Virus record (IMG/VR): IMGVR_UViG_3300046702_000006
Span: 1 to 42,777 of that record
DNA: 42,777 bases
From: a virus
Reading direction: 5' to 3' (one strand)
Part shown: piece by piece, positions 1-42,777 of the stretch
Numbering within the stretch: the stretch's first letter is position 1
Layout: every line of letters begins with the position of its first letter
The notes under the pieces: generated by a model
The model's input: the letters and a program-made list of their open reading frames with translations, nothing else
Databases searched by the model: none
What the model was told of the DNA's origin: nothing
Made by a program: the position numbers and the translations under genes

Positions 1-86
1 CTTTTGTTGTTCTGTTTTCTCCATAATTTCCTCTATCTTCATTGAATTAAGTTCTACTTTAGTAAGGTCACAACTAAATATTTCCT
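1..86. repeat. Left copy of the terminal direct repeat
   Basis: Positions 1-86 match 42692-42777 with one difference (A at 56, T at 42747). The repeat lies inside an open reading frame that continues correctly across the join. It therefore looks like the overlap of a circular or circularly permuted map, not a non-coding packaging end. Confidence 0.93.
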
Positions 87-177
87 TATAAAGTTTTAAA
101 ATAGTTTCTTCAGAATTTTTATTTTCTATTATAAAAGAGATTTTATAAATAAAAGAGATTTTATAAAATTTATTCAT
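1..177 (-). CDS. Zinc-ribbon protein, N-terminal part (gene crosses the map join)
   Basis: The ATG at 177 overlaps the stop of the upstream DUF3987-like gene (ATGA). Reading leftward gives 59 codons to position 1. The frame continues from the right end of the window, through the shared repeat, to a TAA at 42569-42571. The joined protein has 99 residues. This half is lysine- and isoleucine-rich and carries an 18-base tandem duplication that encodes KISFI twice. The cysteine pairs are in the other half. It is the last gene of the leftward operon. Function is unknown; a small nucleic-acid-binding role is a guess from the zinc ribbon. Confidence 0.75.
   Translation of the reverse strand, partial: MNKFYKISFIYKISFIIENKNSEETILKLYKEIFSCDLTKVELNSMKIEEIMEKTEQQK
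133..168. repeat. 18-base tandem duplication within a coding region
   Basis: The unit aaaagagattttataaat at 133-150 is repeated at 151-168 with one change at the last base. Eighteen bases is six codons, so the duplication keeps the frame and doubles the KISFI peptide. Confidence 0.85.
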
Positions 178-1379
178 TTAACTTTATTACTTAATTTATC
201 TTGAAAGAATCCTATTGATTTATCTGTAAGAGAATAACTTTTTGGTCCGTGTTTAGTTTCTGTCACAGTTATAAAATCTCCTTCGAGTAAATTTCTCTCA
301 ATCGAATCCATTTCCTCAGAACTCATATCAGTAAAAGTTTTCCATACCAAATCTCTGCGATTAAGGGTGAATTGTTTATCCGACCCCGCTTCCCACAAGA
401 TTTTAAGGATTAGGATTTTCGAGTCCGCATCCTTAGACTTTCCCGCGCCCATAGTAAATCGGCGATAATTAACAAAGAGACTCTGTATCCGATCAATTGC
501 TTTATCGAGGATAGGTATATCTATCTCTAAACGTTGATACTCACTAACTGCTAGGACCATAGCTAATTTTAAAATGTTAGTATGAACGCGACCTTCCGCG
601 CCAGTATTATTAGATTTACTTTCTAATGCAGGGCAAATATCTAGGTACCATTTATCATAGAATCGCTTTGCTTCTTCCGTTAAATGAAATAATCCGCGGA
701 GTTGTGCGATTTCGTGTAATTCTCGGCGGAGTGTTGTGTTATCATACTTTTTTGGATCCTCATACATCAAAGAATTTCTATGTCTAACTCGATCACCGTA
801 CACGATAAGACAACGGCTAAGTAAGCCTCCATAGATTGCTCTATTGTTAAATATTGGTTTAAGTAACTCTTCATTGCTAGCACCGAGCATATTAACAACC
901 ACATTAGTGAGCCTTGTAGTTCCTCTAGTAATAAGGGATGAAGTATAGGAAGATTTATAATCATAAAGGTCCGTAAGTACGGGGATGTTAGCTTCATCCT
1001 CAGTAAACATGGCAGAGATTTCTTCTGAGAAAATAATTCCACTAGCCCCTGAGATAGATTTTCCACTTTCTTTTAATCTTTCGATTTCCCCCAATCTTTG
1101 GATAATTGCTTGTATAGAAGTACGACCTTCTATGATCTTAGTATTATTTACTGTTTTAATCAACTCGATTATCGAGTTCAGTGGTTTAGCTTTACGCATT
1201 GCGGGCTTCGCTATAATTAAGATATAGAGATTTGGATAGACGCGAGTATCACCTAAGAGTAAATAACAGTTATCACGTAGTACTGAGGCAATTCCCGCGA
1301 CCGCGGAATAGTAGAAAAAATCAGTAGGACTCTCATATGCTGCGTTGTAATCTAAGAAATTTTGGATAAAATTGGACAT
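174..1379 (-). CDS. DUF3987-like P-loop ATPase, putative replication protein
   Basis: The 401-residue protein resembles DUF3987-type RecA-fold ATPases found in phage and plasmid replication modules. What I see: a PTDFFYYSAVAGIASVLR segment (18-35), a Walker-A-like site at 57-65 (AKPAMRKAK; the family's GPPGxRKS has lost its first Gly and final Ser), an acidic Walker-B-like IIFSEE, an NMLGAS sensor-like strand, and a GGLLSR arginine segment. The C-terminus looks like a winged helix. No primase domain is attached. It starts with TAATG overlap on the polymerase gene, so the two are probably co-translated. Whether it still hydrolyses ATP is uncertain because of the altered P-loop. Confidence 0.65.
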   Translation of the reverse strand: MSNFIQNFLDYNAAYESPTDFFYYSAVAGIASVLRDNCYLLLGDTRVYPNLYILIIAKPAMRKAKPLNSIIELIKTVNNTKIIEGRTSIQAIIQRLGEIERLKESGKSISGASGIIFSEEISAMFTEDEANIPVLTDLYDYKSSYTSSLITRGTTRLTNVVVNMLGASNEELLKPIFNNRAIYGGLLSRCLIVYGDRVRHRNSLMYEDPKKYDNTTLRRELHEIAQLRGLFHLTEEAKRFYDKWYLDICPALESKSNNTGAEGRVHTNILKLAMVLAVSEYQRLEIDIPILDKAIDRIQSLFVNYRRFTMGAGKSKDADSKILILKILWEAGSDKQFTLNRRDLVWKTFTDMSSEEMDSIERNLLEGDFITVTETKHGPKSYSLTDKSIGFFQDKLSNKVK

Positions 1380-3991
1380 TAAGACTCATCCCATTTTACC
1401 TTCCTCACTTCCTTCATCTTTCCCCAATTAAATCTCCCAATATTAAATTCACATGGAATAACTAATTGATAATCTCTGCTTAACGAACAGTTGTTAAAAT
1501 CAATTGGCCGCTCCAATTCTTGTTTCGCTATATTACAATATTTCCTAATATAAGTTCTATGAACTAATGCAGTTAAACTATCATGATTTTCAGCAATAAA
1601 ATGAACTTTAGTTCTATCCATCCGATTTGTTATCCGTAATCCGGCGGCTTTTGTATGATCGGTAACTGTACATTGTGGTAACCATGAGTAAGCTACATTA
1701 AGATAATGTTTATCTATTTTCTTAAAAAATACTCTGGTGCGGCCCGAAGGTAATCCAAATATAGTAGGAGAGATCAATTGACGTTTATCTCTTAAATTAG
1801 TTTCTACTTGTTTATGGAACACTTGTTCAATATTAGGATAGACAAGGTCTATTTGATGAAGTAATCGTTTAGCTAGTCTAATAGAATCCCCAAATTCTGG
1901 TAAATGTATATAACGTTTTGCTAATTCAAATGCTTCTAATCCATTATTTTTACCATGTTTAGTATGTTTACCCATATTACGCATGAAGATTCCTTCATCG
2001 GACTTTTCTTTCTTAGCCATCCGAAAGATTTCTTCATAGGTAAACTGTGGGAATAGTAATGAGGCTACTTTACAATGTTTATCGAAACGTTTATAATCGT
2101 CCAACCCTTCCCAATCCTCTCCAAGTACATCACAAACTCTAGCTTCCGCTTGGCTTCCATCTCCTTCTACTAATGCCCAATGAGGATCTGGTATATACAT
2201 TTCCCTAATATCTTTTCCAATGATTCCTTCTTCGATATCTTCATCTTCTTCTCCTTCTACAATAAATCCATGTTTAGTAATGGTTTGAAATGATTGCCCT
2301 AATTGTTTGAATTTTAGGCCCTCCGCGCCTTTTTTATCAACGTCCCAAATTATAGTTCCATCGGAGGTTTGGTTAGCACTAGTGCGGCTAGACGTTGTTC
2401 CGCCAATTTTATAACTTGTTCTAATTCTACCATCGGGATGTACGCCAACGTTAAGATATTCTAACACCTTCTCAATTCGACGAATTAATAGAACTAAGTT
2501 AATAAATCTAATAGCATTATTATAACCAAGGGTACATTTGCGATATTCACTAATATCAGCTACTCTCATTTTCCTAAAACTATCTACGTCCGTACTAACT
2601 ATCATGTGTCCATTTTGGACGCGGTGACGAAGTACTGGAAATTCACAGGATTCCATGAATTTTCCTATTTGAGCAGAAGATCCTATATTTACTCCATGAA
2701 TTTCAACCGTGGATGTTATAGCTTCTACTTCTAACTTCTTTATATTAAGAAGTCCTTCATACTTAGATATAAGTTCTTTGCATTTAGTTTTATCCTGTAG
2801 GATACCAACACTATCAAGGTCGTAGTAAAAAGTAAAAAGTTTCATTACAAATTCTGTAAAGAATTCATACATACCCATATCTTTCAAATCTTTAATTTGT
2901 TTATCCCAAATTTGGAATGCTGTAATAGCATCCTTACAATTATAACTAAACAAAACATCTATTGATTGATGTTTAGGATCAAAATCATGTCCTTCATCTT
3001 TATAATAACTCATATCAGTATAAATTGATGTAAGAAATCCAAGCCGCTTTGGAAATTCACAAGCAATTGTATGAGCGGCCAACATTGTATCCCAAACAAT
3101 TTTATTAAAGCACATACCAAACCGCGCGGATATTCTTTTATCATATCCAATATTTTGATTACCTAAATCTCGTTCTTGTAATAGTTGGGTAATTAAATAC
3201 ATCATTCTTGCTCTATCAAGTAAGTCTAATTTACTACCGTATAAAGGAACAGTTATTCCTCTATATCCGTCAAATGATATACCAATACATGTAATATAAC
3301 CATAATGAGTTTCAATATCTACAGTCATACGCGGATATTTTTCGAGCGGATACATCTCAATAAAACGAAGTAAATCTATAGAAGATTTAGCTATATTAAC
3401 TTCATGGTAGTTTATTGGTCTATTAGGTTGGAATATTAAATCTACAGCCTTTTGAAAATCTAGGCGGATTAGGTAGATTAATTCTTCTTGGGTATGTATT
3501 ACGGAAGGATGGTAGGATGCGACAATTTTGATATTCTGCGCGGCAGGAAAGGTTAACCTTACTAATATATCTTCATCTAACGAAAGGACGGAACCGCGCC
3601 AATTTCCAATTCCCTTTTTACCAGTTAGTAATCTTAATGAGAATTCCCCTAATGCAATGATAATTGAAGGTTTAACTGTATTTATTTCAGATATTAATTC
3701 TTCTATAAAATATGCTTGAGTATTTTCTCCAGTTTCAAAATAATATTTAAGTAATGTTTCATCTTGTTTCCATGTACCAACTCCTAGTCCTTGTATATAA
3801 TCTTTAATACAACATGTACGGTATGTTTGATCTATGGTATAGTTATATAATTTTAGAACTTCATCTAATTTGTTTTTATAGTAACTTGAGAGACAATATC
3901 CGCTAGAAGCGTCTGCTTTCCGCGCATAATCGCCTACGATCATTAAATCAGCTTGATCGTAACCGCTGCCGCGGATTAAGTTATCGTTCAT
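1379..3991 (-). CDS. Family A DNA polymerase with uracil-DNA-glycosylase-like N-terminus
   Basis: This 870-residue protein has three parts. Residues 1-180 resemble the family 4 uracil-DNA glycosylase fold (IVGDYARKAD at 18-27, ALGEFSLRLL, YHPSVI at 160-165); the SPO1 polymerase is known to carry such a region. Residues 220-390 are a 3'-5' exonuclease with DIE (225-227), N280/D284 and Y350xxxD354. The C-terminal half is the polymerase: EGDGSQAEAR with catalytic D611, O-helix R671...K675, and H803-D804. Odd points: the O-helix has His679 and Asn683 where Pol I has Phe762 and Tyr766, and motif C reads HDS instead of HDE. In the first segment the glycosylase catalytic acid is Asp21. It is the phage replicative polymerase. 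Confidence 0.93.
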   Translation of the reverse strand: MNDNLIRGSGYDQADLMIVGDYARKADASSGYCLSSYYKNKLDEVLKLYNYTIDQTYRTCCIKDYIQGLGVGTWKQDETLLKYYFETGENTQAYFIEELISEINTVKPSIIIALGEFSLRLLTGKKGIGNWRGSVLSLDEDILVRLTFPAAQNIKIVASYHPSVIHTQEELIYLIRLDFQKAVDLIFQPNRPINYHEVNIAKSSIDLLRFIEMYPLEKYPRMTVDIETHYGYITCIGISFDGYRGITVPLYGSKLDLLDRARMMYLITQLLQERDLGNQNIGYDKRISARFGMCFNKIVWDTMLAAHTIACEFPKRLGFLTSIYTDMSYYKDEGHDFDPKHQSIDVLFSYNCKDAITAFQIWDKQIKDLKDMGMYEFFTEFVMKLFTFYYDLDSVGILQDKTKCKELISKYEGLLNIKKLEVEAITSTVEIHGVNIGSSAQIGKFMESCEFPVLRHRVQNGHMIVSTDVDSFRKMRVADISEYRKCTLGYNNAIRFINLVLLIRRIEKVLEYLNVGVHPDGRIRTSYKIGGTTSSRTSANQTSDGTIIWDVDKKGAEGLKFKQLGQSFQTITKHGFIVEGEEDEDIEEGIIGKDIREMYIPDPHWALVEGDGSQAEARVCDVLGEDWEGLDDYKRFDKHCKVASLLFPQFTYEEIFRMAKKEKSDEGIFMRNMGKHTKHGKNNGLEAFELAKRYIHLPEFGDSIRLAKRLLHQIDLVYPNIEQVFHKQVETNLRDKRQLISPTIFGLPSGRTRVFFKKIDKHYLNVAYSWLPQCTVTDHTKAAGLRITNRMDRTKVHFIAENHDSLTALVHRTYIRKYCNIAKQELERPIDFNNCSLSRDYQLVIPCEFNIGRFNWGKMKEVRKVKWDES

Positions 3992-4024
3992 CTTAATTCT
4001 TTTAATTCTTCTTCGATCTCATCT

Positions 4025-4336
4025 TCATAATTGATTATGCCATTTAGATAAGTAATTAATTTTTAAAACTTTTCTTTTATTTATTATACATCCGTTTAAA
4101 TTAAATTTAGATATAACTAATTCTATATTAGCCAAGACATCCGCTATTTCCTCTTCTAACCAAATACGATTTAATTTACCAGTTTCTGGTTCTTTTTCAT
4201 CTATTCCTTGAATTATACATCTACAGGTAGCTGTCGCTGCTTCAGTTAATTCTTCTGCTAATTTCCCAAGATATTTTAGATCTAATTGATTGATTATAGG
4301 TTTCCATGGAGTTGGATTAGAATCTGGGGTTATCAT
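4025..4336 (-). CDS. MazG-like nucleotide pyrophosphohydrolase
   Basis: The 103-residue helical protein has the EExxE...ExxD arrangement of all-alpha NTP pyrophosphohydrolases: KLAEELTEAATA, then WLEEEIADVLANIELV. These residues bind magnesium in MazG/dUTPase-2 relatives that hydrolyse NTPs or dNTPs to the monophosphate. It lies just upstream of the polymerase gene with a 33-base gap, and its start overlaps the stop of the preceding gene (ATGA). A role in shaping the nucleotide pool during replication fits the position. The substrate cannot be told from sequence. Confidence 0.72.
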   Translation of the reverse strand: MITPDSNPTPWKPIINQLDLKYLGKLAEELTEAATATCRCIIQGIDEKEPETGKLNRIWLEEEIADVLANIELVISKFNLNGCIINKRKVLKINYLSKWHNQL

Positions 4337-4602
4337 AGCCCCTTCTGAAATAATATTAAATCTCTCTTTAATCCATTAATTTCATCCATCATTGGAGAAA
4401 CATGTATGCTGCCATAAACATTAAAAACTTTAATTGCCATTTCTAATCCTAATATTGTTTGTTCGCAAAGGATTCTACTAACTATTTCTTTATGATTATT
4501 AATAGAATTATTTTCTGTTACTTTAATTATATTTATCAGCGCGACCGCTTGATTTTTAATTCTTTCAAGATATTGAGGGGATATCATCCATTTGGTCTCC
4601 AA
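4333..4602 (-). CDS. Hypothetical helical protein
   Basis: An 89-residue protein I do not recognise. It is mostly helical with a central hydrophobic stretch (ILCEQTILGLEMAIKVFNVYG). It overlaps the upstream HNH gene by 19 bases and the downstream MazG-like gene by 4 (ATGA), so it belongs to the same message. The overlap suggests translation coupled to both neighbours. Confidence 0.6.
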   Translation of the reverse strand: METKWMISPQYLERIKNQAVALINIIKVTENNSINNHKEIVSRILCEQTILGLEMAIKVFNVYGSIHVSPMMDEINGLKRDLILFQKGL

Positions 4603-4895
4603 TTCGGATCATAAATTCTTTCCATAAATGGTATAATACGTCTTGTATGTTGCTCTTTATGACATATGGAACATAATAATTCGACATCATAGATTTCTTC
4701 GCGAAATACTCTTTCATAAGTTAAATGATGTAAAGTTAATGGTTTTCTAGTTATTCCACAATTACTACATCTCTTACCTCTAAATCTTATTATCTTTCGT
4801 CTAAGTTTTAACCAATGTGGAGATTGTAAGTAAAGAATATACCAAGGAGCTAAAGGAGGGTGGGAAAATAATGCTTTAGGTATGCGGAAGATCAT
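4584..4895 (-). CDS. HNH endonuclease-like protein
   Basis: The 103-residue protein has the HNH layout: CSNCG, then LTLHHLTYERVFREE with the paired histidines, then LLCSICHKEQH closing the zinc site. The N-terminal SPHWLKLRRKIIRFRGKRC segment is typical of short phage HNH proteins. Such proteins are free-standing homing nucleases or packaging-associated nicking enzymes. This one lies in the replication arm and away from terminase, so a packaging role is less likely. Two CxxC pairs and both His residues are present, so it looks intact. Confidence 0.8.
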   Translation of the reverse strand: MIFRIPKALFSHPPLAPWYILYLQSPHWLKLRRKIIRFRGKRCSNCGITRKPLTLHHLTYERVFREEIYDVELLCSICHKEQHTRRIIPFMERIYDPNWRPNG

Positions 4896-5010
4896 TAAAT
4901 ATATTTATCCTACATTTTTTACATACAAATATATCCCATCCATCATATTTTACTATTTCTAATTCTTTTGAATCTACTTTTTTATGACAATTCCAACATT
5001 CAGTAATCAA
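4876..5010 (-). CDS. Tiny zinc-ribbon protein with TTG start
   Basis: This 44-codon frame starts at TTG (5010-5008), overlapping the stop of the upstream gene as TTGA, and ends at TAA 4876-4878 inside the start of the HNH gene. It encodes CWNCHKK near the N-terminus and VCKKC about 20 residues later, a four-cysteine zinc ribbon separated by an acidic and aromatic middle (VKYDGWDIF). The conserved knuckles and the coupled start are why I call it real. Function unknown. Confidence 0.6.
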   Translation of the reverse strand: MITECWNCHKKVDSKELEIVKYDGWDIFVCKKCRINIFNDLPHT

Positions 5011-5201
5011 TCACTATCCTCATCCTTATAATCAAGCGCTTCATTACGATTTAATTCTTCTAAATCATCTACTTCGTGAGAATCTAGAATTGGATCGCCG
5101 GTTCCATCATCGTCAAATATATAACCACTATCAAGATCATTCAAATCAGAATACAACACTTTCCCTCCATATTGAGCCCGCGCCATAATTCCACATTTCA
5201 A
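5007..5201 (-). CDS. Small acidic hypothetical protein
   Basis: The longest frame is 64 residues from a TTG at 5201; an internal ATG at 5186 would give 59 residues (MARAQYGG...). The ATG is preceded by GTGGA. The protein is strongly acidic (DDDGTGD, EVDDLEELN, YKDEDSD) and has no recognised domain; acidic phage proteins of this size can be DNA mimics or binding partners, but nothing here proves that. The start region is buried in a 14-bp hairpin at 5177-5214, so translation may be regulated. Confidence 0.5.
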   Translation of the reverse strand: MKCGIMARAQYGGKVLYSDLNDLDSGYIFDDDGTGDPILDSHEVDDLEELNRNEALDYKDEDSD

Positions 5202-5214
5202 ATTATGGCGCGGG
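5177..5214 (-). promoter_or_regulatory. Long perfect hairpin covering a start codon
   Basis: Positions 5177-5190 (cccgcgccataatt) pair perfectly with 5201-5214, leaving a 10-base loop. The minus-strand ATG at 5186-5184 lies inside the stem. No T-tract follows, so it is not a typical terminator. It could hide the start codon or be a protein-binding palindrome. Confidence 0.6.
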
Positions 5215-5224
5215 ACTTTGTTCT

Positions 5225-5464
5225 CTAAAGGTCTGGAATTTTGGTTGGATGATCTATGTTATATAATTTTGTTATCTCAATGTGTTTACTTATTGTTTGT
5301 AGCATCTTTGGGGAACAACCTTGCATTTTTGCTAACATTCTATATATAACTAACATCGTAATAAAAAGTTTATCTTGTGCTCTCATTAAAAATACAGGTT
5401 CGTCGCTAGGAATTAAATTTTTAGGATCTTGTATTCGTTGGTAATCTTTACGTGCGTGTAACAT
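5225..5464 (-). CDS. Conserved small phage protein with EPVFLMRAQDK motif
   Basis: I start this 79-residue protein at the ATG 5464 because AAGGAG lies five bases upstream; a TTG one codon earlier is less likely. The central segment DEPVFLMRAQDKLF resembles a short motif in many phage hypothetical proteins that read EPxFxLRGQD. The rest is helical. It lies between the SSB-like gene and the hairpin at 5177. Function unknown. Confidence 0.6.
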   Translation of the reverse strand: MLHARKDYQRIQDPKNLIPSDEPVFLMRAQDKLFITMLVIYRMLAKMQGCSPKMLQTISKHIEITKLYNIDHPTKIPDL

Positions 5465-5473
5465 CAAATCTCC

Positions 5474-5848
5474 TTAGAATGGAACTTTATCTGCGGGGTA
5501 GAAATTAACTACTTGAGCTTGTATTTTATCATTTTTATCTTTACCATGACTAACGGCAACGGCAATCTTTTTACCAATATAATCTGCAAGATCTACATCC
5601 ATATCCCCCATATCATCTCCTAATACAATATTATCCGCGGCTTGTACAAACTCGATAATATCAGAAGTGAATTTGTTATTAAAGAATTTAATTAAGGTAT
5701 GACCGGAGGCAGTTTCCAAATCCATACGTTGTACCAAAGTCTTATTGTCGTTATAATAAGGTTCTTCTACTGAAATAACTGTAGAAATATGCATTCCAGG
5801 AGGACAAATTGCAGATTTCTTTACATCTTCTTTCGTGACTTTGAACAT
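5474..5848 (-). CDS. Putative single-stranded DNA-binding protein (DUF669-like)
   Basis: The 124-residue protein has an OB-fold-like beta pattern (TVISVEEPYYNDNKTLVQRM, GHTLIKFFNNKF, KIAVAVSHGKD, AQVVNFYPAD) and ends in DKVPF, reminiscent of the partner-binding tip of SSB proteins. DUF669-type proteins next to recombinase genes are thought to act as phage SSBs. It sits directly downstream of the Sak4-like ATPase, which supports the call because Sak4 recombinases work with an SSB. A strong upstream Shine-Dalgarno is not obvious. Similarity is weak, so this is probable rather than certain. Confidence 0.55.
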   Translation of the reverse strand: MFKVTKEDVKKSAICPPGMHISTVISVEEPYYNDNKTLVQRMDLETASGHTLIKFFNNKFTSDIIEFVQAADNIVLGDDMGDMDVDLADYIGKKIAVAVSHGKDKNDKIQAQVVNFYPADKVPF

Positions 5849-5864
5849 TCTTTTGGTTTCCTTT

Positions 5865-6725
5865 TCACTTTGTGACTGTTGGTTTACTAATTAAATCTTT
5901 CCATAATGGATAGAATTCTTTACAAGGTGGACAACTAATATCTATTGGAGTTGTAAGTTTAATCAATTGAGGGTAGCTTGAACGTGCAATCTCGTCTTGG
6001 AAAATAACAGAGCGGCGAATTGTTTTAGTGCTTATTACTACTTCCTTCTTAGGAAAATGATATATTTCATCAAACTTTGTAGGAATCCGCGCCGCGATTT
6101 TATTTCCATGGGCTAAAATCTTATAACCGTCTTGTATATTTTGAGTAGGTTCTCCGGGAGCGCCTTTGACTGTACGATAGGATTCTACTTCATGGGCTAT
6201 TAGGATAACATTTGCATATCGTTTAATATCTATAAAATTCTCATACATTAACTGTCTCCAAGCTTCGGTTTCATAACCATAATCTTCAATTGTCATTAAT
6301 TGTAATTCTCCGCGCCGCCGACCTTTTTTATCTGCTTCTTTTTTACCTTCATTCTTTTCTATAGTTATATTAAGTGAATCCGCAATAGAAAAGTCATTAT
6401 AACTTGAGAACGAATCAAGTATTAAAGTATGAAATGGAGCGCGGTTAAACTTAACACAAGTATCTCTTAATTCTATAACTCTATTAAGTACTCCTATTGC
6501 ACCTTCCACATTTGTAAATTCGTCATATACAATAGGACGTCCGCGCAAAGCATTAATTCGACCATCTAATTCCAACATATAACAAGGACGGTCATCGTCG
6601 CCACCGAAATCTTTAGATTTATAACCAAATGAAGTAGCAGCATAAGATTTACCACCATCAGCAGGACCAACAAATAAGAATAAGTTAGTTGTTTCTAAGG
6701 GGATATCTTTAGTAGATTTGGGCAC
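5865..6725 (-). CDS. Sak4-like RecA-fold recombinase ATPase
   Basis: A 286-residue single-domain RecA-fold ATPase. Walker A is GPADGGKS (20-27) and Walker B is the hydrophobic strand FHTLILDSFSSY. Size and layout match Sak4-type single-strand annealing or strand-exchange proteins (AAA_24 phage nucleotide-binding family). Translation probably starts at GTG 6725, which shares one base with the upstream TAG and follows GGAAGG. The next gene is SSB-like, the usual partner. It likely handles recombination-dependent replication or concatemer formation. Confidence 0.78.
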   Translation of the reverse strand: MPKSTKDIPLETTNLFLFVGPADGGKSYAATSFGYKSKDFGGDDDRPCYMLELDGRINALRGRPIVYDEFTNVEGAIGVLNRVIELRDTCVKFNRAPFHTLILDSFSSYNDFSIADSLNITIEKNEGKKEADKKGRRRGELQLMTIEDYGYETEAWRQLMYENFIDIKRYANVILIAHEVESYRTVKGAPGEPTQNIQDGYKILAHGNKIAARIPTKFDEIYHFPKKEVVISTKTIRRSVIFQDEIARSSYPQLIKLTTPIDISCPPCKEFYPLWKDLISKPTVTK

Positions 6726-6904
6726 TATCCTTCCATTTCTTCTATTTCGGAATAACTAATAATTTTATCATCTATCATAAAATTACAAGTAACAAATCCA
6801 GTTGTTTCTAATTTAGAACAACTTTCATTTAATATACCATTTATCTTTAATAAATTCTCTTTAGTTATATCTTCAGTATCTATTTCTATACTCAAAAAGA
6901 TCAT
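6725..6904 (-). CDS. Small acidic hypothetical protein, coupled start
   Basis: A 59-residue frame starts at ATG 6904, overlapping the upstream stop (ATGA), and ends at TAG 6725-6727, which overlaps the Sak4 GTG start by one base. It encodes an acidic helical peptide (IEIDTEDITKENLLKINGIL ... EIEEMEG). Filling the gap exactly with coupled overlaps at both ends is the main evidence. Function unknown. Confidence 0.6.
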   Translation of the reverse strand: MIFLSIEIDTEDITKENLLKINGILNESCSKLETTGFVTCNFMIDDKIISYSEIEEMEG

Positions 6905-7119
6905 GGATGTCCTTTAGGTCTCTCAATATCATCGTTCCTAATCATAATTCCATTAATATCTACTTTAGAAATCTTATATCCACGCGGGGCGGAGCCAGGG
7001 ATTAAAGGGAAATCAAAGTATACCATACATTCTTTTTTAGAAAACTCACGTTCTTCTTCTATAGTTTTAAGTCTCATATTTGCTACTGTTAAAGAGTTGT
7101 CAAGTTCTCGGAAAGTCAC
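6901..7119 (-). CDS. Hypothetical protein
   Basis: A 72-residue protein with a charged N-terminal helix (LKTIEEEREFSKKE) and a beta-rich C-terminal half (GYKISKVDINGIMIRNDD). It overlaps both neighbours by four bases. I do not recognise the family. Confidence 0.6.
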   Translation of the reverse strand: MTFRELDNSLTVANMRLKTIEEEREFSKKECMVYFDFPLIPGSAPRGYKISKVDINGIMIRNDDIERPKGHP

Positions 7120-7415
7120 AAATCTCCTTTTAAAAATTCTGCAAAAACATCATTAGTAACTTTAATTTTTCCTATTTCTAATTGTTTTTTAATAGGTTTT
7201 CCTTTGTGTGTACATTTCATACAATGAACTATTTTACGTCGTAGATGTTCTGGTGTAATAATAAACTCGCCTTGACAAAATGGACATTCAGCCAAGCGGC
7301 CCGGAAGTAATTTTGCGGAAATTAAATGAGTACAACGATCTTTTATACAACGAAAGGAATGTGATCCAAATACAGCTTTATATGTATGGAGGTGAACGGG
7401 TTTTAAGATTCGCAA
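7116..7415 (-). CDS. Zinc-finger protein, TTG start
   Basis: The 99-residue protein has several cysteine pairs: CIKDRC, CPFC and CMKC, with nearby histidines (HLRRKIVHC). This suggests one or two zinc-binding knuckles and a nucleic-acid-binding role. The first codon is TTG at 7415; the upstream small membrane gene ends seven bases before it. Exact start is uncertain. It is one of a group of small zinc-ribbon proteins in this arm. Confidence 0.6.
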   Translation of the reverse strand: MRILKPVHLHTYKAVFGSHSFRCIKDRCTHLISAKLLPGRLAECPFCQGEFIITPEHLRRKIVHCMKCTHKGKPIKKQLEIGKIKVTNDVFAEFLKGDL

Positions 7416-7421
7416 TCAATG

Positions 7422-7571
7422 TCACCTATATTTTGTAAAATATTCATCTGGACTTTTTAAATACGATTCTATTTTCTTAAGTTTACTTAATATAATTGCA
7501 GCATCGAATGTTATAATTCCAATTAATATTAAAAAATCTATTGTTATAATTAATATCAAATTAAAATTCAC
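7422..7571 (-). CDS. Small single-pass membrane protein
   Basis: A 49-residue frame with GTG start at 7571, preceded by AGGAGG. The first 28 residues are hydrophobic (ILIITIDFLILIGIITF) and are followed by basic KLKK and a short polar tail. It is likely an inner-membrane peptide. The GTG overlaps the upstream stop (GTGA). It could modify the host membrane or be holin-like, but its place among early genes argues against a late lysis role. Confidence 0.62.
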   Translation of the reverse strand: MNFNLILIITIDFLILIGIITFDAAIILSKLKKIESYLKSPDEYFTKYR

Positions 7572-7675
7572 GATTTTCCTCCTGTTTCTATTTCATTTGT
7601 ATAAGCAAACTCCCCAAAATCTTCATTATCTATTAAAGCTAATTTATTAGAATGACAAAGTTTTATTTGAATCAT
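7568..7675 (-). pseudogene. Possible remnant of an HNH/AP2 homing endonuclease N-terminus
   Basis: A 35-residue frame (ATG 7675, stop 7568) reads IKLCHSNKLALIDNEDFGEF. Many phage HNH-AP2 endonucleases begin with a very similar pattern, IPLTxGKxALVDDEDFxWL, followed by the catalytic domain, which is absent here. It could be a decayed insertion or a minimal peptide kept for coupling to the next gene (GTGA overlap). Moderate confidence only. Confidence 0.4.
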
Positions 7676-7682
7676 ATAGAAG

Positions 7683-7859
7683 TTAAAACTCTCTATTCTC
7701 TTCCCACACATTATGTCTATACTTTAATAAAGCATCTCTAATATCTTGTAATGCACAATTACATTTCTTTCGCTCATATAAATATTCCGTTTCGCATTTA
7801 CGAGTATGTTGTAATTGATCTAATGCTTCTTCAATGTTAGCTATTGGTTCTATGTTCAT
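7683..7859 (-). CDS. Hypothetical cysteine-containing helical protein
   Basis: I prefer the ATG at 7859 (58 residues) because GGGGAG lies nine bases upstream; a TTG at 7883 would add eight residues. The protein is helical (IANIEEALDQLQHTRKCETEYL, ALQDIRDALLKYR) with three cysteines, CETEYL and CNC. It overlaps the upstream gene. Not recognised. Confidence 0.5.
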   Translation of the reverse strand: MNIEPIANIEEALDQLQHTRKCETEYLYERKKCNCALQDIRDALLKYRHNVWEENREF

Positions 7860-8052
7860 ACCAAATTTCTCCCCGATATTCAATATCTATAATAATATAA
7901 CATTCCCACCAAGTAGGAGTAAATTTATTATGATATAAATCTTTTATAGTTTCTTTTTCTGTATTAAATCTATTAATTATCCAAACAGAAAATGGTTTAC
8001 ATTCACTTTTAACTACTGCTAATGGTCTTATATTTATTAACCATAATTTCAT
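7837..8052 (-). CDS. Hypothetical protein
   Basis: Start chosen at ATG 8052, which overlaps the nuclease stop (ATGA), giving 71 residues. The sequence is rich in Trp, Tyr and Ile with alternating beta pattern (LWLINIRPLAVV, PFSVWIINRFNTEKE, WWECYIIIDIEYRGEIWYE). No known domain. Confidence 0.55.
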   Translation of the reverse strand: MKLWLINIRPLAVVKSECKPFSVWIINRFNTEKETIKDLYHNKFTPTWWECYIIIDIEYRGEIWYEHRTNS

Positions 8053-8951
8053 GTCCAAGCCCTCCAAATCTCTTCTTTAACTTTGTAATGAGACATAACC
8101 GCTTTGCTATATTTAGAATCATCAGGTATTCCGCACAATTTATGAAATTGACATAATCCATATTTAGACGAATCACAAGCACTTCTCCTACGTTGATACC
8201 ACTCTTCTTGTACATCTTCTGGCGGTATTTCTGAGAACTCTCCTTGAAAATTATAGGCTATTCTAATATTATGCACTTTATCAAAGGTTCTTTTAACTTC
8301 CTTTTTCCATTGATCCAACATACCTTCTGGAGGTTTATATATAACCCGGCGGAATCCATCGGGCGGAAGTTTATCTTGTAATCCTATATAGTTATAAACA
8401 AAATAGTTCGCGGGAGTCTTACAATATTCCATATAAGATAGATAATTACAAACTTGATGGTTAAAAGGATATTTATCGTCTTTACGACTTTGGGTTTTAT
8501 GATCCATTACGTTTAATCCATAAGGGCTACATTTGTCAACTAAATCTATTCGTCCTTCTAAAATATATCTTCGATTATCGTCTTCATATAGTAAGTAACT
8601 GAAACCTTGCTCCACTGCAATAGTTTCCATAGTTTCATCCTCCGCGGCCCAATGATTAAAGTAATCAGTTAGTCGCTTCCGATGAAATTTCTGTGCATCC
8701 ATATCTTTAATGTGATATTTGGCAAATAAGGTAGGTTGCGCGGCGAAGTCAAAGATACTCTTTAACTTCTCAATTGGATCTTTTAGCGGGGACGAGTAGA
8801 AAGTACCTAGAACTTCGTGGTAATATGATCCAATATCAAATGCGGCGCGGGATCGTAGCGGGACTAAGTTAAGTACGTGGGAATAATACCATTTACGAGG
8901 GCAAGGCTCGAAAGTTTCAAGCTGGCTAGCATCTAAAAATATTTCCAACAT
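8049..8951 (-). CDS. Cas4/RecB-type PD-(D/E)XK nuclease with iron-sulphur cysteines
   Basis: A 300-residue nuclease. The motifs are in order: Cys17 in EPCPRKW, His45 in GSYYHEVL, catalytic Asp136 (GRIDLVD), Asp150-x-Lys152 (MDHKT), Q166xxxY170 (QVCNY), and a terminal cluster Cys259, Cys267 and Cys273. This is the PD-(D/E)XK fold with the four-cysteine [4Fe-4S] arrangement of Cas4 and AddB-like enzymes. In phages these act as 5'-3' exonucleases feeding strand annealing. With Sak4 and the SSB-like protein it completes a plausible recombination set. It is not next to a CRISPR array. All catalytic residues are present. Confidence 0.88.
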   Translation of the reverse strand: MLEIFLDASQLETFEPCPRKWYYSHVLNLVPLRSRAAFDIGSYYHEVLGTFYSSPLKDPIEKLKSIFDFAAQPTLFAKYHIKDMDAQKFHRKRLTDYFNHWAAEDETMETIAVEQGFSYLLYEDDNRRYILEGRIDLVDKCSPYGLNVMDHKTQSRKDDKYPFNHQVCNYLSYMEYCKTPANYFVYNYIGLQDKLPPDGFRRVIYKPPEGMLDQWKKEVKRTFDKVHNIRIAYNFQGEFSEIPPEDVQEEWYQRRRSACDSSKYGLCQFHKLCGIPDDSKYSKAVMSHYKVKEEIWRAWT

Positions 8952-9003
8952 ATTTATTTTATATGAACTTTATTCCAAAATCTTTCTAAATCTTTAATTT
9001 CAA

Positions 9004-9348
9004 TCAAGTAAGTTTATGATTCTCTATTTTAACTTCATAAGTAGAATTATCTAAACCTAATAATTTTCTTAAATCAGTTAAGTGATCTAATACCGCTTGA
9101 TTTGCTTTTGGTAATTTACCGTATTCTTGTAAAGCTTCTACTAAAGCAATCCAAATTCCATTATCATATTCATTTAATATCATTGATGATTCTGACATTA
9201 TATCTCCAGAAATTATAGGAATTTCTGTTACAGTATTTATTTTAATTAAAGATGAATGATCATCATAATCTTTTATAATAAATACTTGAGTACCTGCGGA
9301 GCTATAATCATGAGTAAAATAAATTCTAAATCTATTTAAAGGTAACAT
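9004..9348 (-). CDS. Hypothetical protein
   Basis: A 114-residue protein, beta-rich at the N-terminus (FRIYFTHDYSSAGTQVFIIKD) and helical at the C-terminus (VLDHLTDLRKLLGL). I do not recognise it. Its start overlaps the upstream basic peptide gene by 17 bases. The 52 bases between its stop and the nuclease start contain no gene. Confidence 0.6.
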   Translation of the reverse strand: MLPLNRFRIYFTHDYSSAGTQVFIIKDYDDHSSLIKINTVTEIPIISGDIMSESSMILNEYDNGIWIALVEALQEYGKLPKANQAVLDHLTDLRKLLGLDNSTYEVKIENHKLT

Positions 9349-9511
9349 TGGAGTTTTTCTTCTTCCTAAATCCTTGCATAGTTATACCTCCCTTAGTTTT
9401 TTCATTAACTAAATCATACTCCTTTAGTTTACCTTGTCGAATTATTACTTTAGCTATATCTTCCCTTAACCAAAGTAATTTACTTAGTCTTTTTATTCTT
9501 GGTTGACTCAA
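9332..9511 (-). CDS. Small basic protein with coupled TTG start
   Basis: A 59-residue frame begins at TTG 9511, overlapping the upstream TGA as TTGA, and ends at TAG 9332-9334. The protein is lysine- and arginine-rich (MSQPRIKRLSKLLWLREDIAK by translation from TTG, and a GFRKKKNSN tail). The N-terminal helix may bind nucleic acid. An internal ATG 46 codons in, preceded by GGGAGG, could start only a tiny peptide. Filling the gap between neighbours is the main support. Confidence 0.5.
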   Translation of the reverse strand: MSQPRIKRLSKLLWLREDIAKVIIRQGKLKEYDLVNEKTKGGITMQGFRKKKNSNVTFK

Positions 9512-9867
9512 ACCTTTTCCTTTAACTTAGCTACTACGATGTAACATCCACCATAGGGAAATTCTACTCTTGTATAACCTTCTTTGTTATCTAATACATA
9601 ACGAAAGGCTTGCAAAACTCCCATTTCAAGATCCATTCCTTTGCGGAGATTAGTTTTGAGAGTTTTAGTATTAGATATTTGAAAAGTTTTGTCTATATCT
9701 TTTAGAGTTAACTGAGGAGGTTCTTCAATTTCTATTTTATTAACATCTGCGGTTTTATTACATTTTTCACAAACACCAAACTTCTGGCCTAAAAGTGTAT
9801 AATGATCAAATTTAACAGTATTATTTAAACAACTTGTACAAAGATATTTAGTCATCATTGTCATCAT
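9508..9867 (-). CDS. Zinc-ribbon protein with C-terminal beta domain
   Basis: A 119-residue protein with an N-terminal ribbon, CTSC...CEKC (about residues 10-37), then a helical segment and a C-terminal part (YTRVEFPYGGCYIVVAKL). Its start shares bases with the upstream stop (TAATG). Several in-frame ATGs crowd the start; the first is used here. Probably a nucleic-acid-binding or regulatory protein, not recognised. Confidence 0.6.
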   Translation of the reverse strand: MMTMMTKYLCTSCLNNTVKFDHYTLLGQKFGVCEKCNKTADVNKIEIEEPPQLTLKDIDKTFQISNTKTLKTNLRKGMDLEMGVLQAFRYVLDNKEGYTRVEFPYGGCYIVVAKLKEKV

Positions 9868-10091
9868 TATTTGTCCCTCTCATTTGTTGCACTAATGATA
9901 TTAAAATAACGATACCCTAATTTAGAATCTTTAGGTGGTTTAATTTCTCTATAATTTACATTAAATAGTCTTATCGCAGCTGATCTTTTTTCTTTACAAA
10001 TTAACTTTTCCGTAAGTTCTAGAATTTTAAGATCAATTGATCCATCTAATGGGCCTGGTTTGAAAGATAGGATCTTGTTAACTTGGAACAT
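9867..10091 (-). CDS. Hypothetical protein
   Basis: I place the start at ATG 10091 because AAGGAGG lies nine bases upstream; a longer frame to 10121 overlaps the previous gene. The 74-residue product (MFQVNKILSFKPGPLDGSID...) has a mixed alpha/beta pattern ending in GYRYFNIISATNERDK. It resembles no family I know. Confidence 0.58.
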   Translation of the reverse strand: MFQVNKILSFKPGPLDGSIDLKILELTEKLICKEKRSAAIRLFNVNYREIKPPKDSKLGYRYFNIISATNERDK

Positions 10092-10260
10092 TGTTTTTAT
10101 CCTCCTTAGGATAGAATACAATATTTAGATATCTTTCATTTAACATCCTAGTTAACATTACATTCTTATATCTTAATCTATTTCTATCTATAGTAATTTG
10201 TACCAGTACAATCGAATTAACTAAAGTGTAAATACCTGCGACTATCAGTAAAGCTGTCAT
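10078..10260 (-). CDS. Small membrane protein
   Basis: A 60-residue protein with one N-terminal transmembrane helix (ALLIVAGIYTLVNSIVLVQI), then a basic stretch (RNRLRYKN) and a polar tail. It probably sits in the inner membrane with the tail in the cytoplasm. GAGG lies upstream of the ATG. It is in the early arm, so it may act on the host envelope rather than in lysis. Function unknown. Confidence 0.6.
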   Translation of the reverse strand: MTALLIVAGIYTLVNSIVLVQITIDRNRLRYKNVMLTRMLNERYLNIVFYPKEDKNNVPS

Positions 10261-10281
10261 CTCAATTCCTCAAATTGAATT

Positions 10282-10308
10282 TCCGGTTTAGTTATACTCC
10301 AAACCGGA
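10282..10308. promoter_or_regulatory. 8-bp hairpin between genes
   Basis: tccggttt (10282-10289) pairs perfectly with aaaccgga (10301-10308) across an 11-base loop, in the gap between 10260 and 10335. Neither side has a clear T-run, so it may mark an RNA-processing, pausing or operator site rather than a terminator. Confidence 0.5.
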
Positions 10309-10334
10309 TTAAATGAGTACCCGCGTTGATACCG

Positions 10335-10694
10335 TTACGCCTTGGGCTCTGACCACTCAGGATTTTCACCCAAATCATCGTCCGTCAACGTTGCATCGAT
10401 AACTGTACGCGGACGCCGCCGTTGTTCTTGCGGCTCTACTGAGGCCGCGGAGGGATTCATAGGGAACAAGCATCGTAGTGCTGTTTCCCAATGTGACAGA
10501 AGATTTCTACCTACAGCTTCACTGAAAGTGAAAGTGTAAGTCAATGTGAAAACGTTGAGAATCTTCTTGTCCCCGCGCATCTCCCAGAATGCGCTAATAA
10601 TCTGGAACGGATTCAGGAAGTTATCCTGGAGAACCGTTTCCCCAGTTTCCTTTACTGTAACTGGTCGCCGCCAACTGAATAATACGTTAGTCAT
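10335..10694 (-). CDS. Hypothetical protein, GC-richer than neighbours
   Basis: A 119-residue protein with AGGAGA nine bases upstream of its ATG. The N-terminal two-thirds look like a folded beta domain (VLFSWRRPVTVKETGE, NVFTLTYTFTFSEAVG); the C-terminus is polar and acidic (EQRRRPRTVIDATLTDDD). Third codon positions are visibly richer in G and C than in adjacent genes, which suggests recent transfer. A hairpin lies just upstream of its Shine-Dalgarno. Not recognised. Confidence 0.6.
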   Translation of the reverse strand: MTNVLFSWRRPVTVKETGETVLQDNFLNPFQIISAFWEMRGDKKILNVFTLTYTFTFSEAVGRNLLSHWETALRCLFPMNPSAASVEPQEQRRRPRTVIDATLTDDDLGENPEWSEPKA

Positions 10695-10713
10695 CTTTTT
10701 AAATCTCCTCTAT

Positions 10714-10737
10714 TCAAGCACTTTACAAAATGCTTGA
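10714..10737 (-). promoter_or_regulatory. Leader hairpin upstream of 10694 gene
   Basis: tcaagca (10714-10720) pairs with tgcttga (10731-10737) over a 10-base loop, directly 5' of the AGGAGA of the minus-strand gene starting at 10694. The rest of 10738-10791 shows no gene; it contains only AT-rich spacer. Confidence 0.45.
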
Positions 10738-10791
10738 TTAACTTCATTACTTTTAGTAGCCTAAAGGTAACGGAGTTAATTAAGAACTTTG

Positions 10792-10956
10792 TTAATCTAA
10801 TTCAACATCTAATATTACTGGTATGAAGTTACTACATTTACAATGTTCTATATAAATAGTTTTATAAAAATTATTTGGTAAACTAAGACAATATTGATTA
10901 TCCTCCTCAAATTCATGTAATTCTTCAGAATGTCCACAAGTTTTACAATATATCAT
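10792..10956 (-). CDS. Tiny zinc-binding protein
   Basis: A 54-residue frame from ATG 10956, overlapping the upstream stop (ATGA). It starts IYCKTCGHSEELHEFEED and later has HCKC, giving a plausible four-cysteine zinc ribbon. It lies in a run of three tiny coupled genes. Function unknown. Confidence 0.55.
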   Translation of the reverse strand: MIYCKTCGHSEELHEFEEDNQYCLSLPNNFYKTIYIEHCKCSNFIPVILDVELD

Positions 10957-11102
10957 TTTGATAATTCCTTTTCTGCGATTTCTTTAATTTTAAACATTAT
11001 TTCTATAGCATCCATAATAGATCTGTATTGTCCTTTAATCCAGACATTTGCAGTTCCCTCATAATGACTATCGCTTTCAATTTTTAGATATATTGTATAC
11101 AT
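10953..11102 (-). CDS. Small hypothetical protein
   Basis: A 49-residue frame (ATG 11102, TGA 10953-10955) encodes a beta-hairpin-like start (YTIYLKIESDSHYEGTANVW) and a lysine-rich amphipathic helix (IEIMFKIKEIAEKELSK). It overlaps the next gene by four bases. Support is coupled spacing and coding-like composition. Confidence 0.5.
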   Translation of the reverse strand: MYTIYLKIESDSHYEGTANVWIKGQYRSIMDAIEIMFKIKEIAEKELSK

Positions 11103-11103
11103 C

Positions 11104-11217
11104 TTACCACCCTACCTTATGCGTAATTAAACATATCTTACAAGTAACTTTACCATGCATTGGCCACATTAGGGCATTATGAAATAACTTACACCAGAGT
11201 TGTTTAAATCTTTCCAT
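11104..11217 (-). CDS. Tiny CxxC protein with MWPMHG motif
   Basis: A 37-residue frame from ATG 11217 to TAA 11104. The core LMWPMHGKVTCKICLITHKV resembles very small phage proteins with a W-P-x-H-G then C-x-x-C pattern, which supports it as real. It overlaps the upstream gene by 14 bases and ends just before the ATG at 11102. Likely zinc-binding, perhaps as a dimer. Confidence 0.55.
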   Translation of the reverse strand: MERFKQLWCKLFHNALMWPMHGKVTCKICLITHKVGW

Positions 11218-11449
11218 TTAATCTCCTTGATAAATTTGTGATTCGTTCTAAATATTTTTTATTGCGATAACGTGCTTTACGTAATCTATCATATACACAT
11301 GGTCTACAATTACAAGTACCTTCTCCAAAGTCTTTATCTCTAGTTAGTGGACGTGGGATTAATTTAATTCCATAATCTTTACGGAGTTTATTATTTATCC
11401 ACCATCTACGATATACGCAATGATTACATTTACACTGTGGTTTTTCCAT
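11204..11449 (-). CDS. Tandem CxCxxC zinc-knuckle protein
   Basis: The ATG at 11449 is preferred because AAGG lies nine bases upstream; an ATG at 11458 abuts that AAGG. The 81-residue basic protein carries two copies of CxCxxCVYxR (CKCNHCVYRR and CNCRPCVYDR) about 40 residues apart, followed by a basic tail. Duplicated knuckles and many Arg/Lys suggest RNA or DNA binding. A related CYCRSCKKC pattern occurs in the protein at 22952. Not assigned to a family. Confidence 0.58.
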   Translation of the reverse strand: MEKPQCKCNHCVYRRWWINNKLRKDYGIKLIPRPLTRDKDFGEGTCNCRPCVYDRLRKARYRNKKYLERITNLSRRLNGKI

Positions 11450-11771
11450 TTTGTACATCCTTATATTTATTAAGTTCTTCTACCATTCCAGCAATCAATG
11501 TTAAGTAAACAATACTGTCAATAATCCTAGATCTAAAACTTTCGTTACTAAATTCTTTACCTGTTTTTATATATGATGCAATAGAATCTAAATGCTTTGC
11601 TAAATAAATATAACCAATTTGATAATCTGGAATTGATAACGACTTACTAAGGCGTCTAAAATTTCCAAATCGATCTGCACTATTACCGTATTCCTTACCT
11701 TTAGTATCTTTCATTTTAACACATTCTTTAATTAAATCGTCTTGGAACTTATCAAATTCTTCAAATGTCAT
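11430..11771 (-). CDS. MazG-like / DUF1599-type phage protein
   Basis: A 113-residue helical protein with the pattern GKEYGNSADRFGNFRRLSKS, LAKHLDSIASYIK and RIIDSIVYLTLIAGMVEE. This matches a phage family related to all-alpha NTP pyrophosphohydrolases (DUF1599-like) near nucleotide-metabolism genes. The acidic residues (E44-like, D-S-I) could coordinate metal. A role in nucleotide pool control is reasonable but not shown. It overlaps both neighbours. Confidence 0.6.
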   Translation of the reverse strand: MTFEEFDKFQDDLIKECVKMKDTKGKEYGNSADRFGNFRRLSKSLSIPDYQIGYIYLAKHLDSIASYIKTGKEFSNESFRSRIIDSIVYLTLIAGMVEELNKYKDVQNGKTTV

Positions 11772-12046
11772 TTAATGCTCTCTATTGTCTCTTCTATAAT
11801 TTCTGCGCGACCATAATTTCGGCCGGCTTCAAACATGAAAGCGGCAGTAGACTGTAATAATATTTTAAGTGTAGGTGTTGTTACACATAATAAACCAATA
11901 ATTGGATCAATTTTACTTGCCTCAAGTATCATATTAGACATACCTATTGCAGCTTCATTACAAGTTATTTTATCTAATTCTTTACCTATATTTAAATCCT
12001 TTGCTAAAAGTCTCGTCTCTTTGAAAATCTCATCAACGTCAATCAT
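11768..12046 (-). CDS. Hypothetical helical protein
   Basis: A 92-residue protein that is helical with a hydrophobic centre (MSNMILEASKIDPIIGLLCVTTPTLKILLQS). The hydrophobic stretch is interrupted by polar residues, so it is more likely a buried helix than a membrane span. It overlaps the helicase stop and the next start by four bases each. Not recognised. Confidence 0.58.
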   Translation of the reverse strand: MIDVDEIFKETRLLAKDLNIGKELDKITCNEAAIGMSNMILEASKIDPIIGLLCVTTPTLKILLQSTAAFMFEAGRNYGRAEIIEETIESIK

Positions 12047-13572
12047 TCAATTTCCTCCAATTCGTTCTCTATTTCCCCGATTCTACCAATATTGTATATT
12101 GGTGAATCCTCTGGTTCATCTTCGTAACCTTTAACTTGATTAGTTGGTAGTCTACTTGCTATTACTTTCTCCATTAGCTTCTTTAAGAAGACTGGACTAT
12201 TTTCCCAATTAGAATCCTCCACTTGTGTAGTATATCTAAGTTTTTCTTCACACATATCATCGAAAAACTCATCTATTGTACCTAATGCAATAGTAGTTTC
12301 AATATGGCAAGCATTAATTTGGCCAGTACGATGGATACGTTTTATAAATTGTAATTCATCCTGTCCATTCCATTGCCGCTCGAAAATGTAAGCTTTGTTT
12401 GTAGCAAATTGTAATCCGTCGATTCCCTCACCCGCTGCTTTAATTGATAACTGGCAAAGTGCACCGCCTTTATAAGCAATAAAATCATTTTTTACTCGTT
12501 CTTTAGCCGCGCCGTCCATACCTCCGCGGATAAGAAAATGAGGAAATTCTGGTATGCTGCGTTTTAATCGTAGTGTAACTGCACGATGGTGAATACCAAT
12601 TACAGCTTTACGTTGGGTCTCCGCGCCATTTTCCCCCGCGAGATATTCCTTAATGGGTTCTATGATCGCGGGTTCCATTGCTTTAATGATACCTGTAAGA
12701 TGTCGAAGTTTAATCAAATAACCAAGTATAGAGAAGGAACCTACCTGGCCCCCATGCTCATAGAGATTACTGATTAAGTCTAATTGATTATTGTAAAGAT
12801 TTGCTAATAGTGGGTTTGTTACCTCCGTGTACAATTTGGTGCGGCGAATCTCTGGTAGGTCTTTTTGTACTTCACTTACAACACGACGTAAGTAGAATGG
12901 CTGGAAATCATTATGAAATTGTGTGGGATTATATAAAGCTTTACGATCCCAAGTTAGATACTTTCGATTAAAATCCTCAGTAACGCGAGCCGGTGGAAAT
13001 TCTACAAATTTAGCTAAGTTAATTACTTCTTTAGCATAATTTCGCACGGGAGTACCAGTTAGACCAATCCTACAATCCGCGAATTTAGATGGAGTAAGGT
13101 TAATTAGTGCCCATAGGTTTTTGATGCGGTGAGTATGTTCGCCGCCAAATTTATGAATTTCGTCAATTACGATTCCATCAAAATTTGCGGCAATAAGTTT
13201 TTCTAGGAGTTTCTTTTTAGCAATAAGAGCATATGACATTACACAACACATTCCCTTTGGTAGAATAGCATTACTGCCACGTAGTGCTATTAGAGAAGTC
13301 ATACCAAATTCATCAGGTTCATTATCGTTAATCCAACGCTCGAATTGTTTCTGCCATTGGATTATAGTAGCACCTGGTACGATAAAGAGAATCTTTTTAC
13401 CGCTTTTAATTAGATCGGATACTACACTTAGAGCAGATGCTGTCTTACCTAATCCCATTTCATCTGCGAGGATTCCTACACGTTCCTTACAATGATAGCT
13501 AAAGTTATGGCGAGATTCTAGGAACCATTTAACGCCTTCGGATTGGAATTTATATAGTTGTTGGTCGTTCAT
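12043..13572 (-). CDS. SNF2-family superfamily 2 helicase/translocase
   Basis: A 509-residue protein with all main SF2 motifs: Walker A DEMGLGKT (37-44), motif II DEIH (137-140), motif III LTGTP (171-175), and in the second RecA lobe GEGIDGLQF and IKRIHRTGQ (motif VI). DEMGLGKT and HRTGQ are typical of SNF2-like enzymes. These ATPases move on duplex DNA; phage versions are thought to act in replication, repair or displacing bound proteins. The ATG has AGGTGG upstream. A tRNA gene precedes it, so the same early transcript probably carries both. Confidence 0.9.
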   Translation of the reverse strand: MNDQQLYKFQSEGVKWFLESRHNFSYHCKERVGILADEMGLGKTASALSVVSDLIKSGKKILFIVPGATIIQWQKQFERWINDNEPDEFGMTSLIALRGSNAILPKGMCCVMSYALIAKKKLLEKLIAANFDGIVIDEIHKFGGEHTHRIKNLWALINLTPSKFADCRIGLTGTPVRNYAKEVINLAKFVEFPPARVTEDFNRKYLTWDRKALYNPTQFHNDFQPFYLRRVVSEVQKDLPEIRRTKLYTEVTNPLLANLYNNQLDLISNLYEHGGQVGSFSILGYLIKLRHLTGIIKAMEPAIIEPIKEYLAGENGAETQRKAVIGIHHRAVTLRLKRSIPEFPHFLIRGGMDGAAKERVKNDFIAYKGGALCQLSIKAAGEGIDGLQFATNKAYIFERQWNGQDELQFIKRIHRTGQINACHIETTIALGTIDEFFDDMCEEKLRYTTQVEDSNWENSPVFLKKLMEKVIASRLPTNQVKGYEDEPEDSPIYNIGRIGEIENELEEIE

Positions 13573-13600
13573 TGCGTTCCACCTATATTAATAAATGTAA

Positions 13601-13685
13601 TGGTCCCCACAGATAGATTTGAACTATCATGATTTTCATCGACGGATTTTAAGTCCGTTGCGTCTACCAATTTCGCCATGTGGGG
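13601..13685 (-). tRNA. tRNA-Leu(UAA)
   Basis: On the minus strand the RNA folds with acceptor CCCCACA/TGTGGGG, U8, a D-arm with TTGGTAGA, an anticodon stem ACGGA/TCCGT around loop CTTAAAA (anticodon UAA), a long variable arm and a TTCAAAT T-loop. Discriminator A and an encoded CCA follow. This is a class II tRNA, as expected for leucine. It reads UUA, one of the commonest codons in the AT-rich genes here. Confidence 0.95.
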
Positions 13686-13702
13686 ATTTTTTGTTTACCT
13701 AA

Positions 13703-14215
13703 CTAGAGATCGCTGTAATCGTCACCGAAAATCTTCTCAACCAATTCGGTGTTACCGCCGAATTGTTTAGTTAGTTTCTCCTTCTTAGTTTCCCGTTTCT
13801 TACCTGGTATTCGCTTAACTTTGGGTTGCGTTCCCATACCGCGCGCTTCTTCTAGTTGTAATTCAAGAGATTTCCATGTACGTTTAGTAGACGGGAGTGA
13901 AAGCTCGCACGCCTTGTACTCTTTTTGGAAAGCTAAGTAAGATGCCTCAGCTTTTTGTACCGCTAATAGAATCTCTTCAGGACGCATGAGTGTAATCATG
14001 CGAGCAAATATATGATCGTGCCGCTCGGTAAATGGCGCGGTGGGATCTTGAGTAATTGTAATTGAATTGCGGATCGCAAGTACTCGACAAACCTCACAAT
14101 ATGGAAATTCATTCCCCATTGGAATAGTATTTCCACATGAGGGATATTGACAGGGTTTAGTTTGTGGAGCGGCTTGTTCAACTAATTCGTTTGTTTCCAA
14201 TGTTGTTCCTTTCAT
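13703..14215 (-). CDS. Hypothetical protein with N-terminal zinc knuckle
   Basis: I start at ATG 14215 (170 residues); AGAGG lies upstream and the ATG overlaps the preceding small gene's stop. A frame open to 14299 shares bases with that gene and is unlikely. The protein has PCQYPSCG and YCEVC (about residues 25-50), a helical middle, and a very basic segment (VKRIPGKKRETKKEKLTK). This suggests a nucleic-acid-binding protein. Not recognised. Confidence 0.6.
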   Translation of the reverse strand: MKGTTLETNELVEQAAPQTKPCQYPSCGNTIPMGNEFPYCEVCRVLAIRNSITITQDPTAPFTERHDHIFARMITLMRPEEILLAVQKAEASYLAFQKEYKACELSLPSTKRTWKSLELQLEEARGMGTQPKVKRIPGKKRETKKEKLTKQFGGNTELVEKIFGDDYSDL

Positions 14216-14379
14216 TTTAATACCTCTGTAATATCTCTCATAATTACTTCTTTCCAATCTAAATCTCCTAAGGCTTTTGCTACTTTTTTTGGAAAGCAAG
14301 GTAAGCTACGTGAATTAAGATATAATTCTCCGCATTTAGGCTCCCTTACTTCGCCCGTGGATTCGTATACTTTAGTCAT
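14212..14379 (-). CDS. Small hypothetical protein
   Basis: A 55-residue frame from ATG 14379 to TGA 14212-14214. It overlaps both neighbours as ATGA, which is strong support. The sequence (MTKVYESTGEVREPKCGELY..., LPCFPKKVAKALGDLDWKEV) has two cysteines and a basic helix. Function unknown. Confidence 0.58.
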   Translation of the reverse strand: MTKVYESTGEVREPKCGELYLNSRSLPCFPKKVAKALGDLDWKEVIMRDITEVLK

Positions 14380-14699
14380 GTTGTAATCTCCCCACGTCTC
14401 ATGTTATCTTGGGTTAACTCCTCTACTTGCATCAGCAAATAGGCTTTAATGTTAGAACTGGAATTAAAGAATACCTCATTTAATTGAGCTATTGTTTCAT
14501 TCCATTCTCGTCTTTGCTCCAATTCAATTTGGTCCGCGAGACATTTAGTCGCGGGGAAATACAATGCGGCCCATTCTCCGCCGGCATCAAATCCCCAACG
14601 AATTAAAGTATACTTTCTACCCTGTCGAGTTAAGTAAGAAAATGGACCAATCGCATCCATTGCAAAGACTTTAAGCGTTGATGGATTCAATGATTTCAT
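14376..14699 (-). CDS. Hypothetical protein
   Basis: A 107-residue mixed alpha/beta protein (FSYLTRQGRKYTLIRWGFDA, EWAALYFPATK) with a helical C-terminus (IKAYLLMQVEELTQDNMR). It overlaps the preceding gene by 29 bases and the next by four. I do not recognise a family. Confidence 0.58.
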   Translation of the reverse strand: MKSLNPSTLKVFAMDAIGPFSYLTRQGRKYTLIRWGFDAGGEWAALYFPATKCLADQIELEQRREWNETIAQLNEVFFNSSSNIKAYLLMQVEELTQDNMRRGEITT

Positions 14700-14904
14700 T
14701 TTCCAACACCATAACTTCTAATGCGTCTGCTAGCGCGGAACGTAGTTTTTGAAAGCATGGGAGATGTCTAATTTTATCATCTATATTTCGATCAAAAACT
14801 CTCAAAATGTATTCAGCTTCATCTATATACATTTTAATCTCCTTTGTTTTTGCTAAGTTAACAGGTGGTAACGTAGAGTTAATTGTATCTAATAATTCTT
14901 TCAT
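14671..14904 (-). CDS. Hypothetical helical protein
   Basis: A 77-residue protein starting at ATG 14904, with GAGGAG upstream and ATGA overlap on the previous stop. A second ATG at 14832 also has a strong AAGGAG, so a 53-residue form (MYIDEAEYILRVF...) may be made as well. It is helical. Not recognised. Confidence 0.55.
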   Translation of the reverse strand: MKELLDTINSTLPPVNLAKTKEIKMYIDEAEYILRVFDRNIDDKIRHLPCFQKLRSALADALEVMVLENEIIESINA

Positions 14905-15359
14905 ATAAACTCCTCTGGAATCTCTCCCGGATCGCTTAGGTAATCACATAGTGGAGCAAATATCTCAAAGGATTGCATGGAAGCAGCTACTCCATCTAAC
15001 CATCGCGGTTCGATTGGCGCGGGGATGGGAACTAGAGTCTTACATTCTGGGATGTTAGTTTTCCCAAATAGATCTTCGACTTGAGAATTTGGGCGCTCAC
15101 TTTGGGTACCGCAAGGTAACTGGCCTTGGATTGCTCCACTATCGTGGAGCGGATCGACTTGGGCTCCACTATCGTGGTTCGCGAAGCGTGGGAGTAATCT
15201 AATCTTTGCTCTAATCTCCGCGAAAGTAATAGCATCTAATGCATTCTGATAAAGTGCAAATTGTTGGGCCGATTCTATATCATTGACCCATACCTCAAAC
15301 CGCGCGGTGAGGATCTTAGCGAATCGTCCGTTTCGTTCAATGATGTATGTTTGACTCAT
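14901..15359 (-). CDS. First gene of the leftward arm, hypothetical
   Basis: A 152-residue protein, the promoter-proximal gene of the minus-strand operon. The N-terminal third looks folded (YIIERNGRFAKILTARFEVWV, SAQQFALYQNALDAITFAE). The middle has a ten-residue duplication with HDSGA twice. The C-terminus is proline-rich then acidic. GC content is higher than in most early genes. First early genes often counter host functions, but nothing in the sequence identifies a role. Confidence 0.58.
   Translation of the reverse strand: MSQTYIIERNGRFAKILTARFEVWVNDIESAQQFALYQNALDAITFAEIRAKIRLLPRFANHDSGAQVDPLHDSGAIQGQLPCGTQSERPNSQVEDLFGKTNIPECKTLVPIPAPIEPRWLDGVAASMQSFEIFAPLCDYLSDPGEIPEEFI
15133..15177. 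repeat. 15-base direct repeat and palindrome inside a gene
   Basis: gctccactatcgtgg occurs at 15133-15147 and 15163-15177, a spacing of 30 bases (ten codons), encoding HDSGA twice. The first copy extends to a perfect palindrome, gctccac-tatc-gtggagc (15133-15150). Confidence 0.75.
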
Positions 15360-15386
15360 TTAGTTTTTCTCGTTTTCTATTTTCTC

Positions 15387-15406
15387 AGCGAAGCTAAGCG
15401 AAGCTA
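15387..15406. repeat. Tandem 10-base repeat upstream of the leftward operon
   Basis: agcgaagcta is present twice head to tail at 15387-15396 and 15397-15406, about 28 bases before the first early start codon. It could be an operator or leader element for the leftward operon; related gcttcgct and tagcgaa words recur at 15753, 16063 and 16136. Confidence 0.5.
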
Positions 15407-15700
15407 AATCTAGTTTCCCAATCGTCAGTGTGACCATATGGCCGGAAAGTGGGGAAGCTGCGCTAGAGCAGACCCTGAGCAGACGGTAAGCATGATGGTA
15501 GCAGACGGTAAGGGAGGTGTCAAGACATCTAAGTCCTTTAGAATGAGTGGGTTAGGGGCGAAGAGAGGGCGAAGGGTGGGGTACTGCCTCTCTCTACCCT
15601 CTGGTCCCTCAGACCCCTGTAGAAAATGTGTTGATTCTAAAGGAGTTAAGGGTATCTCTCGGTTCCCGTAGGGGGAGGGTTTGTTAAGTCTTTTGTTATC

Positions 15701-15728
15701 AATATATATATATATTATATATATTAAA
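15701..15728. other. Alternating AT tract, possible DNA-unwinding element
   Basis: A run of about 28 bases made only of A and T, mostly alternating TA, lies between the first and second repeat copies in an otherwise G/C-richer stretch. Such tracts melt easily and are common in origins. Confidence 0.45.
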
Positions 15729-16150
15729 CGCAATCGAGTAGGGGGACCTTTTGCTTCGCAAAATAGGGTTAAGTACTTTGTTTTCAATATCTTATAAGGG
15801 AAAATGACTACCCTATTATCTGCTCTAGGTCTGCTTCCAGGTTGCTCCTAGCGTGCGAAAGTACGGATATCTGCAAAATACGATTTGTTGATTCTAAAGG
15901 GGTTAGACTAAGGCAAAAGCGAATGGAAAGCGAAAGGTGGGTGAATAGAAGGCGAAAGTCCCGATTTTGCCCAGATTTCAAACGAATTACTACAAGTGTC
16001 GCAAGTTGTTGATTCTAAAGGGGTTATCGGTTTCCGGGCTATTTTGGGAAATATCTAGTAGCTTCGCTTGATATTTTTGAAAGTTTTCTAAAGTGTTGAT
16101 TCTAAAGGGAAAATAGTTTCAAAATAGTTGATCGCGTAGCGAAAAAAGAC

Positions 16151-16179
16151 TTGACAAGTTTTGGTCGCTATGCGATACT
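16151..16179 (+). promoter_or_regulatory. Consensus sigma-70 promoter, rightward
   Basis: TTGACA at 16151-16156 and GATACT at 16174-16179 are separated by exactly 17 bases. Transcription would begin near 16186, about 270 bases before the gene at 16456. It is the clearest promoter in the window. Confidence 0.75.
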
Positions 16180-16193
16180 CTAAGTAGATCAAG

Positions 16194-16267
16194 AGAGTCT
16201 GAACTGTTAGAGACTTTCGAGATTGGCGGTTTCTCTGGTCGAACGCTTCGGCTTAACGCAGAGAGAC
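16194..16267 (+). ncRNA. Structured leader or small RNA downstream of the promoter
   Basis: Two hairpins lie just after the predicted start site. One pairs agagtct (16194-16200) with agacttt (16211-16217) over ten bases. The other pairs gtttctctg (16229-16237) with cagagagac (16259-16267), followed by tttt. The segment could be a riboregulatory leader or a separate small RNA. No known RNA family is recognised. Confidence 0.4.
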
Positions 16268-16345
16268 TTTTCCCGGATCTAAGGTCAGGGTTGATTGCTG
16301 CCAAAGGGAGCTTAAGTAAAATAGGGTTCACATTATAGTTTACTC

Positions 16346-16367
16346 GAAAGGTTGATTCTATCCTTTC
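16346..16367. promoter_or_regulatory. Hairpin displaying a repeat copy in its loop
   Basis: gaaagg (16346-16351) pairs with cctttc (16362-16367), leaving ttgattctat as a ten-base loop, which is the fifth copy of the local repeat. A minus-strand TTGACA lies beside it (16380-16375), with TAGAAT only 14 bases on, so leftward promoter activity is possible but weakly supported. Confidence 0.4.
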
Positions 16368-16418
16368 CCACAATTGTCAAGTGAACCTAAGAATTCGAAC
16401 AAGATGTAAGTCTAACAT

Positions 16419-16443
16419 GATTGAGATGCTAAATTCCTCAATC
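16419..16443 (+). promoter_or_regulatory. Hairpin just upstream of the 16456 start
   Basis: gattgag (16419-16425) pairs with ctcaatc (16437-16443) across 11 bases. It ends 12 bases before the ATG and so could affect ribosome access. Confidence 0.4.
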
Positions 16444-16455
16444 GAGTGAATACTA

Positions 16456-16932
16456 ATGAAGGATACGAAAATGGAAGCGACGAAAGAAACAAAAGTCGAG
16501 ATCTCGAAGACCCTCACTGTGACGCTGGTCAAGCAGACTCAAAAGTGTCTGAATCTAGATACTCAAGAAGATGCCGATATCACTGTGGTCACAAAGAAAT
16601 ACGGCGTTCCGCTGGGGATGGAACCTTCGACCGCGCTGAAATTGGCATCGGGCCTTTTTGCCAATCAGCAAGCGTTGATTGCGGCGCTGTTGAAGCGGGC
16701 GGAGCAAATCAGCTACCAGGAGTCAAAGGATGCCGCTTTGGCGTCCGGCAATTTCCTGAGCTCGCAACTCAAGAGCAAGATCGTTGGGATCATGAGTTCC
16801 AGCGATTCGTTCGCCGAGGTGAGTGCGAAGGAATGTTTTGCTCGCTGGCTAGCAGGCTACAAAGACGGAAAGAAATCCGCCGTCACCTTGCTGGAACGCG
16901 CCAAGGCTAGTGAGGAATTCTCGGACCTGTAA
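16456..16932 (+). CDS. GC-rich hypothetical protein, moron-like
   Basis: A 158-residue protein with no recognised domain. The N-terminus is charged (KDTKMEATKETKVEISK); the rest is mainly helical (ALKLASGLFANQQALIAALL, SAKECFARWLAGYKDGKKSA). Codons end mostly in G or C, unlike the AT-rich phage genes. An overlapping frame from 16446 is also open but gives an arginine/cysteine-rich, low-plausibility product. The gene has its own promoter (16151), a structured leader and a following hairpin (16986). The pattern is that of an acquired accessory gene expressed independently of the two arms. Ribosome site is weak. Confidence 0.62.
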   Translation: MKDTKMEATKETKVEISKTLTVTLVKQTQKCLNLDTQEDADITVVTKKYGVPLGMEPSTALKLASGLFANQQALIAALLKRAEQISYQESKDAALASGNFLSSQLKSKIVGIMSSSDSFAEVSAKECFARWLAGYKDGKKSAVTLLERAKASEEFSDL

Positions 16933-16985
16933 CCTTTGGTTATACTACGTGATTAGTCCGTTCGATTAGTTGCGTAGTAAGGTCC

Positions 16986-17017
16986 AATGGTGGCTCTTGA
17001 AATATAGAGCCACCATT
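16986..17017 (+). terminator. 12-bp hairpin after the 16456 gene
   Basis: aatggtggctct (16986-16997) pairs perfectly with agagccaccatt (17006-17017) over an 8-base loop, followed by gttt. The T-tract is short, so it may be a weak or partial terminator letting some transcription reach the next gene. Confidence 0.65.
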
Positions 17018-17054
17018 GTTTAAAGAGCACTACACTTTACAAAGGAGAACTACA

Positions 17055-17201
17055 ATGTTATCGCTACAGACAGTCTTAGATCGTATTCGCCAGCGTAGTT
17101 GGTCAATGGCAGCAGTAGAGGACGCAGTGAGATTCTGGAATCTGCCGCCTCTTGATCGTTGGCATGAAGCCGAATGGTTCATGCTGGAGATGGTATTGTA
17201 A
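17055..17201 (+). CDS. Small hypothetical protein between two hairpins
   Basis: A 48-residue protein starting at ATG 17055, with AAAGGAG upstream. It is rich in aromatic residues (RQRSWSMAAVEDAVRFWNLP, DRWHEAEWFMLEMVL) and looks like two short helices. It lies between the hairpin at 16986 and the strong terminator at 17206. Codon usage resembles the 16456 gene more than the phage arms. Function unknown. Confidence 0.6.
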   Translation: MLSLQTVLDRIRQRSWSMAAVEDAVRFWNLPPLDRWHEAEWFMLEMVL

Positions 17202-17205
17202 ACTT

Positions 17206-17250
17206 AAGGTCAACACAATGATTGCAAGGTTGTGTTGACCTTTTGTTTTG
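17206..17250 (+). terminator. Strong rho-independent terminator
   Basis: aaggtcaacacaa (17206-17218) pairs perfectly with ttgtgttgacctt (17230-17242) over 11 bases, followed by ttgttttg. It closes the unit that begins at the 16151 promoter. Confidence 0.85.
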
Positions 17251-17349
17251 TCCTATCATATATTAAGACAATAAGATATTAAACTACTAAACTAACACTA
17301 ACTACAACTATCGCGCGGCATTGATTAACGAAAGACGTAAACGATATGC

Positions 17350-17375
17350 GTTAATGATACATGTTAATGATACAT
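17350..17375. repeat. Tandem 13-base direct repeat, possible operator
   Basis: gttaatgatacat occurs twice in direct succession (17350-17362, 17363-17375), upstream of the right arm. Tandem copies of this length often bind a dimeric regulator; no regulator gene is identified. Confidence 0.6.
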
Positions 17376-17468
17376 ACATGTAAAGAGCAAAAGACCTTAA
17401 TGTCTTAATTAGAACCACCGGTCATCCCCCAAATTTGGATATTAAGATCTTTTTATCCGAAATTCGGG

Positions 17469-17489
17469 ATGAGTCCCGCAGGGACTCAT
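17469..17489 (+). promoter_or_regulatory. 9-bp hairpin with 3-base loop
   Basis: atgagtccc (17469-17477), loop gca, gggactcat (17481-17489). It is not followed by a T-run. It may be an RNA leader element or an operator palindrome for the late region. Confidence 0.5.
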
Positions 17490-17582
17490 GTTAGCACTTG
17501 TATAAAATAAAAAGTTAACCTTTTGTATAAAAATAAAAATTATCTCTATATATAAAATTTTAAAATAAAAGAAAGGAGAAAT

Positions 17583-17954
17583 TTGAGAAATTTATGGGAA
17601 TCTAGTTGGGTTTTAGTAATTTCTTTTCTAATATTATTTATATTTAATATCCCTACAGGAGTTGCCACAGCCGATACTCCAGAATCATATAATATAAATC
17701 AAAAAGTAGAAGAGTTAGATAAGAATTTGGCAGTATTACAAAATTCAGTTACTTCCCATCTTTCAGAACAAGAAAGTGAACATTTTACCGCTCGAATTGC
17801 GGTATTAGAAGTTAAGATGACCGCGGTAGATTCTAAACTGTCAGTTATATTAGGAACTTTAATAGCACTTTTTCTTGCTATAATTGGTGAATTTATTCAT
17901 CGAACTGTACTTGCGAATAATATTAGTAAAATGAATGTGAATGGAAACAAATGA
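17583..17954 (+). CDS. Holin-like membrane protein with coiled coil
   Basis: A 123-residue protein starting at TTG 17583 after AAAGGAG. It has a hydrophobic N-terminus (SSWVLVISFLILFIFNI) with a possible signal-peptidase site after VATA, a coiled-coil middle (KVEELDKNLAVLQNSV, ARIAVLEVKMTAVDSKL), and a C-terminal transmembrane helix (VILGTLIALFLAIIGEFI) with a basic end. The coiled coil followed by a membrane helix recalls XhlA-type phage proteins. It is the first gene of the right arm. A lysis role is plausible but unproven; a structural or exclusion role is possible. Confidence 0.6.
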   Translation: MRNLWESSWVLVISFLILFIFNIPTGVATADTPESYNINQKVEELDKNLAVLQNSVTSHLSEQESEHFTARIAVLEVKMTAVDSKLSVILGTLIALFLAIIGEFIHRTVLANNISKMNVNGNK

Positions 17955-18127
17955 TTGAACCTACCGAAGGACAACGCCGCTGCCAAAATTCACCGTTGGG
18001 TATTGTACTTAAGGAATATATAGATAGTGAAAGTAATGAAGGAGAATCTAATGTCCATCGACTCAATTGCGAGGGATCTGTTGAAATCACCGCTCCAGAA
18101 ATCAGCGGTGGAAATAAAAGCGGATGA
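17951..18127 (+). CDS. Small hypothetical protein overlapping the next gene
   Basis: A 58-residue frame from ATG 17951, overlapping the upstream stop (ATGA), to TGA 18125-18127. It is polar and acidic (EYIDSESNEGESN) with two cysteines. Its second half lies within the gene at 18051 in another frame, so it might be an out-of-frame extension rather than a real gene. The coupled start is the support. Confidence 0.4.
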   Translation: MIEPTEGQRRCQNSPLGIVLKEYIDSESNEGESNVHRLNCEGSVEITAPEISGGNKSG

Positions 18128-18374
18128 TACTTTAACTAAATTAACTTCCGCGGGTTTTGGTAGTGATGAATTATTTACTAAGATGAGTGATATATATGAG
18201 ACAGCAGAAGATGATTCTATTAAGAGACAAATCTTAGATATGGCAATTAAAATGCATGGATTATATGCAAATAAAGATGATAATAAAGTAGTACCTAAGT
18301 TTAATCTAAATATTATTAGTGAACAAGGTAATAGAATTTATGAAATGTTATGTCCTCCAATGGAAGTGGTATGA
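18051..18374 (+). CDS. Possible small terminase subunit
   Basis: A 107-residue protein starting at ATG 18051 with AAGGAG seven bases upstream. It has a basic, helical N-terminus (SIARDLLKSPLQKSAVEIKA), an acidic helix (LFTKMSDIYETAEDDSIKRQ), then ILDMAIKMHGLYANKDD and VVPKFNLNI. The DTA/ETAxD...A.K.HGLxxxK pattern followed by a short strand resembles small terminase or related DNA-binding proteins. No other gene in the window is a better candidate, but it lies about 6 kb from the large subunit, so this is tentative. Confidence 0.4.
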   Translation: MSIDSIARDLLKSPLQKSAVEIKADDTLTKLTSAGFGSDELFTKMSDIYETAEDDSIKRQILDMAIKMHGLYANKDDNKVVPKFNLNIISEQGNRIYEMLCPPMEVV

Positions 18375-18703
18375 GTCAACCTTTAATTAAAGATAGTTAT
18401 CGAGAGATTGGAATGGATGTTTTTGGGAAAGGTGAAGCGAAACCTACCCCAACATTACCTAAACCTAAACCAATCCTTGAACAATTCTTAGATCGACTAT
18501 ATAGATTAACTACAAGTAAATATGGTCGTATTTTAGATTTATTTATTGTAGTAGAACATCCAATAGAAATTCACGAACTTGTAGATATTTGTAAAATATA
18601 TTGTAATAAAAGATCAATGAGATTCCTAGGTGTTACTCCACTATTTGAGCATCTAAACTTGGAGGAAATTGAAGATTGCAAAAAATCGCTCGTGCGGTCT
18701 TAA
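18371..18703 (+). CDS. Hypothetical protein
   Basis: Start chosen at ATG 18371, overlapping the upstream stop (ATGA), for 110 residues. After a proline-rich linker (KPTPTLPKPKPILEQ) comes an alpha/beta domain (YGRILDLFIVVEHPIEIHEL, DICKIYCNKRSMRFLGV) that looks compact. It ends inside the next gene. Not recognised. Confidence 0.55.
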   Translation: MSQPLIKDSYREIGMDVFGKGEAKPTPTLPKPKPILEQFLDRLYRLTTSKYGRILDLFIVVEHPIEIHELVDICKIYCNKRSMRFLGVTPLFEHLNLEEIEDCKKSLVRS

Positions 18704-19173
18704 CTTTACTTCTATTTAGTATCGTAGCGGCAGCCCAAGTAAATCCTCAAGTTGAGGCTGCATTTAGTTATTACTATACTGCCTCACTTTCCGGTACCGC
18801 GTCTGTAGTTACAATTCAACATACAATTTACGATCAGAAAATAGTTCAATTTAAATCTGCTTATTTATATTGTAGTGCCGCGACTATAATTGATTTAGAG
18901 AAAAATGGAACGACTGCCACTACAACAGTGGGAACTATTACAGCGGTAAATCCAAATACTCCGAGGGTACAAACTGCACAAGCTAGAGCATATCGTAGTA
19001 GTAATGTAGGAGTTGGAACTGTTCTACAAGAATATCAACTTTCTGCAGGTATGGGTATGTCTATAGATTTAACAAATATTAGATTAGATAGTGCTCTAGC
19101 CAGCAATCTTTCATTCCGCACTAATTCTACGACAGCTTCCTGTACGATTGGAATAACTTGGTTTGAACAATGA
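18676..19173 (+). CDS. Exported beta-rich protein
   Basis: A 165-residue protein starting at TTG 18676 with GGAGG upstream. It has a clear Sec signal peptide (positive KIAR, hydrophobic AVLTLLLFSIV, cleavage after AAA before Q21). The mature part is beta-rich with Ser/Thr repeats and paired cysteines. It is the first of several exported proteins in a row. Role unknown: cell-surface modification, superinfection exclusion or an appendage protein assembled outside the cytoplasm are options. Confidence 0.62.
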   Translation: MQKIARAVLTLLLFSIVAAAQVNPQVEAAFSYYYTASLSGTASVVTIQHTIYDQKIVQFKSAYLYCSAATIIDLEKNGTTATTTVGTITAVNPNTPRVQTAQARAYRSSNVGVGTVLQEYQLSAGMGMSIDLTNIRLDSALASNLSFRTNSTTASCTIGITWFEQ

Positions 19174-20060
19174 GATTAGTCTTAGTAATTTTATTTAGTA
19201 TAATTTTATTGGAAGGACAAGATGTTAAATCAGTAAATGGGGGTAGTAGTTCAGGTGGAGGCGGTAGTGCAACTATTGCGAATACTACATCAATTCTTAA
19301 AGGCGATAATGCAGGTAATGGTGTCGCCGCTTCTCCAGGTACAGACTACCAATCCCCATTAACTGGTCCTATGACTCAGGCCGTTGCCAATAGTGTTGCT
19401 AATTCTGTTAGTGTTGGGGTAGGTACTAGTGGTACGGCTTTTGCTAAGACCTCAGTGACGATTGACCCTAGCACGGGAGCGATTGCGACGCCAAGTACTA
19501 TTTCATCTGGTATTGGTGGAGGCGTAGCAGGGTCGGATGGTTTAGGTTATGGTACTCCAACATCCGCTCCTACTGGATTTGTGGGTTTCCAGGCTCCAGC
19601 CAGTGTCACAACTCCATTCTTTATGAATCTTCCAGTTCTCCCGTTGACAGGATTCTTGTTTAATACAGGGACTACAGATCCTAGTGTACTTACGTTTGTG
19701 AATATTGTACCTGCGGCAAATCTATCTGCAACTCCAGTTAGCATCGCTGCGACTACACATACTATGACTGCACCGCGTGAGTACTTCTTTTGCACCACGG
19801 CAACGGCTTGCTCAGTCACGCTTCCGGTTCCCGCTGCTGGTTATGAGTTCTGTGTACGTTCTGATAATAATGTCTCGACAGCTATTACAATTGCGGCCCG
19901 CACAAGTATTCTGTACGAGAAGGCTGACCGAACTGGTTGGGGCACAGCAGGAAATAGCATCTCCTCTGGTGCAGCAGTGACTAATCAAATCTGCGTTATT
20001 GGTTACGATGCCACACATTATGCAATCATGTCCTCGGTCGGAACGTGGACCAATAACTAG
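19170..20060 (+). CDS. Signal-peptide-bearing fibre-like protein
   Basis: A 296-residue protein with a hydrophobic leader (RLVLVILFSIILLEGQ), a GSSSGGGGSA linker, and SILKGDNAGNGVAASPGTDY, a phrase of the sort seen in phage tail-fibre and collar proteins. The C-terminal part (TATACSVTLPVPAAGYEFCV ... NQICVIGYDATHYAIM) looks like a small beta sandwich. Base composition changes from AT-rich to GC-rich around 19440-19480, so the gene looks like a join between phage and foreign sequence. It overlaps the previous gene by four bases. Confidence 0.58.
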   Translation: MRLVLVILFSIILLEGQDVKSVNGGSSSGGGGSATIANTTSILKGDNAGNGVAASPGTDYQSPLTGPMTQAVANSVANSVSVGVGTSGTAFAKTSVTIDPSTGAIATPSTISSGIGGGVAGSDGLGYGTPTSAPTGFVGFQAPASVTTPFFMNLPVLPLTGFLFNTGTTDPSVLTFVNIVPAANLSATPVSIAATTHTMTAPREYFFCTTATACSVTLPVPAAGYEFCVRSDNNVSTAITIAARTSILYEKADRTGWGTAGNSISSGAAVTNQICVIGYDATHYAIMSSVGTWTNN

Positions 20061-20069
20061 GAGAGCATC

Positions 20070-20768
20070 ATGAGAATACTTCTACTCGTACCGCTTCTGG
20101 TTTCGGCAAGTTGGGCGCAAATGAATATGGCGATTGTGGGGACGGCGGCTGCTCCTTCGGGGTCAGTTTCGATAGCGTCATTAACTGCCACGTCAAGCAG
20201 CGGCTCCAGTATTTCGGTCAGCCTTAATGCCCCGATTCCGGCCGGGGACCGAGTGTTTTTATTTGCTTGGTCTGACAACTCCTCCTCTACCCTGTCATCG
20301 TGTAGTGACGCGAACGGGGGTTCCGACGTATTTAGTAAAGATTTAACATATAGTCCCGCTCCTGCTTTTTACATATCGGCCCCTGTATCTACAACTCTTG
20401 CTAGCGCGAGTAGTGTTACTTGCGCGACGGGCGGAGGGTATGCGGATTGGTATCTTCAGCTTTTAGACATACATCCGGGAGGATCAGGCATCGATACAAC
20501 CACGGCAGCTATTTCTGGGGTATCGGGATATGTCACGACTACCACGACGGGGGCATACACGACCGGATACAATGATATCTGTATTGGTATGATTAATACG
20601 TTGAGTAATGTTTCTTTGACTGATGCGACTGGCTATACGCAACTGTCCCCAACCAGCTTCTATTCGGGAGCGTTTGCGTGGAAGCTCGTTTCAACTGGCG
20701 GAGATGCAGTAAGGACCGCAACCCAAGCGGGCTCAAATGGCTACTATTTCCTACAGTGTTACAGGTGA
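20070..20768 (+). CDS. Exported Ser/Thr-rich beta protein
   Basis: A 232-residue protein with AGGAG upstream, a classical signal peptide (RILLLVPLLVSASWAQ) and a beta-sandwich-like mature part (SISVSLNAPIPAGDRVFLFA, YADWYLQLLDIHPGGSGIDT). The wording SASLTATSSSGSSISVS... is typical of bacterial surface proteins. GC-rich codons and the AQ cleavage site suggest host origin. It is followed directly by the hydrolase gene. Role unknown, perhaps binding the same carbohydrate. Confidence 0.6.
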   Translation: MRILLLVPLLVSASWAQMNMAIVGTAAAPSGSVSIASLTATSSSGSSISVSLNAPIPAGDRVFLFAWSDNSSSTLSSCSDANGGSDVFSKDLTYSPAPAFYISAPVSTTLASASSVTCATGGGYADWYLQLLDIHPGGSGIDTTTAAISGVSGYVTTTTTGAYTTGYNDICIGMINTLSNVSLTDATGYTQLSPTSFYSGAFAWKLVSTGGDAVRTATQAGSNGYYFLQCYR

Positions 20769-20773
20769 CAATA

Positions 20774-22951
20774 ATGCGACGGTCTCTGCTTGTCCTACTG
20801 TGTGTAGCCGCCTGGCTCCCTGCTCAAACCGTTCTTCTGTCTGACGACGCCGAGAGGGTTATCCCTTGGAATGCCGCTGAAGGTGGCGGTATCCTCAACT
20901 CGCAGGCGCAGATCCATTCGGGAAAATACAGTTGGAGCGCTCCTGCCTACACTCAGTCTTATACTTATTCTAGTTATATGCCGGGTTCCCATGATCCAAT
21001 ATACCTGAAATTCTGGGTTTACGTTCCGAGCAGTTTCACTGTCCCGTATTGGGACGGGGGTTATGCGGGAACCGCCGCTGAGGTTGCGCGGCTATTTAAT
21101 ATCCCGGCCTATACCCGCTATGAATTTGCATTGGCCAACACTTGTGCGTCAAGCTGTCCATCCCCCGTAAACCTCTACGTGAATGCAGGTAGTAATGTTG
21201 GAACGATGGGATCGAATGGAACCAATATCGTTACGAGAGACGCGTGGAACTCCATCGAAATCGAATATAACGTAGGGGCCGGGACGATCACTGAATGGTT
21301 GAACGGAACGCAAGATATTACACTGACAGGCCAAACGCTTCCATCCACTATGAATAACGTGATGCTTGGGCTGGCACAAGGGACAGGATCGGTCTACTTC
21401 GATGACGTGACGGTGAGCGACACGTACAGCGGTAATCCGTCCTCGAACGTCACTGTACGCCATGCATATCCTGGAAACCGGGTCAAGATGAAGATCCAAA
21501 CGTACCTCTGGGGAGAAGCGTCTACCGACGTTCTGGTGAGTTCCATCGACGGGACGGCATTCAGTACGATCACAAATCCAGGAGGCTATCAGGAGCCGAT
21601 TCTGAACGTGTCAGCTCTGTCTGCCGGAAATCATACGCTGTTAGTTGCCCTAAAAAATTCAGGCAGTTCTACACGATCATCCTGGACTGAGACTCTTGCC
21701 GCTAGTGGGGCTGTGCCGACCGTAGGCATCGATGAGAATAATAATTTGGTAGTCGGTGGTCATAAGATATTTCCGGTTACCGGATGGTTTACAAACCAAG
21801 GAAGCGGATTATACTGGCTCCAGCAAGGTTACACAAACGCTGGTGGCTGGGTATCGCCATCCGCCGCTACTTACGATGAGAGCCAATACCAGACGTACTG
21901 TGACACCTATCACGGATACGGCCGAGTCGCCGGTCCTATGTCAACGCGGATGAGCGTCGCTGGGGGCGTCCCCGACTATGCCGCCTACGCAAGCACGATG
22001 ACATCGGACGATTGCGTACTAGCATGGTCAACTTACGATGAGCCGAGCGTGAACGGGTGGACCGTCTCGCAAATGCAGCGCGACATGAACAACGTCCACG
22101 CAAACGACAATAATCACCCCGTAATAATGGACGACGCGATTGTGCCGGGACTTAACCTGAATTGGTACTATCCGACCCTTGTGGCGGACATTTATGCCAG
22201 CGACACCTACGCCCTATGTAATGCAAACAACTCATCTCCGGGCGCTACCGCGTGGCTGGCTGGGCTCGACCAGATTCCTTATGCCAACTACTCTCTTGTC
22301 CCTCAGTTTGACGTGATTGACTTCTACCGCGATACAGTGGACTCCCACTGCGCAGATATTACGGCAACCACGATTTACAATGAGGCATGGCTGTCGGTGA
22401 TACATGGCCGTAAGGGCGTTAGCTGGTATGACAACGGGTCGGAAGACGAAAGCGACTACGGTCCTGTATGTAGTGGGAGTGCTCAATCGTGCTTCGTTGG
22501 AAGTCCGAGCACGCACGCCGGAAAGTTCGTCAGTCAGGTTGCCGCAATCACGCCAGACTCACTCTTGGCTGGACCGGGGCCGAATAACCGAACCGTAATC
22601 AGTAACCAGACAACAAACGTGACCCCCGGCGCAGTTGGAACCCGTGTGGATGCGTCTGTTTCGGATGATGGTACAAATACATGGATATTCGCGGCACGCG
22701 TTACCGATCTGATCGTCAATTCTGGCGACCCAAGCGCATCCGACCTATCCACCACGCTGACCATCTCCCCGGCCATAACCGGGACGGCGACAGTGTACGG
22801 GGAAAGCCGCACGGTTTCAGTTGTGGGTGGAGCGCTCACGGACAACTTCAGTCCATACGGCGTTCACCTTTACTGGTTAGCAGATACCACAACGCCCATC
22901 CCCAACCGCATCACAAGCGGGAAGGTGACCCGAACAGGGAGGATTCAGTGA
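20774..22951 (+). CDS. Exported glycoside-hydrolase-like enzyme
   Basis: A 725-residue protein. ATG 20774 gives a signal peptide (MRRSLLVLLCVAAWLPAQ); GTG 20765, overlapping the previous stop, would add three residues. Mature residues to about 240 look like a jelly-roll sugar-binding domain (YLKFWVYVPSSF, GSVYFDDVTVSD). A short beta domain follows, then a TIM-barrel-like catalytic region: IFPVTGWFTNQ, CVLAWSTYDEPSV (an acid-base DEP like the NEP of GH-A enzymes), HPVIMDDAIV, ADIYASDTY, IYNEAWLSVIHGRKGVSWYD. The end is a beta domain. A polysaccharide-degrading role is likely, but the substrate is unknown. GC-rich composition implies acquisition from a bacterium. Confidence 0.65.
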   Translation: MRRSLLVLLCVAAWLPAQTVLLSDDAERVIPWNAAEGGGILNSQAQIHSGKYSWSAPAYTQSYTYSSYMPGSHDPIYLKFWVYVPSSFTVPYWDGGYAGTAAEVARLFNIPAYTRYEFALANTCASSCPSPVNLYVNAGSNVGTMGSNGTNIVTRDAWNSIEIEYNVGAGTITEWLNGTQDITLTGQTLPSTMNNVMLGLAQGTGSVYFDDVTVSDTYSGNPSSNVTVRHAYPGNRVKMKIQTYLWGEASTDVLVSSIDGTAFSTITNPGGYQEPILNVSALSAGNHTLLVALKNSGSSTRSSWTETLAASGAVPTVGIDENNNLVVGGHKIFPVTGWFTNQGSGLYWLQQGYTNAGGWVSPSAATYDESQYQTYCDTYHGYGRVAGPMSTRMSVAGGVPDYAAYASTMTSDDCVLAWSTYDEPSVNGWTVSQMQRDMNNVHANDNNHPVIMDDAIVPGLNLNWYYPTLVADIYASDTYALCNANNSSPGATAWLAGLDQIPYANYSLVPQFDVIDFYRDTVDSHCADITATTIYNEAWLSVIHGRKGVSWYDNGSEDESDYGPVCSGSAQSCFVGSPSTHAGKFVSQVAAITPDSLLAGPGPNNRTVISNQTTNVTPGAVGTRVDASVSDDGTNTWIFAARVTDLIVNSGDPSASDLSTTLTISPAITGTATVYGESRTVSVVGGALTDNFSPYGVHLYWLADTTTPIPNRITSGKVTRTGRIQ

Positions 22952-23140
22952 ATGGGGCGAAGTCAAACTTGTTATTGTAGATCTTGTAAAAAATGTAAAC
23001 ATCGTATATATACGCGTAAATGGAGAATAAATATGACTCCAACACAATTTGCCCATAAAATTTATCAATTAGAGTTACAAACTATTAATAAAATAATTAG
23101 ACCATTAATGTATCACAAAGTGTCTTATGAGCGATCATAA
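22952..23140 (+). CDS. Small zinc-knuckle protein with FAHKIYQLEL tail
   Basis: A 62-residue basic protein beginning right after the hydrolase stop. It has CYCRSCKKCKHR, a CxCxxCxxC knuckle, followed by TRKWRINM and then FAHKIYQLELQTINKII. The same tail ends the next protein. Composition is AT-rich again, marking the end of the GC-rich block. Possibly nucleic-acid binding; the tail may be an interaction module. Confidence 0.6.
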   Translation: MGRSQTCYCRSCKKCKHRIYTRKWRINMTPTQFAHKIYQLELQTINKIIRPLMYHKVSYERS

Positions 23141-23399
23141 ACATACTTACTGTAATAAGGGGCACGAATTATCTGGAGGGAATATTCGCCTAAGGGCCAA
23201 TAGCACAAGACGCGAATGCCGGATATGTCGGAATGAGCGTCAAAGGAATTACATGAGAAAGGTTTGTCCGATACCCAAGGAACAGTGGGAAGTATTATAT
23301 CCCGAAACCCATGACATTACAAAGTTTGCTCATGAGATTTACCAACTGGAACTTGAGACTATTTCTAAAATAGTAGCAAAAGGAAGAAGTCTTCGATGA
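23127..23399 (+). CDS. HNH-like zinc protein with FAHEIYQLEL tail
   Basis: A 90-residue protein with YCNKGHELSGGNIRLRA and RRECRICRNERQRNYMRK, the CxxGHxLxGxN ... CRxC arrangement seen in short phage HNH/zinc proteins. It lacks a clear second catalytic His, so activity is doubtful. The C-terminal FAHEIYQLELETISKIV nearly repeats that of the upstream gene, pointing to domain exchange or duplication. It overlaps its neighbours by 14 and 4 bases. Confidence 0.6.
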   Translation: MSDHKHTYCNKGHELSGGNIRLRANSTRRECRICRNERQRNYMRKVCPIPKEQWEVLYPETHDITKFAHEIYQLELETISKIVAKGRSLR

Positions 23400-23881
23400 A
23401 ATTTTTGGTTTTGTCTCTGTTGATATTTATCGGTACTTTAACCGCTCAAACACCAATTTCTGTTACAGTAACTTTAGGTTCTGGTCCTACCGCAAGTTCA
23501 GTAATTTTAACTGGAACAATTACTCCAAGAGTTTTATTGACTGGTGGAAATTGTATAGGTTCTTCTCTTGGTGCTTTTGCTACTTGTACAGTTAATTTAA
23601 ATATTCCAGCTCCAGGAGACCTTACAGTTACAGTTGGTGCATATCAATCTGGAGTTACTGGACCAACTTCATTTACTATTAGGGCTGGGGCTAATTCTGG
23701 TAGTTTTATTGTTACATTGATAATTAGTGCACATGCTATCTTAAATCCTACAGTAACTAATTGGACTTATGGCTCTCAGGGGATTATTGACTTATATTGG
23801 GGTTGTGGAGTAAATCCTGTATTTATGTCACCAGGACCATTCTTCAATCCAATGGTTTGGATGGATGGGAGTATTGGATAA
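23396..23881 (+). CDS. Exported beta-rich protein
   Basis: A 161-residue protein with a signal peptide (KFLVLSLLIFIGTLTAQ, cleaved before T19) and a mature beta-sandwich-like domain (ISVTVTLGSGPTASSVILTG, GDLTVTVGAYQSGVTGPTSF). Codons are AT-rich, so unlike the 20-23 kb block this one is at home in the phage. It starts within the previous stop (ATGA). Function unknown. Confidence 0.6.
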   Translation: MKFLVLSLLIFIGTLTAQTPISVTVTLGSGPTASSVILTGTITPRVLLTGGNCIGSSLGAFATCTVNLNIPAPGDLTVTVGAYQSGVTGPTSFTIRAGANSGSFIVTLIISAHAILNPTVTNWTYGSQGIIDLYWGCGVNPVFMSPGPFFNPMVWMDGSIG

Positions 23882-24021
23882 TGTTAGACTACTTCCGCGC
23901 CTATTTGGGAGTCCCAATACTACTTAAACCCGAATTACCTATAACCCTTCAACCTAAAATCTTAACTGTAGATACTAATATTGATTATTTCCGCTCCTAT
24001 TTAGGTCGCGGGTCAAATTGA
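23881..24021 (+). CDS. Tiny protein with two DYFRxYLG repeats
   Basis: A 46-residue frame starting at ATG 23881, overlapping the upstream TAA (TAATG), after GGAG. It has LDYFRAYLG near the start and IDYFRSYLG near the end, separated by a proline-rich linker (ELPITLQPKI). Two matching short motifs suggest a bivalent peptide that binds a partner twice. Function unknown. Confidence 0.5.
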   Translation: MLDYFRAYLGVPILLKPELPITLQPKILTVDTNIDYFRSYLGRGSN

Positions 24022-24035
24022 AAAAGGGAGAAAAA

Positions 24036-24377
24036 ATGAGCTGGCTGACGAATTTGTTTGCAAAGATTGAAGGATTTTTTAATTCTACTAAAGTTGTAAA
24101 CTTAGAACATGAACTTGCTTCTCTAGCACCTTTTGGACTACAAGTTGTACAAGCAATTAGTTTAGCAGTTCCAAATAAGACTTTAGCTGAAATTATAAAA
24201 GCATACGAACTTTATGGAATTCCTATCATTAGTGAGATTGCAGATAATCCTACCGCAATTGGTAATGCAATGTTAAATCTCGCTTCTACAATTCTAGCCA
24301 AACAAGCTCCAGGTACGGCAGTTAATATTCTTAATACAGTAATTAGTATCGCAGTTTCTCTATTTAAGACTAAGTAA
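24036..24377 (+). CDS. Small helical protein, possibly membrane-associated
   Basis: Start chosen at ATG 24036 after AGGGAG (113 residues). The N-terminus (SWLTNLFAKIEGFFNS) is an amphipathic helix, and hydrophobic helices follow (FGLQVVQAISLAV, AIGNAMLNLASTILA, AVNILNTVISIAVSLF). It lies next to a two-helix membrane protein, so a membrane or lysis role is possible. Not assigned to a family. Confidence 0.5.
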   Translation: MSWLTNLFAKIEGFFNSTKVVNLEHELASLAPFGLQVVQAISLAVPNKTLAEIIKAYELYGIPIISEIADNPTAIGNAMLNLASTILAKQAPGTAVNILNTVISIAVSLFKTK

Positions 24378-24563
24378 ATGGATCTAGTAGGACTTCTAAT
24401 TGCATTAGTTATCTTTGGTTTAATCTTTTGGTTAGTACAAAGTGTACTTCCAATTCCTCCACCTTTTAAAACAGTTATTTATATAGTTTTAGTAATTATT
24501 TTAATTATTTGGTTACTTAGTTTTACAGGATATAGTCATATAAATTTTGGGCCTAGACCTTAA
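24378..24563 (+). CDS. Two-helix membrane protein (Thivi_2564-like), holin candidate
   Basis: A 61-residue protein beginning at the base after the upstream stop. Two hydrophobic helices (LLIALVIFGLIFWLV and VIYIVLVIILIIWLLSF) flank a short LPIPPPFK turn. This matches the small Thivi_2564-type membrane protein layout found in phages and bacteria. Size and topology fit a class II holin, but no endolysin is visible nearby, so the role stays open. Confidence 0.65.
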   Translation: MDLVGLLIALVIFGLIFWLVQSVLPIPPPFKTVIYIVLVIILIIWLLSFTGYSHINFGPRP

Positions 24564-24770
24564 ATGGGTCTTTTAGATTCCGCTGGTTCGGCCGCTGTAG
24601 ATAAATTAAATACTGTTACAATTCCAGAATTACTTGCAGGCATTAAACCTTTAATTGATTTATTAAATGATAAAAAGAAAGTAGTAATTACATTAGAGGT
24701 TATTGATAACGTTCCTAATCAAACTAGCTCCCCTAAGGGACTTGAAGAAGCAAGTAGTATCTGCACATAA
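24564..24770 (+). CDS. Small hypothetical protein
   Basis: A 68-residue protein with helical N-terminus (LDSAGSAAVDKLNTVTIPEL) and a short strand (KKKVVITLEVIDNV). It follows the membrane protein without a gap and precedes terminase by 24 bases. Not recognised; it may be part of the same cassette as the two membrane-type proteins. Confidence 0.55.
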   Translation: MGLLDSAGSAAVDKLNTVTIPELLAGIKPLIDLLNDKKKVVITLEVIDNVPNQTSSPKGLEEASSICT

Positions 24771-24794
24771 TTTCAACCATAGAAAGTGTATTAA

Positions 24795-26453
24795 ATGGAA
24801 ATCTCTACAGATATTATAATTCGGTTTGTTAATAAAATACAAGAGGAATTTACTTATTGTAATAAAAGAAATCAAAACTTTAATGGGGGATACGGTAATG
24901 GAAAATCCTTCGGAGCAAGTAATAAAGCCATCTTGTTACTTAGTACTTTCCCGAGATATCGTATTGGAATTAGTAGATATAGTGCAAAAGAATTATCACA
25001 ATCCACTATGTCTACATTCTTTAAATGTTGTCCTACAGAATTGTATAACGATGCCTATGGGGGCCGGCGTAATGATAGAGATGGGGAACTTAGACTAATT
25101 AATGGTTCTGAAGTATTTTGGATGCATCTTGATGATTATTCGGAAGGTGATCTCCGCGGCAAGGAATTTAATTCGGTAATTACAGATCAGGCAGAAGAGA
25201 TTTCAGAAAATATATATCAAACACTTGATGCTCGTATTAATAGATGGGATATGGCTGAGATCCCAGAATTTCTAAATAAAGATTTATTCTCTAAAAATAA
25301 GTTTTCGGGAAGACCAGAACCACCTTGTTATAATATGTTACTTTTTAATCCCGATATAACTTTACATTGGATTTATAGAATGTTTCATCCTGAATCTTCT
25401 CGAGTTACAGATTTCTGCGGTCCGATGGAACGAGAGGAAAGGATTGGAGATTATAGTGGTTGTTACTATTATAAACATGCTGCTTGGTTTAGCGCGGCTA
25501 CGGCAGATAATCCCGCTGTTAGTGATGAATTAAAAAGAGCATATCTACGTAAAGATCAATCATGGATTGATAGATTTTATTGGGGAAAATGGGGAATTGT
25601 CGGCGGAGCAATTCACTATGTAAGTGCCCAATCTATCATAGAATTTAATGACAAAGATACAAGACCTTTGGTATTAAAATTATTAGAAGTAATACAAAAA
25701 GATGGTATTAAATATAGATCGATGGATCATGGAGAATCCGCGCCCACATGTATACTTTGGTTTTGTTACTTATCCCCATCGGTTATTTATAAAAATTATG
25801 GGGTAAAAAGTAAAGGAATTCATATCTGTTATAGAGAATATTATCAACCAGGTAAAATTATTAAATATCATAGAGAAATGATAAAATCATTAAGTGGTGA
25901 TGAAAAGTACTATGGTAACTATGCCGATCCTGCTATATTCCATAAAGACAGTGAAAAGTATGGTGGATTTTGGCGAACTGCAGATGATTATACAGATTTA
26001 AGAGGATTTACTGATCCGGAACGCCTTACCGCGCCACCTATTCATTGGACGCCAGCAGATAATAATGAAATGGCTACAAGAGATGCTATAAGTGAGTTAT
26101 TACAAATAGATGAAAATACATTTGATCCAATTACAGGTTTAATGGGCGCGCCGCAAATTTATTTTCTAAAACAACATACAGTAGAATATCCTCATGGTTG
26201 TATGCAAGTAATAGCGCAATGTCAAGCCGCGCGAAAAAAGAAGATCGGTAATGAGAATGGCGAAGATATTTATAGTGATGAAAGGGCCGATGGTCCGGAT
26301 CATGCGTATGATCCTTTTCGTTATTATGCTATTCAACCTAAAGTTCAAAATTTACCAATGGAACCTAAAGAAATACCACAATTTAGTTTTAATAATCATT
26401 TAAGAAAGGTTTCACCGAGGAGGATTTACAGATTGGGTTATGGCAGAAACTAG
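24795..26453 (+). CDS. terL: Terminase large subunit
   Basis: A 552-residue packaging ATPase/nuclease. Walker A is GGYGNGKS (31-38); the strand VITDQAEEI (128-136) supplies Walker B Asp and catalytic Glu. LRGKEFNSVITDQ is typical of TerL. The C-terminal RNase H-like nuclease has acidic residues in SMDHGESAPTCI, YGNYADPAIF and DGPDHAYDPFRY, the last being the third metal ligand. It cuts and pumps concatemeric DNA into the prohead with the portal. Its 3' end overlaps the portal start by 14 bases. The sequence does not show which packaging type is used. Confidence 0.93.
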   Translation: MEISTDIIIRFVNKIQEEFTYCNKRNQNFNGGYGNGKSFGASNKAILLLSTFPRYRIGISRYSAKELSQSTMSTFFKCCPTELYNDAYGGRRNDRDGELRLINGSEVFWMHLDDYSEGDLRGKEFNSVITDQAEEISENIYQTLDARINRWDMAEIPEFLNKDLFSKNKFSGRPEPPCYNMLLFNPDITLHWIYRMFHPESSRVTDFCGPMEREERIGDYSGCYYYKHAAWFSAATADNPAVSDELKRAYLRKDQSWIDRFYWGKWGIVGGAIHYVSAQSIIEFNDKDTRPLVLKLLEVIQKDGIKYRSMDHGESAPTCILWFCYLSPSVIYKNYGVKSKGIHICYREYYQPGKIIKYHREMIKSLSGDEKYYGNYADPAIFHKDSEKYGGFWRTADDYTDLRGFTDPERLTAPPIHWTPADNNEMATRDAISELLQIDENTFDPITGLMGAPQIYFLKQHTVEYPHGCMQVIAQCQAARKKKIGNENGEDIYSDERADGPDHAYDPFRYYAIQPKVQNLPMEPKEIPQFSFNNHLRKVSPRRIYRLGYGRN

Positions 26454-28266
26454 ACAAACAAAAACTGAAGTAGCTTTAGCTTGGGATCGCCGCATCCAAT
26501 CTGCAAATGCGGTATATCAAAGATGGGCTAATAGATTTCAGGTAAATAATCTTTATCAATATTATGAAGGATTCCAATGGCTTGGCGATATTGATATTAC
26601 TAATCGACCTTATGTAGTTAATCTAATCTATGCTACTATTGCTAGTAAATTACCTAATCTAACATTTGAAAATCCTAAATTTGATATAAAACCACGACCA
26701 TCGGGTATAGAATTCAACTTTCAAGATAGCGCGGAACGAGCTCAAACTCGTGAAGATGTACTTAATTATATTTGTCGTCGGAAAGAATTTGGATTAAATG
26801 ATAAACATGAATTAGCGGTATTAGATGCTTTCTTTGGTTTTGGTATTTTAGAAATTGATTATACTAAAGATTTAGCCGATAATCCTTACCTTAATAGTTT
26901 AGATAAGAAGAACCCACTTAATAATCTTTATTGTAAACAAATACCTTTTGACCATTTTAGAGTAGCTGCTAATGCTAACTGGGATTTAAGTACAGGTAAA
27001 TGGTGGGGTTATTTTGAATATATCCCAAATAGTAGATTAGATAAATATAAATCTCAATTACATTTTGATAAAACAAGTAGTATGAATGAAGATACTGAAT
27101 ATGCACAATTTGCTAACGATGGTAAGATTGTTGTAGGAGAACAATTACAAGAATATTGTCCCGCTAACTATACCACTGTTTGGCATCTATGGGATTTTGA
27201 AACTAATAAATATTGTAAATTTGCTCCAAATAATTCTAAATCCGATGGAGATGCTATTTTAGAATATACTAATTTTGACTATTGTGGTATTTCTCCTTTA
27301 CGTTTAGGGAAACGAAGGAGAGGTTGGTATCCTTTACCTCCGGTATTTAATTGGATATCTCCACAGGATGAAATTAATGATATTAGACAGACTCAAAAGA
27401 TCCATCGTAAAAGATATGCTCGTAAGTATGAAGTAATTGATAGTATAGATCAAGAAGAATTAGAAAAATTTCTATATGGTCCTGATGGTACTTGTTTTAA
27501 AGTTCCGCGCCTTGGAGATAGTATCAAACCAATTGATGACGCTCCAATGGATTCGTCGGCACAACAGTCGATGATTGTTAGTTATGACGATTTTCTTAGG
27601 GTCGCAGGTGGAGATACCGAACAAGGTAGAATCGCGGACCGCACAACTGCGACACAAGCTAGTATTAACAGTAATACCGCTAAAGTTAGAGAATCTAAAG
27701 ATTTAATTTGTGTAGGAAACTTTATGGTAGATTTAGGAAATAATATATTGAGAGCAATGAAATCCGCTAAAACTGATTTCTGGGCTGAATTTTCGGTCGC
27801 GGCTGAACCTTTACTTGGTGAGATACAAAAGATGCGTATGGAATGGAAGAAAGTATCTAAATCTATTTTCCAAGAAGATGATTATGAATTAGATGTTAAG
27901 ATAGATTCCATAAGTCCAGTATATCAACAACAAGATAAGACTGCATTTATGGAGTTTCTTGCTATGATTACACAATATCAGATACTTGCGTTCTCACCGC
28001 AACTTCTACGAGAAGCTGCTTATAGAGTTGGCTACAAAAATAGTGCCGTGCTGAATCAATTTCAGCAATTAGCTCAATTAGCTGCTATCGGACGAGAAAT
28101 GGAATTGAAACAACAGGTAAAACAAATGCAAGGAGTTCCGCAACAACCTCAAGGGGCCGCGCCAGGTCAATTGCCCCAACAACAGTTAGATGCTAGTACT
28201 CCGCCTGATATGCAACAGATTAGTAATATGATATTTAATAAAACTGGGGTACAACAACCACAATGA
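26440..28266 (+). CDS. Portal protein
   Basis: A 608-residue protein directly after terminase with the layout of podovirus-type portals: helical N-terminus (WANRFQVNNLYQYYEGFQW), the wing and stem region (NRPYVVNLIYATIASKLPNL, GFGILEIDYTK), and a glutamine-rich C-terminal tail. It would form the dodecameric vertex through which DNA passes. Length is in the usual range. The C-terminal poly-Gln segment may be disordered and interact with adaptor or scaffold. Confidence 0.88.
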   Translation: MAETRQTKTEVALAWDRRIQSANAVYQRWANRFQVNNLYQYYEGFQWLGDIDITNRPYVVNLIYATIASKLPNLTFENPKFDIKPRPSGIEFNFQDSAERAQTREDVLNYICRRKEFGLNDKHELAVLDAFFGFGILEIDYTKDLADNPYLNSLDKKNPLNNLYCKQIPFDHFRVAANANWDLSTGKWWGYFEYIPNSRLDKYKSQLHFDKTSSMNEDTEYAQFANDGKIVVGEQLQEYCPANYTTVWHLWDFETNKYCKFAPNNSKSDGDAILEYTNFDYCGISPLRLGKRRRGWYPLPPVFNWISPQDEINDIRQTQKIHRKRYARKYEVIDSIDQEELEKFLYGPDGTCFKVPRLGDSIKPIDDAPMDSSAQQSMIVSYDDFLRVAGGDTEQGRIADRTTATQASINSNTAKVRESKDLICVGNFMVDLGNNILRAMKSAKTDFWAEFSVAAEPLLGEIQKMRMEWKKVSKSIFQEDDYELDVKIDSISPVYQQQDKTAFMEFLAMITQYQILAFSPQLLREAAYRVGYKNSAVLNQFQQLAQLAAIGREMELKQQVKQMQGVPQQPQGAAPGQLPQQQLDASTPPDMQQISNMIFNKTGVQQPQ

Positions 28267-28598
28267 ACCAATTAGAATCGTATTTTATATATAGAGAATT
28301 AAAGAGAGAAATCAAGAAAGGATTTCAAGAGATGAGTACGAGAATCGATGCTTTCAAAACTGCGGTGGATGCCGCGTTCGTAGATGTTAATACTAAATTA
28401 GATAATGTCGTATCTGATGAGGCTAATCTAGCAGATCAAATTAATAAATTACAAGCGCAATTAGTTGCTTCTGGTGATTTAAGTCCCGAAGATCAGGCAA
28501 CTCTTGCTGGAGTTGTTACTGAGGCTAATGCCCTTGTTGCACGTACAACTGCTGTTGCAGATAATGTCCCCGATACTGTCAATCCTCCCGCCGCATAA
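28263..28598 (+). CDS. Coiled-coil phage protein
   Basis: A 111-residue protein overlapping the portal stop (ATGA). It has a long heptad-like helix (FKTAVDAAFVDVNTKLDNVV, ANLADQINKLQAQL) and an alanine-rich C-terminus. Similar short coiled-coil proteins occur near portal and capsid genes in many phages; role unknown. The basic N-terminus may bind nucleic acid or portal. Confidence 0.6.
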   Translation: MNQLESYFIYRELKREIKKGFQEMSTRIDAFKTAVDAAFVDVNTKLDNVVSDEANLADQINKLQAQLVASGDLSPEDQATLAGVVTEANALVARTTAVADNVPDTVNPPAA

Positions 28599-28603
28599 TT
28601 CAG

Positions 28604-28623
28604 AGGGGAGTTAAATCTCCCCT
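28604..28623 (+). terminator. Hairpin between coiled-coil gene and next gene
   Basis: aggggag (28604-28610) pairs with ctcccct (28617-28623) over ttaaat. It is followed by tcaaaaa rather than a T-run, so it is at most an attenuator or processing site upstream of 28635. Confidence 0.5.
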
Positions 28624-28634
28624 TCAAAAATCTT

Positions 28635-28835
28635 ATGCCTAAATTTCTTGAAGATAAGTTAAAGAAAGAATATGGTCCTAATTCTAAGACTCCATACAAA
28701 GTAATGAATAAATTAGGTGTTATGAAAGGGAATAAAGAAACTACAAAAGGGCATCAATGGGATATTAAACATGAAGTAGATGAAGCTACTAGTCCCAGTA
28801 ATAGATTTAAGAAAGCAATTCGTAAGAAGAGATGA
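28635..28835 (+). CDS. Conserved small basic phage protein
   Basis: A 66-residue basic protein. The opening KFLEDKLKKEYGPNSKTPYK, then KLGVMKGNKET, resembles a short protein found between portal and scaffold genes in several podoviruses (KLKKxYG...PYxVMNxxGxMKGNK). It ends in KKAIRKKR. Function unknown; a head-assembly link is likely from position. The upstream hairpin may limit its expression. Confidence 0.62.
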   Translation: MPKFLEDKLKKEYGPNSKTPYKVMNKLGVMKGNKETTKGHQWDIKHEVDEATSPSNRFKKAIRKKR

Positions 28836-28849
28836 TTTGAGGAGAACAA

Positions 28850-29569
28850 ATGCCAGATGATCAGAAACCTCCTGTAACTGATGTTGCAGGGAAAGATGAT
28901 GTTGTTGTTGATAAATCTAAACCTAAAATTAACGAAGTAGAAGATGATCTATCTCCGGAGGAAGTTACTTCTGCTAGGTCGTTATTTAAAGCATTAAAAG
29001 ATCCCGATACCGCGCAAGAAATCATAGAAACCTTAGCTAAGCGATCTGGTATATTAGATAAGAAAGGTGAACCTAAGGGTACTGAGAAGCAGACTGAGAA
29101 AGCTCTTGGTAAAATTACAAAAGCACTTCAAAGTAAACTTGGTAAGGATTTTGATAAGTTTAGTGGTACAGTAGGCCCCGCGTTAGATGAAGCTATCGAA
29201 GAACTATTAGAAGAGAAATTTGGTAGAAGTGAGGATAATACTGTTTCAGAAAAATGGAGTGAATCTGTAGATTCATTTATGGAAACACACCAGTTTACCA
29301 GCAAAAAGGTACAAACTAAAATGGAACAGTTAGTAGATAGAAATCCTCCTAACGTTAAATCAAAAGGATTTAAAGCTAAAGAATATCTAGAAGATATGTG
29401 GGAACTAGCTCATGCAAGATTAAATATTGAATTACCTACTACCGAAAAGGAAAAAGAAAAACCTCTATTAGATAATACAGTAGAAAGAGAACGGCCGGCT
29501 AAGGTATCACTTAGTGATGCCATTGATTTTGCAATGAAAGGTATTAGGCTTAAACCTAAGCAGAATTAA
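28850..29569 (+). CDS. Putative scaffolding protein
   Basis: A 239-residue, acidic and helical protein immediately before the capsid gene, the usual site of scaffolding. It has a disordered charged start (PPVTDVAGKDDVVVDKSKPK), helical middle segments (FKALKDPDTAQEIIETLAKR) and a basic end (AMKGIRLKPKQN), where scaffold proteins often bind capsid. GAGGAG lies upstream of the ATG. Similarity is by composition and context rather than a specific motif. Confidence 0.7.
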   Translation: MPDDQKPPVTDVAGKDDVVVDKSKPKINEVEDDLSPEEVTSARSLFKALKDPDTAQEIIETLAKRSGILDKKGEPKGTEKQTEKALGKITKALQSKLGKDFDKFSGTVGPALDEAIEELLEEKFGRSEDNTVSEKWSESVDSFMETHQFTSKKVQTKMEQLVDRNPPNVKSKGFKAKEYLEDMWELAHARLNIELPTTEKEKEKPLLDNTVERERPAKVSLSDAIDFAMKGIRLKPKQN

Positions 29570-29577
29570 ATCCGCAA

Positions 29578-29600
29578 TTCAATTAACTCTGTTAATTGGA
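29578..29600 (+). promoter_or_regulatory. Hairpin in the capsid leader
   Basis: caattaac (29580-29587), loop tct, gttaattg (29591-29598), extendable by one wobble and one A-T pair to 29578-29600. It lies 30 bases before the capsid start. It could stabilise the capsid message or separate its expression from scaffold. Confidence 0.5.
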
Positions 29601-29630
29601 ACTGACATAGTATTCAATTCGAGGTAAGAT

Positions 29631-30731
29631 TTGAGTCTTACAGCAGGTTATCCGAGTCCAAACTCGTTAACTCTTAATTTAGATACGGTAATGACTCTGG
29701 CATTTGCTAATGCTGGAGATGAGATTTTCGATACTATTTCTAAAGGTAATGTTCTTTTCTATGAAATTAAGAAAAATGGTATGTATAAATCTGTTAATAA
29801 AATGAAACCGCAAATTATTATTCCTTTAATGTATGGATTAGGCCGCGCCGAATGGTATGAAGGTTGGGATGTACTTGGTACTCAACCAACCGAAGGCGTT
29901 ACTGATGCTCTTTTTGAGTATCGTCAATTAGCTTGCCCTGTTGGTTATAATCGCCGCGAACAACGAATGACTGATGCTAGTGATATTAAATCACTTGTAG
30001 AAGTTAAAATTAATCAAACTAAACTTACTATGGTCGATGTATTTGATATGGCTCTATTACAAGGTAATCTTAATAGTCCCGGCGGTTCTATTACTGACCC
30101 AATGTCTAGTGTAACTACTCTTCGTAAAGGAATAGAACCATTACCTAAATTGGTATATTATCAAGCAGGAACTACTTCTATCGCTCAAGTTACCGATTCT
30201 CTTTCTGTAGGAGGGTTGGATCAAGCTACTTACCCTTGGTGGCGGAATTGGTCCTATGAGCCTGGTTTTACTACACTTACTACTATGTTAGCCGCGTTTG
30301 ATTTAATGTATGCTCGCTGTAGTCGCGGCCCTGGTGGTGCCCCTGATATTATTATTACCGATGATACAACTCGTTCTCTATTAAATAGTGCATATTATCT
30401 TGCTTATCGTAGAAATATGGATACTGATAATGACTATCCTTTTGATAACCTTAAATTTCATGGCGCTAAAGTTGTTTGTGATGAATATGTTCCTGATGTT
30501 TATAGTGGTTTAGTAAATACCGATACTTATGGTACTGCTTACTTCCTTAATACTAAATTCCTTGGTATCACTTACGATCCTGAGACTAATTTTATTCTTA
30601 CCGATATGCAGAAACCTGTCAACCAGGATGGTAAAATTGGACATTCTCTTTGGATGGGAAATGCTACCGTATCTAATCGCCGCAAAAATGGCGTTATTGG
30701 AAAAATAGCTCGTACTTTGACCTTCAGCTAA
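29631..30731 (+). CDS. Major capsid protein
   Basis: A 366-residue protein with TTG start after GAGGTAAGA. It follows the scaffold gene, has few cysteines and a mixed alpha/beta content expected of HK97-fold capsids. Features include the N-terminal NLDTVMTLAFANAGDEIFDT segment, a GLGRAEWYEGWDVLGTQPTE loop, a long spine-like helix (SLVEVKINQTKLTMVDVFDM) and DIIITDDTTRSLLNSAYYLA. Length and position match. No Ig-like extra domain is visible. Confidence 0.85.
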   Translation: MSLTAGYPSPNSLTLNLDTVMTLAFANAGDEIFDTISKGNVLFYEIKKNGMYKSVNKMKPQIIIPLMYGLGRAEWYEGWDVLGTQPTEGVTDALFEYRQLACPVGYNRREQRMTDASDIKSLVEVKINQTKLTMVDVFDMALLQGNLNSPGGSITDPMSSVTTLRKGIEPLPKLVYYQAGTTSIAQVTDSLSVGGLDQATYPWWRNWSYEPGFTTLTTMLAAFDLMYARCSRGPGGAPDIIITDDTTRSLLNSAYYLAYRRNMDTDNDYPFDNLKFHGAKVVCDEYVPDVYSGLVNTDTYGTAYFLNTKFLGITYDPETNFILTDMQKPVNQDGKIGHSLWMGNATVSNRRKNGVIGKIARTLTFS

Positions 30732-30743
30732 GGAGATATAGAC

Positions 30744-31289
30744 ATGAGACTATCCACTGCACAATACCTGGAAAAGGAAATTGTTACCGTTAGTATTCGG
30801 AACAATGAGACTTCTGTTGCTATCTTAGACGGTCAGCCTGTTTATTTTGATGGGGCTGACGTTAGTTCTGTAAATCTTGGAGTTGACGTTAAAGGTTATG
30901 CTACTACTTCTTCTGGACTTACAATGCTTGTTGGTATTGCTAAAACTCAAAAAGTCGGCGGACTTGTTGCCGGTGATGTTGGAGAAGCTATTGTATATGG
31001 TTTCACTGATGCTATTGTCGTAAGACGTGTCCGCGCCAATAGTACCATCGCTTGGCCTACCGCTCCTGCACTTGGAGTTGGTGACCAATTTGTTCCTGAA
31101 ACTGGTAATAACGGATTTACCTATAGTGCTACTCAAGCAGTTGGCGCTAATATGATTAATTTTGCGGCTGGACAAACTTATGCTTCCGCTGCTACATTAG
31201 CTACTTCCGATAATACTGGAGCCGCTAGTGGATTCTCCGCTAAGACCGCGTCTACTGTTCGTATGAAGGTATTTGTTCGTTGCATGTAA
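30744..31289 (+). CDS. Capsid decoration or stabilisation protein
   Basis: A 181-residue beta-rich protein right after the capsid gene, with AAGGAGA upstream. It contains GQPVYFDGADVSSVNLGVD, LVAGDVGEAIVYGFTDAIVV and a Gly/Ala-rich C-terminal region ending in a short strand (VRMKVFVRCM). The GDxGEAxVxGxTDAxV style is common in head-decoration proteins that cap capsid interfaces. Assigned mostly by place and pattern. Confidence 0.65.
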   Translation: MRLSTAQYLEKEIVTVSIRNNETSVAILDGQPVYFDGADVSSVNLGVDVKGYATTSSGLTMLVGIAKTQKVGGLVAGDVGEAIVYGFTDAIVVRRVRANSTIAWPTAPALGVGDQFVPETGNNGFTYSATQAVGANMINFAAGQTYASAATLATSDNTGAASGFSAKTASTVRMKVFVRCM

Positions 31290-31309
31290 TCTAGTTTAGG
31301 AAATCAAAT

Positions 31310-31365
31310 CATCTGGCATTCATATGGGCCGCTCTGAAAATATGGGCGGCCTACACTACCAGATG
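31310..31365 (+). terminator. Nested hairpin after the head genes
   Basis: An outer stem catctgg/ccagatg (31310-31316, 31359-31365) encloses an inner stem ggccgc/gcggcc (31327-31332, 31346-31351). No T-run follows. It may be a processing or attenuation element separating capsid expression from the glycosyltransferase. Confidence 0.55.
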
Positions 31366-31378
31366 GAAAGGAAATTGA

Positions 31379-32194
31379 ATGAGAGTTCGGAAGATTAAGG
31401 AACGGGTTTTAATTGCCTGCAACACGTTAACGTCTATAGCACTTCCAGCTTATTTTGATCACGCACGTTTCTATTATCGAGTAGGTAGAGATCATCCCGA
31501 TACAGAATTCTTTCAATATTTTGCTCGCCGCGCCAGTATTGATAAGTTCAGAAATTGGGCGGCTCAAGCAGCTATTTCAATGGATGCTAAATGGTTAATG
31601 TTTATAGATGATGATATGATGTTACCATTTGATTCTTATACCAAATTACGTAAAGTTAATTATGACATTGTTGGTGCTCTTAATTATATTCGAGGTTATC
31701 CTTTTAGATTAATGGCTTTCAAATATACTAAGAGTAATGAGAAACCACGTCGGTTAGCTAATATCTATCAAGAAGAATTACCAAAACCCCTTGGTGCGGT
31801 AATACCATGTAATGCTATTGGTACGGCAGTAGCTTTAATTCGAGTCGATATTTTTAAGAAAACTCCCGCACCTTGGTTTATTACTGGACCGCACAATACA
31901 GAAGATATCTATTTCTGTATTAAGGCTAAAGAATATGTTCCTAAAATTAAGATTGGAATGCATACCGGAGTAGTTACAGGTCATTTACTAGATCAAGAAG
32001 TTATATCTTATGAGACTTATGAAGATTTAAAGAAATTCTATGAGATGGGTATGACTCCGCGCGAAATTGAATCGACCCAATTTGGTGGGGAGCGCGGTGA
32101 GGCTTACGCGGCGGAGAATGAGAAAGAAGGTGATCCTAATCCTCAATTTGATTTAAATTTTGATATAACGGTAGATGGTGCGGAACAGTTATGA
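31379..32194 (+). CDS. Family 2-like glycosyltransferase
   Basis: A 271-residue GT-A fold protein. It opens with a strand (RVLIACNTLTSIALPAYF), has the metal-binding DDD in WLMFIDDDMMLPFDSY, then YDIVGALNYIRGYPFRLMAF, and ITGPHNTEDIYFCIKAKE, the usual later acceptor-site acidic motif. The C-terminal acidic tail is probably disordered. Such enzymes transfer a sugar from a nucleotide-sugar donor. Lying between capsid and neck genes, it may glycosylate a virion protein or a host surface sugar; the target is unknown. AAGGAA precedes the ATG. Confidence 0.78.
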   Translation: MRVRKIKERVLIACNTLTSIALPAYFDHARFYYRVGRDHPDTEFFQYFARRASIDKFRNWAAQAAISMDAKWLMFIDDDMMLPFDSYTKLRKVNYDIVGALNYIRGYPFRLMAFKYTKSNEKPRRLANIYQEELPKPLGAVIPCNAIGTAVALIRVDIFKKTPAPWFITGPHNTEDIYFCIKAKEYVPKIKIGMHTGVVTGHLLDQEVISYETYEDLKKFYEMGMTPREIESTQFGGERGEAYAAENEKEGDPNPQFDLNFDITVDGAEQL

Positions 32195-32751
32195 CCCAAC
32201 CATTACAAATTCTTAATATCGGATGCGGTAAGATGCCAATGGTTACTAATTCTAAAGTAAATTATACTAATTTAGATATGGTTCCATTTAATAAAACTGT
32301 GCGGAAATGGGATATTACTAAAATTCCATATCCATTTACTCCAGACTTCTTTGATAAAATCTATATGTTTCATACTATTGAACATATCCCCGAAGAACAA
32401 CATACAACTATCTTATGTGAATATCGTAGGATACTTAAAGAGGGTGGATTGTTAATGATATCTTATCCTGAGTTTCCTCTTGTTGCTCGTAACTACCTTA
32501 ACAACAGAGGTGGAGAGCGGGAATTTTGGAAGAATGCTATATATGGGCGCGGACTTACCGGATGGGACCGTCATAAAGCATTGATGGATACTCCGTTCTT
32601 TGTTAAAACTTTAAATGCTTGTGGATTTCATCCTACTAGTATTAAACGAGAAACTAATCAAGATTTTAATACTGTAGTTATTTGTAAGAAAGGTGTTCCT
32701 GGTCTAACTTACGAAAGTTTGATGGAAAAGGAATTTGGGAAGAAATCTTGA
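32191..32751 (+). CDS. Class I SAM-dependent methyltransferase
   Basis: A 186-residue Rossmann-fold methyltransferase. Motif I is LNIGCGKMP (8-16), followed by NLDMVPFN (acidic loop), FFDKIYMFHTIEHIPEEQH and the post-motif ILKEGGLLMISYP. It overlaps the glycosyltransferase stop (ATGA), so the two are made together. The pair fits a sugar-modifying pathway, for example O-methylation of a transferred sugar. The substrate cannot be read from sequence. Confidence 0.8.
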   Translation: MTQPLQILNIGCGKMPMVTNSKVNYTNLDMVPFNKTVRKWDITKIPYPFTPDFFDKIYMFHTIEHIPEEQHTTILCEYRRILKEGGLLMISYPEFPLVARNYLNNRGGEREFWKNAIYGRGLTGWDRHKALMDTPFFVKTLNACGFHPTSIKRETNQDFNTVVICKKGVPGLTYESLMEKEFGKKS

Positions 32752-32945
32752 CAAAATTCTATGAAGCACCGCCGCTAGTATGTAAGGAATGTTATGATAT
32801 ATTAGATCTTCGATGGACTCCAACTGGTATAGTTACTGCTAAACATTATCCTGAATCTAAAATGTGTTCATTAAAAAATAAAGTCTTTAAAGTTACTTTA
32901 AGAGAAGTAATATTGGAGGAACTTATTTCTGCCACTAGTCCATGA
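32748..32945 (+). CDS. Small zinc-binding protein
   Basis: A 65-residue protein starting at TTG, overlapping the methyltransferase stop as TTGA. It has CKECYDILDLRWTPTGIVTA and a later MCSL, with a histidine between, suggesting a small zinc ribbon. Its 3' end overlaps the extended start of the next gene. Function unknown. Confidence 0.55.
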   Translation: MTKFYEAPPLVCKECYDILDLRWTPTGIVTAKHYPESKMCSLKNKVFKVTLREVILEELISATSP

Positions 32946-33858
32946 CGTTACCGCGTCCATAGAGGATATCTTTACAGAAGTAGTTTCAACTATATATGAT
33001 CTTGGTTTAAAGTGGTATACTAATACAGAAGTAATGAATTCAATACAAGATCAATATAACAAATTAGTTGCTATGTTATGTCCAATATCTAAATCAACTC
33101 TTATACCCAAAATAAATAGTCCATATATACCACTCAAGGATTGGATTGCAGATTTTATGTATGTATCTGCAATCTTTAATCCTACTACTAATTTATGGTT
33201 AGAAGGTAGAAGTTATAAAACTATGAAGAGTGATTTCCAAACCTATTTTATGACAGGCGAACCTAAATGGTTTAATGTTGTTGATTTTCGAAGATTATTA
33301 ATTTGGCCTTATTTACCTACCCCTACTTCTGCCTTATATTTAATGTATAAAGCCTCCGCGCCCTCAATATCGCTTGCCCATATACCTATTTTGCCCCATA
33401 GTGTTGCCTCTCAATTACTTGAGTACGCTACAGTTGCAGACTTACTTGAACAGGCGCGGGAGTTTAAGAAAGCGGGAATTTGGTGGGATAAGATTTATAA
33501 ACCACTTACTACAACTACTAAATCTCTTATAGATCAAGCAAGAGTCGAGATTAAATCACTTTCTAGGATGGATATGGAAACAGTATTAGAACCATACCGT
33601 TGGATTTTCCAAGGAGGAACCTTTAGTGATACGATGTGGATAGACAATGAAACCCCAGATGGTACGAAAGATGGTACTAATCCTATATTTACTTTAGCAC
33701 AAGTTCCGAATCCAACAGCTTCACTGATATTAAGTCGTAATGGACAAATTCTATTTCAAGGCAATGATTACAATTTAAATGGACGAACTATAACTTATGA
33801 AACCGGACAAATACCTCAACCTTCTGATTCGGAGCGAGCATGGTATCAGATAAGTTAA
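32929..33858 (+). CDS. Neck/adaptor-type virion protein, possible CTG start
   Basis: The first standard start is ATG 33034 (274 residues), but the frame stays open upstream and reads PLVHDVTASIEDIFTEVVST then DLGLKWYTNTEVMNSIQ, a helical region typical of phage adaptor N-termini (a helix, W, then a short helix). The best start is a CTG at 32929, nine bases after GGAGG, giving about 309 residues. The C-terminal part (PTASLILSRNGQILFQGND, YNLNGRTITYETGQIP) is a beta domain. Position before the tailspike and neck genes supports a head-tail connector or virion baseplate role. If CTG is not used, the shorter form applies. Confidence 0.6.
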   Translation: MPLVHDVTASIEDIFTEVVSTIYDLGLKWYTNTEVMNSIQDQYNKLVAMLCPISKSTLIPKINSPYIPLKDWIADFMYVSAIFNPTTNLWLEGRSYKTMKSDFQTYFMTGEPKWFNVVDFRRLLIWPYLPTPTSALYLMYKASAPSISLAHIPILPHSVASQLLEYATVADLLEQAREFKKAGIWWDKIYKPLTTTTKSLIDQARVEIKSLSRMDMETVLEPYRWIFQGGTFSDTMWIDNETPDGTKDGTNPIFTLAQVPNPTASLILSRNGQILFQGNDYNLNGRTITYETGQIPQPSDSERAWYQIS

Positions 33859-35756
33859 TCAAAATTACATCAGTTAGTTTGTTAGGTATTGGATTACTAT
33901 TCATTGCTGCTATTACTCAAATTGATTACAATACTCAAATTAAAAATCAACCAGTCCTAACTGTAACTGGAGCTCCCTATAATGCTAAAGGTAATGGAAC
34001 AGCCGACGATACTGTAGCTATTCAAGCGGCAGTAACAGCAGTATGTGCCCTTGGTAATGTTACTTTGGTATGGCCTCATGGTATATATTCTATGACGCAT
34101 GGGATTACAGTCACTGGTTGTAATGATGTGATATTTGACGGACAGGGATCGAAACTGTTTGTTCCAAATGATATTGTTGATACTAGTTATTTAGCTTCAT
34201 GGCCTACTTTTGGTAAGGATTCATTTTTCCGTATACTTAATAGTAATAATATAACAATTCAGAATTTTAATATGGATCAAAATCTTCCAAATCGAACAGC
34301 TCATATTGGAGGTGAGAGTGCTAATTCCTGCTTACTAATTGCAGGATCAAATAATGTCTATATCCAACACAATATACTTAAAAACTGTATGACAGATGGG
34401 GTATTAATAGTTAAAGATGGAAGTGCAGTCACTAACACAAACATTTGGATAACTAACAATACAATCCCCGCCGCGCGGAGAAATGGGATTTCCGTCGTTG
34501 CAGCTACGCACTGGAGAATCCTTAGCAATATTATTTCCCTAACAGGTACAATTCAAGGTACACTACCCAAATCTGGTATTGATGTTGAGCCAGATCAGGT
34601 CGCATTTGATACAACAGATGGTCTTATTGATGCCAATACATTTACAAGTGATGCGGGTAACGGGATTCTCGTAACGGGACTCGCATCTAAAGATCTTGGA
34701 ATTTCCCATAATCATGTATCTAACGAAGCAGCTGCTGGAATTCGTTTGGATGATACTGGAGTTGGAAGTGTTGGTGTAAATGTATTGGTTGGCCCCGGAA
34801 ACATAGTAAGAGAAGATACTACTGACGGAATGTTAATTCGAGGTCAAATGGCTAATTCAATATGGGGAAATACCCTTTGCGACAACGGTAGTGAAGGTTT
34901 GTCTCTATGGGAGGTTAAAAATATACTTGTATCGAATAATGAAGTTTGTAGGAATCTCCAAGGAGGTATTGGAGTTGGATCTGTAACATGGGGATTTAAC
35001 TTTAAGTCTGCAATTCTACAAAATAATAACATACATGATAATGGAAGTGCACAAGCAATTATAGATGGCGTATCTTTTGGAATAGATGCATATTCTACTG
35101 ATGCAACAAGTATATTGATTTTATATAGTAATACCCTACAAGGAGCAAGTGGGACATTTCAACGCGGTTCTCGTATGTATGGAGGAACTGCCATAGCTAC
35201 AGAATATGCCACTAATATAGGAGTTGAAAATGGTAATGTTACTTGGGCTGGGAATTGGTTACACAATTTATTAAACTCTGTGCTTATTAACGATCCGCAA
35301 TATATTACCTTACTAGCTATCAGAAATGGCATATCCCAAGCAGCTTATAATCTTCAAGAACTCCAATCAGTTAATGGTACAGTTGGTGTTGCTAATAGAG
35401 TTATAGCAAACGGATATATAGATCAACGATATTATCGTTTATCAGATAGTGTCCAAATGGGACATATCTCTTATAATGGTTCCGGGGCTAGTGGATTTCA
35501 AAACTTTGGGATTATGAGCGATGGTGCAGATTCTTTCGTGTTAGGCACCGCGAATAATGTACCAGTAACTTTTTATACAAACAGCTTAATTCGTGGTTCA
35601 ATTCTTGGGAATGGGCATTGGTTAATTGGCACTGCAACGGATTCCGGAGCTATAATTTATAGATGTCTTACAGCAGGAACTCTTGCGGCTGGAACACTTA
35701 CATCTGTTTCCACAGGTTGTGGGACTTCTGTAGATACGGGACTTAGGACTCCATGA
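33840..35756 (+). CDS. Tailspike-like right-handed beta-helix protein with N-terminal membrane helix
   Basis: A 638-residue protein. After an N-terminal hydrophobic segment (LIKITSVSLLGIGLLFIAAI) comes the classic pectate-lyase-3 start GAPYNAKGNGTADDTVAIQAAV split by position (PYNAKGNGTADDTVAIQ), then many beta-helix coils (NNITIQNFNMDQ, SNNVYIQHNILKNC, GNTLCDNGSEGLSL). Such spikes bind and often cleave surface polysaccharide. The C-terminus (AGTLAAGTLTSVSTGCGTSV) may be a trimerisation end. The hydrophobic start is unusual for a virion spike, so export or membrane anchoring is possible. Its start overlaps the neck gene's end. Confidence 0.78.
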   Translation: MVSDKLIKITSVSLLGIGLLFIAAITQIDYNTQIKNQPVLTVTGAPYNAKGNGTADDTVAIQAAVTAVCALGNVTLVWPHGIYSMTHGITVTGCNDVIFDGQGSKLFVPNDIVDTSYLASWPTFGKDSFFRILNSNNITIQNFNMDQNLPNRTAHIGGESANSCLLIAGSNNVYIQHNILKNCMTDGVLIVKDGSAVTNTNIWITNNTIPAARRNGISVVAATHWRILSNIISLTGTIQGTLPKSGIDVEPDQVAFDTTDGLIDANTFTSDAGNGILVTGLASKDLGISHNHVSNEAAAGIRLDDTGVGSVGVNVLVGPGNIVREDTTDGMLIRGQMANSIWGNTLCDNGSEGLSLWEVKNILVSNNEVCRNLQGGIGVGSVTWGFNFKSAILQNNNIHDNGSAQAIIDGVSFGIDAYSTDATSILILYSNTLQGASGTFQRGSRMYGGTAIATEYATNIGVENGNVTWAGNWLHNLLNSVLINDPQYITLLAIRNGISQAAYNLQELQSVNGTVGVANRVIANGYIDQRYYRLSDSVQMGHISYNGSGASGFQNFGIMSDGADSFVLGTANNVPVTFYTNSLIRGSILGNGHWLIGTATDSGAIIYRCLTAGTLAAGTLTSVSTGCGTSVDTGLRTP

Positions 35757-36433
35757 GTTTTACAGATCAACAATTAACCAAATGGGCTAATGATTATGAA
35801 CGTGAGATTTGTTCCCGCGATAATTTGATAGCGGACCGATGGTCGATTGCGATAATTAATGGTCAGAGTGAATATGAATTACCAAACTACGTTTCTAATA
35901 TCCGCGCAGTTCTGTATAAAGGTAAAGAAGTACATCCCAAAGGTTTCCGTGCCAGTATCATGACTGGAGATGTACCATTAACACCTATGGGTAGTATTCC
36001 GTATGAATATATTGTAACTGGTATGGGGTTGCGGGTAATTAAATTTCGTCCTACTCCGATGGAAGATATTAATGAGTATAGTGGGGATCTATTTACTATT
36101 GCCGCAGATCGTGTGTCAGTAATCGTAGAATTCTACCGTACTCCAAGTACAACAGATTACAAATTACAATTACCTCCTTGGATTCGTAGATATATTCTAA
36201 AGGACTATGTTTGTTGGAAAGCATTTGGAAATGAAGGTCCCGCGCAAGATATTAGAGGGGCAACATACTATAGTAGTCGATTAGGTGTTAATGATATGTA
36301 TATTAGTGAAATTAAGAAGAACATGAATCAAGGAATTATTCTATTACTTAACGCAGAACATAAATTTAATCGGCGACAACGCCCAGCTCATCCAATACTT
36401 CCATCTAACTTCGGTTATCCAACTACTTACTAA
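35753..36433 (+). CDS. Tail tubular/adaptor-like neck protein
   Basis: A 226-residue protein overlapping the tailspike stop (ATGA). It opens with a helix (FTDQQLTKWANDYEREICSR), then a beta region (IAIINGQSEYELPNYVSNIR) and ends with a C-terminal helix and basic tail. This resembles gp11/gp4-type adaptor proteins that join portal to nozzle in podoviruses. It lies directly upstream of the large nozzle-like gene, as expected. Confidence 0.68.
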   Translation: MSFTDQQLTKWANDYEREICSRDNLIADRWSIAIINGQSEYELPNYVSNIRAVLYKGKEVHPKGFRASIMTGDVPLTPMGSIPYEYIVTGMGLRVIKFRPTPMEDINEYSGDLFTIAADRVSVIVEFYRTPSTTDYKLQLPPWIRRYILKDYVCWKAFGNEGPAQDIRGATYYSSRLGVNDMYISEIKKNMNQGIILLLNAEHKFNRRQRPAHPILPSNFGYPTTY

Positions 36434-39393
36434 TGCCAGAATTACTAGAGCAAGATTGGAAACAAGGATATTTACCTTCTTATGATTTACATAGAGATTT
36501 TGGAGGAGAATCAATTGGACTTCTCCGAATGGATAATCTTACTTTAGATGAAAGGGGTATGTTACGTTTAGCTAAATCTAGTAAAGTAGAATCTATTGCT
36601 ACCTTTCCTCAAGCAATTGATTCTACCTTTAGTGCTCTAATTGGAGGTAAGAAATATCGTTATATCTATTCTAATGGTACAATGAAACGTAATTATGGAA
36701 GTGGTGCATTACAAAGTACATTTGATGAAACTATATTTAGTGGTGGGTCTGTTAAACGCGCGGCTTTTGCTAATGCACTTGGTCATGTTATTGCTATTTG
36801 TGACACAAAGAAATATAAAGATAATACTACCGTTGTACAAACTATGGATATTCCAATACCGGTTGCTCCTGTAGTTAGTACAGTTAATGCTACAGGATCA
36901 ATTGATTGTAGTAACTTAGATGGTTCTAGTAAATATACTAATTGGGATGATCTTAGTAGTAATTTGGTATTTGATAATACAGATGTTAATATTAAAATTA
37001 AAGCTAATTATGGACAACAAGCCTTTTGCTTCACGGATTTTAGTAGTCCATTAGATACAACTGATTTTGGTGGAACTGGTAATGAAACTGATGCAGATTT
37101 ATTCTCATTTAATATTATCTTGGAAAATCCCAATACTTTCCAATGGCTTCAAGTAGTTTTTTCTTGTGACGGTAGTGGCGGATCTAATGGTACTAATTAT
37201 TTTGCTAGTCAATTATTTAAGGCAGAATTAACAATTAATGCTTCAGGTAATACTTCAATTCAAATTCCCCGCAGTACTTTTACCCGCGGTGGAACTGATA
37301 GTACTAAAGGTTGGCAATCAATTAGTTCAATAATAATTACATTATCTCACTTTCCTCAAGATTCAGATATAACCCACTATTCTCAATTTTATGGATTACA
37401 ATTTGTTGGCGGTACAACTAGCCAAGTAACTGGTACAAATATCAAATATGTTGCAGTGGAAGTTAACGATACTGGAGATTATTTACAGTTTTCTGTTAAT
37501 TCTACTCCAACAACTGCAATTACTACTTTACTTAACTCTGTAACATTAACCCGCGCCTCAGCGGTAGATGCCCAATGTAATCAATTCTGGTTATTTCGTT
37601 ACGATGATGAAACCGGGATATATCAATTAGTAAATATACAAACAGGTGCACTAGGATTTACCCCTTCGACTTTTACGGATACTATACCTGATTTAGTTAT
37701 TACTGAAAATGCTGCAATTAATTCTTTATATATATTGGAAGTCTATCGTACCGCACTCCCAAATACTATCAAAGGAATGTTATGGTTCCAAAATAGATTG
37801 ATATATCTTACAGATGATTCATTTATTCCAAGTTTTAATTTAGATCCCGGATCATATGATAGTAGATTTGTATATCAATTAACAGGAAGTACCAGTGAGT
37901 TAGTTTTATTTGCTTGTAAGATTAATGTAGGAATGTTTGTAGTTGCTACTACTAAAGATTTCTATCAAGTTACGGGAACTTTTAGTAAAATAGATTTAGG
38001 TAATGGAGTAACTACATTAGATGTAACTATTAAGAATTTGGGAGTTAGTAATCCCGCGATTAGTAGAAATTTCATAGAACAAGAAGGTTCAATTATATAT
38101 CTTAGTGCAACTGGTTTAAGAACATTAATTAATTCTTCTAGTGATTTAATTAATGGACCGCTCGATTTACTATTCCGTAGTGAATCTCGTTATGGAATGT
38201 TAGCATTTGCCTTACAACCAAATGACTTAACTAACTTTTGTTGTTCAACAAATGGTAATCGTTTATATTTTAGTCTACCAGATACTAATGGAGTTAATCA
38301 TACTTTTGTATATACACTAATTCCAGCTGTAACTCAAATTACAATGGCCGGCTCTCATTGGCGCGTTACTACAGATGCTCCTACTTGTATGTTTCGCGAA
38401 GATGATGGTACGATCATATTTGGAGGCGCGGCCGGAGATTATCTACGAAGTATTGATATGGAATTACAGTCTGTTGCAATTAATTTTAAGACTCAATTTA
38501 ATTTTGGAAAAAATCCAGAAATTCGTAAACAAGTTCAAGAATTAGTATTCTTTGGAAATACTGGAGGAAATGATCTTAGTCTTACAATATTAGGTTATCT
38601 AGAAGATGCTTCTACCGTTAATCATACCTTTACTATTAATACTTCTAGTGAAAAAGTTGTTAGATTAGATGTTAATGCTTATTTAGAATCATGTTTAGCT
38701 TATGGATTTGAGATAGTTGGAACCACTGATGAATTCTCTATAAATTATTTATTAATTAATTATATAGAGCATGCTCCAATAATTATTAGAGCGATTCAAC
38801 TACCAACTAATTTTGGCAAGCCTAATAAAAAGAAATTAGCTACTTGGCCATTCCGCGTTGATAGTAGAGGAAATTCAATTATAGTTGTCGTTAAAGGAGA
38901 TGGTTCTACTATATCTGGACAATTAAGTGATAGTTCTACTACTGATGTTAAAACTGTATTTTGGAGAAATATACAAGATGTCGCGGCAGTAGATTGGGAA
39001 ATATTAATTACATGTGCAGATGGAATGGAATTCTATGGACTTGATAAACCAGAGATTGTGCAATTATTCCCTATGGGTAAACTAATTGATCAATTAGGAC
39101 CATTTGATTTTAAAGCTCAATCCATGGTATTTGGTATGAGACTTAAAGTATTAAATACTGGTTCTATTTTACACTATAAACTTTATGACGCGGATACATT
39201 GGTGTATGAAAATGATATTACCACCCTTACAGGGTTAGATCAAAGTTATTTAGAGAAATTTCCTAAAGGAATTGACCCTGCGGTATTGCGCGTGATATTA
39301 AGTAGTACTACTGTATTTCATAGGTTTAGTTTAGAATTAAAGGTTAGAAAATTAGGTAAAGATACAGAAGAATCTTATGTCTCAGTGGGATAG
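36433..39393 (+). CDS. Large tail nozzle-like structural protein
   Basis: A 986-residue beta-rich protein, the largest in the window. It starts PELLEQDWKQGYLPSYDLHR and DNLTLDERGMLRLAKSSKVE, like podovirus nozzle proteins (T7 gp12-type) that begin with a short signature then a beta-propeller. Repeats such as FANALGHVIAICDTKKYKDN and IINSSSDLINGPLDLLFRSE support a propeller. It would form the tail tube tip. It overlaps the next gene by 17 bases. Assigned by size, order and pattern. Confidence 0.68.
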   Translation: MPELLEQDWKQGYLPSYDLHRDFGGESIGLLRMDNLTLDERGMLRLAKSSKVESIATFPQAIDSTFSALIGGKKYRYIYSNGTMKRNYGSGALQSTFDETIFSGGSVKRAAFANALGHVIAICDTKKYKDNTTVVQTMDIPIPVAPVVSTVNATGSIDCSNLDGSSKYTNWDDLSSNLVFDNTDVNIKIKANYGQQAFCFTDFSSPLDTTDFGGTGNETDADLFSFNIILENPNTFQWLQVVFSCDGSGGSNGTNYFASQLFKAELTINASGNTSIQIPRSTFTRGGTDSTKGWQSISSIIITLSHFPQDSDITHYSQFYGLQFVGGTTSQVTGTNIKYVAVEVNDTGDYLQFSVNSTPTTAITTLLNSVTLTRASAVDAQCNQFWLFRYDDETGIYQLVNIQTGALGFTPSTFTDTIPDLVITENAAINSLYILEVYRTALPNTIKGMLWFQNRLIYLTDDSFIPSFNLDPGSYDSRFVYQLTGSTSELVLFACKINVGMFVVATTKDFYQVTGTFSKIDLGNGVTTLDVTIKNLGVSNPAISRNFIEQEGSIIYLSATGLRTLINSSSDLINGPLDLLFRSESRYGMLAFALQPNDLTNFCCSTNGNRLYFSLPDTNGVNHTFVYTLIPAVTQITMAGSHWRVTTDAPTCMFREDDGTIIFGGAAGDYLRSIDMELQSVAINFKTQFNFGKNPEIRKQVQELVFFGNTGGNDLSLTILGYLEDASTVNHTFTINTSSEKVVRLDVNAYLESCLAYGFEIVGTTDEFSINYLLINYIEHAPIIIRAIQLPTNFGKPNKKKLATWPFRVDSRGNSIIVVVKGDGSTISGQLSDSSTTDVKTVFWRNIQDVAAVDWEILITCADGMEFYGLDKPEIVQLFPMGKLIDQLGPFDFKAQSMVFGMRLKVLNTGSILHYKLYDADTLVYENDITTLTGLDQSYLEKFPKGIDPAVLRVILSSTTVFHRFSLELKVRKLGKDTEESYVSVG

Positions 39394-39775
39394 TAATGAA
39401 GTTCAGCGGCAATTAGAAGCACGCCGCGCTGATGTTGAGAATTTACAATTACAGTTGAAACAACTAAAAGGACAAATAACTAAATCAACTCCAACTAATA
39501 TAACCCCTACTAAAGTAATTACATCTGTTATTTCTTTACCTTATCTAACCGCACATGGTATTGTTATTGGTCAAGGAGATTTTCCTCCAATTACAGTAGT
39601 ACCAGATACGATTGGGAAAGTTCTTACAGACAACGGTCCAGGATTAGACCCTAGTTATAAGGTAATTCCACCAACAACTGGTATTTCTAAAACTGTAATT
39701 GGTACTTTTATTATTGATGGTGTTGCTAAAACTAGTTTAGTATTTACTAATGGGCTTCTTACTAGTTATAGTTAA
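39377..39775 (+). CDS. Tail protein with coiled-coil start
   Basis: A 132-residue protein with an N-terminal coiled coil (VQRQLEARRADVENLQLQLK) and a beta C-terminus. The phrase GKVLTDNGPGLDPSYKVIPP is characteristic of small phage tail or fibre-associated domains (GxVLTSNGPGxxPxW). It probably trimerises and sits near the tail tip. Follows the nozzle-like gene with a 17-base overlap. Confidence 0.6.
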   Translation: MSQWDSNEVQRQLEARRADVENLQLQLKQLKGQITKSTPTNITPTKVITSVISLPYLTAHGIVIGQGDFPPITVVPDTIGKVLTDNGPGLDPSYKVIPPTTGISKTVIGTFIIDGVAKTSLVFTNGLLTSYS

Positions 39776-39791
39776 TCATTAAGGAGGAAAG

Positions 39792-40412
39792 ATGGGCGGT
39801 TGGGTTGGTCCGGTTTTAACTGGATTAGGTGCACTTTCGGGGGCATTAAATAAGAATCCCGTTACTACAACTACACCACAATATGATCCTACTAATCAAG
39901 CATTCCGAGATTATTTAATTAGTGCTCTTGGGCAACAGACTAATCCTGCGAATGAAGCAACATTTGGTAATGCTTATAAATTAGGTGGGGTATTAAATTT
40001 TAGAAATGCATCTATGGGAACAAATAATTCACTCCAAACTGCTTTAGCAATGCGAGGTTTAGGACGAACTACAGCAGGAGTTAATACAGTTGGCGATACT
40101 GGATATCGCGCCGGGAGTAGTATTGCGGATTTCTTAAATCAAGCGGTAATGAATCTTGCTAATAGACATACCCAAAATCTACAATCCGCGGCGGATTACC
40201 AAAAGTCAATTCCAGTAGGTTCTAGAACTGTAGGAACTAATCCTGCGGGGACAGGATTTACAGGAGCATTACAAGGTGGAGTAAGTACTGCCGCAGGTTA
40301 TTTAGGTCAAATGAGTGCCCAAAGTAATTTTACTAAAGCATTGAAAGCAGCAGGAATATATAATGGCGGAGGTAGTGGTGGTGGTAGCGATCCTTGGACC
40401 GCCGGAGGTTAA
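39792..40412 (+). CDS. Gly/Ala-rich ejection-type protein
   Basis: A 206-residue protein rich in Gly, Ala, Asn and Thr (GWVGPVLTGLGALSGALNKN, GFTGALQGGVSTAAGYLGQM) with AAGGAGG upstream. Composition and place next to two further small-residue-rich proteins match internal virion proteins that leave the capsid with the DNA. It ends in a GGGSGGGSDPW linker. No enzyme domain is visible. Confidence 0.55.
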   Translation: MGGWVGPVLTGLGALSGALNKNPVTTTTPQYDPTNQAFRDYLISALGQQTNPANEATFGNAYKLGGVLNFRNASMGTNNSLQTALAMRGLGRTTAGVNTVGDTGYRAGSSIADFLNQAVMNLANRHTQNLQSAADYQKSIPVGSRTVGTNPAGTGFTGALQGGVSTAAGYLGQMSAQSNFTKALKAAGIYNGGGSGGGSDPWTAGG

Positions 40413-41804
40413 ATGAGTCCAGTATTAGAAGCTTTCCTCAGTGGACAGCGGCAACAAGGTAGTCTCTTACAGCAAGCACAAGATGTAATAGATAAACGCG
40501 AACAAATGAAGCAGCGTCAAAAAGCCCAAGAGGATTTAATGTCGCGGTTTCAGGCTGAAAATGACTTATCTCAGAAAGAATATAAATTAAATGCTGAAAA
40601 ACATGCTAATGAATTAGCTGTATCTCATTTTAATATACAAAAACAAGTTAGTGAAATGATGGCTAGTGGTGAAATGCCAATACAACAACATATGGAACAA
40701 GGTAATTCAACTCCATTAGATAATGGAATGCAAATTCCAGGTATGGAAGCAGCATACCAAAGTGGTCCTACACAAGTACCTGTAAATGATCCTACACAAA
40801 CTGTTAATATCCCAGGGATGGATCCATTTACGTTTGGAACTCCTAAGACTAATATACAGAGAGCACAAGAATCTCAAGCGGCTATGCTGCCGGGATTACT
40901 AGAACAAACTAAAGGTACAGAAGCAATTAAGGCTAAATATGATATTGAGCCTAGATTAAGAATGATGGAAGAAGTAGCGCAGGCTAAAGCCGATTCTGCT
41001 GAAAGAATAGCTACCGATAGAAATGCAAGTAATTTAGAAATACATAAAGCAATGTCTGATGCCGCACAAGCTAAAGGGGAGTTAGGTCAATATAATGCTA
41101 TGACAAAAATGTTTCCAGGAGTTGATATGGGTACTCCAGGGGCGGTACAAAAAGCCGTTGAAGATAGAAAGAACGCTTTTGCATTAGGTGAAGCTACGCC
41201 AACTCAAGGAAGTTTTTTAGATAATGCCGCTAAAACTAAATTAATTGGAGAAGGAAAAATGTTACCTCCATCTACTTTAAATTCTAAAGTATTTCCTAAT
41301 GCAGCTAATGCGGCAGAATTTATGAGTAATATTGATAATCTTAAAGGGTCAGTAGGAACTCCTACTTCAATTGGAGAGAGATTACAAAATGCAATTTCAG
41401 AACATTTAGGAATTAGCGGACTTTCTACTTATAAATCTTTATTCGATATGTTTCTAACTGCAGAATTACCTAAATTAGATTTAGCCGTTGGTTTAACTCC
41501 CGGTACTTTAGCTAGATCTCCTAAATTAATTAATTTATTTAAAAATTTATATCCACAACCTGGAGATGTTCCTACTACTGTTGAAAAGAAAAAAGCGAAT
41601 GGAGTAGATATCTATATGTCTGGTATTCAATCTCAATTAACTCAATTACCAAAAGTACAACGACAAGCTTATTGGGCTAAAATAGTAGATAATACTCCTG
41701 GTCTATTAAATAATGTTAATGTTGCTGATAAATTAAAAGATGCTATTGCGACAGGTAATTATAATCCAGGTAGTATTTATACTCAATTAATTTCTGGAAA
41801 GTAA
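40413..41804 (+). CDS. Long helical internal virion/ejection protein
   Basis: A 463-residue, mainly helical protein (QQAQDVIDKREQMKQRQKAQ, EYKLNAEKHANELAVSHFNI) with a central linker and a folded C-terminal region (GTPTSIGERLQNAISEHLGI). This matches internal virion proteins that form the trans-envelope channel in podoviruses. No lysozyme-type motif is visible. It starts immediately after the previous stop. Confidence 0.6.
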   Translation: MSPVLEAFLSGQRQQGSLLQQAQDVIDKREQMKQRQKAQEDLMSRFQAENDLSQKEYKLNAEKHANELAVSHFNIQKQVSEMMASGEMPIQQHMEQGNSTPLDNGMQIPGMEAAYQSGPTQVPVNDPTQTVNIPGMDPFTFGTPKTNIQRAQESQAAMLPGLLEQTKGTEAIKAKYDIEPRLRMMEEVAQAKADSAERIATDRNASNLEIHKAMSDAAQAKGELGQYNAMTKMFPGVDMGTPGAVQKAVEDRKNAFALGEATPTQGSFLDNAAKTKLIGEGKMLPPSTLNSKVFPNAANAAEFMSNIDNLKGSVGTPTSIGERLQNAISEHLGISGLSTYKSLFDMFLTAELPKLDLAVGLTPGTLARSPKLINLFKNLYPQPGDVPTTVEKKKANGVDIYMSGIQSQLTQLPKVQRQAYWAKIVDNTPGLLNNVNVADKLKDAIATGNYNPGSIYTQLISGK

Positions 41805-41807
41805 ATA

Positions 41808-42512
41808 ATGCCAAAAGGGATCTATCTTCCGCATCAAAATCAAACTTATATTTATGATGATAGCGGCCATCTAGCAAGTATACTTGGCGGGGATCAATCT
41901 AATAATCAAGCTGCATTATTTCAAGGGTATAGTTCTAATGGTTTAGGGTCAGGTACGAAAGGACAGCAAGCTGCTAGATCACAAGTTACAAAAGATATGG
42001 TAGTTGATATGGCATCACAATTACCTTTAGTTCTCGGACCTGAAGAATTATTAGCTTCTAAAGGATTGGCTATAGCGGCTAGAGGAGTAGGTTCATTAAT
42101 TAGTGGATTTGGGGTAGATCGCTTAGTTAATCCAGATAAATCTGTCGGATCTAGTGTTGCTGACGCGGCAATAAATACTGGAGTTGGCGGAGTAATTAAT
42201 AGATTACCATTTCATTTACCAAATACAGATGCATTTGATGAAGCTAAAGGTTGGGGAATCAAAGGGATTATGGGGGGATTACTTAATGCTTTAATTAAAG
42301 GAAAACCTCTATATGAAGAAGTTCCCAAAACTACACCAGTAATTCGAGGAGTTGGGGGAAAATTTATTAGTAATGCAGTAGACTATGCTAAATGGTTATC
42401 TTATTCAAAGAAAATGAATGTACTTAAAAATATTACTAATATGTTTGGATTTGGTGCTAATTCAGCAATAGATACTGCAAATGATACTGATAGTAATACT
42501 CCTACACCTTAA
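41808..42512 (+). CDS. Internal virion/ejection protein with hydrophobic helices
   Basis: A 234-residue protein, last of the right arm. It has a short beta start (KGIYLPHQNQTYIYDDSGHL), then hydrophobic Gly/Ala segments (DMASQLPLVLGPEELLASKG, GLAIAARGVGSLISGFGV) and a lysine-rich C-terminus. It could insert in the host membrane during DNA entry. Followed by the terminator at 42523. Confidence 0.58.
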   Translation: MPKGIYLPHQNQTYIYDDSGHLASILGGDQSNNQAALFQGYSSNGLGSGTKGQQAARSQVTKDMVVDMASQLPLVLGPEELLASKGLAIAARGVGSLISGFGVDRLVNPDKSVGSSVADAAINTGVGGVINRLPFHLPNTDAFDEAKGWGIKGIMGGLLNALIKGKPLYEEVPKTTPVIRGVGGKFISNAVDYAKWLSYSKKMNVLKNITNMFGFGANSAIDTANDTDSNTPTP

Positions 42513-42522
42513 TTAAAGTAAA

Positions 42523-42575
42523 GAAGGGGCCGCTGACGATAGCTAGGTCTGCGGCCCTTCATTTTATTTTATTTT
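42523..42575. terminator. Bidirectional terminator between converging arms
   Basis: gaaggggccgc (42523-42533) pairs with gcggcccttc (42551-42560) with one bulged G over a 17-base loop. On the plus strand it is followed by attttattttatttt. On the minus strand the complement is followed by a T-rich stretch (ttctttactttaatt). It ends both the right arm and, in the circular map, the left arm. Confidence 0.8.
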
Positions 42576-42777
42576 ACTTTACTTAATTGATAGCAATTTT
42601 CACATAAAAAATTATGTAAGGATGCTAATCTATCTTTAGGATAAAGAAATTCTGCTCCGCATTCTTTACAAAAAGAAATTCCTTCGTCTATCTTTTGTTG
42701 TTCTGTTTTCTCCATAATTTCCTCTATCTTCATTGAATTAAGTTCTTCTTTAGTAAGGTCACAACTAAATATTTCCT
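42569..42777 (-). CDS. Zinc-ribbon protein, C-terminal part (continues at position 177)
   Basis: The 3' part of the gene that starts at 177. It ends at TAA 42569-42571, inside the T-tract of the terminator. It contains FCKECGAEFLYPKDRL and LCENCYQL, a CxxC...CxxC zinc ribbon. In the repeat copy here a codon reads GAA (Glu) where the left copy reads GTA (Val), the only difference between copies. Confidence 0.75.
   Translation of the reverse strand, partial: EIFSCDLTKEELNSMKIEEIMEKTEQQKIDEGISFCKECGAEFLYPKDRLASLHNFLCENCYQLSKVK
42692..42777. repeat. Right copy of the terminal direct repeat
   Basis: Matches positions 1-86 with one mismatch (T at 42747, A at 56). Joining the ends through it keeps an open frame, which supports a closed map of 42,691 bases. 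Confidence 0.93.

Follow-up and report, generated by a model that had tools for sequence, protein, structure and literature searches.

Textbook accounts place the assembly of tailed phages entirely in the cytoplasm, and tailspikes of the P22 type join otherwise complete particles last, a step that also works in vitro. Phage proteins that use host export include endolysins with signal peptides and superinfection-exclusion lipoproteins. The mosaic adhesive trimer (MAT) proteins of Bdellovibrio are phage-tail-fibre-like with a signal peptide in front (PMC10769870), and WceF of Pantoea stewartii, a trimeric beta-helix resembling a tailspike, carries an export signal (PMC7949094). The absence of a signal peptide has been taken as support for the phage origin of DGR target proteins (PMC6199706).

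The DNA analysed here, referred to as the window, is the whole 42,777-base IMG/VR virus record IMGVR_UViG_3300046702_000006, which holds an entire tailed-phage genome. Its two ends (1-86 and 42692-42777) form a direct repeat of 86 bases with a single mismatch, indicating that the genome is probably complete and circularly assembled. Terminase, capsid and tail spike genes are recognisable, replication genes lie on the opposite strand, and the GC content is 35%. Among the window proteins scanned, we recognised no integrase, repressor or endolysin; a divergent relative, L006 (terminase 57% identical to that of the window), has a lysozyme-like gene just before terminase. Predicted cleavage sites ending in AQ presumably point to Acidobacteriota or Bacteroidota as candidate hosts. 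Shine-Dalgarno sites precede 41% of window genes against a background of 10%, which speaks against Bacteroidota.

Several other features of this genome were observed. The sequence TTGATTCTAAAGG occurs exactly four times at 15631-16108, where a gap separates the divergent arms, and the matching gap of the relative L003 contains one copy (4334-4346); a role as phage promoter or origin repeat is possible. An 870-aa protein (1379-3991) with an N-terminal uracil-DNA-glycosylase-like domain resembles a family A DNA polymerase, the polymerase part being read by eye. Anp1-like glycosyltransferase and methyltransferase genes are located between the capsid and tail genes (31379-32751), making virion glycosylation possible, and genes resembling this pair are found in L004 (9512-10788).

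Signal peptides were scored in 57 window genes with a home-made measure combining h-region hydrophobicity, n-region charge and the -3/-1 residues. Named by their start positions, the top scorers were 18676, 20070, 20774, 23396, 17583, 33840, 24378 and 19170 (Table 1), of which 24378 is a 61-aa membrane protein. A sequence-only reading had proposed six exported proteins at 17583 to 23396, four with leaders ending in AQ; all six ORFs are present there, and their leaders, including those four AQ endings (18676, 20070, 20774 and 23396), stand out against both internal-methionine and shuffled nulls. Internal Met positions reached the 3.9 threshold in 0.85% of 8571 trials and 5.4 in 0.14%, and the shuffle p value was <=0.001 for every AQ leader; the weakest leader was that of 19170 (p 0.048). 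N-h-c leaders with AxA-type sites, as in Sec/SPase I secretion, were thus found by this heuristic score and its nulls, less clearly in 19170. Six of the seven leader genes fall within nine consecutive genes (permutation P about 0.0005), and five consecutive late genes (18676, 19170, 20070, 20774 and 23396) have SPase-I-type leaders. No member of the leader set has a lipobox cysteine at +1, where the residue is Q, D or I throughout, and no peptidoglycan hydrolase domain was matched in the cluster by Pfam, PHROG or NCBIfam. Core virion proteins have no leader.

Table 1. Window genes named in the text, with positions in the window; a slash marks the predicted cut.
Gene	Positions	Strand	Leader	Cysteines	Other features
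17583	17583-17954	+	leader-like N-terminus, ATA/D		coiled coil; C-terminal second TM helix
18676	18676-19173	+	AAA/QV, cut after residue 20; score 7.0	2 (mature)	small beta-sandwich protein
19170	19170-20060	+	weak, LEG/Q	4 (mature)	Gly-rich linker; fibre-like motif ATIANTTSILKGDNAGNG
20070	20070-20768	+	SWA/QM	4	beta-rich domain; GC3 0.48
20774	20774-22951	+	LPA/QT	8	region with DEP motif; GC3 0.58
HNH-endonuclease-like gene	23127-23399	+			within leader cluster; phrog_1492, E 9e-8
23396	23396-23881	+	LTA/QT	3	short beta-rich protein
Terminase large subunit	24795-26453	+	none		context gene
Major capsid protein	29631-30731	+	none		context gene; phrog_9953, E 6e-34
Tailspike 33840	33840-35756	+	present	8	post-leader segment IDYNTQIKNQPV; right-handed beta-helix; C-terminal YRC...CGTSVDTGLRTP

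The exported set proposed earlier therefore holds for five consecutive genes, with the four AQ leaders strong and 19170 weak, and it changes at two points. The seventh leader, that of 33840, lies outside the region first proposed, and 17583 probably does not belong to the appendage set: its coiled coil, its second TM helix and the absence of a leader from its apparent L003 counterpart (7107-7367, matched by eye) favour its assignment as a probable lysis-region membrane protein. Placement before terminase, which had been considered unusual, carries no significance of its own: in relatives, this slot is occupied by an endolysin (2318-2788 in L006) or by further fibre-like genes (L003).

Cysteine parity provided a second line of evidence. 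In eight phage records, with leader proteins picked automatically and cysteines counted in the mature part, counts were even in 24 leader proteins and odd in five, compared with 63 even and 94 odd in other proteins of the same phages (Fisher p 2e-5, an optimistic value since related proteins were pooled and not all are independent). Wrong gene starts account for two of the five odd cases. Cysteine content was 1.9% in leader proteins and 1.3% in the others, and a hand-picked set gave even-to-odd ratios of 21:4 for leader proteins and 14:16 for leaderless fibres. Paired cysteines of the kind seen in disulfide-bonded exported proteins are likewise present in the window set, with the exception of 23396. 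A bias in this direction agrees with disulfide bonding in a compartment that is oxidising. Leaders could also be hydrophobic N-termini with a job other than export, for example as a membrane tether in assembly or penetration. The cleavage sites of 33840 and 19170 are indeed weaker, and the leader of 33840 could be an uncleaved membrane anchor, which counts against export; most members nevertheless combine AxA/Q sites with charged n-regions and even cysteine counts, and we consider such a non-export role very improbable. Export of the window leader proteins, as predicted from sequence, is well supported.

The leader cluster is missing from most of the 34 terminase relatives compared, and it was rejected as a clade-wide trait. 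In L006, 18676 has a homologue of 44% identity (6659-7150) that begins with a different leader of its own. The end of this gene is overlapped by the next one (start 7135), whose product has a leader and, after it, the common phage-fibre motif GDLSGTYPNPTV. The start of 19170 similarly overlaps the 18676 stop. This pair is upstream of terminase in the window and its counterpart is downstream of portal in L006, indicating that the pair moves as a unit with both leaders kept. Used alone as query, 18676 had no homologue in viral contigs, and a profile search with it found only L006. Its structure model (leader helix and 10 strands, pLDDT 66) bears a weak resemblance to small beta-sandwich proteins of phages, and comparison of this moderate-quality model with the PDB gave no convincing match. 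The fibre reading of the 19170 motif was made by eye, and tblastn against phages returned no match to it.

Base composition bears on another explanation, that secreted host genes were gained by recombination and kept their leaders by chance, with no role in any system. GC3 is 0.48-0.58 in 20070 and 20774 against about 0.2, and these two genes look recently acquired; the block at 20070-22951 is GC-rich within a 35% GC genome and adjoins the HNH-like gene. Consistent with such host cargo, no homologue of 20774 was found in viral contigs or in cultured phages or plasmids. By contrast, 18676, 23396 and 33840 have phage-like GC3 (0.17-0.22), which argues against recent import from a host as the sole source of the leaders; 19170 is intermediate (0.33). 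Leaders are furthermore conserved in L006 and recurrent on fibre and spike proteins of many phages, and we regard chance host cargo as improbable for the set. As apparently recent gains, 20070 and 20774 need not be virion parts. Directly after the GC-rich block, at 22952-23399, the HNH-like gene adjoins a short ORF (22952-23140) that has a near-repeat of its C-terminus (FAHKIYQLELQTI and FAHEIYQLELETI), an arrangement that may mark the route by which the GC-rich cargo came in.

The 20774 product probably combines a lectin-like domain with a glycoside-hydrolase-like region. It matched phrog_2448 (E 2e-8), residues 276-700 are 24% identical to an archaeal MAG protein, and a Pfam search gave no match; the enzyme reading was made by eye because the structure model failed (pLDDT 28).

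Leaders are not confined to this genome, and unrelated phages also carry fibre and spike gene clusters with leaders. Proteins with the fibre motif GDLSGTYPNP had a leader-like N-terminus in about six of 80 sampled viral contigs, and neighbouring fibre-repeat proteins have leaders in, for example, L064, L049, L072 and L091. YRC...CGT..DTGLR, the motif at the C-terminus of the window spike, occurs in five distinct proteins found here, and each of them has a leader. L104 shows the same order as the window, with three leader-bearing genes between TerS and TerL; homology between its genes and the window genes of matching order was not detectable, and the likeness of L104/L105 gene order to window 20070-20774 was rejected as homology and is an analogy only. 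In cultured phages and plasmids, we found no homologue of 19170, the L104/L105 beta-sandwich genes, the L169 N-terminus, the spike C-terminal motif or a leader-bearing family adjacent to capsid genes that is described below. Phage record G025 also encodes a leader-bearing protein of 1360 aa (L299, 10876-14958) whose mature part has 36 cysteines.

In three phage records, a leader precedes the head-binding domain of podovirus tailspikes (G023, L163:17977; G025, L300:1977; G029, L304:1050). Their matches to this domain in the Pam1 tailspike (PDB 7eeq) had E-values of 1e-9, 0.001 and 0.03, respectively; the last is weak by itself, and the domain motif aligns in it. The domain begins at residue 1, with no leader, in the cultured homologues Pam1, PBR31 and P26218. 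When 80 IMG/VR loci were scanned for the domain motif, a large majority of them had it at residue 25-30, and 79 of the 80 lacked such a leader, the lone exception (L194) being G029 itself. The three records contain terminase, portal and/or capsid genes, with portal and capsid families phrog_156 and phrog_283 in G025 and G029, and the G023 spike has an additional CxxC within its head-binding domain. The best indication that exported proteins may reach particles is this placement of a docking domain behind a predicted signal peptide.

In each of these records, another leader-bearing gene adjoins the capsid gene. It belongs to a family with the pattern SATGI...D.E...V...RG (L163 5648-6424, L300 9493-10236 and L304 10707-11756), whose members may be exported and decorate the capsid. 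Two other G023 genes, 4245 (capsid) and 2177, were excluded because their leader-like scores arose solely from wrong starts.

The window spike, 33840, matched Pfam Beta_helix (E 1.6e-11) and the tail spike families phrog_7458 and 2234 (E 3e-13). It shares both its post-leader segment and its C-terminus with the spike of L172; comparison with the PDB gave no docking-domain match, and the segment common to the L172 spike is short. The 33840 protein would work like a spike, and we do not claim its membership in the head-binding-domain class. No head-binding domain was detectable in any of the window's own leader proteins, and their attachment to the virion is therefore inferred from other phages and from the place of the spike among tail genes.

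These leader proteins might instead be exported and never join the virion, as soluble enzymes or adhesins that are freed at lysis and clear host polysaccharide or debris, or that occupy envelope receptors and block superinfection. The secreted lectin/hydrolase appearance of 20774 and the beta-helix of 33840, with no detectable head-binding domain, agree with this possibility, as do the tailspike-like and fibre-like proteins that bacteria themselves export, such as Pantoea WceF (PMC7949094) and the Bdellovibrio MAT proteins (PMC10769870). In three phages, however, the leader is followed by a virion-docking domain, and 33840 is flanked by tail genes as the sole recognisable tailspike of its genome. 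We therefore find export without a place on the virion unlikely, although more plausible than either host cargo or a non-export role.

Overall, we lean somewhat towards the interpretation that the window leader genes encode outer-virion appendages that would be made via Sec, oxidised in the periplasm and docked at or after lysis. With the same modest confidence, the appendages would comprise the spike, the fibre-like protein, the small beta-sandwich proteins and the lectin/hydrolase-like protein. Spike- and fibre-type proteins would be made with Sec signal peptides and exported late in infection; their leaders would be removed after export, and the mature parts would fold and form disulfides in the periplasm. 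Mature appendages would then dock on finished particles once lysis mixes the compartments, a late step made plausible by the attachment of P22-type spikes to finished particles. Among the functions first suggested for this cluster, an appendage added outside the cell is favoured by the fibre motifs, the docking domain behind leaders and the cysteine pairing. Degradation of exopolysaccharide is possible for 20774 and 33840, both of which probably cut or bind host polysaccharide; surface remodelling by a lysogen is a weaker option because integrase and repressor are absent among the proteins scanned.

Taken together, these comparisons suggest that some tailed phages may export their spikes across the cell membrane for late attachment. 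Whether they represent a class of tailed phages with Sec-exported receptor-binding spikes and outer-virion proteins, periplasmic disulfides and virion assembly in two compartments appears to us evenly balanced. If true, leaders before spike docking domains together with paired cysteines mean two-compartment assembly, which would allow disulfide-rich spikes and let the spikes of co-infecting phages mix outside the cell. In practice, a signal peptide should not count as evidence of bacterial origin for a fibre-like gene, and predictors trained on leaderless spikes may miss receptor-binding proteins of uncultured phages. What is new is the unusual route by which spikes and fibres would be made; the open-access literature searched contained no description of it or of leader-bearing phage spikes.

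Compared with known systems, exported endolysins and superinfection-exclusion lipoproteins differ from the window leader set, which has neither a lysozyme-type domain nor a lipobox. The Bdellovibrio MAT proteins serve the bacterium's own surface, and WceF has a Tat signal and lies in a bacterial biofilm gene cluster, whereas the present cases are in phage genomes with terminase and capsid. Podovirus tailspikes (Pam1, PDB 7eeq; Xanthomonas phage PBR31) share their head-binding domain with the three leader-bearing spikes of other phages, and they resemble the window in having a beta-helix spike in a phage tail gene neighbourhood; known members start at this domain and are leaderless, unlike the window spike, in which the domain is not detectable. 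DGR target proteins of phages are likewise phage-encoded variable ligand-binding proteins, and leader-bearing phage fibres and spikes are counterexamples to the no-signal-peptide rule used for them.
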